IMG/VR virus record: IMGVR_UViG_3300030390_001481
Span: 22,992 to 63,077 of that record
Length of the DNA: 40,086 bases
Reading direction: 5' to 3' (one strand)
DNA from: a virus
Shown: one piece after another, positions 1-40,086 of the stretch
How the letters are laid out: every line of letters starts with the position of its first letter
How positions within the stretch are numbered: the first letter of the stretch is position 1
Made by a program: the position numbers and the translations under genes
The notes under the pieces: model-generated
Told to the model about the DNA's origin: nothing
Seen by the model: the letters and a program-made list of their open reading frames with translations, nothing else
Database searches by the model: none

Positions 1-2
1 AT

Positions 3-1103
3 TCGGGATCATCATATATAAATATAAAAAACACAACTAATAATATTAGAATTGGATCGAGTCAATCAGTTTTAGTTGAAACCGATGCGACTAAAAATAC
101 TATATTAGGAAAACAAGCGGGACAAGCAATAACTGAAGCAAGTGAAAATGTTGTTGTAGGTTTTAATGCATCAGCAACATCAACGGTTCAAACTAAAAAT
201 GTTATAATTGGTGCAAACGCTATGTCAGATGGTTACGGAGGATCAGATGTAGCTGTGGGGTCAGAAGCTCTACAATATGCAGGTAATCCAACATCTTCAC
301 CAGCAACAAATACTGCAACAGGAAGAGTGGCTATAGGTGTAAATGCTTTAGAAGGAACATCATCTGCAAGACATATAGCTATTAACGTTGTTGCGATAGG
401 ATCTGGAGCTGGACAATATTCTTCAAGTAACGAAGCAGGAGGTGGAATTTTTATTGGACAAAAAGCGGGAAATCATAGCGTTAATAATCAAACGAAACAA
501 ACAGAAGAACAGATAGCAATTGGTGTAAGCGCAATGGAACACTATACAAGTTCTTCTATTGCAATTGGGCCTTACGCCATGAGAGATGTTACGGCTGGAA
601 CATCAGTAATATTAGGAGCGGGGCATATAGCTATAGGAAAAAATGCTATGGGTAGCGGAACTGGTAATCCTGAAGTTTCTGGAAGCTACAATATTGCTAT
701 TGGTGAGGCATCACAAGATGGGGTTACAAATGTAGTTGCTGACAATATAGCTGTAGGAAGGTCTACGGCAACAAAAGGAACAGGTTCTATTGCAATTGGA
801 GCCACTGCTACTGCGGGTGCAACAGCAGGAACTTCTACTGGTAACATAGCTATTGGTCATCAATCAAACGCTATTGGAGTTATAGAAAATATTGCTATAG
901 GTAAAGGCGCAAACGCTTCTACATTTGCTGGATCTGTCTGCATTGGAGCTTTAGCTACATCAACTGACGCAAATCAATTCGTAGTTGGATCAAGTTCTGT
1001 GGCGGTAGGAGCAACAGTAACAGAAACTATAGCGGCTTCAGACACAACATGGTTAGTAAAAATTAATGGGAATGAGTATAAAATTCCTATGTTAGCAATA
1101 TAA
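3..1103 (+). CDS. Tail fibre with YadA-head-like repeats (5' end cut off by window)
   Basis: The frame is open from base 3 to the TAA at 1103, so the true start lies left of the window; the first in-frame ATG at 222 is internal. The roughly 366 visible residues are dominated by short repeats of the form (N/S/H)IAIGxxA, for example NIAIGEAS, SIAIGATA and NIAIGKGA. This is the pattern of the left-handed beta-roll of trimeric autotransporter heads (YadA/Hep_Hag). Spacing between repeats varies, with Gly/Ala/Ser/Thr-rich loops. The tail (VKINGNEYKIPMLAI) has no intramolecular chaperone peptidase motif that I can see. In a phage, such a trimeric fibrous protein next to head and tail genes is best explained as a receptor-binding fibre. 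The fold assignment is strong from the repeats; the fibre role is inferred. Confidence 0.75.
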   Translation, partial: SGSSYINIKNTTNNIRIGSSQSVLVETDATKNTILGKQAGQAITEASENVVVGFNASATSTVQTKNVIIGANAMSDGYGGSDVAVGSEALQYAGNPTSSPATNTATGRVAIGVNALEGTSSARHIAINVVAIGSGAGQYSSSNEAGGGIFIGQKAGNHSVNNQTKQTEEQIAIGVSAMEHYTSSSIAIGPYAMRDVTAGTSVILGAGHIAIGKNAMGSGTGNPEVSGSYNIAIGEASQDGVTNVVADNIAVGRSTATKGTGSIAIGATATAGATAGTSTGNIAIGHQSNAIGVIENIAIGKGANASTFAGSVCIGALATSTDANQFVVGSSSVAVGATVTETIAASDTTWLVKINGNEYKIPMLAI

Positions 1104-1118
1104 ATTAAATTAAATTAA

Positions 1119-1253
1119 ATGAAAGTAGAATTGAATGAAGAATCTATTAAACATATAAACCGCTTACTTAAATCGCTACCTATTAGCTCATTATCTATAG
1201 TAGAAGAAATTACGGCTGTATTAAACAAAGGTTTAGTAGAAGAAGAAAATTAA
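1119..1253 (+). CDS. Small hypothetical protein, 44 aa
   Basis: A short gene in the gap between the fibre and the next gene. It starts at an ATG preceded by the A/T-rich leader TAAATTAAATTAAATTAAA and ends one base before the next ATG at 1255, a tight operon spacing that supports it. The product (MKVELNEESIKHINRLLKSL at the start, an acidic VEEEN end) looks like one or two helices without transmembrane or metal-binding features. I do not recognise a family. Possible roles include a small virion accessory factor, but nothing in the sequence shows it. Confidence 0.6.
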   Translation: MKVELNEESIKHINRLLKSLPISSLSIVEEITAVLNKGLVEEEN

Positions 1254-1254
1254 A

Positions 1255-1479
1255 ATGGATATTAGAAAAATTTCTATTGGATCAGACTACAAGTCTGGAT
1301 CTATGCATTACATTGTAGGTCAGCTTGTTCTTGGTGGCGAATACAAAATACATTTAATACAAGCTAAAGAAGAAACAAGTTCATATAAGCTGTGGGTAGA
1401 AAAAAATCAAGAAATTTTTATATGGAAAGAATTTCTTTACACACTACCTATTACTTTAGAATATAATATAAACTTTTAA
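1255..1479 (+). CDS. Conserved hypothetical protein, 74 aa
   Basis: A compact protein with a predicted mostly-beta pattern: MDIRKISIGSDYKSGSMHYI, then VGQLVLGGEYKIHLIQ, WVEKN and ITLEYNINF. From memory, small proteins with an IRKISIGxDYK...MHYxVGQ pattern occur beside terminase genes in related environmental phages, but their function is not known and I cannot check this here. Its stop overlaps the next start by one base (TAATG), so the two are translationally linked. No catalytic motif or membrane segment is visible. Confidence 0.65.
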   Translation: MDIRKISIGSDYKSGSMHYIVGQLVLGGEYKIHLIQAKEETSSYKLWVEKNQEIFIWKEFLYTLPITLEYNINF

Positions 1480-2048
1480 TGAAGTCTATATATTCTTTTA
1501 TCGTTAAACCTTCTAACGAAAGAAGGTACGATAATATACAAAAGTTAGATAACACAGATTTTATTACAAGTGTATCAGAGGAAGATCATAAGTCAGCAAA
1601 TAGATTTGCTACTGTAGTTTCTTTGCCTATAAGTTATAGCGGAGAGATTAAAGAAGGAGATACCTTATTAGTTCATCATAATGTTTTTAAATTTTATAAC
1701 GATATGTATGGAAGAAGAAAAAGTGGTAAAAGTTATTTTAAAGAAGATTTATTTTTTATAGATTCAGATCAGTTTTTTTTATATAAAAAAAAAGACAAAT
1801 GGAAATCTCATGGTAAATATTGTTTTGTAAAACCTATACTTGTAGAAGATTCTGTTATAACAAAAAACACTAAATACGAACCATTAAAAGGTGTAGTTAA
1901 ATACTCAAACAAAGATTTAGAATTGTTGGGAGTAAAAGAAGGAGACGTAGTTATATTTACTCCTGAAAGTGAATATGAATTTACTTTAGAAAATGAAGTT
2001 TTATACAGAATGTTTACAAATAATATAACAACAATACTTAATGAATAA
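1479..2048 (+). CDS. Tandem GroES-like (Cpn10-fold) protein
   Basis: The 189-residue product seems to contain two GroES-like halves. The second, from about residue 115, is the clearer: FVKPIL, a short loop, PLKGVVKYSN, then LGVKEGDVVIFTPES, YEFTLENEVLYRM and ITTIL. This follows the GroES order of strand, mobile-loop site, G-x-V, VKxGDxVhF, then strand and C-terminal strand. The first half repeats the scheme with FATVVSLPISYSG, IKEGDTLLVHHNVFK and FFIDSDQFFLYK. Phage co-chaperonins such as T4 gp31 and RB49 CocO replace host GroES for capsid folding. Here the gene lies just upstream of the packaging and capsid genes, which suits such a role. The predicted mobile loops are short and lack an obvious GGIVL-like tripeptide, so chaperonin binding is unproven. 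Confidence 0.55.
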   Translation: MKSIYSFIVKPSNERRYDNIQKLDNTDFITSVSEEDHKSANRFATVVSLPISYSGEIKEGDTLLVHHNVFKFYNDMYGRRKSGKSYFKEDLFFIDSDQFFLYKKKDKWKSHGKYCFVKPILVEDSVITKNTKYEPLKGVVKYSNKDLELLGVKEGDVVIFTPESEYEFTLENEVLYRMFTNNITTILNE

Positions 2049-2319
2049 TAAAGAATTAAGATTTGAAATTATTAGTGCAGGAGAAAAAGCTGTTTCTCAA
2101 TTAATAAAAGTTGCTAAAGAAGATATAATAAAATATGATGCAGATGATCAGTTAGCAGCAGACAAATTAAAAAATGCTGCCGCAACAAAAAAATTATGCA
2201 TTATGGATGCTTTTGAAATTTTAAAAAGAATAGAAGAAGAAAAAAACTTATTAGAAGGAAACGTAGTAGAAAATAAATCATCAACACCAAAAGGATTTGC
2301 AGAGTCAAGATCAAAATAA
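2041..2319 (+). CDS. Putative small terminase subunit, 92 aa
   Basis: The product is a small, strongly helical, charged protein: residues 1-65 are rich in Ala, Lys, Glu and Leu, with AAATKKLCIMDAFEILKRIE as a likely long helix, followed by a polar tail. It overlaps the upstream gene by 8 bases and the terminase gene by 23. Size, helicity and position immediately before the large terminase fit a small terminase subunit that recognises phage DNA and loads the motor. I see no clear helix-turn-helix, so the assignment is positional; a non-terminase accessory protein is possible. Confidence 0.4.
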   Translation: MNNKELRFEIISAGEKAVSQLIKVAKEDIIKYDADDQLAADKLKNAAATKKLCIMDAFEILKRIEEEKNLLEGNVVENKSSTPKGFAESRSK

Positions 2320-4543
2320 TTTATTTAAGGTTTTAAAAGATTACATTCCTAAAAATGTTATTGCTAATAAAAATCGCGCGCGTACATGGCTGTATGGATA
2401 TAATGATAAATATGATTTAACAATAATTTCTAAAGATGGAACTATAGGTGAAATATATAACATAAGTGATGTTATTGTAGCGCTTCCTAAGGCACCAAAA
2501 GAATTTAAAAATTTTGAAGAAAAAAAAGAAGATCAATGCTGGAATCCTGTATTGATACCTAAACAATTAAAAAGAATACAATCAATATTTCAATGGCATG
2601 GAACTCCGGCTAATTTTAAAACAGAATGGGTAGATTATATAGAAACGGAATTTGATCGAAGAGAGCAAGGACATTGGTTTTTAAACAATGGTACGCCAAC
2701 CTATATAACAGGAACGCATTATATGTATTTACAATGGACTAAAATTGATGTAGGTAATCCAGATTTTAGAGAAGCTAATAGAATATTTTATATATTTTGG
2801 GAGGCTTGTAAGGCAGATAAAAGAAGTTTTGGAATGTGTTATTTAAAAATAAGAAGATCTGGGTTTTCTTTTATGAGTTCTTGTGAGGGCGTTAATCAAG
2901 CCACCATTACAAGAGATGCAAGAATAGGTATACTATCTAAAACTGGAGCAGATGCTAAAAAAATGTTTACAGATAAAGTTGTTCCTATATCTAATAATTA
3001 TCCTTTCTTTTTTAAACCAATACAAGACGGTATGGATAAACCTAAAACAGAATTAGCATACAGAGTACCTGCGTCTAAGATTACTAAAAAAAATATGTAT
3101 GATACTGGAAATGAAGAACTTGACGGCTTAGACACAACTATTGACTGGAAAAATACTTCTGATAATTCTTATGATGGAGAGAAGCTACAATATTTGTTAC
3201 ATGATGAAAGTGGAAAGTGGGAAAGACCAGAAAACATTTTAAATAACTGGAGGGTTACCAAAACTTGTTTAAGATTAGGTAGTAAAATAATTGGAAAATG
3301 CATGATGGGTTCAACATCTAATGCTTTAGACAAAGGAGGTGCAAATTTTAAAAAATTGTTTGAAGATTCAGACGCTTCAAAAAGAAATCAAAACGGACAA
3401 ACTAAGTCAGGTTTATATAATTTATTTATTCCAATGGAATGGAATTTTGAAGGATATATTGACAAGTATGGTATGCCTATATTAACTACTCCTGAAAAAC
3501 CTATTGTGGGAATAGATGGTGAAGATGTAAAAATAGGAGCAATTGATTATTGGGAAAACGAAGTAAATTCTTTAAGTTCTGACGCAGACGCATTAAATGA
3601 ATTTTACAGACAATTTCCAAGAACAGAATCTCATGCTTTTAGAGACGAATCAAAACAATCATTATTTAATTTAACAAAAATATATCAACAAATAGATTAC
3701 AATGATTCGTGCATACTAAGTCATCATGTAACGCGCGGATCTTTTCATTGGGAAAACGGAATAAAAGACAGTACAGTTATATTTAGCCCAAATAAAAGTG
3801 GAAGATTTTTAGTAACTTGGACTCCAGAAAAAAATTTACAAAACAAATATGTTACAAAGTTAGGAAAAAAGTTTCCTGGGAATGAACATATTGGATCTTT
3901 TGGTTGTGACTCGTATGATATTTCAGGAGTTGTTGTAGGTAAGGGGTCAAATGGAGCTTTACATGGATTAACAAAATTCAATATGGATAACGCTCCGTCA
4001 AATGAATTTTTTTTAGAATATGTAGCAAGACCTCAAACCGCAGAAATATTTTTTGAAGAAGTATTAATGGCGTGTATTTTTTATGGTATGCCCATATTGT
4101 GTGAGAATAACAAACCTCGTTTGTTGTATCATTTTAAAAACAGAGGATATAGAGGGTATTGCATGAATAGACCAGACAAAAGATTTAATAAATTATCTAA
4201 AACTGAAAAAGAATTAGGAGGTATACCTAACTCTTCAGAAGATGTAAAGCAATCTCATGCAGCGGCAATTGAATCTTACATAGAAAAACACATAGGTTTA
4301 GACTTTGAAGGAACTTACAGAGACGCTGAAGTTATGGGAACAATGTATTTTCAAAGAACATTAGAAGATTGGGCAAAGTTTGATATAAACAACAGAACAA
4401 GGTTTGATGCCAGTATTAGCACAGGATTAGCAATTATGGCTAATCAAAAACACCTGTATACTCCGACTGTAGAAAAATCAAAAATAAGTGTTAACTTTGC
4501 AAGATATAACAATAAAAGTTCCATAAGTCAAATAATAAGATAA
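2297..4543 (+). CDS. terL: Terminase large subunit (DNA packaging ATPase-nuclease)
   Basis: Packaging motor of 748 residues. The ATPase part shows a variant Walker A at residues 184-191 (K-I-R-R-S-G-F-S), which resembles the lambda gpA type with displaced lysine (K-x-x-R-x-G-Y-S) rather than GKS/T. Walker B is QYLLHDE at 298-304, with D303 and the catalytic E304, and the motif III-like MGST lies at 337-340. The C-terminal nuclease half holds a GCDSYD motif around 537-541 as a probable RNase H-like metal site and an acidic SSEDVKQSHA segment near the end. No in-frame ATG exists near the N-terminus, so a TTG at 2297 inside the upstream gene is the best start. The portal gene follows with no spacer. 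Confidence 0.9.
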   Translation: MQSQDQNNLFKVLKDYIPKNVIANKNRARTWLYGYNDKYDLTIISKDGTIGEIYNISDVIVALPKAPKEFKNFEEKKEDQCWNPVLIPKQLKRIQSIFQWHGTPANFKTEWVDYIETEFDRREQGHWFLNNGTPTYITGTHYMYLQWTKIDVGNPDFREANRIFYIFWEACKADKRSFGMCYLKIRRSGFSFMSSCEGVNQATITRDARIGILSKTGADAKKMFTDKVVPISNNYPFFFKPIQDGMDKPKTELAYRVPASKITKKNMYDTGNEELDGLDTTIDWKNTSDNSYDGEKLQYLLHDESGKWERPENILNNWRVTKTCLRLGSKIIGKCMMGSTSNALDKGGANFKKLFEDSDASKRNQNGQTKSGLYNLFIPMEWNFEGYIDKYGMPILTTPEKPIVGIDGEDVKIGAIDYWENEVNSLSSDADALNEFYRQFPRTESHAFRDESKQSLFNLTKIYQQIDYNDSCILSHHVTRGSFHWENGIKDSTVIFSPNKSGRFLVTWTPEKNLQNKYVTKLGKKFPGNEHIGSFGCDSYDISGVVVGKGSNGALHGLTKFNMDNAPSNEFFLEYVARPQTAEIFFEEVLMACIFYGMPILCENNKPRLLYHFKNRGYRGYCMNRPDKRFNKLSKTEKELGGIPNSSEDVKQSHAAAIESYIEKHIGLDFEGTYRDAEVMGTMYFQRTLEDWAKFDINNRTRFDASISTGLAIMANQKHLYTPTVEKSKISVNFARYNNKSSISQIIR

Positions 4544-6985
4544 ATGAAAGGAGTTACAATAGACATAAAATCTACTGCTTTTCCTGATCAATTTGTACCT
4601 GATTCAAAAAAGAAGACAAAAGAGTACGGTTTACAGATAGGACAAGCAATACAGTACGAGTGGTTTAGAAAAGGAGCTGGTTATAATAGCTGTAGATTTT
4701 ACGATCAATGGTCAGAATTTAATCGTTTAAGATTGTATGCAAGAGGCGAGCAATCAATAGCAAAATATAAAAATGAATTAGCTGTTGATGGAGATTTAAG
4801 TTATTTAAATTTAGACTGGACTCCTATTCCTGTTATTCCAAAGTTTGTAGATATAGTTGTAAACGGAATGAGTGATAGACTCTTTAAAATAAAGACGTAT
4901 GCTCAAGATGCAATGTCAGCAGAAAAAAGAGGAGAGTTTCAAAAATTAGTAGAAACAAATGTAATTGCAAAAGATTTATTTAAACAAATAGAAGCAGATT
5001 TTGAATTAGATGTTTTTCAGGTTGATCCAGAAGGGTTGCCAGAAACAGATTTAGAGATGGAACTTTATATGCAGATGAATTATAAGCCTGCTGTAGAGAT
5101 AGCAAATGAATGTGCTATAAATACAATATTAGACGCAAATCATTATCAGCAAACAAGAAAAAGATGCGATCTTGATTTAACCACTTTAGGAATAGGTGTT
5201 TGTAAACATGAGTTTCAGTTAGGCGATGGAGTAAAAGTAAATTATGTAGATCCGGCTAACGTTGTATATAGTTATACAGAAGATCCTCACTTTAAAGATT
5301 GTTTTTATTGGGGTGAAATAAAAACTATACCCATAGGAGAATTGTTAAAAATTAAACCAGACTTAACTCAATCTGATTTAGAAGAAATATCTCAATATAG
5401 TCAAGCTTGGTATCAGTATTTTAATGTAGCTGCTATGTATGAAAATAGTTTGTTTTATAAAGACACTGTAACTTTATTATATTATAATTATAAATCTACT
5501 AATAGTTTTGTTTATAAGAAAAAAGAAACGTCTTCAGGAAATTATAAAACTGTAGAAAAAGACGATGAATTTAATCCGCCGCCAGAAATGATGGAGGAAG
5601 GAAAGTTTGAAAGAGTAGAAAAAAGAATTGATGTTTGGTATGATGGAGTAATGGTCATGGGAACCAACATTGTATTAAAATGGGAGTTAGCAAAAAACAT
5701 GGTAAGGCCTCAATCAGCAAGTCAATACGCTATGCCTAATTATGTAGCAACTGCACCAAGAATGTATAAGGGAGTTATAGAATCTTTAGTTAGAAGAATG
5801 ATACCTTTTACAGACTTAATACAAATGACTCATTTAAAGTTACAACAAGTAATAACTAAAGTTGTTCCTGACGGAGTATTTATAGATGCAGACGGTTTAA
5901 ACGAAGTAGATTTAGGTACAGGTAATGCTTATGATCCAGCAGATGCTTTGCGTTTATATTTTCAAACAGGTAGTGTTATAGGAAGGAGTTATACTCAAGA
6001 CGGTGAATTTAACAATGCACGAGTTCCTATTCAGCAATTAACATCTAATAGTGGGGCTAATAAAATGCAAATGTTAATTGGTAACTATAATCATTATATG
6101 AATATGATTAGATCAGTTACGGGATTAAACGAAGCAAGAGATGGTAGTACTCCTGATCCAAATGCTTTAGTTGGTGTTCAGAAGTTAGCGGCTTTAAATT
6201 CTAATACCGCAACAAGACATATATTAGAAGGAAGTTTATATCTAACACAAACATTAGCTGAAGCTTTGTCTATAAGAACGGCAGATGTTTTAGAGTATTC
6301 TGATTTTGCTAATGAGTTTGCAATGCAAATTGGAAAATATAATGTTGGAATTTTAGACGATATTAAAAATTTATATCTGTATGACTTTGGGATATTTGTA
6401 GAAGTATCGCCAGACGAAGAAGAGCAAGCTGTATTAGAACAAAATATTCAAATGGCACTTTCAAAAGGAGGTATAGACTTAGAAGACGCAATTGACATAA
6501 GAGAAATAAGAAATCTTAAGATGGCTAACCAGTTGTTAAAGGTTAAGAGAAAGCAAAAACAAAAGCAAATGATGGAGCAAAAAGCTCAAGAAATGCAAAT
6601 GCAACAACAGAACAATATGCAATCTCAACAAATGGCAGCTCAATTTGCAATGCAAAAAATACAAGCAGAAACACAATCTTCTATGGCTATAAAGCAAGCT
6701 GAAGTAGGTTTTGATATAGAAAAGTTAAAAAATGAAGCTGCATTAAAAGAACAATTAATGCAAACAGAATTTCAAATGCAAATGTCATTAAAAGGATTAG
6801 AACAATCTCAAATAGACGCAAGAGAACAAAACAGAGAAAAATCAAAGAATCAAAGAATTAGTCAGCAATCATCTGAGCAATCAAGATTGATTGATCAAAG
6901 AAAAAACAATTTACCGCCAATAAAGTTTGAATCAAATGAAGACAGTTTGGACGGATTTGATTTGGCGGAGTTTAATCCCAGATAA
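4544..6985 (+). CDS. Portal protein with Gln/Met-rich coiled-coil tail
   Basis: The 813-residue product is encoded directly after the terminase stop. Position, size and the conserved-looking stretches RLRLYARGEQS, DWTPIPVIPKFVDIVVNGMS, PIPQ-free helical core and SVTGLNEARDGS identify it as the dodecameric portal at the DNA-entry vertex. NEARDGSxPDPNALVG followed by QKLAAL is a pattern seen near the end of portal cores. From about residue 660 the chain becomes a long helix rich in Gln, Met, Lys and Glu (for example QKQKQMMEQKAQEMQMQQQ), which could form the barrel/crown that projects into the capsid. It ends in a polar, acidic tail. A promoter box lies just downstream before the scaffold gene. 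Confidence 0.88.
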   Translation: MKGVTIDIKSTAFPDQFVPDSKKKTKEYGLQIGQAIQYEWFRKGAGYNSCRFYDQWSEFNRLRLYARGEQSIAKYKNELAVDGDLSYLNLDWTPIPVIPKFVDIVVNGMSDRLFKIKTYAQDAMSAEKRGEFQKLVETNVIAKDLFKQIEADFELDVFQVDPEGLPETDLEMELYMQMNYKPAVEIANECAINTILDANHYQQTRKRCDLDLTTLGIGVCKHEFQLGDGVKVNYVDPANVVYSYTEDPHFKDCFYWGEIKTIPIGELLKIKPDLTQSDLEEISQYSQAWYQYFNVAAMYENSLFYKDTVTLLYYNYKSTNSFVYKKKETSSGNYKTVEKDDEFNPPPEMMEEGKFERVEKRIDVWYDGVMVMGTNIVLKWELAKNMVRPQSASQYAMPNYVATAPRMYKGVIESLVRRMIPFTDLIQMTHLKLQQVITKVVPDGVFIDADGLNEVDLGTGNAYDPADALRLYFQTGSVIGRSYTQDGEFNNARVPIQQLTSNSGANKMQMLIGNYNHYMNMIRSVTGLNEARDGSTPDPNALVGVQKLAALNSNTATRHILEGSLYLTQTLAEALSIRTADVLEYSDFANEFAMQIGKYNVGILDDIKNLYLYDFGIFVEVSPDEEEQAVLEQNIQMALSKGGIDLEDAIDIREIRNLKMANQLLKVKRKQKQKQMMEQKAQEMQMQQQNNMQSQQMAAQFAMQKIQAETQSSMAIKQAEVGFDIEKLKNEAALKEQLMQTEFQMQMSLKGLEQSQIDAREQNREKSKNQRISQQSSEQSRLIDQRKNNLPPIKFESNEDSLDGFDLAEFNPR

Positions 6986-7011
6986 GCTTAAAAAACTTAC
7001 TGGATAATTAC

Positions 7012-7019
7012 TAACTTTG
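7012..7019 (+). promoter_or_regulatory. Bacteroidota -7 box TAACTTTG
   Basis: A perfect match to TAnnTTTG in the 54-base spacer between portal and scaffold genes, 20 bases before the ATG at 7040. No good -33 TTG was seen at the usual spacing. It would start a transcript for scaffold and capsid genes with a leader of roughly 15 bases, useful for producing capsid in excess over portal. Confidence 0.5.
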
Positions 7020-7039
7020 TACAAATTAAATTAAATAAA

Positions 7040-8173
7040 ATGGATAATATTAAAGTAAGAGAAGTAACTAAGGAGACAAAGTCTACTCAGGAATTAGAAA
7101 AAGAACTTTTAGACAATCATGAAGAAAAGTTTGAAAAGACGGAAGATTCTAATGAAAAAGTAGATGTAGTAAAACAAGAAACATTACCAGAGACTCCAGA
7201 AGTGGATGAGGTAAAAAAAGAAGAAACTCCATCGTCAGAGTTAAATGACGAAGACGTTCTTTCATATATTAAAAATAGATATGACAAAGATATATCATCA
7301 GTAGATGATTTGTTTGCGCAAACAAAAGACAATGACGAATTACCTGAAGATGTTTCAGCATATCTTAATTTTAAAAAAGAGACCGGTCGAGGTATAGAAG
7401 ACTTTTATAAACTACAAAAGGATTACGATACCATGGATGACGAACTTCTTTTAGCTGATTATTACGGACAAACTGAAGAAGGTTTGGACGCTATTGATAT
7501 TCAAGATTTAATGGACGATAAGTTTTCATACGATGAAGACTTAGATGACGAAAGATCTGTGAAGAAAATAAAATTATCTAAAAAAAGAGAACTTGCGAAA
7601 GCAAAAAAGTATTTCAATGAACAAAAAGGAAAATATAAAATCCCTCTTGAGTCAAGTGGGGATGGGTTATCTGGCGAGGACAAAGAAACTTTAAATGCTT
7701 ATAAGAGTTACATAGAGGAGTCTACCAATGCGCAGGAAGTAAATAAAAAGAAGTACAACTGGTTCCTTAAGAAAACTGATGAGGTTTTTAATAATGAGTT
7801 CAAAGGTTTTGAGTTCAATTTAGGGGAGCAAAGTTTTACATACAAACCTGGAGATGCAGCTGAATTAAAAAATGTTCAATCTGATGTTAATAATTTTGTA
7901 AATAAATTTACTGACAAAGATGGACTAATAAAAGATGCTAAAGGTTATCATAAATCTTTAGCTATAGCTATGAATCCAGAAAAGTTTGCTCAATTTTTTT
8001 ATGACCAAGGAGTCTCTAATGCCGTAGATAATGTTACTAAAAAATCAAAGAACATTGATATGGATATTAGACAAGCTTCGCAAGGCGTTTCTAAAGATGG
8101 CTTAAAAATAAGAGCTGTTGGTGATACGAGCAGTGGAAGAGGACTCAAAATTAGAAGTATAAAAAAAGTATAA
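7040..8173 (+). CDS. Probable capsid scaffolding protein
   Basis: The 377-residue product lies between portal and major capsid protein, the usual place for a scaffold. It is highly charged. The first 100 residues are acidic and low-complexity (many Glu, Asp, Lys, Thr and Pro). The middle is acidic and helical. The last 40 residues are basic (GLKIRAVGDTSSGRGLKIRS, ending in KKV), as in scaffolds whose C-terminus contacts capsid protein. No protease motif was seen. The ATG has the A/T leader AAATTAAATTAAATAAA and its own promoter box. The role is inferred from position and composition; no family-specific motif was recognised. Confidence 0.6.
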   Translation: MDNIKVREVTKETKSTQELEKELLDNHEEKFEKTEDSNEKVDVVKQETLPETPEVDEVKKEETPSSELNDEDVLSYIKNRYDKDISSVDDLFAQTKDNDELPEDVSAYLNFKKETGRGIEDFYKLQKDYDTMDDELLLADYYGQTEEGLDAIDIQDLMDDKFSYDEDLDDERSVKKIKLSKKRELAKAKKYFNEQKGKYKIPLESSGDGLSGEDKETLNAYKSYIEESTNAQEVNKKKYNWFLKKTDEVFNNEFKGFEFNLGEQSFTYKPGDAAELKNVQSDVNNFVNKFTDKDGLIKDAKGYHKSLAIAMNPEKFAQFFYDQGVSNAVDNVTKKSKNIDMDIRQASQGVSKDGLKIRAVGDTSSGRGLKIRSIKKV

Positions 8174-8196
8174 ATATTAAAAAAAAATAATAAATT

Positions 8197-9660
8197 ATGT
8201 CAGTACAAGCAACCCCCGGATTTGATTTGCAGCCAAGCGCGCAACAACAAGTCCTTTCAACAAACTACATAACTAACTTTGATTTTTTAAATCAGTATCT
8301 ACCAGATACTTATGAAAAAGAATTTGAGCGTTATGGAAATAGAACGATAGCATCTTTCCTAAGAATGGTAGGTGCAGAAATGCCAACTAACTCAGATATG
8401 ATCAAGTGGGCAGAACAAGGAAGATTACATACAAAATACACTAATGTAACTTCAAATGTTGCTGCGATTAACTCGTTAGCTATATTAACAATTAATGATG
8501 TGTTTAATCCTTTACTTAATGCTGGAACAACTACTGCTGCATTAAGAGTAGGTCAAACTATCATGTTATCAGACAACACACCAGGTTCAACAAACACTAA
8601 CAAAGGTGTTATTGTAACTGGGCCTGGAGGAACTACTGCTGCAAACGTAGTTTTAACTGGTAGTCAAATAGAAGTAGCATACTACGAAGTAACTCAAGCA
8701 ATGGGTGCTGGTGTAGCTTGTACTCTATTTATATATGGATCTGAATTTGCAAAAGGTACTAATGGTATGCAAGGATCTTTAGAAGCAGACGATTTCTTCT
8801 TTCAAAATAAACCAATTATTTTAAAAGACAAGTATTCTGTATCTGGATCTGATATGGCACAAATCGGTTGGGTAGAAGTACAAACTGAAAATGGTGCTAA
8901 TGGTTACCTATGGTATCTAAAATCAGAGCATGAAACAAGATTACGTTTTGAAGATTACATGGAAACAGCAATGATTGAAGCTGTACCTGCGGCAAATACG
9001 TCTCAAGCACAGATTGCGCTTGTAACTGGAACGCCACAGACAAATGATGATCAAGCTGGTTCTGAAGGAATCTTTTATGTAGTAAACCAAAGAGGTAATG
9101 TTTGGGGAGGAGGAAATCCAACTACTTTAGCTGGTTTTGATTCTGTTATCCAAAGATTAGACAAGCAAGGTGCTATTGAAGAAAATGTAATTTTTGTAAA
9201 TAGAAACTTCTCGTTTGATATTGATGATATGTTAGCTGCACAAAATTCTTACGGAATGGGTGGAACTTCATATGGTCTATTTGATAACGATAAGGACATG
9301 GCTTTAAATTTAGGATTTACAGGATTTAGAAGAGGTTACGATTTCTATAAATCAGACTGGAAATACCTAAACGATCCTACAATGAGAGGAGGTTTGGTAG
9401 CTGGTCAAGTTAATGGACTTTTAGTTCCTGCTGGATCAACTTCTGTTTATGACCAAATCTTAGGTAAGAACGCAAAAAGACCATTCTTACATGTTAGATA
9501 CAGAGCTTCAGAAACTGAAGACAGACGTTACAAAACTTGGATTACTGGTTCTGCTGGTGGTGCAAGAACATCTGATCTTGATGCAATGGAAGTTAACTTC
9601 TTATCTGAAAGAGCAGTATGTACTTTAGGTGCAAACAATTTCTTCTTATTTCAGTCATAA
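8197..9660 (+). CDS. Major capsid protein
   Basis: The 487-residue product follows the scaffold gene and is followed by a strong terminator, as is typical of the most highly expressed virion gene. Compared with its neighbours the protein is moderately charged, with few lysine runs. The N-terminal region (NYITNFDFLNQYLPDTYEKE, then RTIASFLRMVGAEMPT and MIKWAEQGRLHTKY) is helical and could include the N-arm and E-loop region. Residues 105-185 form a Thr/Gly/Val-rich beta insertion ending in FIYGSEFAKG. The C-terminal part (FLHVRYRASETEDRRYKTWI, NFLSERAVCTLGANNFFLFQ) looks like an A-domain edge. The HK97 fold is expected for this class but not provable from sequence alone. Length is close to that of crAss-like phage capsid proteins. 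Confidence 0.8.
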   Translation: MSVQATPGFDLQPSAQQQVLSTNYITNFDFLNQYLPDTYEKEFERYGNRTIASFLRMVGAEMPTNSDMIKWAEQGRLHTKYTNVTSNVAAINSLAILTINDVFNPLLNAGTTTAALRVGQTIMLSDNTPGSTNTNKGVIVTGPGGTTAANVVLTGSQIEVAYYEVTQAMGAGVACTLFIYGSEFAKGTNGMQGSLEADDFFFQNKPIILKDKYSVSGSDMAQIGWVEVQTENGANGYLWYLKSEHETRLRFEDYMETAMIEAVPAANTSQAQIALVTGTPQTNDDQAGSEGIFYVVNQRGNVWGGGNPTTLAGFDSVIQRLDKQGAIEENVIFVNRNFSFDIDDMLAAQNSYGMGGTSYGLFDNDKDMALNLGFTGFRRGYDFYKSDWKYLNDPTMRGGLVAGQVNGLLVPAGSTSVYDQILGKNAKRPFLHVRYRASETEDRRYKTWITGSAGGARTSDLDAMEVNFLSERAVCTLGANNFFLFQS

Positions 9661-9680
9661 GTAGTAAGTAGTAAACTTTA

Positions 9681-9715
9681 GAAGGGGAGGAAATAAACCT
9701 CCTCCCCTTTTATTT
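9681..9715 (+). terminator. Intrinsic terminator after the capsid gene
   Basis: AAGGGGAGG at 9682-9690 pairs with CCTCCCCTT at 9701-9709, a G/C-rich stem of 9 bp (10 with an extra A-T pair), followed by a short T run. It lies 20 bases after the capsid stop, so it should insulate the capsid transcript. Confidence 0.85.
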
Positions 9716-9744
9716 AAATTATAATTAAATTAAAATAAAATACA

Positions 9745-10500
9745 ATGAATAAAATACAAAAGTATACGAATAAGTCGTATAGACTATTAAAAGGAATGTC
9801 TCCTTTATCTTACACAATCCCCTCAAGAAACAGTTCAAGATCTCCACTACTATGGTTTGACGAAGACAAAGGTATTAACAGACCTTTGCGTTATGCAAGA
9901 AATCAAAAAAGCCCATTTGAAGATGAGCAAGATGGTAATGCAATATTAGAACCTGTAGTTTTTGAAGATGGTATGTTAACAGTAGACAGGAACAATCAAG
10001 TTTTACAACAATTTTTACATCACCATCCACAAAACGGAATGGTCTTTGAGGAAATAAACAGAGAATATGATGCATCTAAAGAATTAGAAGATGCTCAAGT
10101 AGAGTTAAATGCACAAGTCTTAGCTATGGAATTACCATTAGACAAAATGATTACTGTATGTAGAGTATTCATAGGTAATGCAGTTGACAAAATGACAACT
10201 CCAGAGTTAAAAAGAGATTTATTAATGTACGCAAGAAACAGGCCAGAAGAGTTAATGGATATAATTAATGATCCTATGTTGGAGTTACAGGATACTATTA
10301 TGGGATTCTTTGAAGCTAATCTTTTAAAATTTGCCAAAGGCAGCAAAGAAGTTTGGTATAATATTAAATCTAATAAAAAGAAAATGTTAAACGTACCTCA
10401 CAATACTGATCCTTACTATATTATAGGAACTTACTTGCAGTCAGATGATGGTATAGAAATGTTTAAACTACTAAAGAACACCTTGAAAAAAGAAAAATAG
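9745..10500 (+). CDS. Probable head-associated protein, 251 aa
   Basis: Function not known. The product begins with a basic segment (MNKIQKYTNKSYRLLKGMSP), continues with PLLWFDEDKGINRPLRYARN and SPFEDEQDGNAILEPVVFED, then a QFLHHHPQNG motif. It ends in a helical half with RDLLMYARNRPEELMDII and a lysine-rich tail. There is no signal peptide or membrane segment. Placement directly after the capsid gene and before the connector genes suggests a capsid-decoration, vertex or assembly protein. It has no promoter box of its own and lies just past the capsid terminator, so it may depend on read-through or on an unrecognised promoter in the A/T-rich spacer. Confidence 0.55.
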   Translation: MNKIQKYTNKSYRLLKGMSPLSYTIPSRNSSRSPLLWFDEDKGINRPLRYARNQKSPFEDEQDGNAILEPVVFEDGMLTVDRNNQVLQQFLHHHPQNGMVFEEINREYDASKELEDAQVELNAQVLAMELPLDKMITVCRVFIGNAVDKMTTPELKRDLLMYARNRPEELMDIINDPMLELQDTIMGFFEANLLKFAKGSKEVWYNIKSNKKKMLNVPHNTDPYYIIGTYLQSDDGIEMFKLLKNTLKKEK

Positions 10501-10514
10501 ATTAACTATCTTTG
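10483..10514 (+). promoter_or_regulatory. Bacteroidota promoter, TTG-N21-TATCTTTG
   Basis: A -33-like TTG at 10483-10485 and a perfect -7 box TATCTTTG at 10507-10514 are separated by 21 bases, within the usual range. The box overlaps the spacer after the 251-residue gene and lies 33 bases before the ATG at 10548. It is the only box here with a recognisable -33 element. Confidence 0.6.
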
Positions 10515-10547
10515 TTCTTTATTAACCCATTAAAACCTTTTTATAAA

Positions 10548-10829
10548 ATGGAAAAATTTCTTTTAATCACAAATGCGCCTAAGTCAAGTCAGTTGATTAG
10601 CCTTAGTCGTTTAAAAACAGTAACAACAGCAGCAGGTGGTGCTGGAACTACTGTTGCATTAACATATTCAGACGCAACAGTTACTACGGTAACAACAATT
10701 GCTCAAACGGATTTTAACGTATATGACGCTATTATAGATGCGATGGAACAAGCATTAGCAACAAGCTGGCAAAAATCTCAGTTTCCAGTTGCATTGCCTT
10801 TAGCTCCAACAGGAATAGCAAACGCTTAA
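10548..10829 (+). CDS. Small virion protein, 93 aa
   Basis: I chose the ATG at 10548 (MEKFLLITNAPKSSQLISLS). A longer reading from a TTG at 10512 would begin inside the promoter -7 box and is unlikely. The product is rich in Thr, Ala and Val (TVTTAAGGAGTTVALTYSDA) with a helical second half (VYDAIIDAMEQALATSW). It resembles a small beta-rich decoration or connector protein but belongs to no family I recognise. It sits 4 bases upstream of the next gene and is likely co-transcribed with it from the promoter at 10483-10514. Confidence 0.6.
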   Translation: MEKFLLITNAPKSSQLISLSRLKTVTTAAGGAGTTVALTYSDATVTTVTTIAQTDFNVYDAIIDAMEQALATSWQKSQFPVALPLAPTGIANA

Positions 10830-10833
10830 GCTT

Positions 10834-11790
10834 ATGAGTGCTAAATATTTAGACATACCAATAAATACTATTGTAGAAACAGGGGTCGTTTCTCAAATAA
10901 TACCAGCAAGCGCTTCACTACCTATTGTAGCAGGAAATAATGCAGCTGCAGCTGTCTCAGGACAATTAAACGATGCTACGGCAGCTTTTACTACTGATGG
11001 AGTTCTTCCGGGCAATATATTATATAACGTTACTGATGGTACTCAAGTAACTATTACAGGAGTTACACAGCAACGATTATCTTTCACAGGAAATGTATTT
11101 CCAGGCGGAGGAGAATTATATGGTGTTCGTGTATTAAAACAGTTGGATGCTACAGGTACACTATTTGTAACTCGTGGAGTTGCAGTTGGAGATATTGTTA
11201 AGAATACAACTGCTGGAACAGCGACTACTGTAGCTTCTGTAATTAGCGACTCAAAATTAACATTAGTGCTTGATATATTTAACAGCGCAACTTTGTTTGA
11301 TGATAATTTTACTATTGAAGTTCCTGCTAATGTAGTTTATCAATTTGGTCAAAACTTTTTGACTACTATTTCTGTAGGTGATGTGTATGAAAATACAACT
11401 CAAAACTTTAGCGAAATAGTTACTTCAATTATTAGTAACACCAGATTTCAATGTGGCCCTTCAGTTGGAGCTATCGGAGACGCTTATAATGTTTTTGATT
11501 CAACAATAGCTTCAAGTTATTTAATTTTAATGGATCAAATAGTTTTAGTTGATAGAGTTGATTCAGAACGAACTAAAATTATTTTAAACACTAATGTTAC
11601 TCCTACGTTAACAATAGACCATTCAGACCAAGGAACAGGACGTGCGGTAGCTATAGCAATTCAAAATACTATGAAGAGAGGATTTATAGGTGTAAACCTA
11701 CCTGAACCTCCAGGGCCATCAGCTGCAAGAGTGCAGATGCCTATTTTTGAAGGTTCTGTTGTTACAGTAGAAAGCGTAACACTATCGTAA
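10834..11790 (+). CDS. Virion protein with three tandem beta domains
   Basis: In the 318-residue product, residues 46-100, 106-163 and 168-221 are three divergent copies of one pattern: a hydrophobic entry, V-x-x-G-(D/N)-x-(L/V)-x-N-x-T, then V-T-S-V-I-S-x-(T/S)-x-L, a variable loop and a closing strand such as LYGVRV, FTIEV or AYNVF. The conserved cores are VLPGNILYNVT, VAVGDIVKNTT and ISVGDVYENTT. Flanking N- and C-terminal parts are different, with an Ala/Thr-rich start and a C-terminal region containing SDQGTGRAVAIAIQNT. The same domain recurs in three downstream tail proteins. A head decoration or neck role is likely from position. A terminator follows. Confidence 0.65.
   Translation: MSAKYLDIPINTIVETGVVSQIIPASASLPIVAGNNAAAAVSGQLNDATAAFTTDGVLPGNILYNVTDGTQVTITGVTQQRLSFTGNVFPGGGELYGVRVLKQLDATGTLFVTRGVAVGDIVKNTTAGTATTVASVISDSKLTLVLDIFNSATLFDDNFTIEVPANVVYQFGQNFLTTISVGDVYENTTQNFSEIVTSIISNTRFQCGPSVGAIGDAYNVFDSTIASSYLILMDQIVLVDRVDSERTKIILNTNVTPTLTIDHSDQGTGRAVAIAIQNTMKRGFIGVNLPEPPGPSAARVQMPIFEGSVVTVESVTLS
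10969..11496 (+). repeat. Three tandem copies of a small beta domain (protein-level repeat)
   Basis: Copies at 10969-11133, 11149-11322 and 11335-11496 encode 54-58 residues each. They share the Gly-Asp/Asn turn, the N-x-T step and the V-x-S-V-x-S-x-x-x-L strand but differ strongly at the DNA level, so the duplication is old. Further single copies occur in the genes at 11877, 13754 and 19071. Confidence 0.6.
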
Positions 11791-11810
11791 GCTAATATTA
11801 CAATTTTAAG

Positions 11811-11843
11811 AGAGGCTACAAAAAAAGTAGCCTCTTTTTTTTT
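11811..11843 (+). terminator. Intrinsic terminator, perfect 9-bp stem
   Basis: AGAGGCTAC at 11811-11819 and GTAGCCTCT at 11827-11835 form a perfect stem around a 7-A loop, followed by eight T residues. It ends the transcript of the triple-beta-domain gene, and the next promoter box begins only three bases later. Confidence 0.9.
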
Positions 11844-11845
11844 GT

Positions 11846-11853
11846 TATATTTG
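11846..11853 (+). promoter_or_regulatory. Bacteroidota -7 box TATATTTG
   Basis: A perfect TAnnTTTG match immediately downstream of the terminator T run and 24 bases before the ATG at 11877. No -33 TTG at normal spacing; that position is occupied by the terminator loop and stem. It would drive the connector and nozzle genes. Confidence 0.55.
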
Positions 11854-11876
11854 TAAATAATTAAAAAGTATTTTCT

Positions 11877-12830
11877 ATGGCAATGATTAATGATGTTAGG
11901 AATACGGTATTAGCGATTATTAACAAGAATAATTACGGCTATTTATCTCCGCAAGATTTTAATCTGTACGCTCAACAAGCACAGATGGATCTTTTTGAAG
12001 ATTATTTTTATCAATACAATCAATGGATTAACAGAGAAAATGTTAGACAATCCGGAACCGGGTATGCTGATATTGTTAAAAGTTTAGAAGAAGTAATAGA
12101 TTTTTTTTCAGTAGAAGTTTTTTTAACAGGAGGTACTGCTAACACATGGACATTACCTGCTGATTATTATTTGGTAAATAAACTTTTTTATTACCCAAAA
12201 ATATTAACATTAGGAACAACAACAGCAGCAGGTGTAAATCAATTAATAGATTTAAACGCCAGTCCTATTTTTTCAAATGGATCTGTAACACCAACATATC
12301 CTGTAGCTGGAAGTATAGTGGTTAATACCTCTACGTTGTCTCAATCTTTTGTGACTACTGTTGCTAATGCTACAACTTTAAATTTAACGTCAGATATATT
12401 TACAACCTTAGGGGACACATATAGTATTTACAGCGCTAATAATATAACTGAAGTAGAAAGAGTTAGTCAAAAGAAAATATTTTATTTAACAAGTTCTACA
12501 TTAACATCTCCTACAAAACAATTTCCAGCTTATGTATTAGGAGGCAATACAGTAAGCGTTTATCCTACGTCTATACAGGCGTCAGGAGATATAAAAGCTC
12601 AATACATAAGATACCCTAAACCTCCTTCTTGGACTTATGTATCTTTATCATTAGGTGAGCCAACGTTTTATCAGTCATCATCAACGTTTCAAGACTTTGA
12701 ATTACCTTTGTCAGATGAGCCAGGGTTAATAGCAAAAATATGTCAGTATGTAGGTATAGAAATTAGAGAAAAAGATGTCTATAATTTTGGACAAACAGAA
12801 GAAGTAAGTAACAACCAAATACAAACATAA
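11877..12830 (+). CDS. Tail ring / head-tail adaptor protein 1
   Basis: The 317-residue product has an N-terminal helical part (residues 1-75: VRNTVLAIINKNNYGYLSPQ, then YAQQAQMDLFEDYFYQYN). A beta-rich middle follows, and the C-terminus contains SGDIKAQYIRYPKPPSW and FELPLSDEPGLIAKICQYVG. The helical start plus the RYPKxPxW strand region resembles the adaptor/ring proteins that join portal to nozzle in podoviruses (T7 gp11 role, crAss-like ring proteins). Residues 130-185 are an inserted copy of the beta domain (AGSIVVNTSTL, FVTTVANATTLNL, GDTYSIY). It ends one base before the next gene starts. Domain insertion aside, the assignment is by pattern and position. Confidence 0.65.
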   Translation: MAMINDVRNTVLAIINKNNYGYLSPQDFNLYAQQAQMDLFEDYFYQYNQWINRENVRQSGTGYADIVKSLEEVIDFFSVEVFLTGGTANTWTLPADYYLVNKLFYYPKILTLGTTTAAGVNQLIDLNASPIFSNGSVTPTYPVAGSIVVNTSTLSQSFVTTVANATTLNLTSDIFTTLGDTYSIYSANNITEVERVSQKKIFYLTSSTLTSPTKQFPAYVLGGNTVSVYPTSIQASGDIKAQYIRYPKPPSWTYVSLSLGEPTFYQSSSTFQDFELPLSDEPGLIAKICQYVGIEIREKDVYNFGQTEEVSNNQIQT

Positions 12831-12831
12831 C

Positions 12832-13752
12832 ATGGCGTATATTACTGATTATTTATATTACGAAAACAATGGCGCAAGCCCAAATGATGAAAACTGGGGT
12901 TCATATCAGTATGTTTCTTTAGAAGACATTGTATCTAATTTTATGTTAATGTATCAAGGTAATAATGAGATACTTAACAACATAGAAAGGTATCAAGTTA
13001 TATTTCATGCAAAGAGAGGTATACAGGAATTAAATTATGACGCCATGAAGGTTATAAAAATTCTTCAGTTGACCGTAGATTCTCAAATAAGATTTGTATT
13101 ACCTCAAGATTATGTTAATTATGTAAGAATTTCTTTATTTGAAAATAACACTTTATTTCCATTGGTAGAAAATATTCAGACTATGTGGAGTGGAGCTTAT
13201 TTGCAAGACAATCAAGCAAATATATTGTTTGATATAGCAGGTAATGTTTTAAAACCTGAAAATTCAAAAGTAGATTTAGCAAGAATAGCAGGTGGTATGC
13301 AAACATTGTATTTAGGGCCAGGGCCATATAATAATACAATGGGATATTGTTGTGATGGAGATTGGTATTTTCAATACGGTATAGGCGCACAATTTGGCTT
13401 AAACACAGAAACAGCAAATGTTAATCCAACATTTACTATAAACAGAGAAACAGGAGTAATATATTTTAGTTCTGGAATGTCAGGAAAATCAGTTGTATTA
13501 GAATATGTATCTGATGGTATGGAAAATGGAGACGATTCAAAAATAAGCGTAAATAAAATGTTTGAAGAATTTATATATGCTTATATTAGATTTTCATTAT
13601 TAAACAGTAAGTTTGGAGTGCAAGAATATATAGTTAGTAGAGCCAGAAAAGATAAATCTTCTTTATTAAGAAATGCTAAAATAAGATTAAGTAACATTCA
13701 TCCAAGTAGGCTTTTAATGAACTTAAGAGGCCAAGACAAATGGATAAAGTAA
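12832..13752 (+). CDS. Tail ring / head-tail adaptor protein 2
   Basis: The 306-residue product contains IFHAKRGIQELNYDAMKVIK, LTVDSQIRFVLPQDYVNYVR and a C-terminal segment KMFEEFIYAYIRFSLLN with a basic end (SRARKDKSSLLRNAKIRLSN). The arrangement 'helical, then LPxDYVNYVRIS strand pair, then helical' is typical of the second ring/adaptor component in Bacteroidota podoviruses, including crAss-like phages. It is placed between ring protein 1 and the nozzle, and only one base separates it from the nozzle gene, consistent with co-assembly of the neck. No insertion domain was found in it. Confidence 0.65.
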   Translation: MAYITDYLYYENNGASPNDENWGSYQYVSLEDIVSNFMLMYQGNNEILNNIERYQVIFHAKRGIQELNYDAMKVIKILQLTVDSQIRFVLPQDYVNYVRISLFENNTLFPLVENIQTMWSGAYLQDNQANILFDIAGNVLKPENSKVDLARIAGGMQTLYLGPGPYNNTMGYCCDGDWYFQYGIGAQFGLNTETANVNPTFTINRETGVIYFSSGMSGKSVVLEYVSDGMENGDDSKISVNKMFEEFIYAYIRFSLLNSKFGVQEYIVSRARKDKSSLLRNAKIRLSNIHPSRLLMNLRGQDKWIK

Positions 13753-13753
13753 T

Positions 13754-16700
13754 ATGGCAGATATTAACACAAATTTTATAGCGGGTAAAATGAATAAAAG
13801 CGTTGATGAACGCTTAATGCCTCCCGGAGAATATGTAGACGCTTTAAATGTAAGACTTGGATCAACTGAAACTACAGAGATAGGAGCTGTAGAAAACTCA
13901 AAAGGAAACACCCAAATTACAAATATTCTTTACAAAAATGAAAGAATGGTTAACGCTATTTGCATAGGTGCATATGCAGATGGTATAAATCAAAATATGT
14001 ATTGGTTTCTTCATGATCCACTAAACGGAAACTCACTGTCAGGAAAAGTAGATATGATTCTTTCTTATAATGCGTCTACAAATGCTACTAAATATATAGT
14101 TATATCTGAAAATGTTTTAAATTTTAATTCTTTATATTTAATTACAGGAGTAAATTTAATAGGAGATTTGTTATTTTTTACAGACAATTTTAACCCTCCA
14201 AGATCAGTTAATATAAACAGAGACTATGGCTATCCAACAACTACAGATGGTTTTGTAGAAGAAGATATAAGTTTAATAGTAAAACCGCCAGGATTTGGTC
14301 AATACACAAATAATTTAGTTTTACCTCCTCAAACAGAATTTATATTACCAGCTCCTAAATTAGCTTTATTTCAAACACCTTCTCAAGAAGAGAATTATAT
14401 AAAAGATAAATTTTTATGTTTTGCTTATCGTTTTAAATATTTAGATGGTCAATATAGTGCTACTTCTTTGTATACAACTCCCGCTTTTGAACCAAGTGAA
14501 TTTTCATTAGATTATGATACTTTAACTAATGCTGGGATGGAAAATAAATTTAATACTATTGAAATAACATTTAGCACAGGCCCAAAAAACGTAATAGGTA
14601 TAGATCTTCTATATAAAGAGTCAGGAAAGAGTACAATATTTTTAATAGAAAAATATAATAAATCAGAAGAAGGTTGGGCAGATGATTCTTTTAGAAGTAT
14701 TAATTTTGGAAAAAGAAAAGTATATACTTTACTTGGAGAAGATGAATTACTAAGAACATTTGATAATGTACCCTTAGTTGCTCAAGCACAAACAGTAATG
14801 GGTAACAGGGTTATGTTTGGTAATTATATAGATGGACGTGATATGGTAGACGCAGACGGACTACCTGTAGCAGTTGATTACACTGTTGGAGTGCAAACAT
14901 TTAACGATGAATATGTTGTGTTAAAAAACCCTACAAGAATTGCTGGCTCACAAAATTGGAATATTAGTGCAACCCAGTTTCAATCTACCTTAGGCTTTAA
15001 TACGTTTTATGCAAACGAAACACAATTAGGAGGTAATGTTTATAACACATCTGACACTATAATTATAGGAACGTCATTTAGTTGGGAAATACAAATAAGA
15101 ACAACTGGAACCGAATCTATAACTCAGAATGTACCTAACTTTCCAACAGCAGGTCAATATAGTTCTTCAACAGCTTTTGAGCCTATTTTTATAAATTTTG
15201 AATTTACAACACAAAACAGTTATAATTCTATAAACACAATGTTAAATAGCTCAGAGTTTTCTGACGCAGTAGGTGTTACAAATTTTCAGCCAATAACAAA
15301 TTCTAACAATGGGAACACTTTAACAGATAGATTTAATTCAGTTATTATACCTCCAGGCCCTAATAATCAAGGTAAAACCTCAAATGGTGCAACGTTTATT
15401 CAAACAGAACACAGTTTAACAGGTATAACTTCGTCAACAATAAGTGAAGGATGGGGGTTAGTAGTAACTGGCGATACATTTGAATTAAAAGTACCGGCAG
15501 TAGAGTATACATTTACAGATCTTACTACAAATTTAGTAAGTAGATATTATGAATACTTTCAAACTGTAAGCAACGGTATAACTGGAACTTTAGATACATT
15601 ACCAAATCGATTAAGTTTACATAGTAACAGAGACTATAGTGTTGGAATAATATATATGGATGAGTATGGAAGATCTTCTACAGTTTTAACTAATACAGAC
15701 GACACAGTTCATATACCTACAAGCGGAGCTGGATTTGTAAACAGATTACAAGTTTCTATAAGTAATCCTCCTCCAGTATGGGCTACAAGATATAAGTTTG
15801 CTATAAAGCCTTCAGCTACAACATATGACACTATATATATTACAACTTACACAAGAGATTTTTTTGATCCCGCTTTATTTTGGTTTAGGTTAATAGGACA
15901 AGATCAGGCATTGGTTTCCGCTGGAGACACCTTGATCGTAAAGATGGAAAACTTTTTTGTTTTTCCAAGTTTAGTAACTCTTGAAGTATTAGAGGTGGAG
16001 GTTAAGGGCAGGGGAGAGATTGATGGTGTACTTAATAATTTAGGTAATAGTTTGCCAGGATTATATTTTTCTGCAAAACCATCTGGATTTAATCCATCAA
16101 ATAATACTGAAATATACGCTTATAACACAGTTTCAGTAAAACAAAATAAAGCTAATTGTGGGACAAACCCAGAGGCAGACCAACAAGCAGTATACCCGGT
16201 TCATTCTAATGCAACGGGCAGTGGAACTCAAATAAACTACCAAATAAAACAAGGCTCTGTAATACAGTTTGACATGAAAATTACAAGAAGTCCTTACAAT
16301 GGAGGTTTAAACCCAGGAGATCCAGATGATAATAAATCAGTAGATTGGGCGTGGAAACAAGAATATATATCTAACAGTTTGTATAATAATTTTTACGATT
16401 GGTTTGTAGGAGATCAAATTGCAAGTTTTATACAAGGAACGAAAGATGCAGGACAACTACAACTGACAGGTCATTTTGAACCTACTATAGCAAATTTTCT
16501 TCAAGATTGTAACATTCCTGGAGGTTGTAATAATTATTCTGTTCAGTTTTTAGAAGATTCCGCAGGTCTTCTTTCTTTAGTTTTAAGTTCAGGAGTAAAA
16601 AGAGGAGGCCCTGGTTTTGATAAGCGTCCTGCAAGAGCAAGTGTAGAAATAACTGTAATTATTAATGGTGCAGTTTTAGTATTAGAAACAGATCCAGCTC

Positions 16701-18880
16701 CAGCCGATCCTAATATATACTATGAGGGTTCTCAAAACTTTAACATTGGTTTTGATTCTACTCAAAATAAAACAATACATTTTACAAACAAAACAAATCA
16801 AAATTTATTATTAAACCTACCGGGTATTTGTGATGTAACTTTTGGTAATTGTTACGGATTTGGAAATGGAGTAGAAAGTTATAAAATATTAGATGAAGCT
16901 GCAAAACCTCAATTTTCAATAGGAGAAAGAGCAAGCGCAGTATCAGTTCTTCCTTACAAACAAGCTAATAGAGTTGCTTCTATTACCTATAGCGGTGTTT
17001 ATAATGGTGAAACAAATTTAAATAATAGTAATGAATTTAATTTAGCTTTAGCAAATTTTAGAGATTTTGAAATAGTATATGGCCCTATTATGAAACTTTA
17101 TTCTCGTGAAACAGATGTATTAATTTTACAAGAAGATAAAATTTCTTATGTATTGGCTGGTAAAAATTTATTGTCTGATGCCGCAGGAGGAGGTGCAATT
17201 ACCTCAATACCAGAGGTTTTAGGAACACAAATAGCTCGTATAGAAGAATACGGAATAAGTTTTAACCCAGAAAGTTTTGCAAGTTTTGGAAGGAATATAT
17301 ATTTTACAGACACTAAAAGAAATAGTGTTATAAAATTATCTTCAGGAGCAAAAGGAGATGCTATAGAGATTGTTTCTGATTTAGGAATGAGATCTTATTT
17401 TAGAGATAATTTTTCTGCTCAAATTGATACTCAAAAGTTAGGGGGCTACGATCCTTACATGGATGAGTATGTTTTAAACAACAATCCAAGTTCTGTTGTT
17501 CAAGGCGCTGAAAATTTAGAATGTGGAACTTTGGTTTCACAAACAAATGCTATTGATTTGTATGAGGTTACTGTAAACATAGGAGCTATTATTGGTATTG
17601 TAACATTAGATTATTTATTAGCAGCTGGTTCTCCAGATATACAAATAACATATACTTGGAATGGAGTTAATACTAATAATGTAACTGATGGTACTACGAC
17701 AAGCGCTGGTACTGGAGTTTTAACAGACACTACCGCAAACTTTTCAAATATTGATATAGGAAATGGTGTGTTTAATACCTCTTCAGGTACTTCTCCTACT
17801 CCAAGAACAACTGTTTTAGCTGTTATTAGTGCAACAGAGCTATCACTGGCTAATCCAAATTTTGTTTTAAATAGTGGAGACGGTTATTTAATAACAAAAA
17901 GAGTTACTCCTGTAATAACTACTGTCTTAGTTAGCGGATCTAACCCTGGAGGATCTATAAGTCTTAATAAATCTAATTTGTACCCTACAACAATAAATTT
18001 AAAAGTAGCAAGAGCTTTGTCAACAAGTACTGATCCTTTGTCTTATCAAATAACTCCTAATTGTGCTATTGCTCCTGCTGGATCAATAACTCAAATAGTA
18101 TTGACTTCTCCGCAACAATCAGGAAAAGAATTACATTATGAATATCAATGGAATGATGGTACTTTTTTTAGTCCTGTTGAATCAAATTTAGTAAGAGCAA
18201 AATCTAACCCATTACAAAGTGTTTCAGCTTTTGATCAAACCAATGGATTTCAATCTCAAGGAATGATTCCTTATCTAAATGCAAGTCATTTAATAAGGTC
18301 AAATAAATTAAATACTGATGATTTAATTTTTAATGAAAACGAAAACAAATTTTATATTTTTGCTCAAGGTAATCCTATGTATGCACCAGGAGCAACAGGA
18401 ACATCAAATGACTTTAATGTAACTAAGTTAGCAGGGAAATCACCTCGTACTCCTATCCAAAATCCCCAAACAGGTCTTTTTCAAGCTACAAGACTTAATT
18501 ACGGAATGGGAACTGCTTTGCCAAACTTAATTCTTGTAACAGACTTAAGGGATTATTCATATGTAAAAATGGGTTATGATGCAACTTCTTCATCAGCAGC
18601 TTGTAATGTTGTTTTAAATTGCAATCCAGTATTAACTACTGCAAGAGAAACATCAAGTTATAATGCTTGTCAATTAAGCGCTATAAACATTACTCGTTAT
18701 ACAAATGCTATATCAGCAGCAAATATTACTATTGGAGATATTTTATATCAAAACAGCCCTTGCAATTCTAATACAACTAATTGGACTGATGCAGGTTTTT
18801 ATAAAATTTCAGGAAGTACAAATGGAAGAGTTCTTAGAGTTGGGAACGATGGTTTAATAATTCAAATAACAAATTGTTAA
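13754..18880 (+). CDS. Tail nozzle/muzzle-type protein (1708 aa)
   Basis: This very long tail protein begins with NFIAGKMNKSVDERLMPPGE followed by YVDALNVRLGS and IGAVENSKGN, the pattern that opens nozzle proteins (T7 gp12, P22 gp10 and crAss-like muzzle role). A second conserved block lies at about residues 1165-1245: EEYGISFNPESFASFGRNIY, FTDTKRNSVIKLS, GMRSYFRDNF and GGYDPYMDEYVLN. Most of the chain is Asn/Thr/Gly-rich beta structure, as in a propeller with insertions. Residues 1310-1385 are another copy of the shared beta domain. The C-terminus (AGFYKIS, RVLRVGNDGLIIQITNC) ends in cysteine. It would form the distal tube through which DNA leaves. T7 gp12 is under half this length, so large insertions are likely surface-exposed. 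Confidence 0.72.
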   Translation: MADINTNFIAGKMNKSVDERLMPPGEYVDALNVRLGSTETTEIGAVENSKGNTQITNILYKNERMVNAICIGAYADGINQNMYWFLHDPLNGNSLSGKVDMILSYNASTNATKYIVISENVLNFNSLYLITGVNLIGDLLFFTDNFNPPRSVNINRDYGYPTTTDGFVEEDISLIVKPPGFGQYTNNLVLPPQTEFILPAPKLALFQTPSQEENYIKDKFLCFAYRFKYLDGQYSATSLYTTPAFEPSEFSLDYDTLTNAGMENKFNTIEITFSTGPKNVIGIDLLYKESGKSTIFLIEKYNKSEEGWADDSFRSINFGKRKVYTLLGEDELLRTFDNVPLVAQAQTVMGNRVMFGNYIDGRDMVDADGLPVAVDYTVGVQTFNDEYVVLKNPTRIAGSQNWNISATQFQSTLGFNTFYANETQLGGNVYNTSDTIIIGTSFSWEIQIRTTGTESITQNVPNFPTAGQYSSSTAFEPIFINFEFTTQNSYNSINTMLNSSEFSDAVGVTNFQPITNSNNGNTLTDRFNSVIIPPGPNNQGKTSNGATFIQTEHSLTGITSSTISEGWGLVVTGDTFELKVPAVEYTFTDLTTNLVSRYYEYFQTVSNGITGTLDTLPNRLSLHSNRDYSVGIIYMDEYGRSSTVLTNTDDTVHIPTSGAGFVNRLQVSISNPPPVWATRYKFAIKPSATTYDTIYITTYTRDFFDPALFWFRLIGQDQALVSAGDTLIVKMENFFVFPSLVTLEVLEVEVKGRGEIDGVLNNLGNSLPGLYFSAKPSGFNPSNNTEIYAYNTVSVKQNKANCGTNPEADQQAVYPVHSNATGSGTQINYQIKQGSVIQFDMKITRSPYNGGLNPGDPDDNKSVDWAWKQEYISNSLYNNFYDWFVGDQIASFIQGTKDAGQLQLTGHFEPTIANFLQDCNIPGGCNNYSVQFLEDSAGLLSLVLSSGVKRGGPGFDKRPARASVEITVIINGAVLVLETDPAPADPNIYYEGSQNFNIGFDSTQNKTIHFTNKTNQNLLLNLPGICDVTFGNCYGFGNGVESYKILDEAAKPQFSIGERASAVSVLPYKQANRVASITYSGVYNGETNLNNSNEFNLALANFRDFEIVYGPIMKLYSRETDVLILQEDKISYVLAGKNLLSDAAGGGAITSIPEVLGTQIARIEEYGISFNPESFASFGRNIYFTDTKRNSVIKLSSGAKGDAIEIVSDLGMRSYFRDNFSAQIDTQKLGGYDPYMDEYVLNNNPSSVVQGAENLECGTLVSQTNAIDLYEVTVNIGAIIGIVTLDYLLAAGSPDIQITYTWNGVNTNNVTDGTTTSAGTGVLTDTTANFSNIDIGNGVFNTSSGTSPTPRTTVLAVISATELSLANPNFVLNSGDGYLITKRVTPVITTVLVSGSNPGGSISLNKSNLYPTTINLKVARALSTSTDPLSYQITPNCAIAPAGSITQIVLTSPQQSGKELHYEYQWNDGTFFSPVESNLVRAKSNPLQSVSAFDQTNGFQSQGMIPYLNASHLIRSNKLNTDDLIFNENENKFYIFAQGNPMYAPGATGTSNDFNVTKLAGKSPRTPIQNPQTGLFQATRLNYGMGTALPNLILVTDLRDYSYVKMGYDATSSSAACNVVLNCNPVLTTARETSSYNACQLSAINITRYTNAISAANITIGDILYQNSPCNSNTTNWTDAGFYKISGSTNGRVLRVGNDGLIIQITNC

Positions 18881-18881
18881 T

Positions 18882-19058
18882 ATGGCAGTAGCAATAAATA
18901 GATATTTTGACGGCAATAACTTTTGTCAAGCCACAGCTATATTTACAGATGATAAACTTAGTATATTTGCCCCTACAGGGTATTATTCTTTTGATGGATA
19001 TGTAAGATATTGGGATTCGGTTACACAAATTTTAGACAGCTGTTCTGTATGCCCTTAA
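18882..19058 (+). CDS. Small Cys-tailed tail protein, 58 aa
   Basis: A short gene starting one base after the nozzle stop (TAATATG) and ending 12 bases before the next gene. The product, MAVAINRYFDGNNFCQATAI followed by FTDDKLSIFAPTGYYSFDGY and VRYWDS, ends in LDSCSVCP. The GYYSFDGYVR...C-x-x-C ending echoes the nozzle C-terminus (GFYKISGSTNGRVLRVG...C), suggesting it is a detached relative of that terminal domain. From memory, similar modules often end large tail proteins in related phages. Two to three cysteines could bind metal or cross-link. Function unknown; a nozzle-tip role is inferred. Confidence 0.65.
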   Translation: MAVAINRYFDGNNFCQATAIFTDDKLSIFAPTGYYSFDGYVRYWDSVTQILDSCSVCP

Positions 19059-19070
19059 ATAATTAATATT

Positions 19071-19844
19071 ATGTCAACAAACGAAACATTATCATATAGC
19101 GATGGGGCTAAAGGCTGGCCTTCTTTTTATTCATTCTTGCCAGAATTTATGATGGGAATGAATAGTTTTTTTTATACGTTTAAAAACGGAAACTTGTACA
19201 GACATAATACAAATGAAAAAAGAAATGTATATTATGATGTAGAGTATAATTCTAAAATTACAGGAGTATTTAACACTTCTCCTTTAGAGATTAAATTGTT
19301 TAAAACAATGTCTTTTGAAAGTGATGCATCTTGGAAAGTTACATCTTTAGTTACCGATCTAAGTACAGGAAGTATGTTAAGTACTTTTTTTGAGCAAAAA
19401 GAAGGGGAATGGTTTTCTTTTATAAGACAAAATGCTTCTACTATTAATTTTAAATTGAGATCGGCTCATGGAATTGGAGACATACTTACTGATCCAACTT
19501 TAGCGACAGGTACAAATTTATATTTATATAGTTTTGCTAATCCTATAGGGAATATGATAGATGAGGGAGACTCTGTTTTTAAAACTTCAAACCCAGGGAC
19601 AGACGCACCAATTAAAACAGGTGTGGTTTCAAGCGTCAATAACACATTAAACACTGTTACTGTAGATATAACAGGATTTATTCAATCCGTAGTAGCAGAT
19701 GACTATATACTATATTACAAAAATGTTGTAGCTGAATCGCAAGGAGCAAGAGGATATTTTATGCAATTTACTTTAGAAAATGACAACCTAACTCCAGTTG
19801 AGTTATTTTCCGTAGGGAGTAGCGTGATGAAAAGTTATCCATAG
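19071..19844 (+). CDS. Tail structural protein with GWPSFYSF motif
   Basis: The 257-residue product has a distinctive N-terminus: SYSDGAKGWPSFYSFLPEFM, MGMNSFFYTFKNGNLYRHN and RNVYYDVEYNSKITGVFN. From memory, this block recurs next to, or fused with, nozzle proteins of Bacteroidota podoviruses, so it is probably part of the tail hub or tip. The middle is beta-rich (WKVTSLVTDL, GEWFSFIRQN). Residues 154-217 are a copy of the shared beta domain (EGDSVFKTSNPG, TGVVSSVNNTLNTVTVDI, DDYILYYKN). No enzymatic motif was seen. It ends just before the leaderless-type promoter of the internal-core cassette. Confidence 0.6.
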   Translation: MSTNETLSYSDGAKGWPSFYSFLPEFMMGMNSFFYTFKNGNLYRHNTNEKRNVYYDVEYNSKITGVFNTSPLEIKLFKTMSFESDASWKVTSLVTDLSTGSMLSTFFEQKEGEWFSFIRQNASTINFKLRSAHGIGDILTDPTLATGTNLYLYSFANPIGNMIDEGDSVFKTSNPGTDAPIKTGVVSSVNNTLNTVTVDITGFIQSVVADDYILYYKNVVAESQGARGYFMQFTLENDNLTPVELFSVGSSVMKSYP

Positions 19845-19851
19845 ATTTTAT

Positions 19852-19859
19852 TATCTTTG
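19852..19859 (+). promoter_or_regulatory. Bacteroidota -7 box TATCTTTG, possible leaderless start
   Basis: A perfect TAnnTTTG match five bases before the ATG at 19865. Transcription from such a box would begin at or within a base or two of the start codon, giving a leaderless or nearly leaderless mRNA for the internal-core cassette. No -33 TTG is present at normal spacing. Confidence 0.5.
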
Positions 19860-19864
19860 CAGTA

Positions 19865-20266
19865 ATGTCATTTAATATACTACCTCTTACTTCTAAAGAC
19901 TATGATAATTTTTTAGTAGGGTGGTGGAAAGAGTGGAGATGGACTCCGCCAAAAAAAGATTTTTTACCTGAAACGGGTTTTATGGTTTATTATAATGACA
20001 AACCAATTTGTGCAGGGTATATGTATATTACAAATTCTAATGTAGTTTTATTAGAATGGATTATATCTGATTTTAAATTTAAAAATAAAAAAATCAGAAA
20101 AGAAGCGCTACTGATGTTAATACAATTTATTACTTCTTTAGCCGCAGGAACAGGTAAAAAGTATGTTTATTCTATACTAAAAAGTAAAAGTTTAGTAGAT
20201 TTATATTCAGAAATTGGCTATGTAAAAGGTGATGATAACGGAAAAGAAATGATTAAAATATTATAA
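19865..20266 (+). CDS. GNAT-fold-like virion assembly protein (T7 gp13 position)
   Basis: The 133-residue product follows GNAT topology: strands at GFMVYYNDKPICAGYMYITN and VVLLEWIISD, a helix at EALLMLIQFITSLA, then YVYSILKSKSLVDLYSEIGY and a final strand (KEMIKIL). The acetyl-CoA pyrophosphate loop (Q/R-x-x-G-x-G/A) is not recognisable; the equivalent region reads FKNKKIRKEA. This suggests a structural rather than catalytic protein. T7 gp13, 138 residues, belongs to a family placed with the GNAT fold and sits directly before gp14-gp15-gp16. This gene has the same size and the same place before three core-like genes. An active acetyltransferase remains possible. Confidence 0.6.
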   Translation: MSFNILPLTSKDYDNFLVGWWKEWRWTPPKKDFLPETGFMVYYNDKPICAGYMYITNSNVVLLEWIISDFKFKNKKIRKEALLMLIQFITSLAAGTGKKYVYSILKSKSLVDLYSEIGYVKGDDNGKEMIKIL

Positions 20267-20267
20267 T

Positions 20268-21314
20268 ATGGCAATAGGAACAGCAGTAGCAATTGGTGCC
20301 GGAATTAAACTTGTAGGTGCGGTAGGAAGCTTTCAACAAGCGGCTCAAGTTAAAGATCTTCAAGAGACAGCTGATAGGCAAGCGACTGATTATTTACAAA
20401 AAGCAAGTGACACAATAAATAAAGATTATTACGCAAAATTAAAAGTTCCTATGGAAGCTTATGATGCTGAACTATTAAGTAATTTACAAGCAACCACTAC
20501 TGCTGTAGAGGCTTTGTCAGAAGCGGGGTCAAGAGAGCTTATAGGTGGCGTTGGGAAATTAGCATCTGTTCAGGCAAAAGCAAATGAATCTGCCAGATTA
20601 ATGCAACAAAAAGAATTATTTGCTTTAGATAAATTTAAAGCAGACGCTGAAGACAGTATGAATCAACAGCAATTAGCTCTTCAAGTGGCTGGGGAGCAGG
20701 ATAAACAAAAAAGAGATATAGAGTTTCAAGAACAAAGAGCATCTTTACAAAAGCAGGGAATATCTCAATTAGCATCAATGGCAACTACTATTGCGGGAGG
20801 ATTGGATGATCAAAAACTATCAAAGCAAGACAAGCAATTAAAAGGTTTATTAGAAGAAAATAATATTAGTGCAAAACTTTATGCGGCAGATCCAGAAAAA
20901 TACTCATATATATTTGATCAACCCGCTATAACGTTAAAAGACACCCCTTTGATGACACCAAAATCAGGGCCACAAAATGCTAAATATTTAACAGATGATT
21001 TGTTGAATACTAAGGCTGTGCCATCAAGACAACAAGGCCCAATAAATGAAGCTTTAAAATTAAATGTAAATCCTTCACTATTTTCACCGGAAAACTCTTT
21101 CATGATGCCTAAGCCTCAAGGTTTATTAGGCTTAGGTCTTAGTGGTAAAGGATACCAAAACCCACAAAGTGCTTTTGGAAATCAAGGGTATATGGGATTT
21201 CAGTTAAATCAATTTCTAAACCCAGAAGATCCTGCTTATTCAAATCTTTTTGGAAACAATAGCAGCAGAATGAGCATGGATGAGTTATTAATAAAATATG
21301 GAATAGGTAAATAA
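20268..21314 (+). CDS. Internal virion protein, T7 gp14-like
   Basis: The 348-residue product starts with a hydrophobic Gly/Ala helix (IGTAVAIGAGIKLVGAVGSF, residues 3-22) that could insert in the host membrane. A long coiled-coil of about 170 residues follows (QAAQVKDLQETADRQATDYL, MEAYDAELLSNLQATTTAVE, QQKELFALDKFKADAEDSMN). The C-terminal half is Pro/Gly/Asn-rich. A short hydrophobic N-terminus followed by coiled-coil is the layout of T7 gp14, which is ejected with the DNA and forms the outer-membrane part of the ejection channel. It sits one base after the GNAT-like gene. The role is inferred from layout and order, not from sequence identity. Confidence 0.55.
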   Translation: MAIGTAVAIGAGIKLVGAVGSFQQAAQVKDLQETADRQATDYLQKASDTINKDYYAKLKVPMEAYDAELLSNLQATTTAVEALSEAGSRELIGGVGKLASVQAKANESARLMQQKELFALDKFKADAEDSMNQQQLALQVAGEQDKQKRDIEFQEQRASLQKQGISQLASMATTIAGGLDDQKLSKQDKQLKGLLEENNISAKLYAADPEKYSYIFDQPAITLKDTPLMTPKSGPQNAKYLTDDLLNTKAVPSRQQGPINEALKLNVNPSLFSPENSFMMPKPQGLLGLGLSGKGYQNPQSAFGNQGYMGFQLNQFLNPEDPAYSNLFGNNSSRMSMDELLIKYGIGK

Positions 21315-21319
21315 TAATA

Positions 21320-23389
21320 ATGGCTAAAAAAGAAATAAATTTTTCTACTTATGCTAAAAGAGATTTAGCTAAAAGTACTATTGATTGGAGTGAAATATCT
21401 AAAAGTTTAACTGACGACCTTACAAAAATACAGGAAGATAGGGTAAAAAGAAGAACCGATATAGATGATGATACTATTCAAACTACAAATACTCTAACAA
21501 CATTAGAAGAGTATGATAATGCAGACTTAGGAACTCTTGCTTTAGGAATGTCTAACCAATCGGCTCAGTTTCTTAGTGTTCAAGCAGATTTACAAAAAAG
21601 AGGTTTAATATCAGCAACAGACCTGGCTCAAGGGAAGCAAAGAGTTTTAGCAGATTGGAAACAATTTAGCAACATAACAAAGCAGTGGAACACAGATTAC
21701 GCTGAATATGTAAAACGTTTGGATAGTGGTGAGGCATCTTCTTTAGAGGAATGGCTGAATGAACAAAATGTTGCTTTTGGAAATTTACAAAACATATCTG
21801 GTTATGTTAATCCAGAAACAGGTAGGCTATCTTTAGTAGAGTTAGACGAAAAAACAGGTTTACCTTCAAAAGATCCTGGTAAGCATGTTTCAATGAACAC
21901 TATAAACAATAGGTTTAAAACCCAATATGATGCAATAAACACAACTGATTTAGTTAAAACTAAAGTAGATTCTCTTGGAGCTTTGTTGCGAGAAACGTTA
22001 GGAGCAAATCAGGAAGTGTATGGAGAGAAAGGTTGGGGAACAATGAAAGACAATGTAGATTTTCAAGTACAAATGAGAAATCAAACAAATTCTTTGTTAA
22101 CAGATAGTAATGTAGCTGTAATAGCTGGAAGCCCAGCTCTTAAAGGAAAATATACATATAATGAAGAAGATATTGAAAATGAAAAGTCTACTGATTTAAT
22201 TTTAATGAAAATTGTTAATGGTAGGCCAGTTTTAGATACAGAAGCAAAAAATATTGAAGAAGTTAAAAGGGTAGTTGGAGATCTTCTTTACGGAGAAGCA
22301 ATGATACAGTTAGATGAAGAGTATTCGGCAGAAAAAGGATTTGAAATATCTACTCAATTAGCAGAAGAAAGAGTACGGGGAGATATAGATTCTAAAAAAT
22401 ATAGAGATCAGCTTGCGAAGGCAGAATTAAACTTAAAAGAGAAGAAGCTTGATTTAGATGAAAAAGTAGCAGCTGGAAACATGACTGCGCAAGAAAAAAC
22501 AACAGAATTAAATCGCGATAGATATGAATTAGATGTGTTAAAATACGAAACCCAAGATGGTTTAGTAAATGCACAGATAGATAAAATGTATGCTGATATT
22601 GATTTAGGCAGAGACAAATTAAATCTTCAAGAGCTAACAGGTGATAGAAACTATAAAATAGCTTTAATGAATGAAACTTATAAGTCTAAATTATTAGTAG
22701 AAAAAAAGAAACTTGGTATTGTTCCTTTTACTTATAGTGATCCAAATAAAATAAGTTTTTTCGATGGAGTGGAGACTACTGGTAATAAATATGTTCAAGA
22801 AAATTTAGGAGAAAACATTATATTATCTGACGATTTTTGGACAGCAGATAAAAAAGAAGAAGTACAAAAAGTTATTGGAGGATATGTAAAAGGAATGTTA
22901 GACGCTAACGTTTATAATAAATTAGCTGAACAAGGAGGCTTTGATGTTCAATGGAATAAAGATGATAGCGGAAAACCTAAGAATGAAAATGGTCTTGTAA
23001 TTACAATAGGAGGTGTTAAGTATCCTTATCCCCCGCAAGGTGCTACAGACAAAGAGATAGCTCTTGCTATGAAGGAAGACAAGAGTCTAAGCAGAGATGC
23101 TGTGGTTAAGAAATTAAATGACTCAAATGGTTATAATACCTTTACGGCAAAAGGATTTGTACCTAAAGGTTTGCAGTGGTTTGAGATGAATGTAATTGAG
23201 AGGAATGAGTATGCAGTACAAAATACTGAATCTTTTTTCAGTTGGATTACCGAATTTGTTTTAAATCCATCTACTACTGCCGCAATAGCATTACAAGAAC
23301 CAGAAGAAGAAGAAGTTGGTTATATAGAGAAAATAGAAGGAGGTGAGGGTAATGATATATTTGAAGAAGTAGAAGAAGAAGAAAATTAA
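21320..23389 (+). CDS. Internal virion (ejection) protein, T7 gp15-like
   Basis: The 689-residue product is hydrophilic and mostly helical, rich in Asp, Glu, Lys and Asn. Helical pairs run through the first 450 residues, and a strong coiled coil lies at about residues 345-440 (KAELNLKEKKLDLDEKVAAG, NRDRYELDVLKYE). The C-terminal third looks more globular (FWTADKKEEVQKVIGGYVKG, TIGGVKYPYPPQGATDKEIA), and the last 40 residues are very acidic (EEEEVGYIEK, EEVEEEEN). T7 gp15 (747 residues) is a similarly sized, hairpin-helical core protein that spans the periplasm during ejection. Location between the gp14-like and gp16-like genes supports the same role. No catalytic motif was seen. Confidence 0.5.
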   Translation: MAKKEINFSTYAKRDLAKSTIDWSEISKSLTDDLTKIQEDRVKRRTDIDDDTIQTTNTLTTLEEYDNADLGTLALGMSNQSAQFLSVQADLQKRGLISATDLAQGKQRVLADWKQFSNITKQWNTDYAEYVKRLDSGEASSLEEWLNEQNVAFGNLQNISGYVNPETGRLSLVELDEKTGLPSKDPGKHVSMNTINNRFKTQYDAINTTDLVKTKVDSLGALLRETLGANQEVYGEKGWGTMKDNVDFQVQMRNQTNSLLTDSNVAVIAGSPALKGKYTYNEEDIENEKSTDLILMKIVNGRPVLDTEAKNIEEVKRVVGDLLYGEAMIQLDEEYSAEKGFEISTQLAEERVRGDIDSKKYRDQLAKAELNLKEKKLDLDEKVAAGNMTAQEKTTELNRDRYELDVLKYETQDGLVNAQIDKMYADIDLGRDKLNLQELTGDRNYKIALMNETYKSKLLVEKKKLGIVPFTYSDPNKISFFDGVETTGNKYVQENLGENIILSDDFWTADKKEEVQKVIGGYVKGMLDANVYNKLAEQGGFDVQWNKDDSGKPKNENGLVITIGGVKYPYPPQGATDKEIALAMKEDKSLSRDAVVKKLNDSNGYNTFTAKGFVPKGLQWFEMNVIERNEYAVQNTESFFSWITEFVLNPSTTAAIALQEPEEEEVGYIEKIEGGEGNDIFEEVEEEEN

Positions 23390-23394
23390 GACTA

Positions 23395-26300
23395 ATGGAT
23401 CAAAAAGAAAAGCTATATAATCTATATGTAAAAAAGAATCTTATTACTGATGATAAGGTAAGTTTAAAAATGTGGAATCAGATGTCTATAAGACAACAAG
23501 AAAACATTTTTAAGTTAGGATTAGAAAAAGGTTTGTTTACTGATGCTATAAAAGTAGAACAGTTTACGTCATTATGGGCAGGAGATGTAAAAAAAAAAGA
23601 CGATTCCGAATTTTCTACAGATGGGGTGGAGACTACTATGGAGTCGGATACTCTTACAACTCCAGAAAGCACTTCTTCGGATACAATAGGAACCATACTT
23701 CCTGAACTCAACGAAACGGTTGAGGAAGATGTTAATGTAGATATAAATATGCAAGAGTCTGTGCCTACAGACACATTAGACGCAAATGTAAATGTTGAGC
23801 AGCCTCAAGTTATTCCGGAACAAGACGACAGTGTTTTAGGCTTCCAGGAAACTCCTCGTTTTAATCAATTTGGAACGCAACAAAATTTATCTTTAGGGGA
23901 GAAAGAAACCGCAATAGAAAGATCTTTTGGAAAAAACTTTGCAACAGATTTTCTTGGAGATTTATACAGATCGTTTGAACAAGGACAAGCGCAGGGATCC
24001 ACTTTAGATGAGTCGTTAGAATTGTTTACAAAAGGTAATAACGTTACCGAAGAAGATATTCAAGATTTTATTGAGGCTCAACAATCATTACAGGGTTTAG
24101 GAGAAAGTGATGAAATGAAAGAATTTAATCGTATATACCAAGCTGAAGGCGGAGGTGTATGGGGTTTTATTAAGGGTAACGTAAAAACAAGATTTCAAAC
24201 ACTACCACAGCTTTTTGTTTCTTCTGTGTCCCAAATGTTAAACCCAGCTACATTAGCAGCGGCAGCAGCAGGTGGAGTAGGAGGTTCTTTTGTACCAGTT
24301 GTAGGTACAATAGGTGGAGCATTAGGAGCGGCAACTACTACATTAGAAACAGGTATAACATTTGCTGAGTTATTACAAAAAGAATTAACAGATAGGGAAT
24401 TAGATTTTACAAATGAAAATGTTAGAACTATATTAGAAGACCAAGATGCTCTAAACTCAATAAGATGGAAGGCGGGAGGCAGAGGTTTAGCAATTGGTAT
24501 AACTGAGGCTGTAACAGCGCGTATAGCAGGAGCTGTAGGGGCAAAAGTATTATCAAGAGGGCCAGCTACTCTTGGAAGAAACTTAAAAGGATTAGGCGCA
24601 GTAGCAGGGATAGAGGCTGTTGGTGGTTCAACAGGAGAGGTTGCTGGTAATATTGTTGCGGGACAAGAGATTGATGCTGCAAATGTTCTTTTTGAAGGTG
24701 TTGTAGGATTAACAGGAACGCCAATATCTGGTGTAAAAGCTTTTTATAAAAGACCAAGGTACTATATAAATAAGAAGAATGGTGGAGAAGATTTTTCTGA
24801 AACTACAGCTGAAGATATGCAAGACATAATAGAAAATTCTCCTGATGATGATTTTGCTAAAATGGAATTAACTATAGAAAATAGTCCAGCTTTAGAGGAA
24901 AAAGCAAGAAACAGAAAAGAAGAAATACATGAGAGGGCGGTTATAGAAGGTCAGCTAAGAAAAGCAGGTGTAGAGAATCAAGATAAAATTAATGAAATAA
25001 TACCTTTACAAAAAGAATTAAATGCATTAGCTGATGATACAGGAGAGGCTTCTAAATTAAAAAGAAGTAAGATAAAAACACAAATAGCAGATATAATAAA
25101 TAGAGAAGATGCCATTCAAGAGCAAAGCACAGATGAAGTGGTTGGAGAAGTTCAAGCCGCAGATATTCAAGAGGTGGAAAGCGGAGGGGACGCTTCCGTT
25201 GAACCTACCAGAGAAGAGCAGCAAAAAACCACCCCCACCAAAGAGACCAAGACAGAAGAGAAGGAAATAGTCAATAACGAAAGAGTAGATCCTGAAATGG
25301 TTGAGGAAACTCCTGCTGCTGAAGAAACTGCTGCTGCTGAAGAAACTGACGTGGCTCCAGCTCCTGAAGAAAATAGGATAACAACAAAACGTCAAAGACA
25401 GCCAGAAAGAAAAAAGATTCCAGGCAGTAAGAAATTTGAAGTAGAGGTAGATTCTGATGGTAAAGCTCAAGTGGTAACATCAAAAGACGGAAGGCCTGTA
25501 AAAGATGTAAATAAAATCAAAAGTCAAAAGGTAAGAGATTATTTACTAAAAGAAGGTATTGATGTAAATGACGGGAGAAAAACTGCTGACATACTTAAAG
25601 AAGAGGATGTTAGCGCTGCTACTGAAGAAGAATTTAATAAATCGCTTCCTAAGAGTGAAAATGTAAGAGAGATTGCGGAGGCTATTGAGCAAGAGAAAGA
25701 AGCGGCTAATGAAAGAGCTGATGAAGCTGATCAATTGTCCTTAGATGCAGAAAGTGGAGGAATAAATTTGCGTGGAGAAAAAGTAACAGAAAGACAATGG
25801 GTAGAAGTTACAGGGCAAAAAGTAAAAGACATAGACGCAGCAACAAGAAAAAATTGGCTTACAGGTTTAACCATTAAACAAGAAGACGCTTTAAAAAGGA
25901 AGGCGAAACAAGGAAAACTTACTCAAGCTGAAATGAGTAGTATGAATAAACAATCATCATTAGAAGATGCAGCAATATATGCTGAAGATAACGGGGCAAC
26001 GATGGATCAGCAAGAGTTGATACGAGATTTCTATGAATACGCTCAGGACAACCCCAATGGTATACCAGGTAAGACAAAATTAAAACAACCTCGATCGCCT
26101 TTGTTAAATGAATTAGATGCCAGATTTGAAGAGTTAACCGGTCTTAAGCCTACTGATAAAAACATAAAAGCAGTAATGAGTGTTGATCCCAATAGACCGC
26201 CATTAGATGTAGTGCAGGAGGAGCTAAAAGGAAAAGATGTGGCCACATCAAAAGAACCAAAAGTTAATAAAAGAAAAAAAGTATCAGCTAAAAAGATTGT

Positions 26301-29300
26301 AGAGGGTACCAAAGAAAAGACAGAGGTTACAGTAGATGAAGCAGAAGCTTTAAAAGATCAAATTAAATTAGAAAGTAAAGCGGCAAAAGAAGCAGATGCA
26401 GCAGCAAAAAAGAAAGATAAAGAAAAAGTTACAAAGAAAAAAAGACAAAAAGCAAGAAAAAATATTAAAAGTAAAATAGGGGCAGCTCAATCATTAAATA
26501 TTATGTTAGGCAGAATGTTGGCTGTTAACGAAAATGTGATACCTAATAGGGTAAAAAAACAATATCAAGACATAGTTAATATTTTAGCTGATAGGAAAGG
26601 CGCGTTAGACTTACCGCAAATACAAAAAATGATTAATGAGGTTGAGGCTATAAACAAAGCCTTAGATGAAGACTATTCTAAAGCTGGAGAATTATCTGAG
26701 AGATATAATTATTTTAGAAACACAACTTTTAATATAACAGACAAAACTACTTTTGAAGAAACTGTTGCGGAAATGATAAAGGAAGAAGTAATTACTCCAG
26801 AGGAAGCAAAGCTTATGGAGAAATACAAAAAAAATATTTCACCTACAGAAAAAGTTGAGAAAACAGAAGAACAGATAGCAGAAGAAAAAGATAAACTTAT
26901 TGATGACCTTACTAAAGAAAATAAAAAAATTAATGTGCCAGATGATTTAAGTAGAGATCAAAAATCATTAGTATTTAAATTTAGAAAACTATTGTTAAAC
27001 AAAGAAGCATTAGGTAGATTAGAAACTTATCAACTTAAACTAATAAAAGGTTTGTTAAACAATATAGACAATGGATTTGTTCCTCACTTAGTTAATAAAC
27101 TTACACAACGTCTGACTGCAATAGAAGCGTCTAAAAATGTAGAGTCTTCTATTGAAAAAAACAAACCTCTTAAGTTTTCACTGATGTATGCTAAGTTTAA
27201 AGATTTATTTACAAAAAAAGGAGCTGTCTTAGAGATGATAAGACGTAACCCATTAGCATATATAGACCAGGTGTTTGGAGATTTTAACACTAAAAATCTT
27301 TACAACGCAATATTTCAGCCTACAGCAAAAGCACAATCAAAATATGCAAGCGCAATAAAAGAAATTAGAAATAAAATTAATGAAGCTCGTAACAAGGTGT
27401 TTAAGTCTTTTAATAATGATCCTAATTTAACAACTATATCAGCATATAAACAACAGTTATATATGCTGCAAAGAGAGTATGAAGCTAATCCTGGTAATCG
27501 GTATGTAAATCCAGCTATAGATGTTTTAAAAACCACTATAGCAGCTATAGATGAGCAAAAAACATCTTTAACGGTTGAGGACGCTAATGCTTTACAAGAT
27601 ATATTAGACACATTCTCAAATGAAGATGGAACAAGTATAGATAACACTAAATTATTTAATTCTTTTAATACAGCGGAAAAGGCAAGTATTAAAACAATGG
27701 ACGAAATAAACCAAAGTCATGAGGCGGAGGCTGTGTTTACCGCTTCTACAATAAGGGGTAATTCTTTTAATCCTCTTAATGATTATGTTCATCATAATGT
27801 TTTATTTACACAAGAGGCAGATAGTGATGCATCGCAACCTGATTTTGTTAGCAGCTATAAGGCGGGATTAAAACCATCTACTAAAGGCCAGTCGTTAATA
27901 GAAAGAACAGGATCTATACAGCCCTTAAACTTTAATGTATATTCATCTACACAAAAAGGAGCGCAATATGTAATGCTGGATTATCACATGACATCTCCTC
28001 TTCAGACAGCAAGAATGACAATATCTGAAACTAAAAAAAGATTAGAAGAACAAGGAAGAATACCGCCCGAGCAAAGAGAAATGTTAAATGCTTTGGAAAA
28101 AGCTTATGAAGAGGTAAACACTAATGTCTTAACATCAGACTTTGGAGATAGTACAATAGCTGATAGAGCTGCTGATTTTATGTCAAGACAAGGATATAGA
28201 ACTGTACTTGCTGGAACTGGACGTTTTGTAGCTGAACTTCTTTCTAATGTTGGTATGGCTATGTTTGTAGACCAAAAAGCATTTGCAAATGGATTACAAT
28301 ATCAAGACATGATATTATCAGATGTTGGAGCTATAGTTATGGATATTTTAGGTAGTACGCAAAAAGACAGGGTATATGCTGAAGGATTAGCAGGAAGGTT
28401 TGTAGATCCTAACGTAGTAAGTAGGGCAGACAATTCAGCAGGATCAAGAATTAATAGTGATATACAAAACAAAATAAAACAAATATATAGTTTTATTGAT
28501 CAAAAATATATAGGTAGTGTAGAGCAGATAGCTGATTTTTTAATATCTACTCCTGACAAGGTGGTTATGAGGCCTATGTGGTTTGGAACATTTGCAAGTG
28601 AGTTTAAAAATATTACCGGAAAGGAAATAGACTTTGATAAAATTACATCTCAAGACCAGGCATACATGGAGGAAAATAAAGCTGCATTAGAGGAGGCTAC
28701 AGTTAAAGCTGACGAGGTTACAACTTATATTGGGGCAGCTGACAATCCTTACATGGGTATTTTAAAAGGAACTTCTAAGCCAAACGACAGTGTAATGAAA
28801 AAAGGTTTTAACAACTTTAACAACTTTATGACTCGGTTTTTAATATTTGAATTTGTAACAGCTCGTACAGCATTAAATGCTATAACTACAGATAACAGTA
28901 GAATGTCTACCGAAAAAGGAGCAAAGATATTAGCTGGGGTAACTACGCGAATGGTTACTTATTCTTTACTGTCTTCAATGTTGGGAGCAGGACTTTTAGG
29001 ATTATTCTTTGACGATGATGAAGAAGATAAAAGCTTAGACAAACAATTTGGTCAGGCTTTAGGTCAAACATTTACATCACTTCTTATAGGAAGAGACTTT
29101 GGTAATGCGGTAAAAGCTATTTTAAATATAGGAGTAGAAAAATTTAATGAATCACATTTAGAATTTTTAAGAGACGGAGAATACGATCCTTATAAAGACT
29201 CATTACAATACTCTGTATTGCCTAAAAAACAACAAGGACAAGCAACTTCTTTAGGAGATTTATTATTAAGATTTGGTGGATCATTTGGCCCTGCATTATC

Positions 29301-29694
29301 TACAGCTGATTTAGTAGTTAGAAAAGCTACTGAACCAAAGCGTAAAACAGCAGTCTCAAGAGAAAGGCAATTAAATGAACAAATAATTCGTATGCCCTTA
29401 GAGATTGCAGGTAATTTAGGATTGATACCTATATATAAAGATGTTAGAAAAGTAGCTGTACAAGAAATTTATAAAGATTTAAGAAAGGCAAAGAAATTAA
29501 AGGGTAAGAGTAGAAGCCCGGAAGAGTTGTTAAAACTTAAAAAAACTAATAGAAATTTGTATAATCAAATTATACAAAAATCTAAAAAAGGAAAATTATC
29601 ATCCAAAGCAAAAGTTTACAATGATTTTATAAGAAACAGAAACCTATGGAGACAGAAAAACCCTGGTAAACCAGATCCAAAAAGAGTTAATTAA
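23395..29694 (+). CDS. Giant internal virion / ejection protein, T7 gp16-like (2099 aa)
   Basis: The longest gene in the window. Residues 1-65 form a small helical module (LYNLYVKKNLITDDKVSLKM, QENIFKLGLEKGLFTDA, KVEQFTSLW) that I have seen at the start of large structural proteins of related phages. Residues 70-280 are acidic and Ser/Thr-rich. An Ala/Gly-rich hydrophobic segment lies at about 279-335 (NPATLAAAAAGGVGGSFVPV, GTIGGALGAATTTLETGITF). A very long Lys/Glu-rich helical region follows to about 1200, then a more globular part. A second membrane-like helix is at about 1853-1872 (MVTYSLLSSMLGAGLLGLFF) before an acidic DDDEEDK patch, and the end is basic. It follows the gp15-like gene by 5 bases. 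I found no lytic transglycosylase motif, unlike T7 gp16. Confidence 0.55.
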   Translation: MDQKEKLYNLYVKKNLITDDKVSLKMWNQMSIRQQENIFKLGLEKGLFTDAIKVEQFTSLWAGDVKKKDDSEFSTDGVETTMESDTLTTPESTSSDTIGTILPELNETVEEDVNVDINMQESVPTDTLDANVNVEQPQVIPEQDDSVLGFQETPRFNQFGTQQNLSLGEKETAIERSFGKNFATDFLGDLYRSFEQGQAQGSTLDESLELFTKGNNVTEEDIQDFIEAQQSLQGLGESDEMKEFNRIYQAEGGGVWGFIKGNVKTRFQTLPQLFVSSVSQMLNPATLAAAAAGGVGGSFVPVVGTIGGALGAATTTLETGITFAELLQKELTDRELDFTNENVRTILEDQDALNSIRWKAGGRGLAIGITEAVTARIAGAVGAKVLSRGPATLGRNLKGLGAVAGIEAVGGSTGEVAGNIVAGQEIDAANVLFEGVVGLTGTPISGVKAFYKRPRYYINKKNGGEDFSETTAEDMQDIIENSPDDDFAKMELTIENSPALEEKARNRKEEIHERAVIEGQLRKAGVENQDKINEIIPLQKELNALADDTGEASKLKRSKIKTQIADIINREDAIQEQSTDEVVGEVQAADIQEVESGGDASVEPTREEQQKTTPTKETKTEEKEIVNNERVDPEMVEETPAAEETAAAEETDVAPAPEENRITTKRQRQPERKKIPGSKKFEVEVDSDGKAQVVTSKDGRPVKDVNKIKSQKVRDYLLKEGIDVNDGRKTADILKEEDVSAATEEEFNKSLPKSENVREIAEAIEQEKEAANERADEADQLSLDAESGGINLRGEKVTERQWVEVTGQKVKDIDAATRKNWLTGLTIKQEDALKRKAKQGKLTQAEMSSMNKQSSLEDAAIYAEDNGATMDQQELIRDFYEYAQDNPNGIPGKTKLKQPRSPLLNELDARFEELTGLKPTDKNIKAVMSVDPNRPPLDVVQEELKGKDVATSKEPKVNKRKKVSAKKIVEGTKEKTEVTVDEAEALKDQIKLESKAAKEADAAAKKKDKEKVTKKKRQKARKNIKSKIGAAQSLNIMLGRMLAVNENVIPNRVKKQYQDIVNILADRKGALDLPQIQKMINEVEAINKALDEDYSKAGELSERYNYFRNTTFNITDKTTFEETVAEMIKEEVITPEEAKLMEKYKKNISPTEKVEKTEEQIAEEKDKLIDDLTKENKKINVPDDLSRDQKSLVFKFRKLLLNKEALGRLETYQLKLIKGLLNNIDNGFVPHLVNKLTQRLTAIEASKNVESSIEKNKPLKFSLMYAKFKDLFTKKGAVLEMIRRNPLAYIDQVFGDFNTKNLYNAIFQPTAKAQSKYASAIKEIRNKINEARNKVFKSFNNDPNLTTISAYKQQLYMLQREYEANPGNRYVNPAIDVLKTTIAAIDEQKTSLTVEDANALQDILDTFSNEDGTSIDNTKLFNSFNTAEKASIKTMDEINQSHEAEAVFTASTIRGNSFNPLNDYVHHNVLFTQEADSDASQPDFVSSYKAGLKPSTKGQSLIERTGSIQPLNFNVYSSTQKGAQYVMLDYHMTSPLQTARMTISETKKRLEEQGRIPPEQREMLNALEKAYEEVNTNVLTSDFGDSTIADRAADFMSRQGYRTVLAGTGRFVAELLSNVGMAMFVDQKAFANGLQYQDMILSDVGAIVMDILGSTQKDRVYAEGLAGRFVDPNVVSRADNSAGSRINSDIQNKIKQIYSFIDQKYIGSVEQIADFLISTPDKVVMRPMWFGTFASEFKNITGKEIDFDKITSQDQAYMEENKAALEEATVKADEVTTYIGAADNPYMGILKGTSKPNDSVMKKGFNNFNNFMTRFLIFEFVTARTALNAITTDNSRMSTEKGAKILAGVTTRMVTYSLLSSMLGAGLLGLFFDDDEEDKSLDKQFGQALGQTFTSLLIGRDFGNAVKAILNIGVEKFNESHLEFLRDGEYDPYKDSLQYSVLPKKQQGQATSLGDLLLRFGGSFGPALSTADLVVRKATEPKRKTAVSRERQLNEQIIRMPLEIAGNLGLIPIYKDVRKVAVQEIYKDLRKAKKLKGKSRSPEELLKLKKTNRNLYNQIIQKSKKGKLSSKAKVYNDFIRNRNLWRQKNPGKPDPKRVN
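25312..25347 (+). repeat. Tandem 18-base repeat inside the giant core protein
   Basis: Two near-identical units (CCTGCTGCTGAAGAAACT and GCTGCTGCTGAAGAAACT) encode PAAEET and AAAEET in a low-complexity acidic linker. A partial unit precedes them. Probably a slippage-prone spacer. Confidence 0.6.
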
Positions 29695-29936
29695 TGGAGG
29701 GGTTCAATGAAGAAATATGTATGGAGCAAACCTATTCTTTATTAACAGGCAGGGAAACTTATGAAGAATTATTATCTAATGGAAAAAATGTTTATGTTTT
29801 ATTTGATCCAGAAAAATCTATAAAAGATATAGATGCAAGTGTATACGATGCTTTATTAGATTATTTTATTAATACAGAAGAATATGAAAAGTGTAATGAT
29901 GTTTTAGCGGCAAAACAATTAGCTAAACTTATATGA
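29694..29936 (+). CDS. Conserved small protein, 80 aa, end of virion operon
   Basis: Its ATG overlaps the stop of the giant core gene by one base (TAATG), so it is translationally coupled. The product (YSLLTGRETYEELLSNGKNV, FDPEKSIKDIDASVYDALLD, then YFINTEEYEKCNDVLAAKQL) is acidic and helical without membrane or metal motifs. The YFxxxEEYEKC ending looks conserved and suggests a small regulator, chaperone or assembly factor, but I cannot name a family. It is the last plus-strand gene; its stop overlaps the stop of the minus-strand gene on the other side by 8 bases. Confidence 0.6.
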   Translation: MEGFNEEICMEQTYSLLTGRETYEELLSNGKNVYVLFDPEKSIKDIDASVYDALLDYFINTEEYEKCNDVLAAKQLAKLI

Positions 29937-30327
29937 CAATATCTTCTATATTGACAATATGATCTTCAGCAGCTCTATTTCTATTGTATTGATTTACAGC
30001 TTCTTTATTAAAATTCATTTTGTAATTTTTTCTTTCAGCTTCTAATTTATAATAAGACATAGCGTTCATTCCAACAACGTGAGCATCAGTAGGGAAAAAA
30101 TATTTCCACCCTTTTGACCTTCCTCTATTAATATAATAACCAAAAGCTACAGCTAATTTACCTGTGTTCTTTTTAAAATTAATTATAGCAGAATCATCTG
30201 AGGTAGGAATAATTTCATCAACACTAAAAGTTTCGTTGTTTACATTTCCACTTCTTGTTTTGTTAGAAAATCTGTCTGCGATTGTATTACAGAATACTTG
30301 TAATTCTTTTGCTCTTTCTTTATTCAT
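29929..30327 (-). CDS. Hypothetical protein with FPTDAHVVGM motif, 132 aa
   Basis: Last gene of the minus-strand operon. The 132-residue product contains ERAKELQVFCNTIADRFSNK, a beta-rich middle (SAIINFKKNTGKLAVAFGYY) and GWKYFFPTDAHVVGMNAM followed by a basic KLEAERKNYKMNFNKEAV. The WxYFFPTDxHxxGM segment looks like a functional motif with possible metal-binding or catalytic Asp/His, but I know of no named family. Its start codon overlaps the preceding 44-residue gene by 8 bases. It could be a late-acting early-operon product; no function can be assigned. Confidence 0.6.
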   Translation of the reverse strand: MNKERAKELQVFCNTIADRFSNKTRSGNVNNETFSVDEIIPTSDDSAIINFKKNTGKLAVAFGYYINRGRSKGWKYFFPTDAHVVGMNAMSYYKLEAERKNYKMNFNKEAVNQYNRNRAAEDHIVNIEDIVI

Positions 30328-30454
30328 ACTTAATAGAATAAATTTTAACTCCGTCTTTGTTTTTCAGCAATATCTTTTCTTTAATCTTAACTTCTTTCTT
30401 TTTATCAGATGCCCCGTACAAAGGGTTTTTTGAATTTAATTTACGTTTTTTCAT
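30320..30454 (-). CDS. Small lysine-rich protein, 44 aa
   Basis: A short minus-strand gene filling the gap between its neighbours, with an 8-base overlap onto the start of the next gene (ATGAATAA). The product starts MKKRKLNSKNPLYGASDKKK and is about one third lysine, ending IYSIKYE. Its high positive charge suggests nucleic-acid binding, but there is no recognisable fold. The overlap and continuous operon spacing are the main support. Confidence 0.5.
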   Translation of the reverse strand: MKKRKLNSKNPLYGASDKKKEVKIKEKILLKNKDGVKIYSIKYE

Positions 30455-30466
30455 ATTTTGATTGTA

Positions 30467-30658
30467 TTATATTTCATCGCTTAATGATTGAATTAAATCA
30501 GCCAGAACTTTAATTAACTCTTGAGCCTTTTTTTTAGCACTTTCATGTTCCCTATCCATTAAGTCTTCATAAAGATTATCACCAAAACTATGTATATTGT
30601 TAGAAATATACTTAATATGATTAATAGTTGATTGGTCTTCTGGTGCAATTCGTGGCAT
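30467..30658 (-). CDS. Small helical hypothetical protein, 63 aa
   Basis: The product (MPRIAPEDQSTINHIKYISN, then DNLYEDLMDREHESAKKKAQ and ELIKVLADLIQSLSDEI) is predicted to be two or three amphipathic helices with an acidic end, so oligomerisation is likely. A perfect TAnnTTTG box on the minus strand precedes it, meaning this gene and the two downstream of it could be transcribed separately from the replication genes. No family recognised. Confidence 0.5.
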   Translation of the reverse strand: MPRIAPEDQSTINHIKYISNNIHSFGDNLYEDLMDREHESAKKKAQELIKVLADLIQSLSDEI

Positions 30659-30674
30659 TTACATTTGGTTTTAT

Positions 30675-30682
30675 CAAATATA
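30675..30682 (-). promoter_or_regulatory. Bacteroidota -7 box TATATTTG on minus strand
   Basis: CAAATATA on the plus strand reads TATATTTG on the minus strand, a perfect -7 box in the 38-base spacer before the 63-residue gene, 16 bases from its ATG. No -33 TTG at the usual distance. Confidence 0.45.
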
Positions 30683-30696
30683 AAAAAATAAACGAC

Positions 30697-31029
30697 TTAT
30701 TCTAATTTTTTAGAATTTTTTATATAACAATTTAAATTAATTAATTCTAAGTATTCATCCATAGTAATTAAAGTAACGTCTGTTAAGAGGGTGGGTTCTG
30801 TTTTAGTGTTAATTATTTCTAAAGCAAAAGTAATAGGATCGCCAATAGTGTCAACAACTACACCTCCTACAATATGAGATCTTAGTTCGTTACTTGGCAT
30901 ATGTGGAAGATTTTTTTTAATATATTTCCCAATTTTTAATGCAGTATATAAATCTAATTCTTGTAAACTTTCAACAAAAAAATCGTCAAAATCAAAATCA
31001 ACCTCTGTATACTTCTGTCCTAACCCCAT
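30697..31029 (-). CDS. Hypothetical acidic protein, 110 aa
   Basis: The product (MGLGQKYTEVDFDFDDFFVE, then SLQELDLYTALKIGKYIKKN, VGGVVVDTIGDPITFALEII, and DEYLELINLNCYIKNSKKLE) mixes helices with a short hydrophobic strand pair. It overlaps the VRR-NUC gene by 32 bases in another frame, so the two are expressed together. The DFDFDDFF stretch is a strongly acidic patch that could mimic DNA or contact the nuclease. No family recognised; membrane insertion is unlikely because the hydrophobic segment is short and interrupted. Confidence 0.5.
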   Translation of the reverse strand: MGLGQKYTEVDFDFDDFFVESLQELDLYTALKIGKYIKKNLPHMPSNELRSHIVGGVVVDTIGDPITFALEIINTKTEPTLLTDVTLITMDEYLELINLNCYIKNSKKLE

Positions 31030-31237
31030 GTTCTTTTAATTGTTTTAATCTAAATTCTTGTAGCCTTGATAGCTTACCGTCTGGCTTTTTTATTTCTGAA
31101 AACAAAACATTAGAATTTGGAGGGATAGCTAATAAATCTGGTATACCATTCTTATTAGTTATAGTTAGTTTAATTACATAATACCCTTCGGATTCTAATT
31201 GACAAATCCTTTTTTCCTGAATTTGTTGCTCAGTCAT
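30998..31237 (-). CDS. VRR-NUC domain nuclease, 79 aa
   Basis: A minimal stand-alone VRR-NUC (PD-(D/E)XK superfamily) nuclease. The visible signature is GIPDLLAI (G-x-P-D with catalytic Asp), then LFSEIKKPDGKLS (E-x-K catalytic pair and the following Gly-Lys-Leu), then LQEFRLKQLKEHGV, the typical glutamine-bearing helix. Stand-alone phage VRR-NUC proteins of about 80-100 residues are structure-selective endonucleases implicated in processing branched replication or recombination DNA. It begins one base after the SF2 helicase stop, and such nuclease-helicase pairing is common in phages. The first residues MTEQQIQEKRICQLESEGYY supply the N-terminal helix. Confidence 0.85.
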   Translation of the reverse strand: MTEQQIQEKRICQLESEGYYVIKLTITNKNGIPDLLAIPPNSNVLFSEIKKPDGKLSRLQEFRLKQLKEHGVRTEVYRG

Positions 31238-31238
31238 G

Positions 31239-32468
31239 TTACAAATCTAACAAATCTCTTTTAAAATGAGTAAGGGTATAATCTTTCTTTTTAACAACGG
31301 ATTTGTATATTTCACTTTCAATTCCATCATTACTAAATATCCAATATATTTTATTTTTTGATCTATTCTTTGTAGTCATTCTGTCTCTACTTTGCCAATA
31401 AGATGTGGCGCTAAAATCTATGTTGTAGTAAACTAATGCTGACGCTTCTTTTAAGCTGATACCTTCTCTTCCGCTAACAATTTGTAAAGCAATACTTTTT
31501 TCTGTTGCATTAAACTCTTCTAAATCGTTTGTAATCATGTCTTTATAAACGCTTTTTATAGCATTATATTCTTCTTTAAATTTATAAAATATACCAATTT
31601 TTTTACCTTTAAAGAATTTCTTAATATATTTAGCCTTTGTAGTATCAACAACCATAGACTTTCCGCTCTCAAACTTTACAGTTCCAGAGCATAACTGATG
31701 TACTTTTGACATCAACTTTACACCTGTGTCAGCAAGAACAATTTCTCCCTTACCCTCTATTACCCTGTCTTTTTTAATTTTCTTTATCAATGATAAACAA
31801 ACAGAACTTAAATTAACATATAAAATTTTTTCCTCAATAGTAGTTTTAAACCCTGCCATTTTTTGAGAATAATTTATTTTGTAGGGACTCATTTCGTCTA
31901 TAATACTTTTTAATCCTTTAGTGTAATCATTAATATAAATACTATTTATAAATTTTTGTTTTACTTTAATATGTACTTTACTAAAAGCATAAAAGTTTTT
32001 AAACTTATTAAAAGGATTGTTTGGTATCCCATAAACCTGGTGATACATTTGACTATATGATTCGGGTGTTGGAGTACCGCTTAATAATATAACAAAAGAA
32101 TTTGATCGGTTTATAATTTCTCTTACCTGTTTTGCTCTTTTATTAGGTTTTGGAAATGCTCCTAAAGAATGTGATTCATCACAAATAACTACATCCCAAT
32201 CAGTTTGTTTTACCTTATGTAATGATTCGTAATTTATTACTTCTAAAAAATAATCCGGATCATACTTATTGTAATCATCAACAATACTACTTATGGCTTT
32301 TTTCTTTGTAATAAATAAAACAGAATTAACTTTTAAATTATTACATATTCCTAAACTCGTTAATGTCTTACCTGTTCTAACTTCCATAGCCAGGTAAAGA
32401 AACCCATGGTCTTTTATTACTTTAGTTCCTTTATCAATAATTTGTTGTTGATACTCTCTAAACTTCAT
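31239..32468 (-). CDS. SF2 (SNF2-like) DNA helicase/translocase, 409 aa
   Basis: Phage-type DEAD/H SNF2-like helicase. The Q-like start is FREYQQQIID. Motif I is EVRTGKT (residues 29-35), motif II is DESH (97-100) and motif III is SGTPT (130-134). Motif V is in GREGISLKEASALVYYN (333-349) and motif VI in QSRDRMTTKNR (359-369). All key residues of a two-RecA-domain ATPase are present, so it should be active; the polarity and substrate cannot be told from sequence. No accessory nuclease domain is fused, but a VRR-NUC protein is encoded next. It overlaps the primase-helicase gene by 11 bases. Probable role: replication-fork or recombination-intermediate remodelling. Confidence 0.9.
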   Translation of the reverse strand: MKFREYQQQIIDKGTKVIKDHGFLYLAMEVRTGKTLTSLGICNNLKVNSVLFITKKKAISSIVDDYNKYDPDYFLEVINYESLHKVKQTDWDVVICDESHSLGAFPKPNKRAKQVREIINRSNSFVILLSGTPTPESYSQMYHQVYGIPNNPFNKFKNFYAFSKVHIKVKQKFINSIYINDYTKGLKSIIDEMSPYKINYSQKMAGFKTTIEEKILYVNLSSVCLSLIKKIKKDRVIEGKGEIVLADTGVKLMSKVHQLCSGTVKFESGKSMVVDTTKAKYIKKFFKGKKIGIFYKFKEEYNAIKSVYKDMITNDLEEFNATEKSIALQIVSGREGISLKEASALVYYNIDFSATSYWQSRDRMTTKNRSKNKIYWIFSNDGIESEIYKSVVKKKDYTLTHFKRDLLDL

Positions 32469-34845
32469 ACTTTTCTGGAAATAATATCCATCTCCCTCCT
32501 AAATCTCTACCTTCTTCTGAATTGGTATTATATTTATACAAGCCATAGCTGTGTAACCATTTCTGAAATCTTGTACGCGAAATAGTAAATTTTGATTTGG
32601 GAGCAAAATCTGGATTCTCTTCTATAAAATCGTTATACAATTCAGTTTTATAAACTCTATTGTTAGGTCTTAATTTAATGTTTTCATTAGAATCATTTAG
32701 CAATCCGCACCATTCAACAAACTCATGACAAGTTTCAGCTGAAAGTTTTCTTATTCTTAAATTTACAAATTCACTTTTAACTAATCCTGTATGCAAGTAC
32801 ATTTGCAAACAATTAATCATGTAGTTATCAAACTGACACCATTCTTCTTCATCCCAATCTCCAAACATAAGTTTTCCAAACTCTACTAATGGTGTAAATT
32901 CTTTAGTGTAATGCTGCGACAATTCTAATTCCCATTTTCTTCTTTCAAAACTTGTACCTTTACCTTTAATTGCATAGTTAGTTGTTATAGCTATTTTAGG
33001 AGATTTACTAAATGGTATCATAATTGCATCACGATTTTTCTTCTCAAGGGTTAATCCTTCCGTAACTACACTAAATAGCCTTTCAAAATCAAAGGCTCTT
33101 TTAACATCATCAAAACAAAGTATTTGTGTATCTGCTGATACAAGCTGATAAGCAAATGACCTTTCAAATGTAAAAGACTTTCCATCAATGACTACCAATT
33201 TTTTCATCTTTGCCAAACCATTCATAAACAAACCTTTACCTGTGCCTCCTTCTGGGTTGTCAGATATAACTTCGTCATTTAAAATAGTAGCTGGACAATA
33301 AGATAAATTTTTATAACCATGCATTAAAAATCCTATTGTAGATTCCATAGAAGAAATTCTACTATCATTTTCTCCGCATATATTATGTATAAACCTTTTG
33401 TAATCACATTCTTTTACGCTACATAGTGTAAAATCTCTATCTATTACATGATCCTTCCATACATATCCCCCTAAATCTAAATAATCAATAAGATTTATTT
33501 CTTTATGTGTAATTTTAACAGCACAATTCATGAAATATAAGTAAGCTGTATCTTTAGTGTCTTCAATAAAAAACACATCTATTGATGATAGTAAAGTTAA
33601 AAACTCTTCTCTAAAATATCTGGTATGTTCTGCGAAATAATTATAAACACTAATATCATCTATCTCTAATAAGTATTCTAAAACAAAATCTTTTATTTCT
33701 TTTTCAGATGTATGGTCTATTAAATTATTTATTACCCTAACAAATACATAACTCTTACTTCCTTCTGGGTTAAACTTATAAAAACCGCTATCTTCTAAAA
33801 AAGTTTTAAAATAAATATGTATAATTTTTATAACTCCTTTTTCGCTTTTTGTCCAAAATTTGTTTTCAGTTTGTTCTTCTTCTATTCTTGTAATAACCTT
33901 GTCAATATTTTCCTCATTAATTTTGTCATTTTTTATATGACATTTAATTTCATTTTTATCTACTCCTTTTCGTAGCTGACTTTTTATTAAATTTACCTTT
34001 TCTTCATCCTCATAATATTTTGAACCAAAGTTATGTGTGTTGGCATAGGCAGAATTAATTGTTCTTAAAATTTCATTTCTATTAAAATCTTTTGAATCAA
34101 AATTGCTCATTACATATTCAGCTAAAGTTTTAGGAACTCCAAAATCATTAAAAGCAGCAGCAAGAATATATACATTATTATTTCTTTCTCCGTTTCTTAA
34201 TCCATATTTTTTCTCCCACCATTTAGTAAGTATTTCTACAATTTTATTTTCATCTGTAAGAGGTATTGTTGGTTTGTCTTTGTGTACAATTTTTTCAACA
34301 TATTCTTGCTCATTAATTTTATCCCATATAATAGAACTTTTTGCTATATAGATTAATGGGTCGTAAGATTCATAGCAAACTCTTGAAACATTTTTTGATG
34401 TCGTATCAAAATATTCTGAGTTTAAATACTTATTTAATGATGAAAAATAATTTTTATGATTACCAATATCTTCTGGTATTTTCACTAAAGCCTTTAAACC
34501 TTTACCGCTGGGAGAGATAAACACAGAATAAATATATTTGTTTTTAGCAAGTTTTTCTTTTTCCTGTAACAAATCTTTACTTGTTTTATACCCATCAAAA
34601 TCTAAACATATTAAACCGCTATGTTCCATTAAAGAATTATCATTTCTTTTGTTAAATTTTCCGCTAAAACAAATTGCTGGTAATCTTTTTTTTAATTCAT
34701 TCCTAACTTCTTTATCTTTTGTTTTTCTTATTTCTTTTACTAATTCTTTGGATGATCCTTCTTCTATTCTCTTTAGAACTAATTTAACATCTCTGTAGAA
34801 TGGTTGAGATGTATCTTTTATGTCTTTAAATATTGTTACTTGCAT
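32458..34845 (-). CDS. VirE-N/BT4734-type primase fused to SF3-like helicase, 795 aa
   Basis: Main replication enzyme. The N-terminal primase-like domain has LICLDFDG (D82 and D84, metal binding), FISPSGKGLKALVKIP (110-124) and SRVCYESYDPLIYI (154-167), the conserved set of the VirE-N/BT4734 group of archaeo-eukaryotic primases. Residues about 218-275 look like a PriCT linker (GERNNNVYILAAAFNDFGVP). The ATPase half has Walker A PEGGTGKG (531-538), Walker B ILCFDD (575-580) and a sensor asparagine in AITTNY (619-624), as in SF3/D5-like helicases. A winged-helix-like tail follows (SRTRFQKWLHSYGLYKY). Such proteins prime and unwind at phage forks. One of the two RNA elements lies 14 bases upstream of its start. 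Confidence 0.85.
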   Translation of the reverse strand: MQVTIFKDIKDTSQPFYRDVKLVLKRIEEGSSKELVKEIRKTKDKEVRNELKKRLPAICFSGKFNKRNDNSLMEHSGLICLDFDGYKTSKDLLQEKEKLAKNKYIYSVFISPSGKGLKALVKIPEDIGNHKNYFSSLNKYLNSEYFDTTSKNVSRVCYESYDPLIYIAKSSIIWDKINEQEYVEKIVHKDKPTIPLTDENKIVEILTKWWEKKYGLRNGERNNNVYILAAAFNDFGVPKTLAEYVMSNFDSKDFNRNEILRTINSAYANTHNFGSKYYEDEEKVNLIKSQLRKGVDKNEIKCHIKNDKINEENIDKVITRIEEEQTENKFWTKSEKGVIKIIHIYFKTFLEDSGFYKFNPEGSKSYVFVRVINNLIDHTSEKEIKDFVLEYLLEIDDISVYNYFAEHTRYFREEFLTLLSSIDVFFIEDTKDTAYLYFMNCAVKITHKEINLIDYLDLGGYVWKDHVIDRDFTLCSVKECDYKRFIHNICGENDSRISSMESTIGFLMHGYKNLSYCPATILNDEVISDNPEGGTGKGLFMNGLAKMKKLVVIDGKSFTFERSFAYQLVSADTQILCFDDVKRAFDFERLFSVVTEGLTLEKKNRDAIMIPFSKSPKIAITTNYAIKGKGTSFERRKWELELSQHYTKEFTPLVEFGKLMFGDWDEEEWCQFDNYMINCLQMYLHTGLVKSEFVNLRIRKLSAETCHEFVEWCGLLNDSNENIKLRPNNRVYKTELYNDFIEENPDFAPKSKFTISRTRFQKWLHSYGLYKYNTNSEEGRDLGGRWILFPEKYEV

Positions 34846-34859
34846 TATATTGAATTAAA

Positions 34860-34951
34860 AAGGGGGTGAATATAAAAATTTAATTAAAAACTGGAAGCTC
34901 TTATACTCCCGTTTAATGTTAAGTGGCAAAACGCCGTTCGTCCACCCCCTT
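34860..34951 (-). ncRNA. Structured RNA element, copy A (upstream of primase gene)
   Basis: Read on the minus strand, AAGGGGGTG (34951-34943) pairs with CACCCCCTT (34868-34860), extended by one G-U and one A-U pair. The enclosed 70 bases contain GGCGTTTTGCCAC followed by TTAACATTAA, and a second hairpin GGGAGTATAAGAGCTTCC. The GGC-(A/G)-TTT-GCCAC and AAC-ATTAA parts recur in copy B 3 kb away. It lies in the 118-base spacer between the SSB-like gene and the primase-helicase gene. It may be a 5' leader regulator, a processing site or an attenuator; a T run follows the closing stem. Confidence 0.6.
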
Positions 34952-34963
34952 GTATTGTTTTGC

Positions 34964-35215
34964 CTAAAAAGGTAAATCTGGACTATCTGTTGCAGCTTCC
35001 TTTTTAGCCTCTGGCTTCCAAGTGTCTACTGCTACATAATGAGTTTTACCATATTGATCGGCTTCTCTTTTTTGTTGTACGATAAGTTTTATATATTTCT
35101 TACCATTATAATCAAAAAGATGTTCTTGAGGTAAATCAGATAAGCAAACTGAACAAGCAATTTGATTACCTTCAAACTTAGAAACACCAGAACCTACATA
35201 TATTTTTTCTTCCAT
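34964..35215 (-). CDS. Putative single-stranded-DNA-binding protein with DLPF tail, 83 aa
   Basis: I chose the ATG at 35215 (MEEKIYVGSGVSKFEGNQIA); a longer reading from a GTG at 35293 would overlap the preceding small gene and adds a stretch unlike the rest. The body is a small beta-rich domain (ACSVCLSDLPQEHLFDYNGK, KYIKLIVQQKREADQYGKTH, YVAVDTWKP), followed by an acidic tail ending SPDLPF. SSB proteins end in an acidic tip such as DDDIPF that recruits replication partners; DSPDLPF is very similar. Context (exonuclease and annealing protein upstream, primase-helicase downstream) fits an SSB analogue. OB fold not demonstrable here. Confidence 0.5.
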   Translation of the reverse strand: MEEKIYVGSGVSKFEGNQIACSVCLSDLPQEHLFDYNGKKYIKLIVQQKREADQYGKTHYVAVDTWKPEAKKEAATDSPDLPF

Positions 35216-35216
35216 T

Positions 35217-35369
35217 TTAATGTATTTTAATTTCTTGTTCCAAAATTTCAAAAATGTCTGCCAATAACTTGTGTTTTTGACGAGCATCCTCACAAGTAGT
35301 TGGAACTTCTACTGTGAATACATCTTTCTTCCATAAGAAAAAAGATATAATATTTTTAAAGAATTTCAT
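35217..35369 (-). CDS. Small hypothetical protein, 50 aa
   Basis: A short gene between exonuclease and SSB-like genes. It overlaps the exonuclease stop by 14 bases and ends just before the SSB-like start. The product begins MKFFKNIISFFLWKKDVFTV, an aromatic, hydrophobic, basic N-terminus that could associate with a membrane. It continues with PTTCEDARQKHKLLADIFEI, a helix ending LEQEIKIH. No family recognised. The tight overlap at both ends is the main evidence that it is expressed. Confidence 0.5.
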   Translation of the reverse strand: MKFFKNIISFFLWKKDVFTVEVPTTCEDARQKHKLLADIFEILEQEIKIH

Positions 35370-36084
35370 GATGAACATATGTATTAATTTCTTCTTTAGC
35401 TGTTTTGCTAAAAAATTTATTATATATATACACTGCCTGTTCTACTTTTGCCTTACCTCTTTCTAAAAACTCTGGAGATGTAGTAAAAACTGCTAACTGC
35501 AAAGTTGATTTATCTATGACATAAAACTCTAAAGGTTTGTCAAATAGTTTTTGATAAATATATGCCTGGCTATCATAGTTATATCTGTATGCACTTTGTC
35601 TGAATTTGTTTAAATCAGATGTAGTTTTTAAATCTATTATCTTGTCTGTACATATTATATCAGCCTTTCCTTTCCACCATTCATTGTTAATAATTTTAAC
35701 ATTTGGCACCTCATATTGATTAGATGTTTCATAAATCTCAACAAACATATCCATATTGGCTTTCATTGAATTTATAACTTTATCTAAGTGTTCCTTTTCT
35801 TTCAGCAGAAGCATCATCTCTCCTGTTTCTTCAGCTAATTCTTTATAAGCCTTAGTGTTTCTACTTGCTACATCTACTATTTGAAAAGATGAAAGTTTTT
35901 CTGGTTCCAGCATAGCAACATGAAAATACCTTCCTTCAAGCATAGCTTTTGTTTGCTCTTTGGACTGCCTAAAACTTTTAGGATCGTTTAATAAAGTGTA
36001 AATATCTGAATTAGATAGCCATTGTTTTCCATATTCTCCGTAGTACAAGCTATCATCTTGTAGTTTAGTTAATATCTCCTCCAT
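35356..36084 (-). CDS. PD-(D/E)XK exonuclease, RecE/DUF3799-like, 242 aa
   Basis: Phage recombination exonuclease. Features in order are WLSNSDIYTLLNDP (22-35), GRYFHVAMLEPE (51-62) with the conserved His-bearing helix, and WWKGKADIICTDKIIDLKTT (136-155) containing D142 and the catalytic D151-x-K153 pair. YNYDSQAYIYQKL (169-181) follows with the Q-x-x-x-Y helix typical of the lambda-exonuclease/RecE group. It would resect double-stranded ends to give single strands for the annealing protein encoded immediately upstream; the two genes are adjacent with a one-base overlap. All expected catalytic residues are present. Confidence 0.85.
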   Translation of the reverse strand: MEEILTKLQDDSLYYGEYGKQWLSNSDIYTLLNDPKSFRQSKEQTKAMLEGRYFHVAMLEPEKLSSFQIVDVASRNTKAYKELAEETGEMMLLLKEKEHLDKVINSMKANMDMFVEIYETSNQYEVPNVKIINNEWWKGKADIICTDKIIDLKTTSDLNKFRQSAYRYNYDSQAYIYQKLFDKPLEFYVIDKSTLQLAVFTTSPEFLERGKAKVEQAVYIYNKFFSKTAKEEINTYVHHEIL

Positions 36085-36659
36085 TATAAATGTTTTGAGA
36101 TTTCTTTCTTAACTACCGCTTTTAACTTATATTTTGTTTCTAATTGAGCAACAATTTTAGGAAGACCTAATTTTTTATTAGCTGAAACATAACTTAAAAC
36201 TTTATCCCAATTTGTATCTCCTATGTCAAGTGTAACATGAATAGGTGTATCTTGCTTTGGCTTATTAGCTATATCAATTAAATCTTCTCCTTTAAATATT
36301 GATATACCCAGCCCATGCATAGCAATTGCCTTCGCTGTAGACCTTTGTATGGCTGTGTTTACATCCATTGAGGTAATCTTCTCCAGAGCAATTGAATTGT
36401 TCCTGTAATCCATTACAGGCAGATAATCAATGTGTTCTATTTCGTTTACCGTTATGCCTACTTTTACTGAAGCTGTTTTACCATCTGTAAAAAAATTTAG
36501 ACCTGTGATTTCGCTTTCATACACCTTTCTGTTAGAATTAGGATAAGTTTCTTTAAGTAAAGACCAGGCATTAGCCCAAGACAAGTAATTAAATTTACCT
36601 TTTTTTTCTGCCATTCCTTTAACGTTGATGGCTGACAACTTTTTAAAATAATTTTCCAT
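36084..36659 (-). CDS. Single-strand annealing protein, DUF1071 (Sak3-like), 191 aa
   Basis: The product has the DUF1071 layout: KGKFNYLSWANAWSLLKETY at residues 20-39, a beta region with FFTDGKTASVKVGITVN, IDYLPVMDYRNNSIALEKI, and NTAIQRSTAKAIAMHGLGIS followed by IFKGEDL. These features define a phage family related to Rad52-like annealing proteins, which pair complementary single strands during recombination-dependent replication. It stands directly before the PD-(D/E)XK exonuclease, forming the classic two-component annealing system. The lysine-rich C-terminal 50 residues (about 140-191) may bind DNA or partners. Confidence 0.85.
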   Translation of the reverse strand: MENYFKKLSAINVKGMAEKKGKFNYLSWANAWSLLKETYPNSNRKVYESEITGLNFFTDGKTASVKVGITVNEIEHIDYLPVMDYRNNSIALEKITSMDVNTAIQRSTAKAIAMHGLGISIFKGEDLIDIANKPKQDTPIHVTLDIGDTNWDKVLSYVSANKKLGLPKIVAQLETKYKLKAVVKKEISKHL

Positions 36660-37056
36660 TTTTGTTATTTAGTTTAGTTAGTTTTTGTGTAAAGAAAGAA
36701 TACTTATTCATAACAAATTCCCTTTTTGTTTTTAAATTCTTAATAAATTTATCATTCTTTCTACTATTTACTTCTTCTTTCATTTTTTGCTCTATGATTT
36801 GTAACTTTCTTTTATTGTTATTTATACCCATAAGCAAACATCCCACCTTCCATCCATTCTTGTAAAACAATTTATATTCGTTTTCTGTTAACTCTTGAAA
36901 GTAATCTCCATTTTTAGAGCAATTCAATATTTCTGTTTTACTTGAAAATTTTTGTAATTTAAATCCATTATCTATTAAAATTTCTCCATATTTTTTAACT
37001 ATATGTATGGGAGATGTTTCTAATACTTGATTGTACAGATCTTTAAAATTATACAT
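36643..37056 (-). CDS. Basic hypothetical protein, 137 aa
   Basis: The product begins MYNFKDLYNQVLETSPIHIV followed by KYGEILIDNGFKLQKFSSKT. It has a central YFQELTENEYKLFYKNGWKV, and a lysine/asparagine-rich C-terminal half (KRKLQIIEQKMKEEVNSRKN, KREFVMNKYSFFTQKLTKLN). The overall charge is strongly positive and the C-terminus probably forms coiled helices, compatible with nucleic-acid binding. It overlaps the DUF1071 gene by 17 bases and follows the DnaA-like gene directly. I do not recognise a family. Confidence 0.6.
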   Translation of the reverse strand: MYNFKDLYNQVLETSPIHIVKKYGEILIDNGFKLQKFSSKTEILNCSKNGDYFQELTENEYKLFYKNGWKVGCLLMGINNNKRKLQIIEQKMKEEVNSRKNDKFIKNLKTKREFVMNKYSFFTQKLTKLNNKNGKLF

Positions 37057-37365
37057 TTAGCTATGTAATTTACATTTATGTGATATTGTGTCTACTACAT
37101 ATTTGTAATCTGGATCGTTATCTACATAGTTTTTAGCTTTATTGTATCCATGCATTATTGTAGAATGGTCTACCGGTAAACCATTTTCTTCCATAAATCT
37201 TTTTATGTAAGATAGTCTTATTGGTCTTTCTCTTGCTAAAAAATATAACATTTGTCTTGCTTCAACTATTTCTCTTTTTCTGGTCTTAGAAAACATCTCT
37301 CCTAAAGTTAAATGGAATTTTTCTGCAATTGCATCAGCATAGGCATCAAATATATCTTTTTTCAT
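37057..37365 (-). CDS. Stand-alone DnaA domain IV (DNA-binding) protein, 102 aa
   Basis: Residues about 15-90 match the DNA-binding domain IV of the replication initiator DnaA: FHLTLGEMFSKTRKREIVEA (20s-30s), RQMLYFLARERPIRLSYIKR, then the signature VDHSTIMHGYNKAKNYV at 65-81 (compare DHSTVxHA). Full-length DnaA is over 400 residues and has an AAA+ domain, which is absent. A separate DNA-binding domain could direct the phage origin to host factors, compete with host DnaA, or control early transcription. Its neighbours are recombination and replication genes. Target boxes are not evident nearby. Confidence 0.85.
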   Translation of the reverse strand: MKKDIFDAYADAIAEKFHLTLGEMFSKTRKREIVEARQMLYFLARERPIRLSYIKRFMEENGLPVDHSTIMHGYNKAKNYVDNDPDYKYVVDTISHKCKLHS

Positions 37366-37367
37366 AT

Positions 37368-37688
37368 TTATTTTTTATTAAATTTATTTTGTAAATCGTT
37401 AATTCTTTCTAATGTCTTGACAGCTTTGTCATAACTCATTCCTTCATTCATTAAATTGTCTATTGTTAATTGCTTTATCTCTAATTGCAAGTGATGAATA
37501 GCTTTTTCAATGTCTTCTATATGTTTTGCCATATCAGACATTCCTTCTTCTTTTTTCTTTCCGCACCTCATAAGGTATGTAAGAGCATTTCCTACATTAA
37601 ATGTAGCAGAGAAGCCATACACAACTTCACTGGCATGATAATTGTTTTTAGCAATATAGTAATCTGGCGTTGGTCTTATTGGTTTCAT
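37368..37688 (-). CDS. DUF3310-like protein, 106 aa
   Basis: The product contains NYHASEVVYGFSATFNVGNA followed by LTYLMRCGKKKEEGM, and DIEKAIHHLQLEI. This is the arrangement of the DUF3310 family: a His/Ala-Val start, F-N-x-G-N-A-x-x-Y-L-x-R-x-G-K-K and D-x-x-K-A-x-x-x-L. These small helical phage proteins are common beside replication genes and have been loosely called nucleotide kinases, though activity is not established. A coiled C-terminal helix follows. It lies two bases before the DnaA-like gene, so the two are probably co-translated. Confidence 0.7.
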   Translation of the reverse strand: MKPIRPTPDYYIAKNNYHASEVVYGFSATFNVGNALTYLMRCGKKKEEGMSDMAKHIEDIEKAIHHLQLEIKQLTIDNLMNEGMSYDKAVKTLERINDLQNKFNKK

Positions 37689-37691
37689 TTG

Positions 37692-37916
37692 TTAGTATTT
37701 ATATTTTGACATATCATTACAAATAGATAGTCTTATTTTTTTATCAAAAAAGTAATTCGTGCTGCATAACACAAATTTATTATTTAATTCTTGTTTTCCA
37801 CTATATTTAAAGAAATTATTAAAGTCTATTGTATTTTTTCTGTTCTTAATATTTTCTTCTTTAGTTTTCTTTTTTTCTTTTAAAGTGTTTACTAAATACT
37901 TGGATAAATCATTCAT
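37692..37916 (-). CDS. Basic hypothetical protein, 74 aa
   Basis: The product starts MNDLSKYLVNTLKEKKKTKE, rich in lysine and asparagine, and has a short more globular end (NNKFVLCSTNYFFDKKIRLS, then ICNDMSKYKY). It is basic throughout and may bind nucleic acid. The gene is the first after RNA element B, which ends 19 bases upstream of its ATG, so its expression may be controlled by that element. No family recognised. Confidence 0.5.
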   Translation of the reverse strand: MNDLSKYLVNTLKEKKKTKEENIKNRKNTIDFNNFFKYSGKQELNNKFVLCSTNYFFDKKIRLSICNDMSKYKY

Positions 37917-37935
37917 AATAATATTTTATTAAATT

Positions 37936-37995
37936 AAAGGAGGTGAATAATAGTATTAATTGTTGGTGGCAAATGCCTTTATACTCACCCCCTTT
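37936..37995 (-). ncRNA. Structured RNA element, copy B
   Basis: Read on the minus strand, AAAGGGGGTGAGTA pairs with TATTCACCTCCTTT, a stem of 14 bp with two G-U pairs. On the plus strand these would be A-C mismatches, so the structure favours minus-strand transcription. It encloses GGCATTTGCCACCAACAATTAA, matching the core of copy A (GGCGTTTTGCCAC...AACATTAA). It sits in the spacer upstream of the 74-residue gene, the same relation copy A has to the primase gene. Copy B lacks the second hairpin of copy A. Confidence 0.6.
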
Positions 37996-38014
37996 TATTA
38001 TAACTTGAATAAAG

Positions 38015-38146
38015 TTATTTTTGAAATGAAGCTAAAATTATAGATTTTAAAATATCTTGATTTAACTTTTGAAGCCATTGAACATACTTCTTGTTAGGAT
38101 ATTTTTTTAACTTCTCTTTTAAGATTAATTCTTGAATTTCTTTCAT
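38015..38146 (-). CDS. Small lysine-rich helical protein, 43 aa
   Basis: The ATG overlaps the stop of the zinc-ribbon gene by four bases (ATGA), which strongly supports translation. The product starts MKEIQELILKEKLKKYPNKK and continues KYVQWLQKLNQDILK, probably two amphipathic helices with strong positive charge. No family recognised. RNA element B begins about 20 bases downstream, so this gene is the last before it. Confidence 0.55.
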   Translation of the reverse strand: MKEIQELILKEKLKKYPNKKYVQWLQKLNQDILKSIILASFQK

Positions 38147-38337
38147 CTACCCATATCTCTTCGTTCATCATCTTCAAGTTCTGATTGTTCATCTTTGATC
38201 AAATCATCATAATCATAGTCATTCTGTGTTTCACAATAGTTTCCACAGGCTATGCAGACAATTAAGTAGTCCCCATACTCATTCTCTATGTCTTCCCATT
38301 CATCTCCACAGCATTTACTAACTAATCTTACCCCCAT
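38143..38337 (-). CDS. Small zinc-ribbon protein, 64 aa
   Basis: The product has two cysteine pairs: SKCCGDEWED near the N-terminus (C-C-G) and VCIACGNYCETQ (C-x-x-C-x-x-x-C) about 20 residues later, the layout of a zinc ribbon. The C-terminal third is very acidic (YDYDDLIKDEQSELEDDERR). Such small phage zinc-ribbon proteins are usually of unknown function and may contact host transcription proteins. It overlaps the preceding gene by 10 bases and the following one by 4, a continuous coupled cluster. Confidence 0.65.
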   Translation of the reverse strand: MGVRLVSKCCGDEWEDIENEYGDYLIVCIACGNYCETQNDYDYDDLIKDEQSELEDDERRDMGR

Positions 38338-38495
38338 ATAATTTTATATCTTTCTTGGTGTTCTGATTTTTTATCAATTGTTTCTTCTTTCTTATCCTGT
38401 TTGTTTTCTTTCTTCTTTTTCTTTACCTCTGAAGCAATATGCTCACACCATGCAGAGTAAGATAATTCTCTAAACTTTTTTTCCATTTTTTCCAT
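38328..38495 (-). CDS. Small lysine/glutamate-rich protein, 55 aa
   Basis: The product begins MEKMEKKFRELSYSAWCEHI, followed by a run of lysines (SEVKKKKKENKQDKKEE) and an end HQERYKIIWG. It overlaps the zinc-ribbon start by 10 bases. The ATG at 38495 is preceded by the A-rich AAAATAATAAAA; a second in-frame Met occurs at residue 4. Charged coiled or disordered; no family recognised. Confidence 0.55.
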   Translation of the reverse strand: MEKMEKKFRELSYSAWCEHIASEVKKKKKENKQDKKEETIDKKSEHQERYKIIWG

Positions 38496-38500
38496 TTTTA

Positions 38501-38701
38501 TTATTTTATTTTAACTTTTTTTAATTTGTCTTGATAATCTCTGGAGAGCATATTTTGTGTTTTCCTGTTAAACAATTCATGGTATCTACTCAACATTAAT
38601 TCACTTTGTAATCCATCAAAATCAAAAAATTTAGTATTACCAAATATTTCTTTTTTTAAAAGTATTAATTCTCTCTCCTCGTTTTTAGATAGTTTAGTCA
38701 T
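38501..38701 (-). CDS. Small charged helical protein, 66 aa
   Basis: The product (MTKLSKNEERELILLKKEIF, then FFDFDGLQSELMLSRYHELF and a basic end DYQDKLKKVKIK) is probably all-helical. It lies five bases before the next small gene and 54 bases after its upstream neighbour. No catalytic or metal motif; no family recognised. A regulatory or host-takeover role is common for such early small phage proteins but is not shown by the sequence. Confidence 0.5.
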   Translation of the reverse strand: MTKLSKNEERELILLKKEIFGNTKFFDFDGLQSELMLSRYHELFNRKTQNMLSRDYQDKLKKVKIK

Positions 38702-38755
38702 AAGTATTATATTTAAGTGATAAAAATAATGAATAAATATTAAATAAAGAAATTA

Positions 38756-39373
38756 TTAATAAATTATTTGTGAAATATTCAAATCTGAACCATAACCCTC
38801 ATTTTTTTGATCTAAGGAGTCTATGATCAATTCTCCTGTTGAAAAATCAAAAGTATTATAATCTAAATACTCATCTTCAATAAAAAATTGATGTCTTGAA
38901 AAAGATAATTCACTTGGAACTAAAAAGTCTGTCCACTCTAAACGAACAGCTTTATTATCAGCGAGTTGATTCCAGACGTTTATTATTGTGTTAATGTTAA
39001 ATAACAATTTATCATAAATTTTTTCTGTTATTACATAACACATCAATCCGGTATATTTATTCTCTGTTACTATTGCAAAGTCTTCTCCCTCATTTACCTC
39101 AAAGAATTGAAATGATTTTTCCTCTTCATTGTTATAAAAATATATTTTGTCTGTTGTCTGGTAATAAAAATATTCATAAAACAAATGAGTAATTCTTTCA
39201 TCTAAATCATCATAGTAAGATTTAAAATCATCATAAGACAATTCTAAGTTTAATTTTTTATCTATTGATTGTAAATACTCTTCTTTACAAGTTTGAATTG
39301 ATTCATGTTCTACAAATTTATGTTTTACAAATTGTTTTGTAGAATTAGATGCTACAACTAAAATTTTTTTCAT
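38756..39373 (-). CDS. Acidic hypothetical protein, 205 aa
   Basis: After a short basic start (MKKILVVASNSTKQFVKHKF) the product is strongly acidic and aromatic: LELSYDDFKSYYDDLDERIT, HLFYEYFYYQTTDKIYFYNN, FFIEDEYLDYNTFDFSTGEL. Mixed alpha/beta is likely. The density of Asp, Glu and Tyr recalls DNA-mimic or anti-restriction proteins, but no family motif supports that. It is preceded by the leader AAAAAATAAAAAAG. Neighbouring genes on both sides are also small and acidic, suggesting a host-interaction cluster. Confidence 0.55.
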   Translation of the reverse strand: MKKILVVASNSTKQFVKHKFVEHESIQTCKEEYLQSIDKKLNLELSYDDFKSYYDDLDERITHLFYEYFYYQTTDKIYFYNNEEEKSFQFFEVNEGEDFAIVTENKYTGLMCYVITEKIYDKLLFNINTIINVWNQLADNKAVRLEWTDFLVPSELSFSRHQFFIEDEYLDYNTFDFSTGELIIDSLDQKNEGYGSDLNISQIIY

Positions 39374-39394
39374 CTTTTTTATTTTTTCTCTAAA

Positions 39395-39727
39395 TTAATA
39401 TTTTATTTTTAATTTATCTGTTAATGTGCTGATTTCATGATACATATCAAAACCAATCGCTTCTTGATGCTCATTATACTCATCATACCTGTCAAATACT
39501 ATTCCATCATCTTCATATTTCACCTGTATATAATCTCCATTTGGTAATGAAATACACCGGTAACCATTGTGATCGTTTTTTCCCATTAAGGGAGTTTTTT
39601 CCTTTAACACAACTAATTTTGAATACAGGTCTTGTATTAAAATTGGTGTTATTTCTTCTTCTGTAAATGTATCTTCTAACATCATTGTTAGATATTTTAT
39701 TTCGTATATATTTAATTCTATTTTCAT
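39395..39727 (-). CDS. Acidic hypothetical protein, 110 aa
   Basis: The product starts MKIELNIYEIKYLTMMLEDT, a helix or strand with FTEEEITPILIQDLYSKLVV. The middle is probably beta (HNGYRCISLPNGDYIQVKYE, DDGIVFDRYDEYNEHQ), and it ends STLTDKLKIKY. No catalytic motif, metal site or membrane segment. Spacing of 21 bases to the next gene and 14 to the previous one fits one operon. No family recognised. Confidence 0.5.
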   Translation of the reverse strand: MKIELNIYEIKYLTMMLEDTFTEEEITPILIQDLYSKLVVLKEKTPLMGKNDHNGYRCISLPNGDYIQVKYEDDGIVFDRYDEYNEHQEAIGFDMYHEISTLTDKLKIKY

Positions 39728-39741
39728 TTTATTTATTTTTA

Positions 39742-39984
39742 TTATATTATTTCATGTGCTTTGTCAAAGCATTTGTTTCTATCTAAATCATTCCAATATA
39801 AATTTTCCTCATCATTTTCATCATACAGCCCGTTATCCTCTCCTATTTGTATTGCTAATTCAATTATATCTTCATAATCTACCTCTCCATCTATATTAAT
39901 TATTCCTTTTAGATTTGTTATTTTTCCTTTCATTTTGATGTGTTTAGCAATAACCTTTGCATATTCAGATATTATTAATTCCAT
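39742..39984 (-). CDS. Acidic hypothetical protein, 80 aa
   Basis: The product (MELIISEYAKVIAKHIKMKG, then INIDGEVDYEDIIELAIQIG and EDNGLYDENDEENLYWNDLD) is helical with a very acidic second half. Its ATG overlaps the end of the partial upstream gene by 10 bases, supporting translation. No family recognised. Confidence 0.5.
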   Translation of the reverse strand: MELIISEYAKVIAKHIKMKGKITNLKGIINIDGEVDYEDIIELAIQIGEDNGLYDENDEENLYWNDLDRNKCFDKAHEII

Positions 39985-40085
39985 TCTTTCTCTCCTATAT
40001 CGTTCACAATCTCATGCCTATCAATTAACTTTTCTAACTGATTTTCAGTCAAAGTACGATATTCATCATCATTGTCATTAATGAG
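39975..40085 (-). CDS. Partial gene at right edge (3' end only, 36 aa visible)
   Basis: The frame is open to the right edge of the window and stops at 39975, overlapping the next gene by 10 bases. The visible C-terminus reads DDEYRTLTENQLEKLIDRHE followed by IVNDIGEKEWN, acidic and helical like its neighbours. The start lies outside the window, so nothing can be said about total length or function. Confidence 0.6.
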   Translation of the reverse strand, partial: LINDNDDEYRTLTENQLEKLIDRHEIVNDIGEKEWN

Positions 40086-40086
40086 G

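Follow-up and report, generated by a model that had tools for sequence, protein, structure and literature searches.

A small portable domain, by model a beta-barrel, that probably nests within itself in virion proteins of a crAss-like phage

Introduction

In a 40,086-base stretch of viral DNA (hereafter the window; bases 22992-63077 of a 63,077-base virus record), one short sequence pattern seems to recur in several virion proteins, which raises the question of whether the segments concerned are copies of a single domain and, if so, how they came to lie in otherwise unrelated chains. A preliminary description of the sequence had counted six copies, three in a 318-residue protein (10969-11496) and one each in a ring protein (12264-12431), the nozzle (about 17680-17915) and a 257-residue tail protein (19530-19721), and had proposed a portable surface module that spreads by recombination along one particle.

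By family matches, the head and tail genes of the window belong to a crAss-like podovirus. The 1708-residue protein matches phrog_14478 (3e-200), the virion families phrog_14543 and phrog_13977 are matched by the 317- and 306-residue proteins, respectively, and the Pfam family crAss_MUZ_C is present in the 257-residue protein. Gene order is similar in Flavobacterium phage elemo, Maribacter phage Panino and MW202828, among other relatives. Judged by gene position and family, the 317-residue protein is of the ring type; compared with the rings of phicrAss001, its best match, gp34, was not significant, and no particular ring was assigned.

Results

Five of the six segments are related copies by profile comparison

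The features on which the analysis turns are as follows.

10834..11790, + strand: 318-residue capsid-region protein, a small core with three modules after its first strand (leave-out HMM, three domains)
10927..11142, + strand: module A1, probably the innermost, residues about 32-103 (HMM; pLDDT about 80-93)
11143..11319, + strand: main part of module A2, residues about 104-162 (HMM)
11320..11508, + strand: main part of module A3, residues about 163-225 (HMM)
12210..12446, + strand: module in the ring-type tail protein (ORF 11877-12830), residues 112-190 (held-out HMM; empty sites in relatives)
17666..17905, + strand: module in the muzzle (nozzle) protein (ORF 13754-18880), residues about 1305-1384 (held-out HMM)
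L003:11181-11996 of the 63-kb record, outside the window: 266-residue protein with two further copies (held-out HMM)

We gathered relatives of the ring protein from IMG/VR and made a profile from the ring copies alone. This profile matched the 318-residue protein (2e-6) and the 266-residue protein (2e-11), and reached just 0.07 for the muzzle and 0.11 for the 257-residue protein. After iteration, HMMs were rebuilt leaving out one host family each time and were searched against the virus's own ORFs together with 2247 shuffled or reversed decoys. The held-out E values were 1.2e-15 for the 318-residue protein, 4e-11 for the ring protein, 4.9e-11 for the muzzle and 1e-16 for the 266-residue protein, compared with about 4e-3 to 2e-2 for the best decoys; since the copies had been collected by iteration across all families, these leave-out tests are tests of scoring rather than of discovery. 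When the single domains of the 318-residue protein were scored with the capsid family held out, the values were 8e-7, 2e-10 and 0.11, so the third copy leans more on its similarity to A2 and on the structural model. By hhalign the true copies matched one another with 91-98% probability, and pairwise shuffling tests linked most of the A1, A2, A3, ring and muzzle copies, and the 257-residue segment weakly. Five of the six proposed segments are genuine related copies at the places given for them, namely the three in the 318-residue protein, the one in the ring-type protein and the one in the muzzle. The proposed check that profiles should find one another's copies above background thus came out in favor of these three proteins and against the 257-residue segment.

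The module is ~65-70 residues long, with the consensus GTTT...KLxDxxxxF...VGDxVxNTTDxxxAxVTxVxSxTxLxL...GExYxI; it canonically starts with an SGTTT strand, and glycine, hydrophobic and turn residues make up most of its conserved positions. Its copies had no sequence match in Pfam, PHROG or the PDB, and neither an Ig family nor BACON was among the matches when 22 copies were compared with Pfam (E<=0.1). No copy was found in the tested phicrAss001 structural proteins, in which the best E value of 0.02 lies inside the decoy range.

Insertion sites are empty in relatives

In the ring protein, the module sits between the motifs LPxDYYxxNKxxY and ExERVSxxKI, and this site is empty in L055, elemo, MW202828 and Panino. 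The muzzle module of the window's clade lies inside a conserved beta-rich region, at a site that is empty in the other aligned muzzles; a second muzzle site carries a module in L046/L047 and L034/L035 and is empty in the window. Relatives of the capsid-region protein share the core and differ in having 0, 1, 2 or 3 modules at a single loop, and a module-free and a one-module relative from the same contig align as two pieces that flank the module (larger piece, E 5e-12). On the basis of these alignments, module-free relatives establish true insertion at the ring, muzzle and capsid-region sites. The earlier proposal of insertion into unrelated chains therefore stands for the ring and muzzle proteins and falls for the 257-residue protein, whose segment is present in all orthologs. 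In the 266-residue protein, the two copies are probably nested, and the C-terminal part that follows them resembles that of fibre-type phrog_12296 proteins.

We also considered a mobile element acting at the DNA level. Around the ring, muzzle and L119 copies, the three that were examined, no consistent direct or inverted repeats were found, and for these copies the candidate was set aside.

The modules are modelled as barrels and are probably nested

In the structural model of the 318-residue protein, the modules form three confident barrels (pLDDT about 80-93), and the core is poorly modelled. The structural neighbours of the model include EF-Tu/eEF1A, Uba1, V1/F1-ATPase, riboflavin synthase and phage tail-tip barrels, at Z scores of 6-7, all below 8, which may mean just a common arrangement. 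As modelled, the module resembles a RIFT-type six-stranded beta-barrel at the level of a common fold only. No Ig fold was among the structural matches listed for the model, a list that need not include every similar family.

Both sequence spacing and the model suggest that the three barrels do not simply follow one another. Directly upstream of A2 and A3 there is no SGTTT strand, and three SGTTT-type starts seem to be stacked before A1 (in L006, SSGTSELV-IGTTASAGI-ASGTATSDSTNKL). In hand-picked examples, 15-18 residues separate the core strand from the first KLxD when there is one module or a tandem pair, 23-25 when two modules are nested and 32-33 when three are. Structural alignments to single barrels span residues 32..103 for A1, 22..162 for A2 (66-68 residues aligned) and 11..225 for A3 (61-71 residues aligned); spans of this kind with just 61-71 residues aligned are expected if A1 lies in A2 and A2 in A3. 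From the spacing and the model, we infer that the modules are probably nested in this order, like Russian dolls, with the first strand of A2 probably at 10897-10926 (residues 22-31) and that of A3 probably at 10864-10893 (residues 11-20). Elsewhere, the copies in L076/L130 and L073 look nested, and those in L079, L121 and L023 are in tandem.

Separately, a second inserted element, rich in glycine and in GTGY...GD, was seen in these capsid-region proteins (L052:8589-9794, L037:338-1588, L029:7840-9105 and L012 [9111-9911]). It lies mostly at the same loop as the module and looks like another portable module.

The segment of the 257-residue protein is a resident look-alike

19467..19718, + strand: resident look-alike barrel in the 257-residue muzzle C-terminal protein (ORF 19071-19844), residues 133-216

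None of the leave-out HMMs detected the segment of the 257-residue protein at E<1, and hhalign comparisons with the single module families gave probabilities of 0.3-53%. The segment is present in all orthologs seen, including those of Flavobacterium and Maribacter phages, and is thus not an insertion. In the ortholog L119, a canonical module lies just upstream of an intact native segment of this type; when L119 and its orthologs were aligned jointly with module copies, the native segment was put onto the module, and this alignment was kept out of the modelling. The protein family aligns to residues 1049-1289 of gp44, the muzzle protein of phicrAss001 (PMC10172136), and in phage elemo the counterpart and the muzzle are one chain, which together identify the 257-residue protein as the muzzle C-terminus. 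Since this part is a separate gene in the window and continuous with the muzzle in elemo, this lineage has seen either a split or a fusion of the muzzle.

The model of this protein was weak overall, with pLDDT about 70-90 for residues 131-216, where six strands follow the same order as in the module and the structural neighbours are partly of the same kinds. These similarities in the model would be compatible with a distant common fold origin, which is possible. We nevertheless rejected the segment as a sixth copy, given its lack of HMM detection, its low hhalign probabilities, its presence in all orthologs, its coexistence with a true module in L119 and its alignment to gp44.

The gene directly after that of the muzzle C-terminus (19865-20266) encodes a 133-residue protein that is GNAT acetyltransferase-like in appearance. 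Its counterpart at the same place in MW202828 is annotated as an acetyltransferase subunit; a Pfam scan of the window's protein gave no match.

The module occurs in many other proteins

Viral contigs and prokaryote genomes were scanned with a strict back-translated DNA pattern, which favors consensus-like copies. The pattern was found in at least 120 stretches of viral contigs versus 2 in 257 Gb of prokaryote genomes, and 80 viral loci from the scan held 105 modules in 93 ORFs. Including the crAss-like set, the host proteins fell into 21 groups by their sequence outside the module, a rough figure in which some groups are surely interrelated. Hosts with a family match were the tail sheath protein L121 (two tandem copies), fibre-type phrog_12296 proteins, the virion protein phrog_2941 and phrog_38559 proteins, the last with the module at four different sites; the L079/L102 proteins look, by eye only, like tail-tube proteins. 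The suggestion that other phage virion proteins be searched was therefore fruitful, with many further hosts, sheath and fibre-type proteins among them. Wherever a role has been assigned to a host, it is that of a virion or cell-surface protein, such named hosts being a minority.

Both prokaryote matches were confirmed by HMM. One is a prepilin-like protein with several copies and the other a propeller protein with S-layer, cadherin and Ig domains; such copies were found in 4 of 143 sampled genomes of the class of the prepilin-like carrier, that carrier's own genome counted. In cultured phages, tblastn with the consensus module against 50,697 records returned nothing at E 1e-3, a search run with the low-complexity filter on and thus not evidence of absence, and another module copy gave only weak matches under the same filter.

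Two further sets of carriers were noted. L182, L190, L191 and L192 are bacterial proteins of about 1000-1150 residues with a prepilin-like N-terminus and several modules of a GGxDN variant, and look like one surface protein family. In one contig, L063, three large proteins (5681-10792, 3939-5726 and 12025-13761, - strand) contain six module copies; the second and third of these had no match in PHROGs or Pfam.

Copies group by insertion site

A tree of 63 copies was built from 71 columns, and with so few columns its deep forks are poorly supported. Copies grouped by site, with support of 100/97 for the ring, 99/95 for A1, 99/97 for A3 and 100/99 for the muzzle copies of the window and L042. Copies from the same genome did not group, except for the two of the sheath protein L121 (95/89), in which tandem duplication is likely. 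The copies within the genome studied here are very divergent from each other, and pairs across host families were, in this sample, at most 75% identical in amino-acid and 74% in nucleotide sequence. The grouping by site and these identities make the transfers into the sites look old, and the insertions inherited.

Discussion

We propose that the repeated pattern marks a portable, six-stranded barrel of ~65-70 residues that is inserted in loops, anciently inherited, and serves as an accessory surface domain, a reading to which we assign a probability of roughly 0.6. The family is real and portable, and it probably nests in itself. In the proposed course of events, the barrel would be inserted, in frame, into a loop exposed on the host protein, presumably projecting outward from it. 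The host fold would remain unbroken because the first and last strands of the module are expected to lie next to each other. The loop that follows the first strand of one module could serve as an insertion site in turn and so give rise to nested copies, and each insertion would be old and then inherited with its host protein. Once in place, the domain may add weak contacts with host or environmental surfaces, as has been proposed for phage Ig-like domains.

Of the description of the segments as a portable surface module, portability is well founded, given the empty sites, the several sites within one family and the many hosts; the surface part agrees with the sorts of proteins that carry the module, namely virion, pilin-like and S-layer proteins. 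Where roles have been assigned, the hosts belong to the virion or the cell surface; the module is missing from close relatives, and its sequence has been maintained in hosts that are unrelated to each other. A role as an accessory surface or adhesion domain appears most likely in our analysis. The main rival, which we regard as unlikely although it deserves serious attention, is a stabilising or spacer role in which modules bind no ligand but pack on neighbours and thereby strengthen or space the subunits. There is precedent in domain2 of the major tail protein of phage YSD1, which is an inserted beta domain and folds onto the subunit next to it (PMC8718954), and copies in the repeated shell and tail subunits as well as the muzzle would agree with such a role, as would conserved glycine, hydrophobic and turn residues suited to a fold core. 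However, close relatives assemble without the module, and it is kept in hosts whose neighbours are unrelated, bacterial surface proteins among them, which speaks against a single, specific role in packing.

A second alternative, that one copy was recently duplicated by recombination within the genome into other virion genes, is very improbable. Several copies do share one genome, and the L121 sheath copies group together, but at the ring, A1, A3 and muzzle sites each copy groups with its counterparts in other phages, and those of this genome are very divergent; neither recent copying within the genome nor spread along one particle is therefore supported. Weakest of all, and hardly credible, is convergence of small threonine- and valine-rich beta sheets on GDxVxN...Y with no common origin, which may apply to the 257-residue segment, similar in strand order without detectable sequence homology, but which is refuted at the level of sequence for the ring, muzzle, 318-residue and 266-residue copies by held-out detection at 4e-11 to 1e-16 and by identities of up to 75% between modules of unrelated hosts, far beyond composition-matched decoys.

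The accessory surface domain proposed here can be compared with three known systems. Phage Ig-like domains, for which weak contacts with carbohydrates or cell surfaces have been proposed and are unverified (Fraser et al. 2006, as cited in PMC8718954), are, in the account given there, likewise small all-beta additions to many virion proteins of unrelated phages and dispensable in close relatives. Unlike them, the module is by model a RIFT-like barrel rather than an Ig sandwich and has no Pfam Ig match, and whereas the Ig domains of tail tubes are C-terminal (PMC8718954), it is mostly an internal loop insertion, with nesting. RIFT-related (cradle-loop barrel) domains occur in many phage tail and neck proteins (PMC10684548), and the module would be the same kind of small six-stranded barrel; that group is a fold class, however, whereas the module is one loop-inserting sequence family, and no sequence link between them was found. 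The BACON repeats of crAss-like phages are also small repeated domains of tail-associated proteins, have spread by transfer and duplication and are suspected to bind carbohydrate (PMC6949934). They form head-to-tail arrays, in contrast to module copies, which are single, tandem or nested in many structural proteins and have no Pfam BACON match.

More tentatively, and at somewhat less than even odds, an unnamed barrel family may have colonised loops of most outer virion protein classes (capsid region, tail barrel, muzzle, sheath, fibres and probably tube) across unrelated environmental phages, together with some bacterial pilin-like and S-layer proteins, repeatedly entering its own first loop, as a general surface domain parallel to and independent of Ig-like domains.

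If the proposed reading is right, the Ig-like domains are not the only promiscuous surface domains of environmental phages. The module is common in viral metagenomes and, as no Pfam or PHROG model matches it, hides in structural proteins annotated as hypothetical, where it can mislead annotation by linking unrelated proteins. Its nested copies would document, as a natural record, successive insertions at a single loop, and what the module does can be tested by comparing relatives that have it with relatives that lack it.

Follow-up and report, generated by a model that had tools for sequence, protein, structure and literature searches.

The classical intrinsic terminator has a short loop (3-8 nt), and the early mRNA of phage T7 carries RNase III sites in the form of long inner-looped hairpins between early genes. 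Phage T4 and its relatives reportedly share the promoter-stem-loop (PeSL) mobile regulatory cassettes, short intergenic modules common to several phage genomes. To our knowledge, little has been described of RNA control in phages of Bacteroidota. The translational operator of T4 gene 32, which codes for its single-stranded DNA-binding protein (SSB), is a pseudoknot 5' of ssb accompanied by UUAA stretches (PMC3014915).

The stretch of viral DNA analysed here (the window, 40,086 nucleotides) spans positions 22992-63077 of a virus record that is 63,077 bases long. Its minus strand bears an operon coding for replication and recombination proteins, namely a helicase, a VirE/primase, an SSB-like protein, an exonuclease, a Sak-like annealing protein and a DnaA-like protein, the orthologue of which carries a dnaA annotation in a related phage. 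The nearest named relatives of the primase belong to a spring-water phage and to phages of Flavobacterium and other Bacteroidota; hence, a flavobacterium is the probable host. The elements studied here, copy A (34861-34950, minus strand) and copy B (37936-37995, minus strand), occupy two of the rare spacers of at least 50 nt in this early operon, and the whole 63-kb record holds just one A-type and one B-type element. Both lie where an earlier note on this DNA had located them, in rare spacers before start codons, from which copy A is separated by some 15 nt and copy B by some 20 nt. Copy A begins 12 nt past the stop codon of the SSB-like gene (34964-35215, minus strand; C-terminus PDLPF; orthologues in relatives) and is followed by the VirE/primase-like gene (32458-34845, minus strand; phrog_28855 and phrog_18375, DNA primase/helicase). 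As the SSB-like protein matched no PHROG or Pfam model, the gene is named ssb here from its DLPF tail and its position in the operon. Copy B stands about 20 nt past the end of a conserved 43-aa ORF (38015-38146, minus strand), whose homologues sit before B or type-2 elements in many relatives, and ahead of a 74-aa gene (37692-37916, minus strand), which a profile recovers in 23 of 40 phage records and whose product yields nothing above the Pfam cut-off. No ORF of at least 50 aa covers either element, which speaks against a missed gene. ARAGORN found no tRNA or tmRNA in the window, and a scan for sigma-70-like promoters returned fewer matches than in shuffled sequences.

The RNA of copy A reads GGGGGUGGA-CGAAC-GGC-GUUUU-GCC-ACUUAACAUUAAAC-GGGAG-UAUAAGAG-CUUCC-...-UUCACCCCC, and the alignment to our model of the A type, R2, resolves it into a closing stem, P1, and two inner helices, P2 and P3. 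P1 has 10-11 pairs formed by the 5' arm AGGGGGUGGA (34941-34950, minus strand) and the 3' arm UUCACCCCCU (34861-34870, minus strand), the latter followed by the U-rich tail UUUUAAUU with its five U; about 70 nt are enclosed. P2 is the hairpin GGC-GUUUU-GCC (34925-34935, minus strand), and P3 the hairpin GGGAG-UAUAAGAG-CUUCC (34893-34910, minus strand), which displays compensatory changes among homologues and is followed by AGUUUUUAAU. This third helix is absent from the description in the earlier note. Taken alone, P3 was also flagged as terminator-like, and it is the only part of copy A that fits a simple terminator pattern. Copy A scores 105.6 bits with R2, the training set of which included copy A. 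A pairing between the junctions flanking P3 was rejected as inconsistent across homologues.

Copy B, a leader-type element aligned by a separate model, R1, reads GGGGGUGAGUA-UAAA-GGC-AUUU-GCC-ACCAACAAUUAAUACUAU-UAUUCACCUCC and combines a P1 of about 14 pairs with a P2 (GGC/GCC), leaving UAAA and AACA..UUAAUACU as unpaired conserved bases; R1, trained on homologues but not on copy B itself, gives it 63.5 bits, and the scores of both copies are far above chance. The core UAUAAAGGC...GCC...AACA.GUUAAUACU.UUA is unpaired and almost invariant in B elements, with about 20 invariant unpaired bases, a conservation partly imposed by the search pattern. Members recovered later by R1, with no requirement for the core, include the variants CAUAAAGGC, CAUAAACGGC and UUAAAAAGGC and largely retain the 3' part of the core, and one member has a quite different P2 helix (AGAUUA/UAAUCU). 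A coding origin of this core was rejected by eye, as homologue lengths vary by single bases and some frames meet stops; a hairpin or pseudoknot in the 3' strand (AAC...GUU; loop pairings) was likewise discarded, being inconsistent across homologues. The GGGGGUG/CAC(C/U)CCC closing stem and the core GGC-loop-GCCAC...AAC...AUUAA that had been recognised from the letters alone are present in both copies, as is the single G-C to G-U change in the stem of copy B.

Homologues of B were found first through relatives of the primase: in orthologous loci, the element again precedes the same small gene. Scanning viral contigs with a pattern then returned 45 stretches, nearly all with the closing stem; the six matches in bacterial genomes were all without it and are taken as the chance background of the pattern. 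Across 25 aligned B homologues, P1 is paired in 97.4% of cells and 11 of its 14 pairs have changed on both sides; in slid controls pairing drops to 37-60%, and none of 500 shuffles reaches the covariation score. The B stem contains 56 G-U against zero A-C pairs, indicating that the transcribed strand is the selected one. Homologues of A in the same ssb-primase gap of two relatives (L097 and L113) led to a second pattern scan and to R2, which has 30 members at 40 bits or more (copy A and 29 other loci), many of them in unrelated phages. Among 27 distinct sequences of A and its sister, type 2, 98.9% of cells are paired and both-side changes occur at 14 of 18 pairs (among them every one of the ten in P1 and two in P3), in an alignment fitted to the model and including a few B rows. 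G-U pairs outnumber A-C pairs by 22 to 4 in P1 and by 24 to 0 in P3. This asymmetry argues against a palindrome acting at the DNA level, and the plus-strand matches of the models at A and B reflect the stem in mirror image and score far lower. The compensatory changes in related phages by which the earlier note had proposed to judge its elements are present in both A/type 2 and B. The homologues come nearly all from uncultured contigs, many of them incomplete; where several loci were copies of a single contig, they were removed by sequence identity only.

The earlier note had regarded the two elements as copies of one duplicated element. R1 gives no minus-strand match to A, and R2 finds B at just 22 bits (E=0.005 in the window, the E-values of both models being rough), even if this is its best match after A itself; A and B are thus related subtypes at most. 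Intermediates between them exist (L217 and L229, with ...AUAAACGGCAUAAGCC...), and A and B types occur together in several unrelated records; a distant common origin is plausible, though not proven. In about twenty relatives, type 2 immediately precedes B; where R2 picks it up, its score is 27-30 bits. Yet another form, class C, with GGACACAACGUCCAAAAAAUAA inside the closing stem, holds the place of copy A in a phage (L002) whose primase is 95% identical to that of the window, and is present in several other phages. The elements often stand in tandem, up to three in a row (type 2 then B, or class C, type 2 and B), with short A/U stretches between them. Copy A is 96% identical to the element of L203, a phage whose 1.8-kb flanks lack DNA similarity to those of the window, as against 89% to that of L097, whose flanks are shared with the window. 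Hence, A-type elements seem to move between phages as small modules, or else to be under strong constraint; at 96% identity, movement is the simpler reading.

Rfam release 15, at the curated gathering score, gave no match in the window or in eight related loci, in keeping with the earlier view that no named RNA class fits; permissive Rfam scans of two stretches gave chance-level matches only. BLAST against named phages likewise returned only weak, chance-like matches, and we found no description of a phage RNA of this kind in the open-access literature. Judging from the covariation and the strand asymmetry, we conclude that A and B are structured RNAs, real and under selection on the minus strand. 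Types A, 2, B and C form a set that recurs in unrelated phages and had not been catalogued before.

In most loci, A lies 2-23 nt past a stop codon on the same strand. The upstream genes, named from their C-terminal sequences, include ssb of several lineages (tails DLPF or DDFDL), groEL-like (tail MGQMPGMM) and polA-like genes, and small genes. A-type elements sometimes lie between converging genes; at one site of converging operons, past a 60-aa gene, A, type 2 or class C is found in different phages. Among 60 distinct ssb 3' regions, 43 have a plain hairpin with a U-run, eight have A, three have class C and six have neither, the rate of plain intrinsic terminators in shuffled sequences being 0.75%. 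The mean number of U in the eight nucleotides past the 3' arm is 6.2 for A, 5.05 for type 2 and 3.5 for B, which often has UAAAAAUU there and lacks the U-run of a terminator; several A and type-2 members (L147, L166, L213) have weak or broken U-tracts, and the tail of copy A itself amounts to no more than UUUUU. Copy A has a G+C-rich P1 directly followed by a U-run at the end of ssb, as an intrinsic terminator would, with about 70 nt inside P1 in place of a loop of about 3-8 nt. Fast closure of P1 around so large a loop, unlike that of the classical terminator, is not obvious, and the conserved P3 loop and junctions of A are not explained by plain terminator function. Given the interchange of plain and ornate forms at ssb ends, the sites between converging genes and the U-rich tails, copy A is most likely an ornate terminator/attenuator or 3'-end protector standing in for the ssb terminator; that A terminates transcription we infer from the same observations.

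The setting of B is different. It precedes the 74-aa gene in most phages and other genes in L002, L004, L110 and L101, with a start codon 28-41 nt past the conserved core; the homologue in L229 has no start codon close behind. The 74-aa protein was rejected as an obligatory partner, since several records that carry elements lack it, two of them about 108 kb long. The position of B, the sole pointer to mechanism, suggests that copy B is a 5' leader element. The leader regulator suggested in the earlier note is therefore retained for copy B but not supported as the main role of copy A, whose homologues follow the 3' ends of upstream genes.

On balance, we posit that A and B are cis-acting gene-boundary RNAs, a reading to which we give somewhat better than even credence: A, together with type 2 and class C, would be a terminator/attenuator and 3'-end protector, and B a 5' leader. 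A, type 2 and class C, which are interchangeable, would act on the gene before them, here ssb, with the G-rich P1 stem and U-rich tail of A doing the job of the plain terminator hairpin of relatives. In place of the loop stands a conserved domain some 70 nt in length, in which the three-way junction of P1, P2 and P3 could tune how often P1 forms. Primase and helicase would then be made by read-through past copy A, at a lower level than SSB. The B stem, ending about 20 nt ahead of the start codon, holds a conserved unpaired core; this core most probably binds a protein or ligand, or else shields the mRNA that follows at its 5' end. We consider unlikely a bolder form of this proposal, in which the exchanged terminators carry an RNA domain sensing a protein or small molecule and B answers the same signal, such that gene boundaries throughout the genome would be switched together during infection.

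A rather doubtful alternative would have A and B as operators, to which an RNA-binding protein (such as the phage SSB, a different replication protein or some regulator of phage or host origin) binds and thereby represses or activates the neighbouring genes, with the stems presenting A/U-rich single strands that contain UUAA repeats. The conserved unpaired bases are indeed rich in UUAA and AAUAUUAAA, A often follows ssb, several unrelated phages have both types, and T4 gp32 represses its own mRNA through a pseudoknot and UUAA(A) repeats (PMC3014915). Yet that operator is 5' of the SSB gene and A is 3' of it, the 74-aa protein is patchy in its presence, no single partner gene emerged, and UUAA is common anyway in these A/T-rich genomes. 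Stems of 10-25 pairs and the tandem arrangements with short A/U spacers would also suit processing sites, at which RNase III or another endonuclease of the host cuts the stems or spacers and leaves protected ends on both sides (3' upstream, 5' downstream), in the manner of T7 early mRNA; however, RNase III does not depend on conservation of a loop sequence, the unpaired cores hardly vary, and B stands alone in the window, making this quite unlikely.

The invariance of those unpaired bases (about 20 in B, in part imposed by the search), the conserved P3 loop of A and the freedom of the stem to vary would instead fit a ligand-gated switch, with occupancy of an inner aptamer deciding P1 formation and the stop of transcription in A, or translation of the next gene in B. 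We give this little credence: a riboswitch aptamer is tied to the genes of one pathway, but these elements precede or follow many unrelated genes and match no Rfam riboswitch. A self-cleaving ribozyme or an excised small RNA, acting independently of the neighbouring genes, would account for the small conserved core, variable outer stem, lack of a fixed partner gene and presence in unrelated phages. It is nevertheless very improbable, as no known ribozyme in Rfam matches and a role at 3' ends accounts better for the interchange with plain terminators.

Types A, 2, B and C add a well-supported, uncatalogued group of structured RNAs to phages that probably infect Bacteroidota. That terminators with a large conserved inner domain are swapped with plain ones and are near-identical in unrelated phages suggests a shared regulator or host factor, and through them one can test directly how such phages control the amounts of SSB and of the replication genes. 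Like the T4 gene 32 operator, copy A is structured, has A/U-rich UUAA stretches and is linked to ssb, but it lies 12 nt past the ssb stop rather than upstream of the start, and elements of its class are found beside many other genes. With the T7 RNase III sites, the elements have in common the form of long inner-looped hairpins between early genes, just before start codons; here, in contrast, the inner loop sequences are conserved and the A type is interchangeable with terminators. As in the T4 PeSL cassettes, A elements are short intergenic modules common to phages with differing flanks, although no promoter was recognised with A or B in the sigma-70-like scan, the fold is more elaborate and conserved, and the phages are probably those of Bacteroidota. 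Finally, A departs from intrinsic terminators in the size of its loop (about 70 nt), which houses two helices and a number of unpaired bases, all conserved, and in the want of a clean U-run in some members, but resembles them in its G+C-rich stem with a U-run just past the stop codon, its occupation of the same site in orthologous ssb loci, and its occurrence between converging genes.

A further form of the RNA element, class C, in which GGACACAACGUCCAAAAAAUAA is enclosed by a closing stem, occurs at 4286-4360 of the phage locus L002 and also in L236, L215, L221, L227/L238 and L237. Its sites match the kinds occupied by the terminator-like A type, namely 3' of ssb, between converging genes, and in tandem ahead of type 2 (the sister form of A) and the leader-type B. 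A small conserved protein of unknown function, encoded at 37692-37916 in the window (minus strand), displays an FKYSGK.E motif and an NDMSKYKL tail; it is found in several phage lineages, and the element that directly precedes its gene is usually of type B, type 2 or type A. The window also contains a conserved 43-aa ORF, MKEIQELILKEKLKKYPNKKYVQWLQKLNQDILKSIILASFQK, at 38015-38146 on the minus strand; it is shorter than the usual annotation length.

At a different site in the early operon of replication and recombination genes, we observed further terminator-like stems with long loops in L009 (2203-2259), L011 (1848-1905) and L008 (2182-2262). The first two share the loop GAAUGAUAACUAAAUUUUGCUGUUAUCC, while that of L008 is unrelated to it and was seen in the scan on a single contig only; L010 has a plain hairpin at this site.

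In the more distant relatives L013-L081, an extended A/T-rich tract lies upstream of primase and contains short direct repeats, such as GACATAATCGACAT; this tract might constitute a replication origin or promoter region. The near-perfect, G+C-rich plain hairpin at 9677-9714 of the window, AAGGGGAGGA...UCCUCCCCUU, is probably an ordinary terminator.
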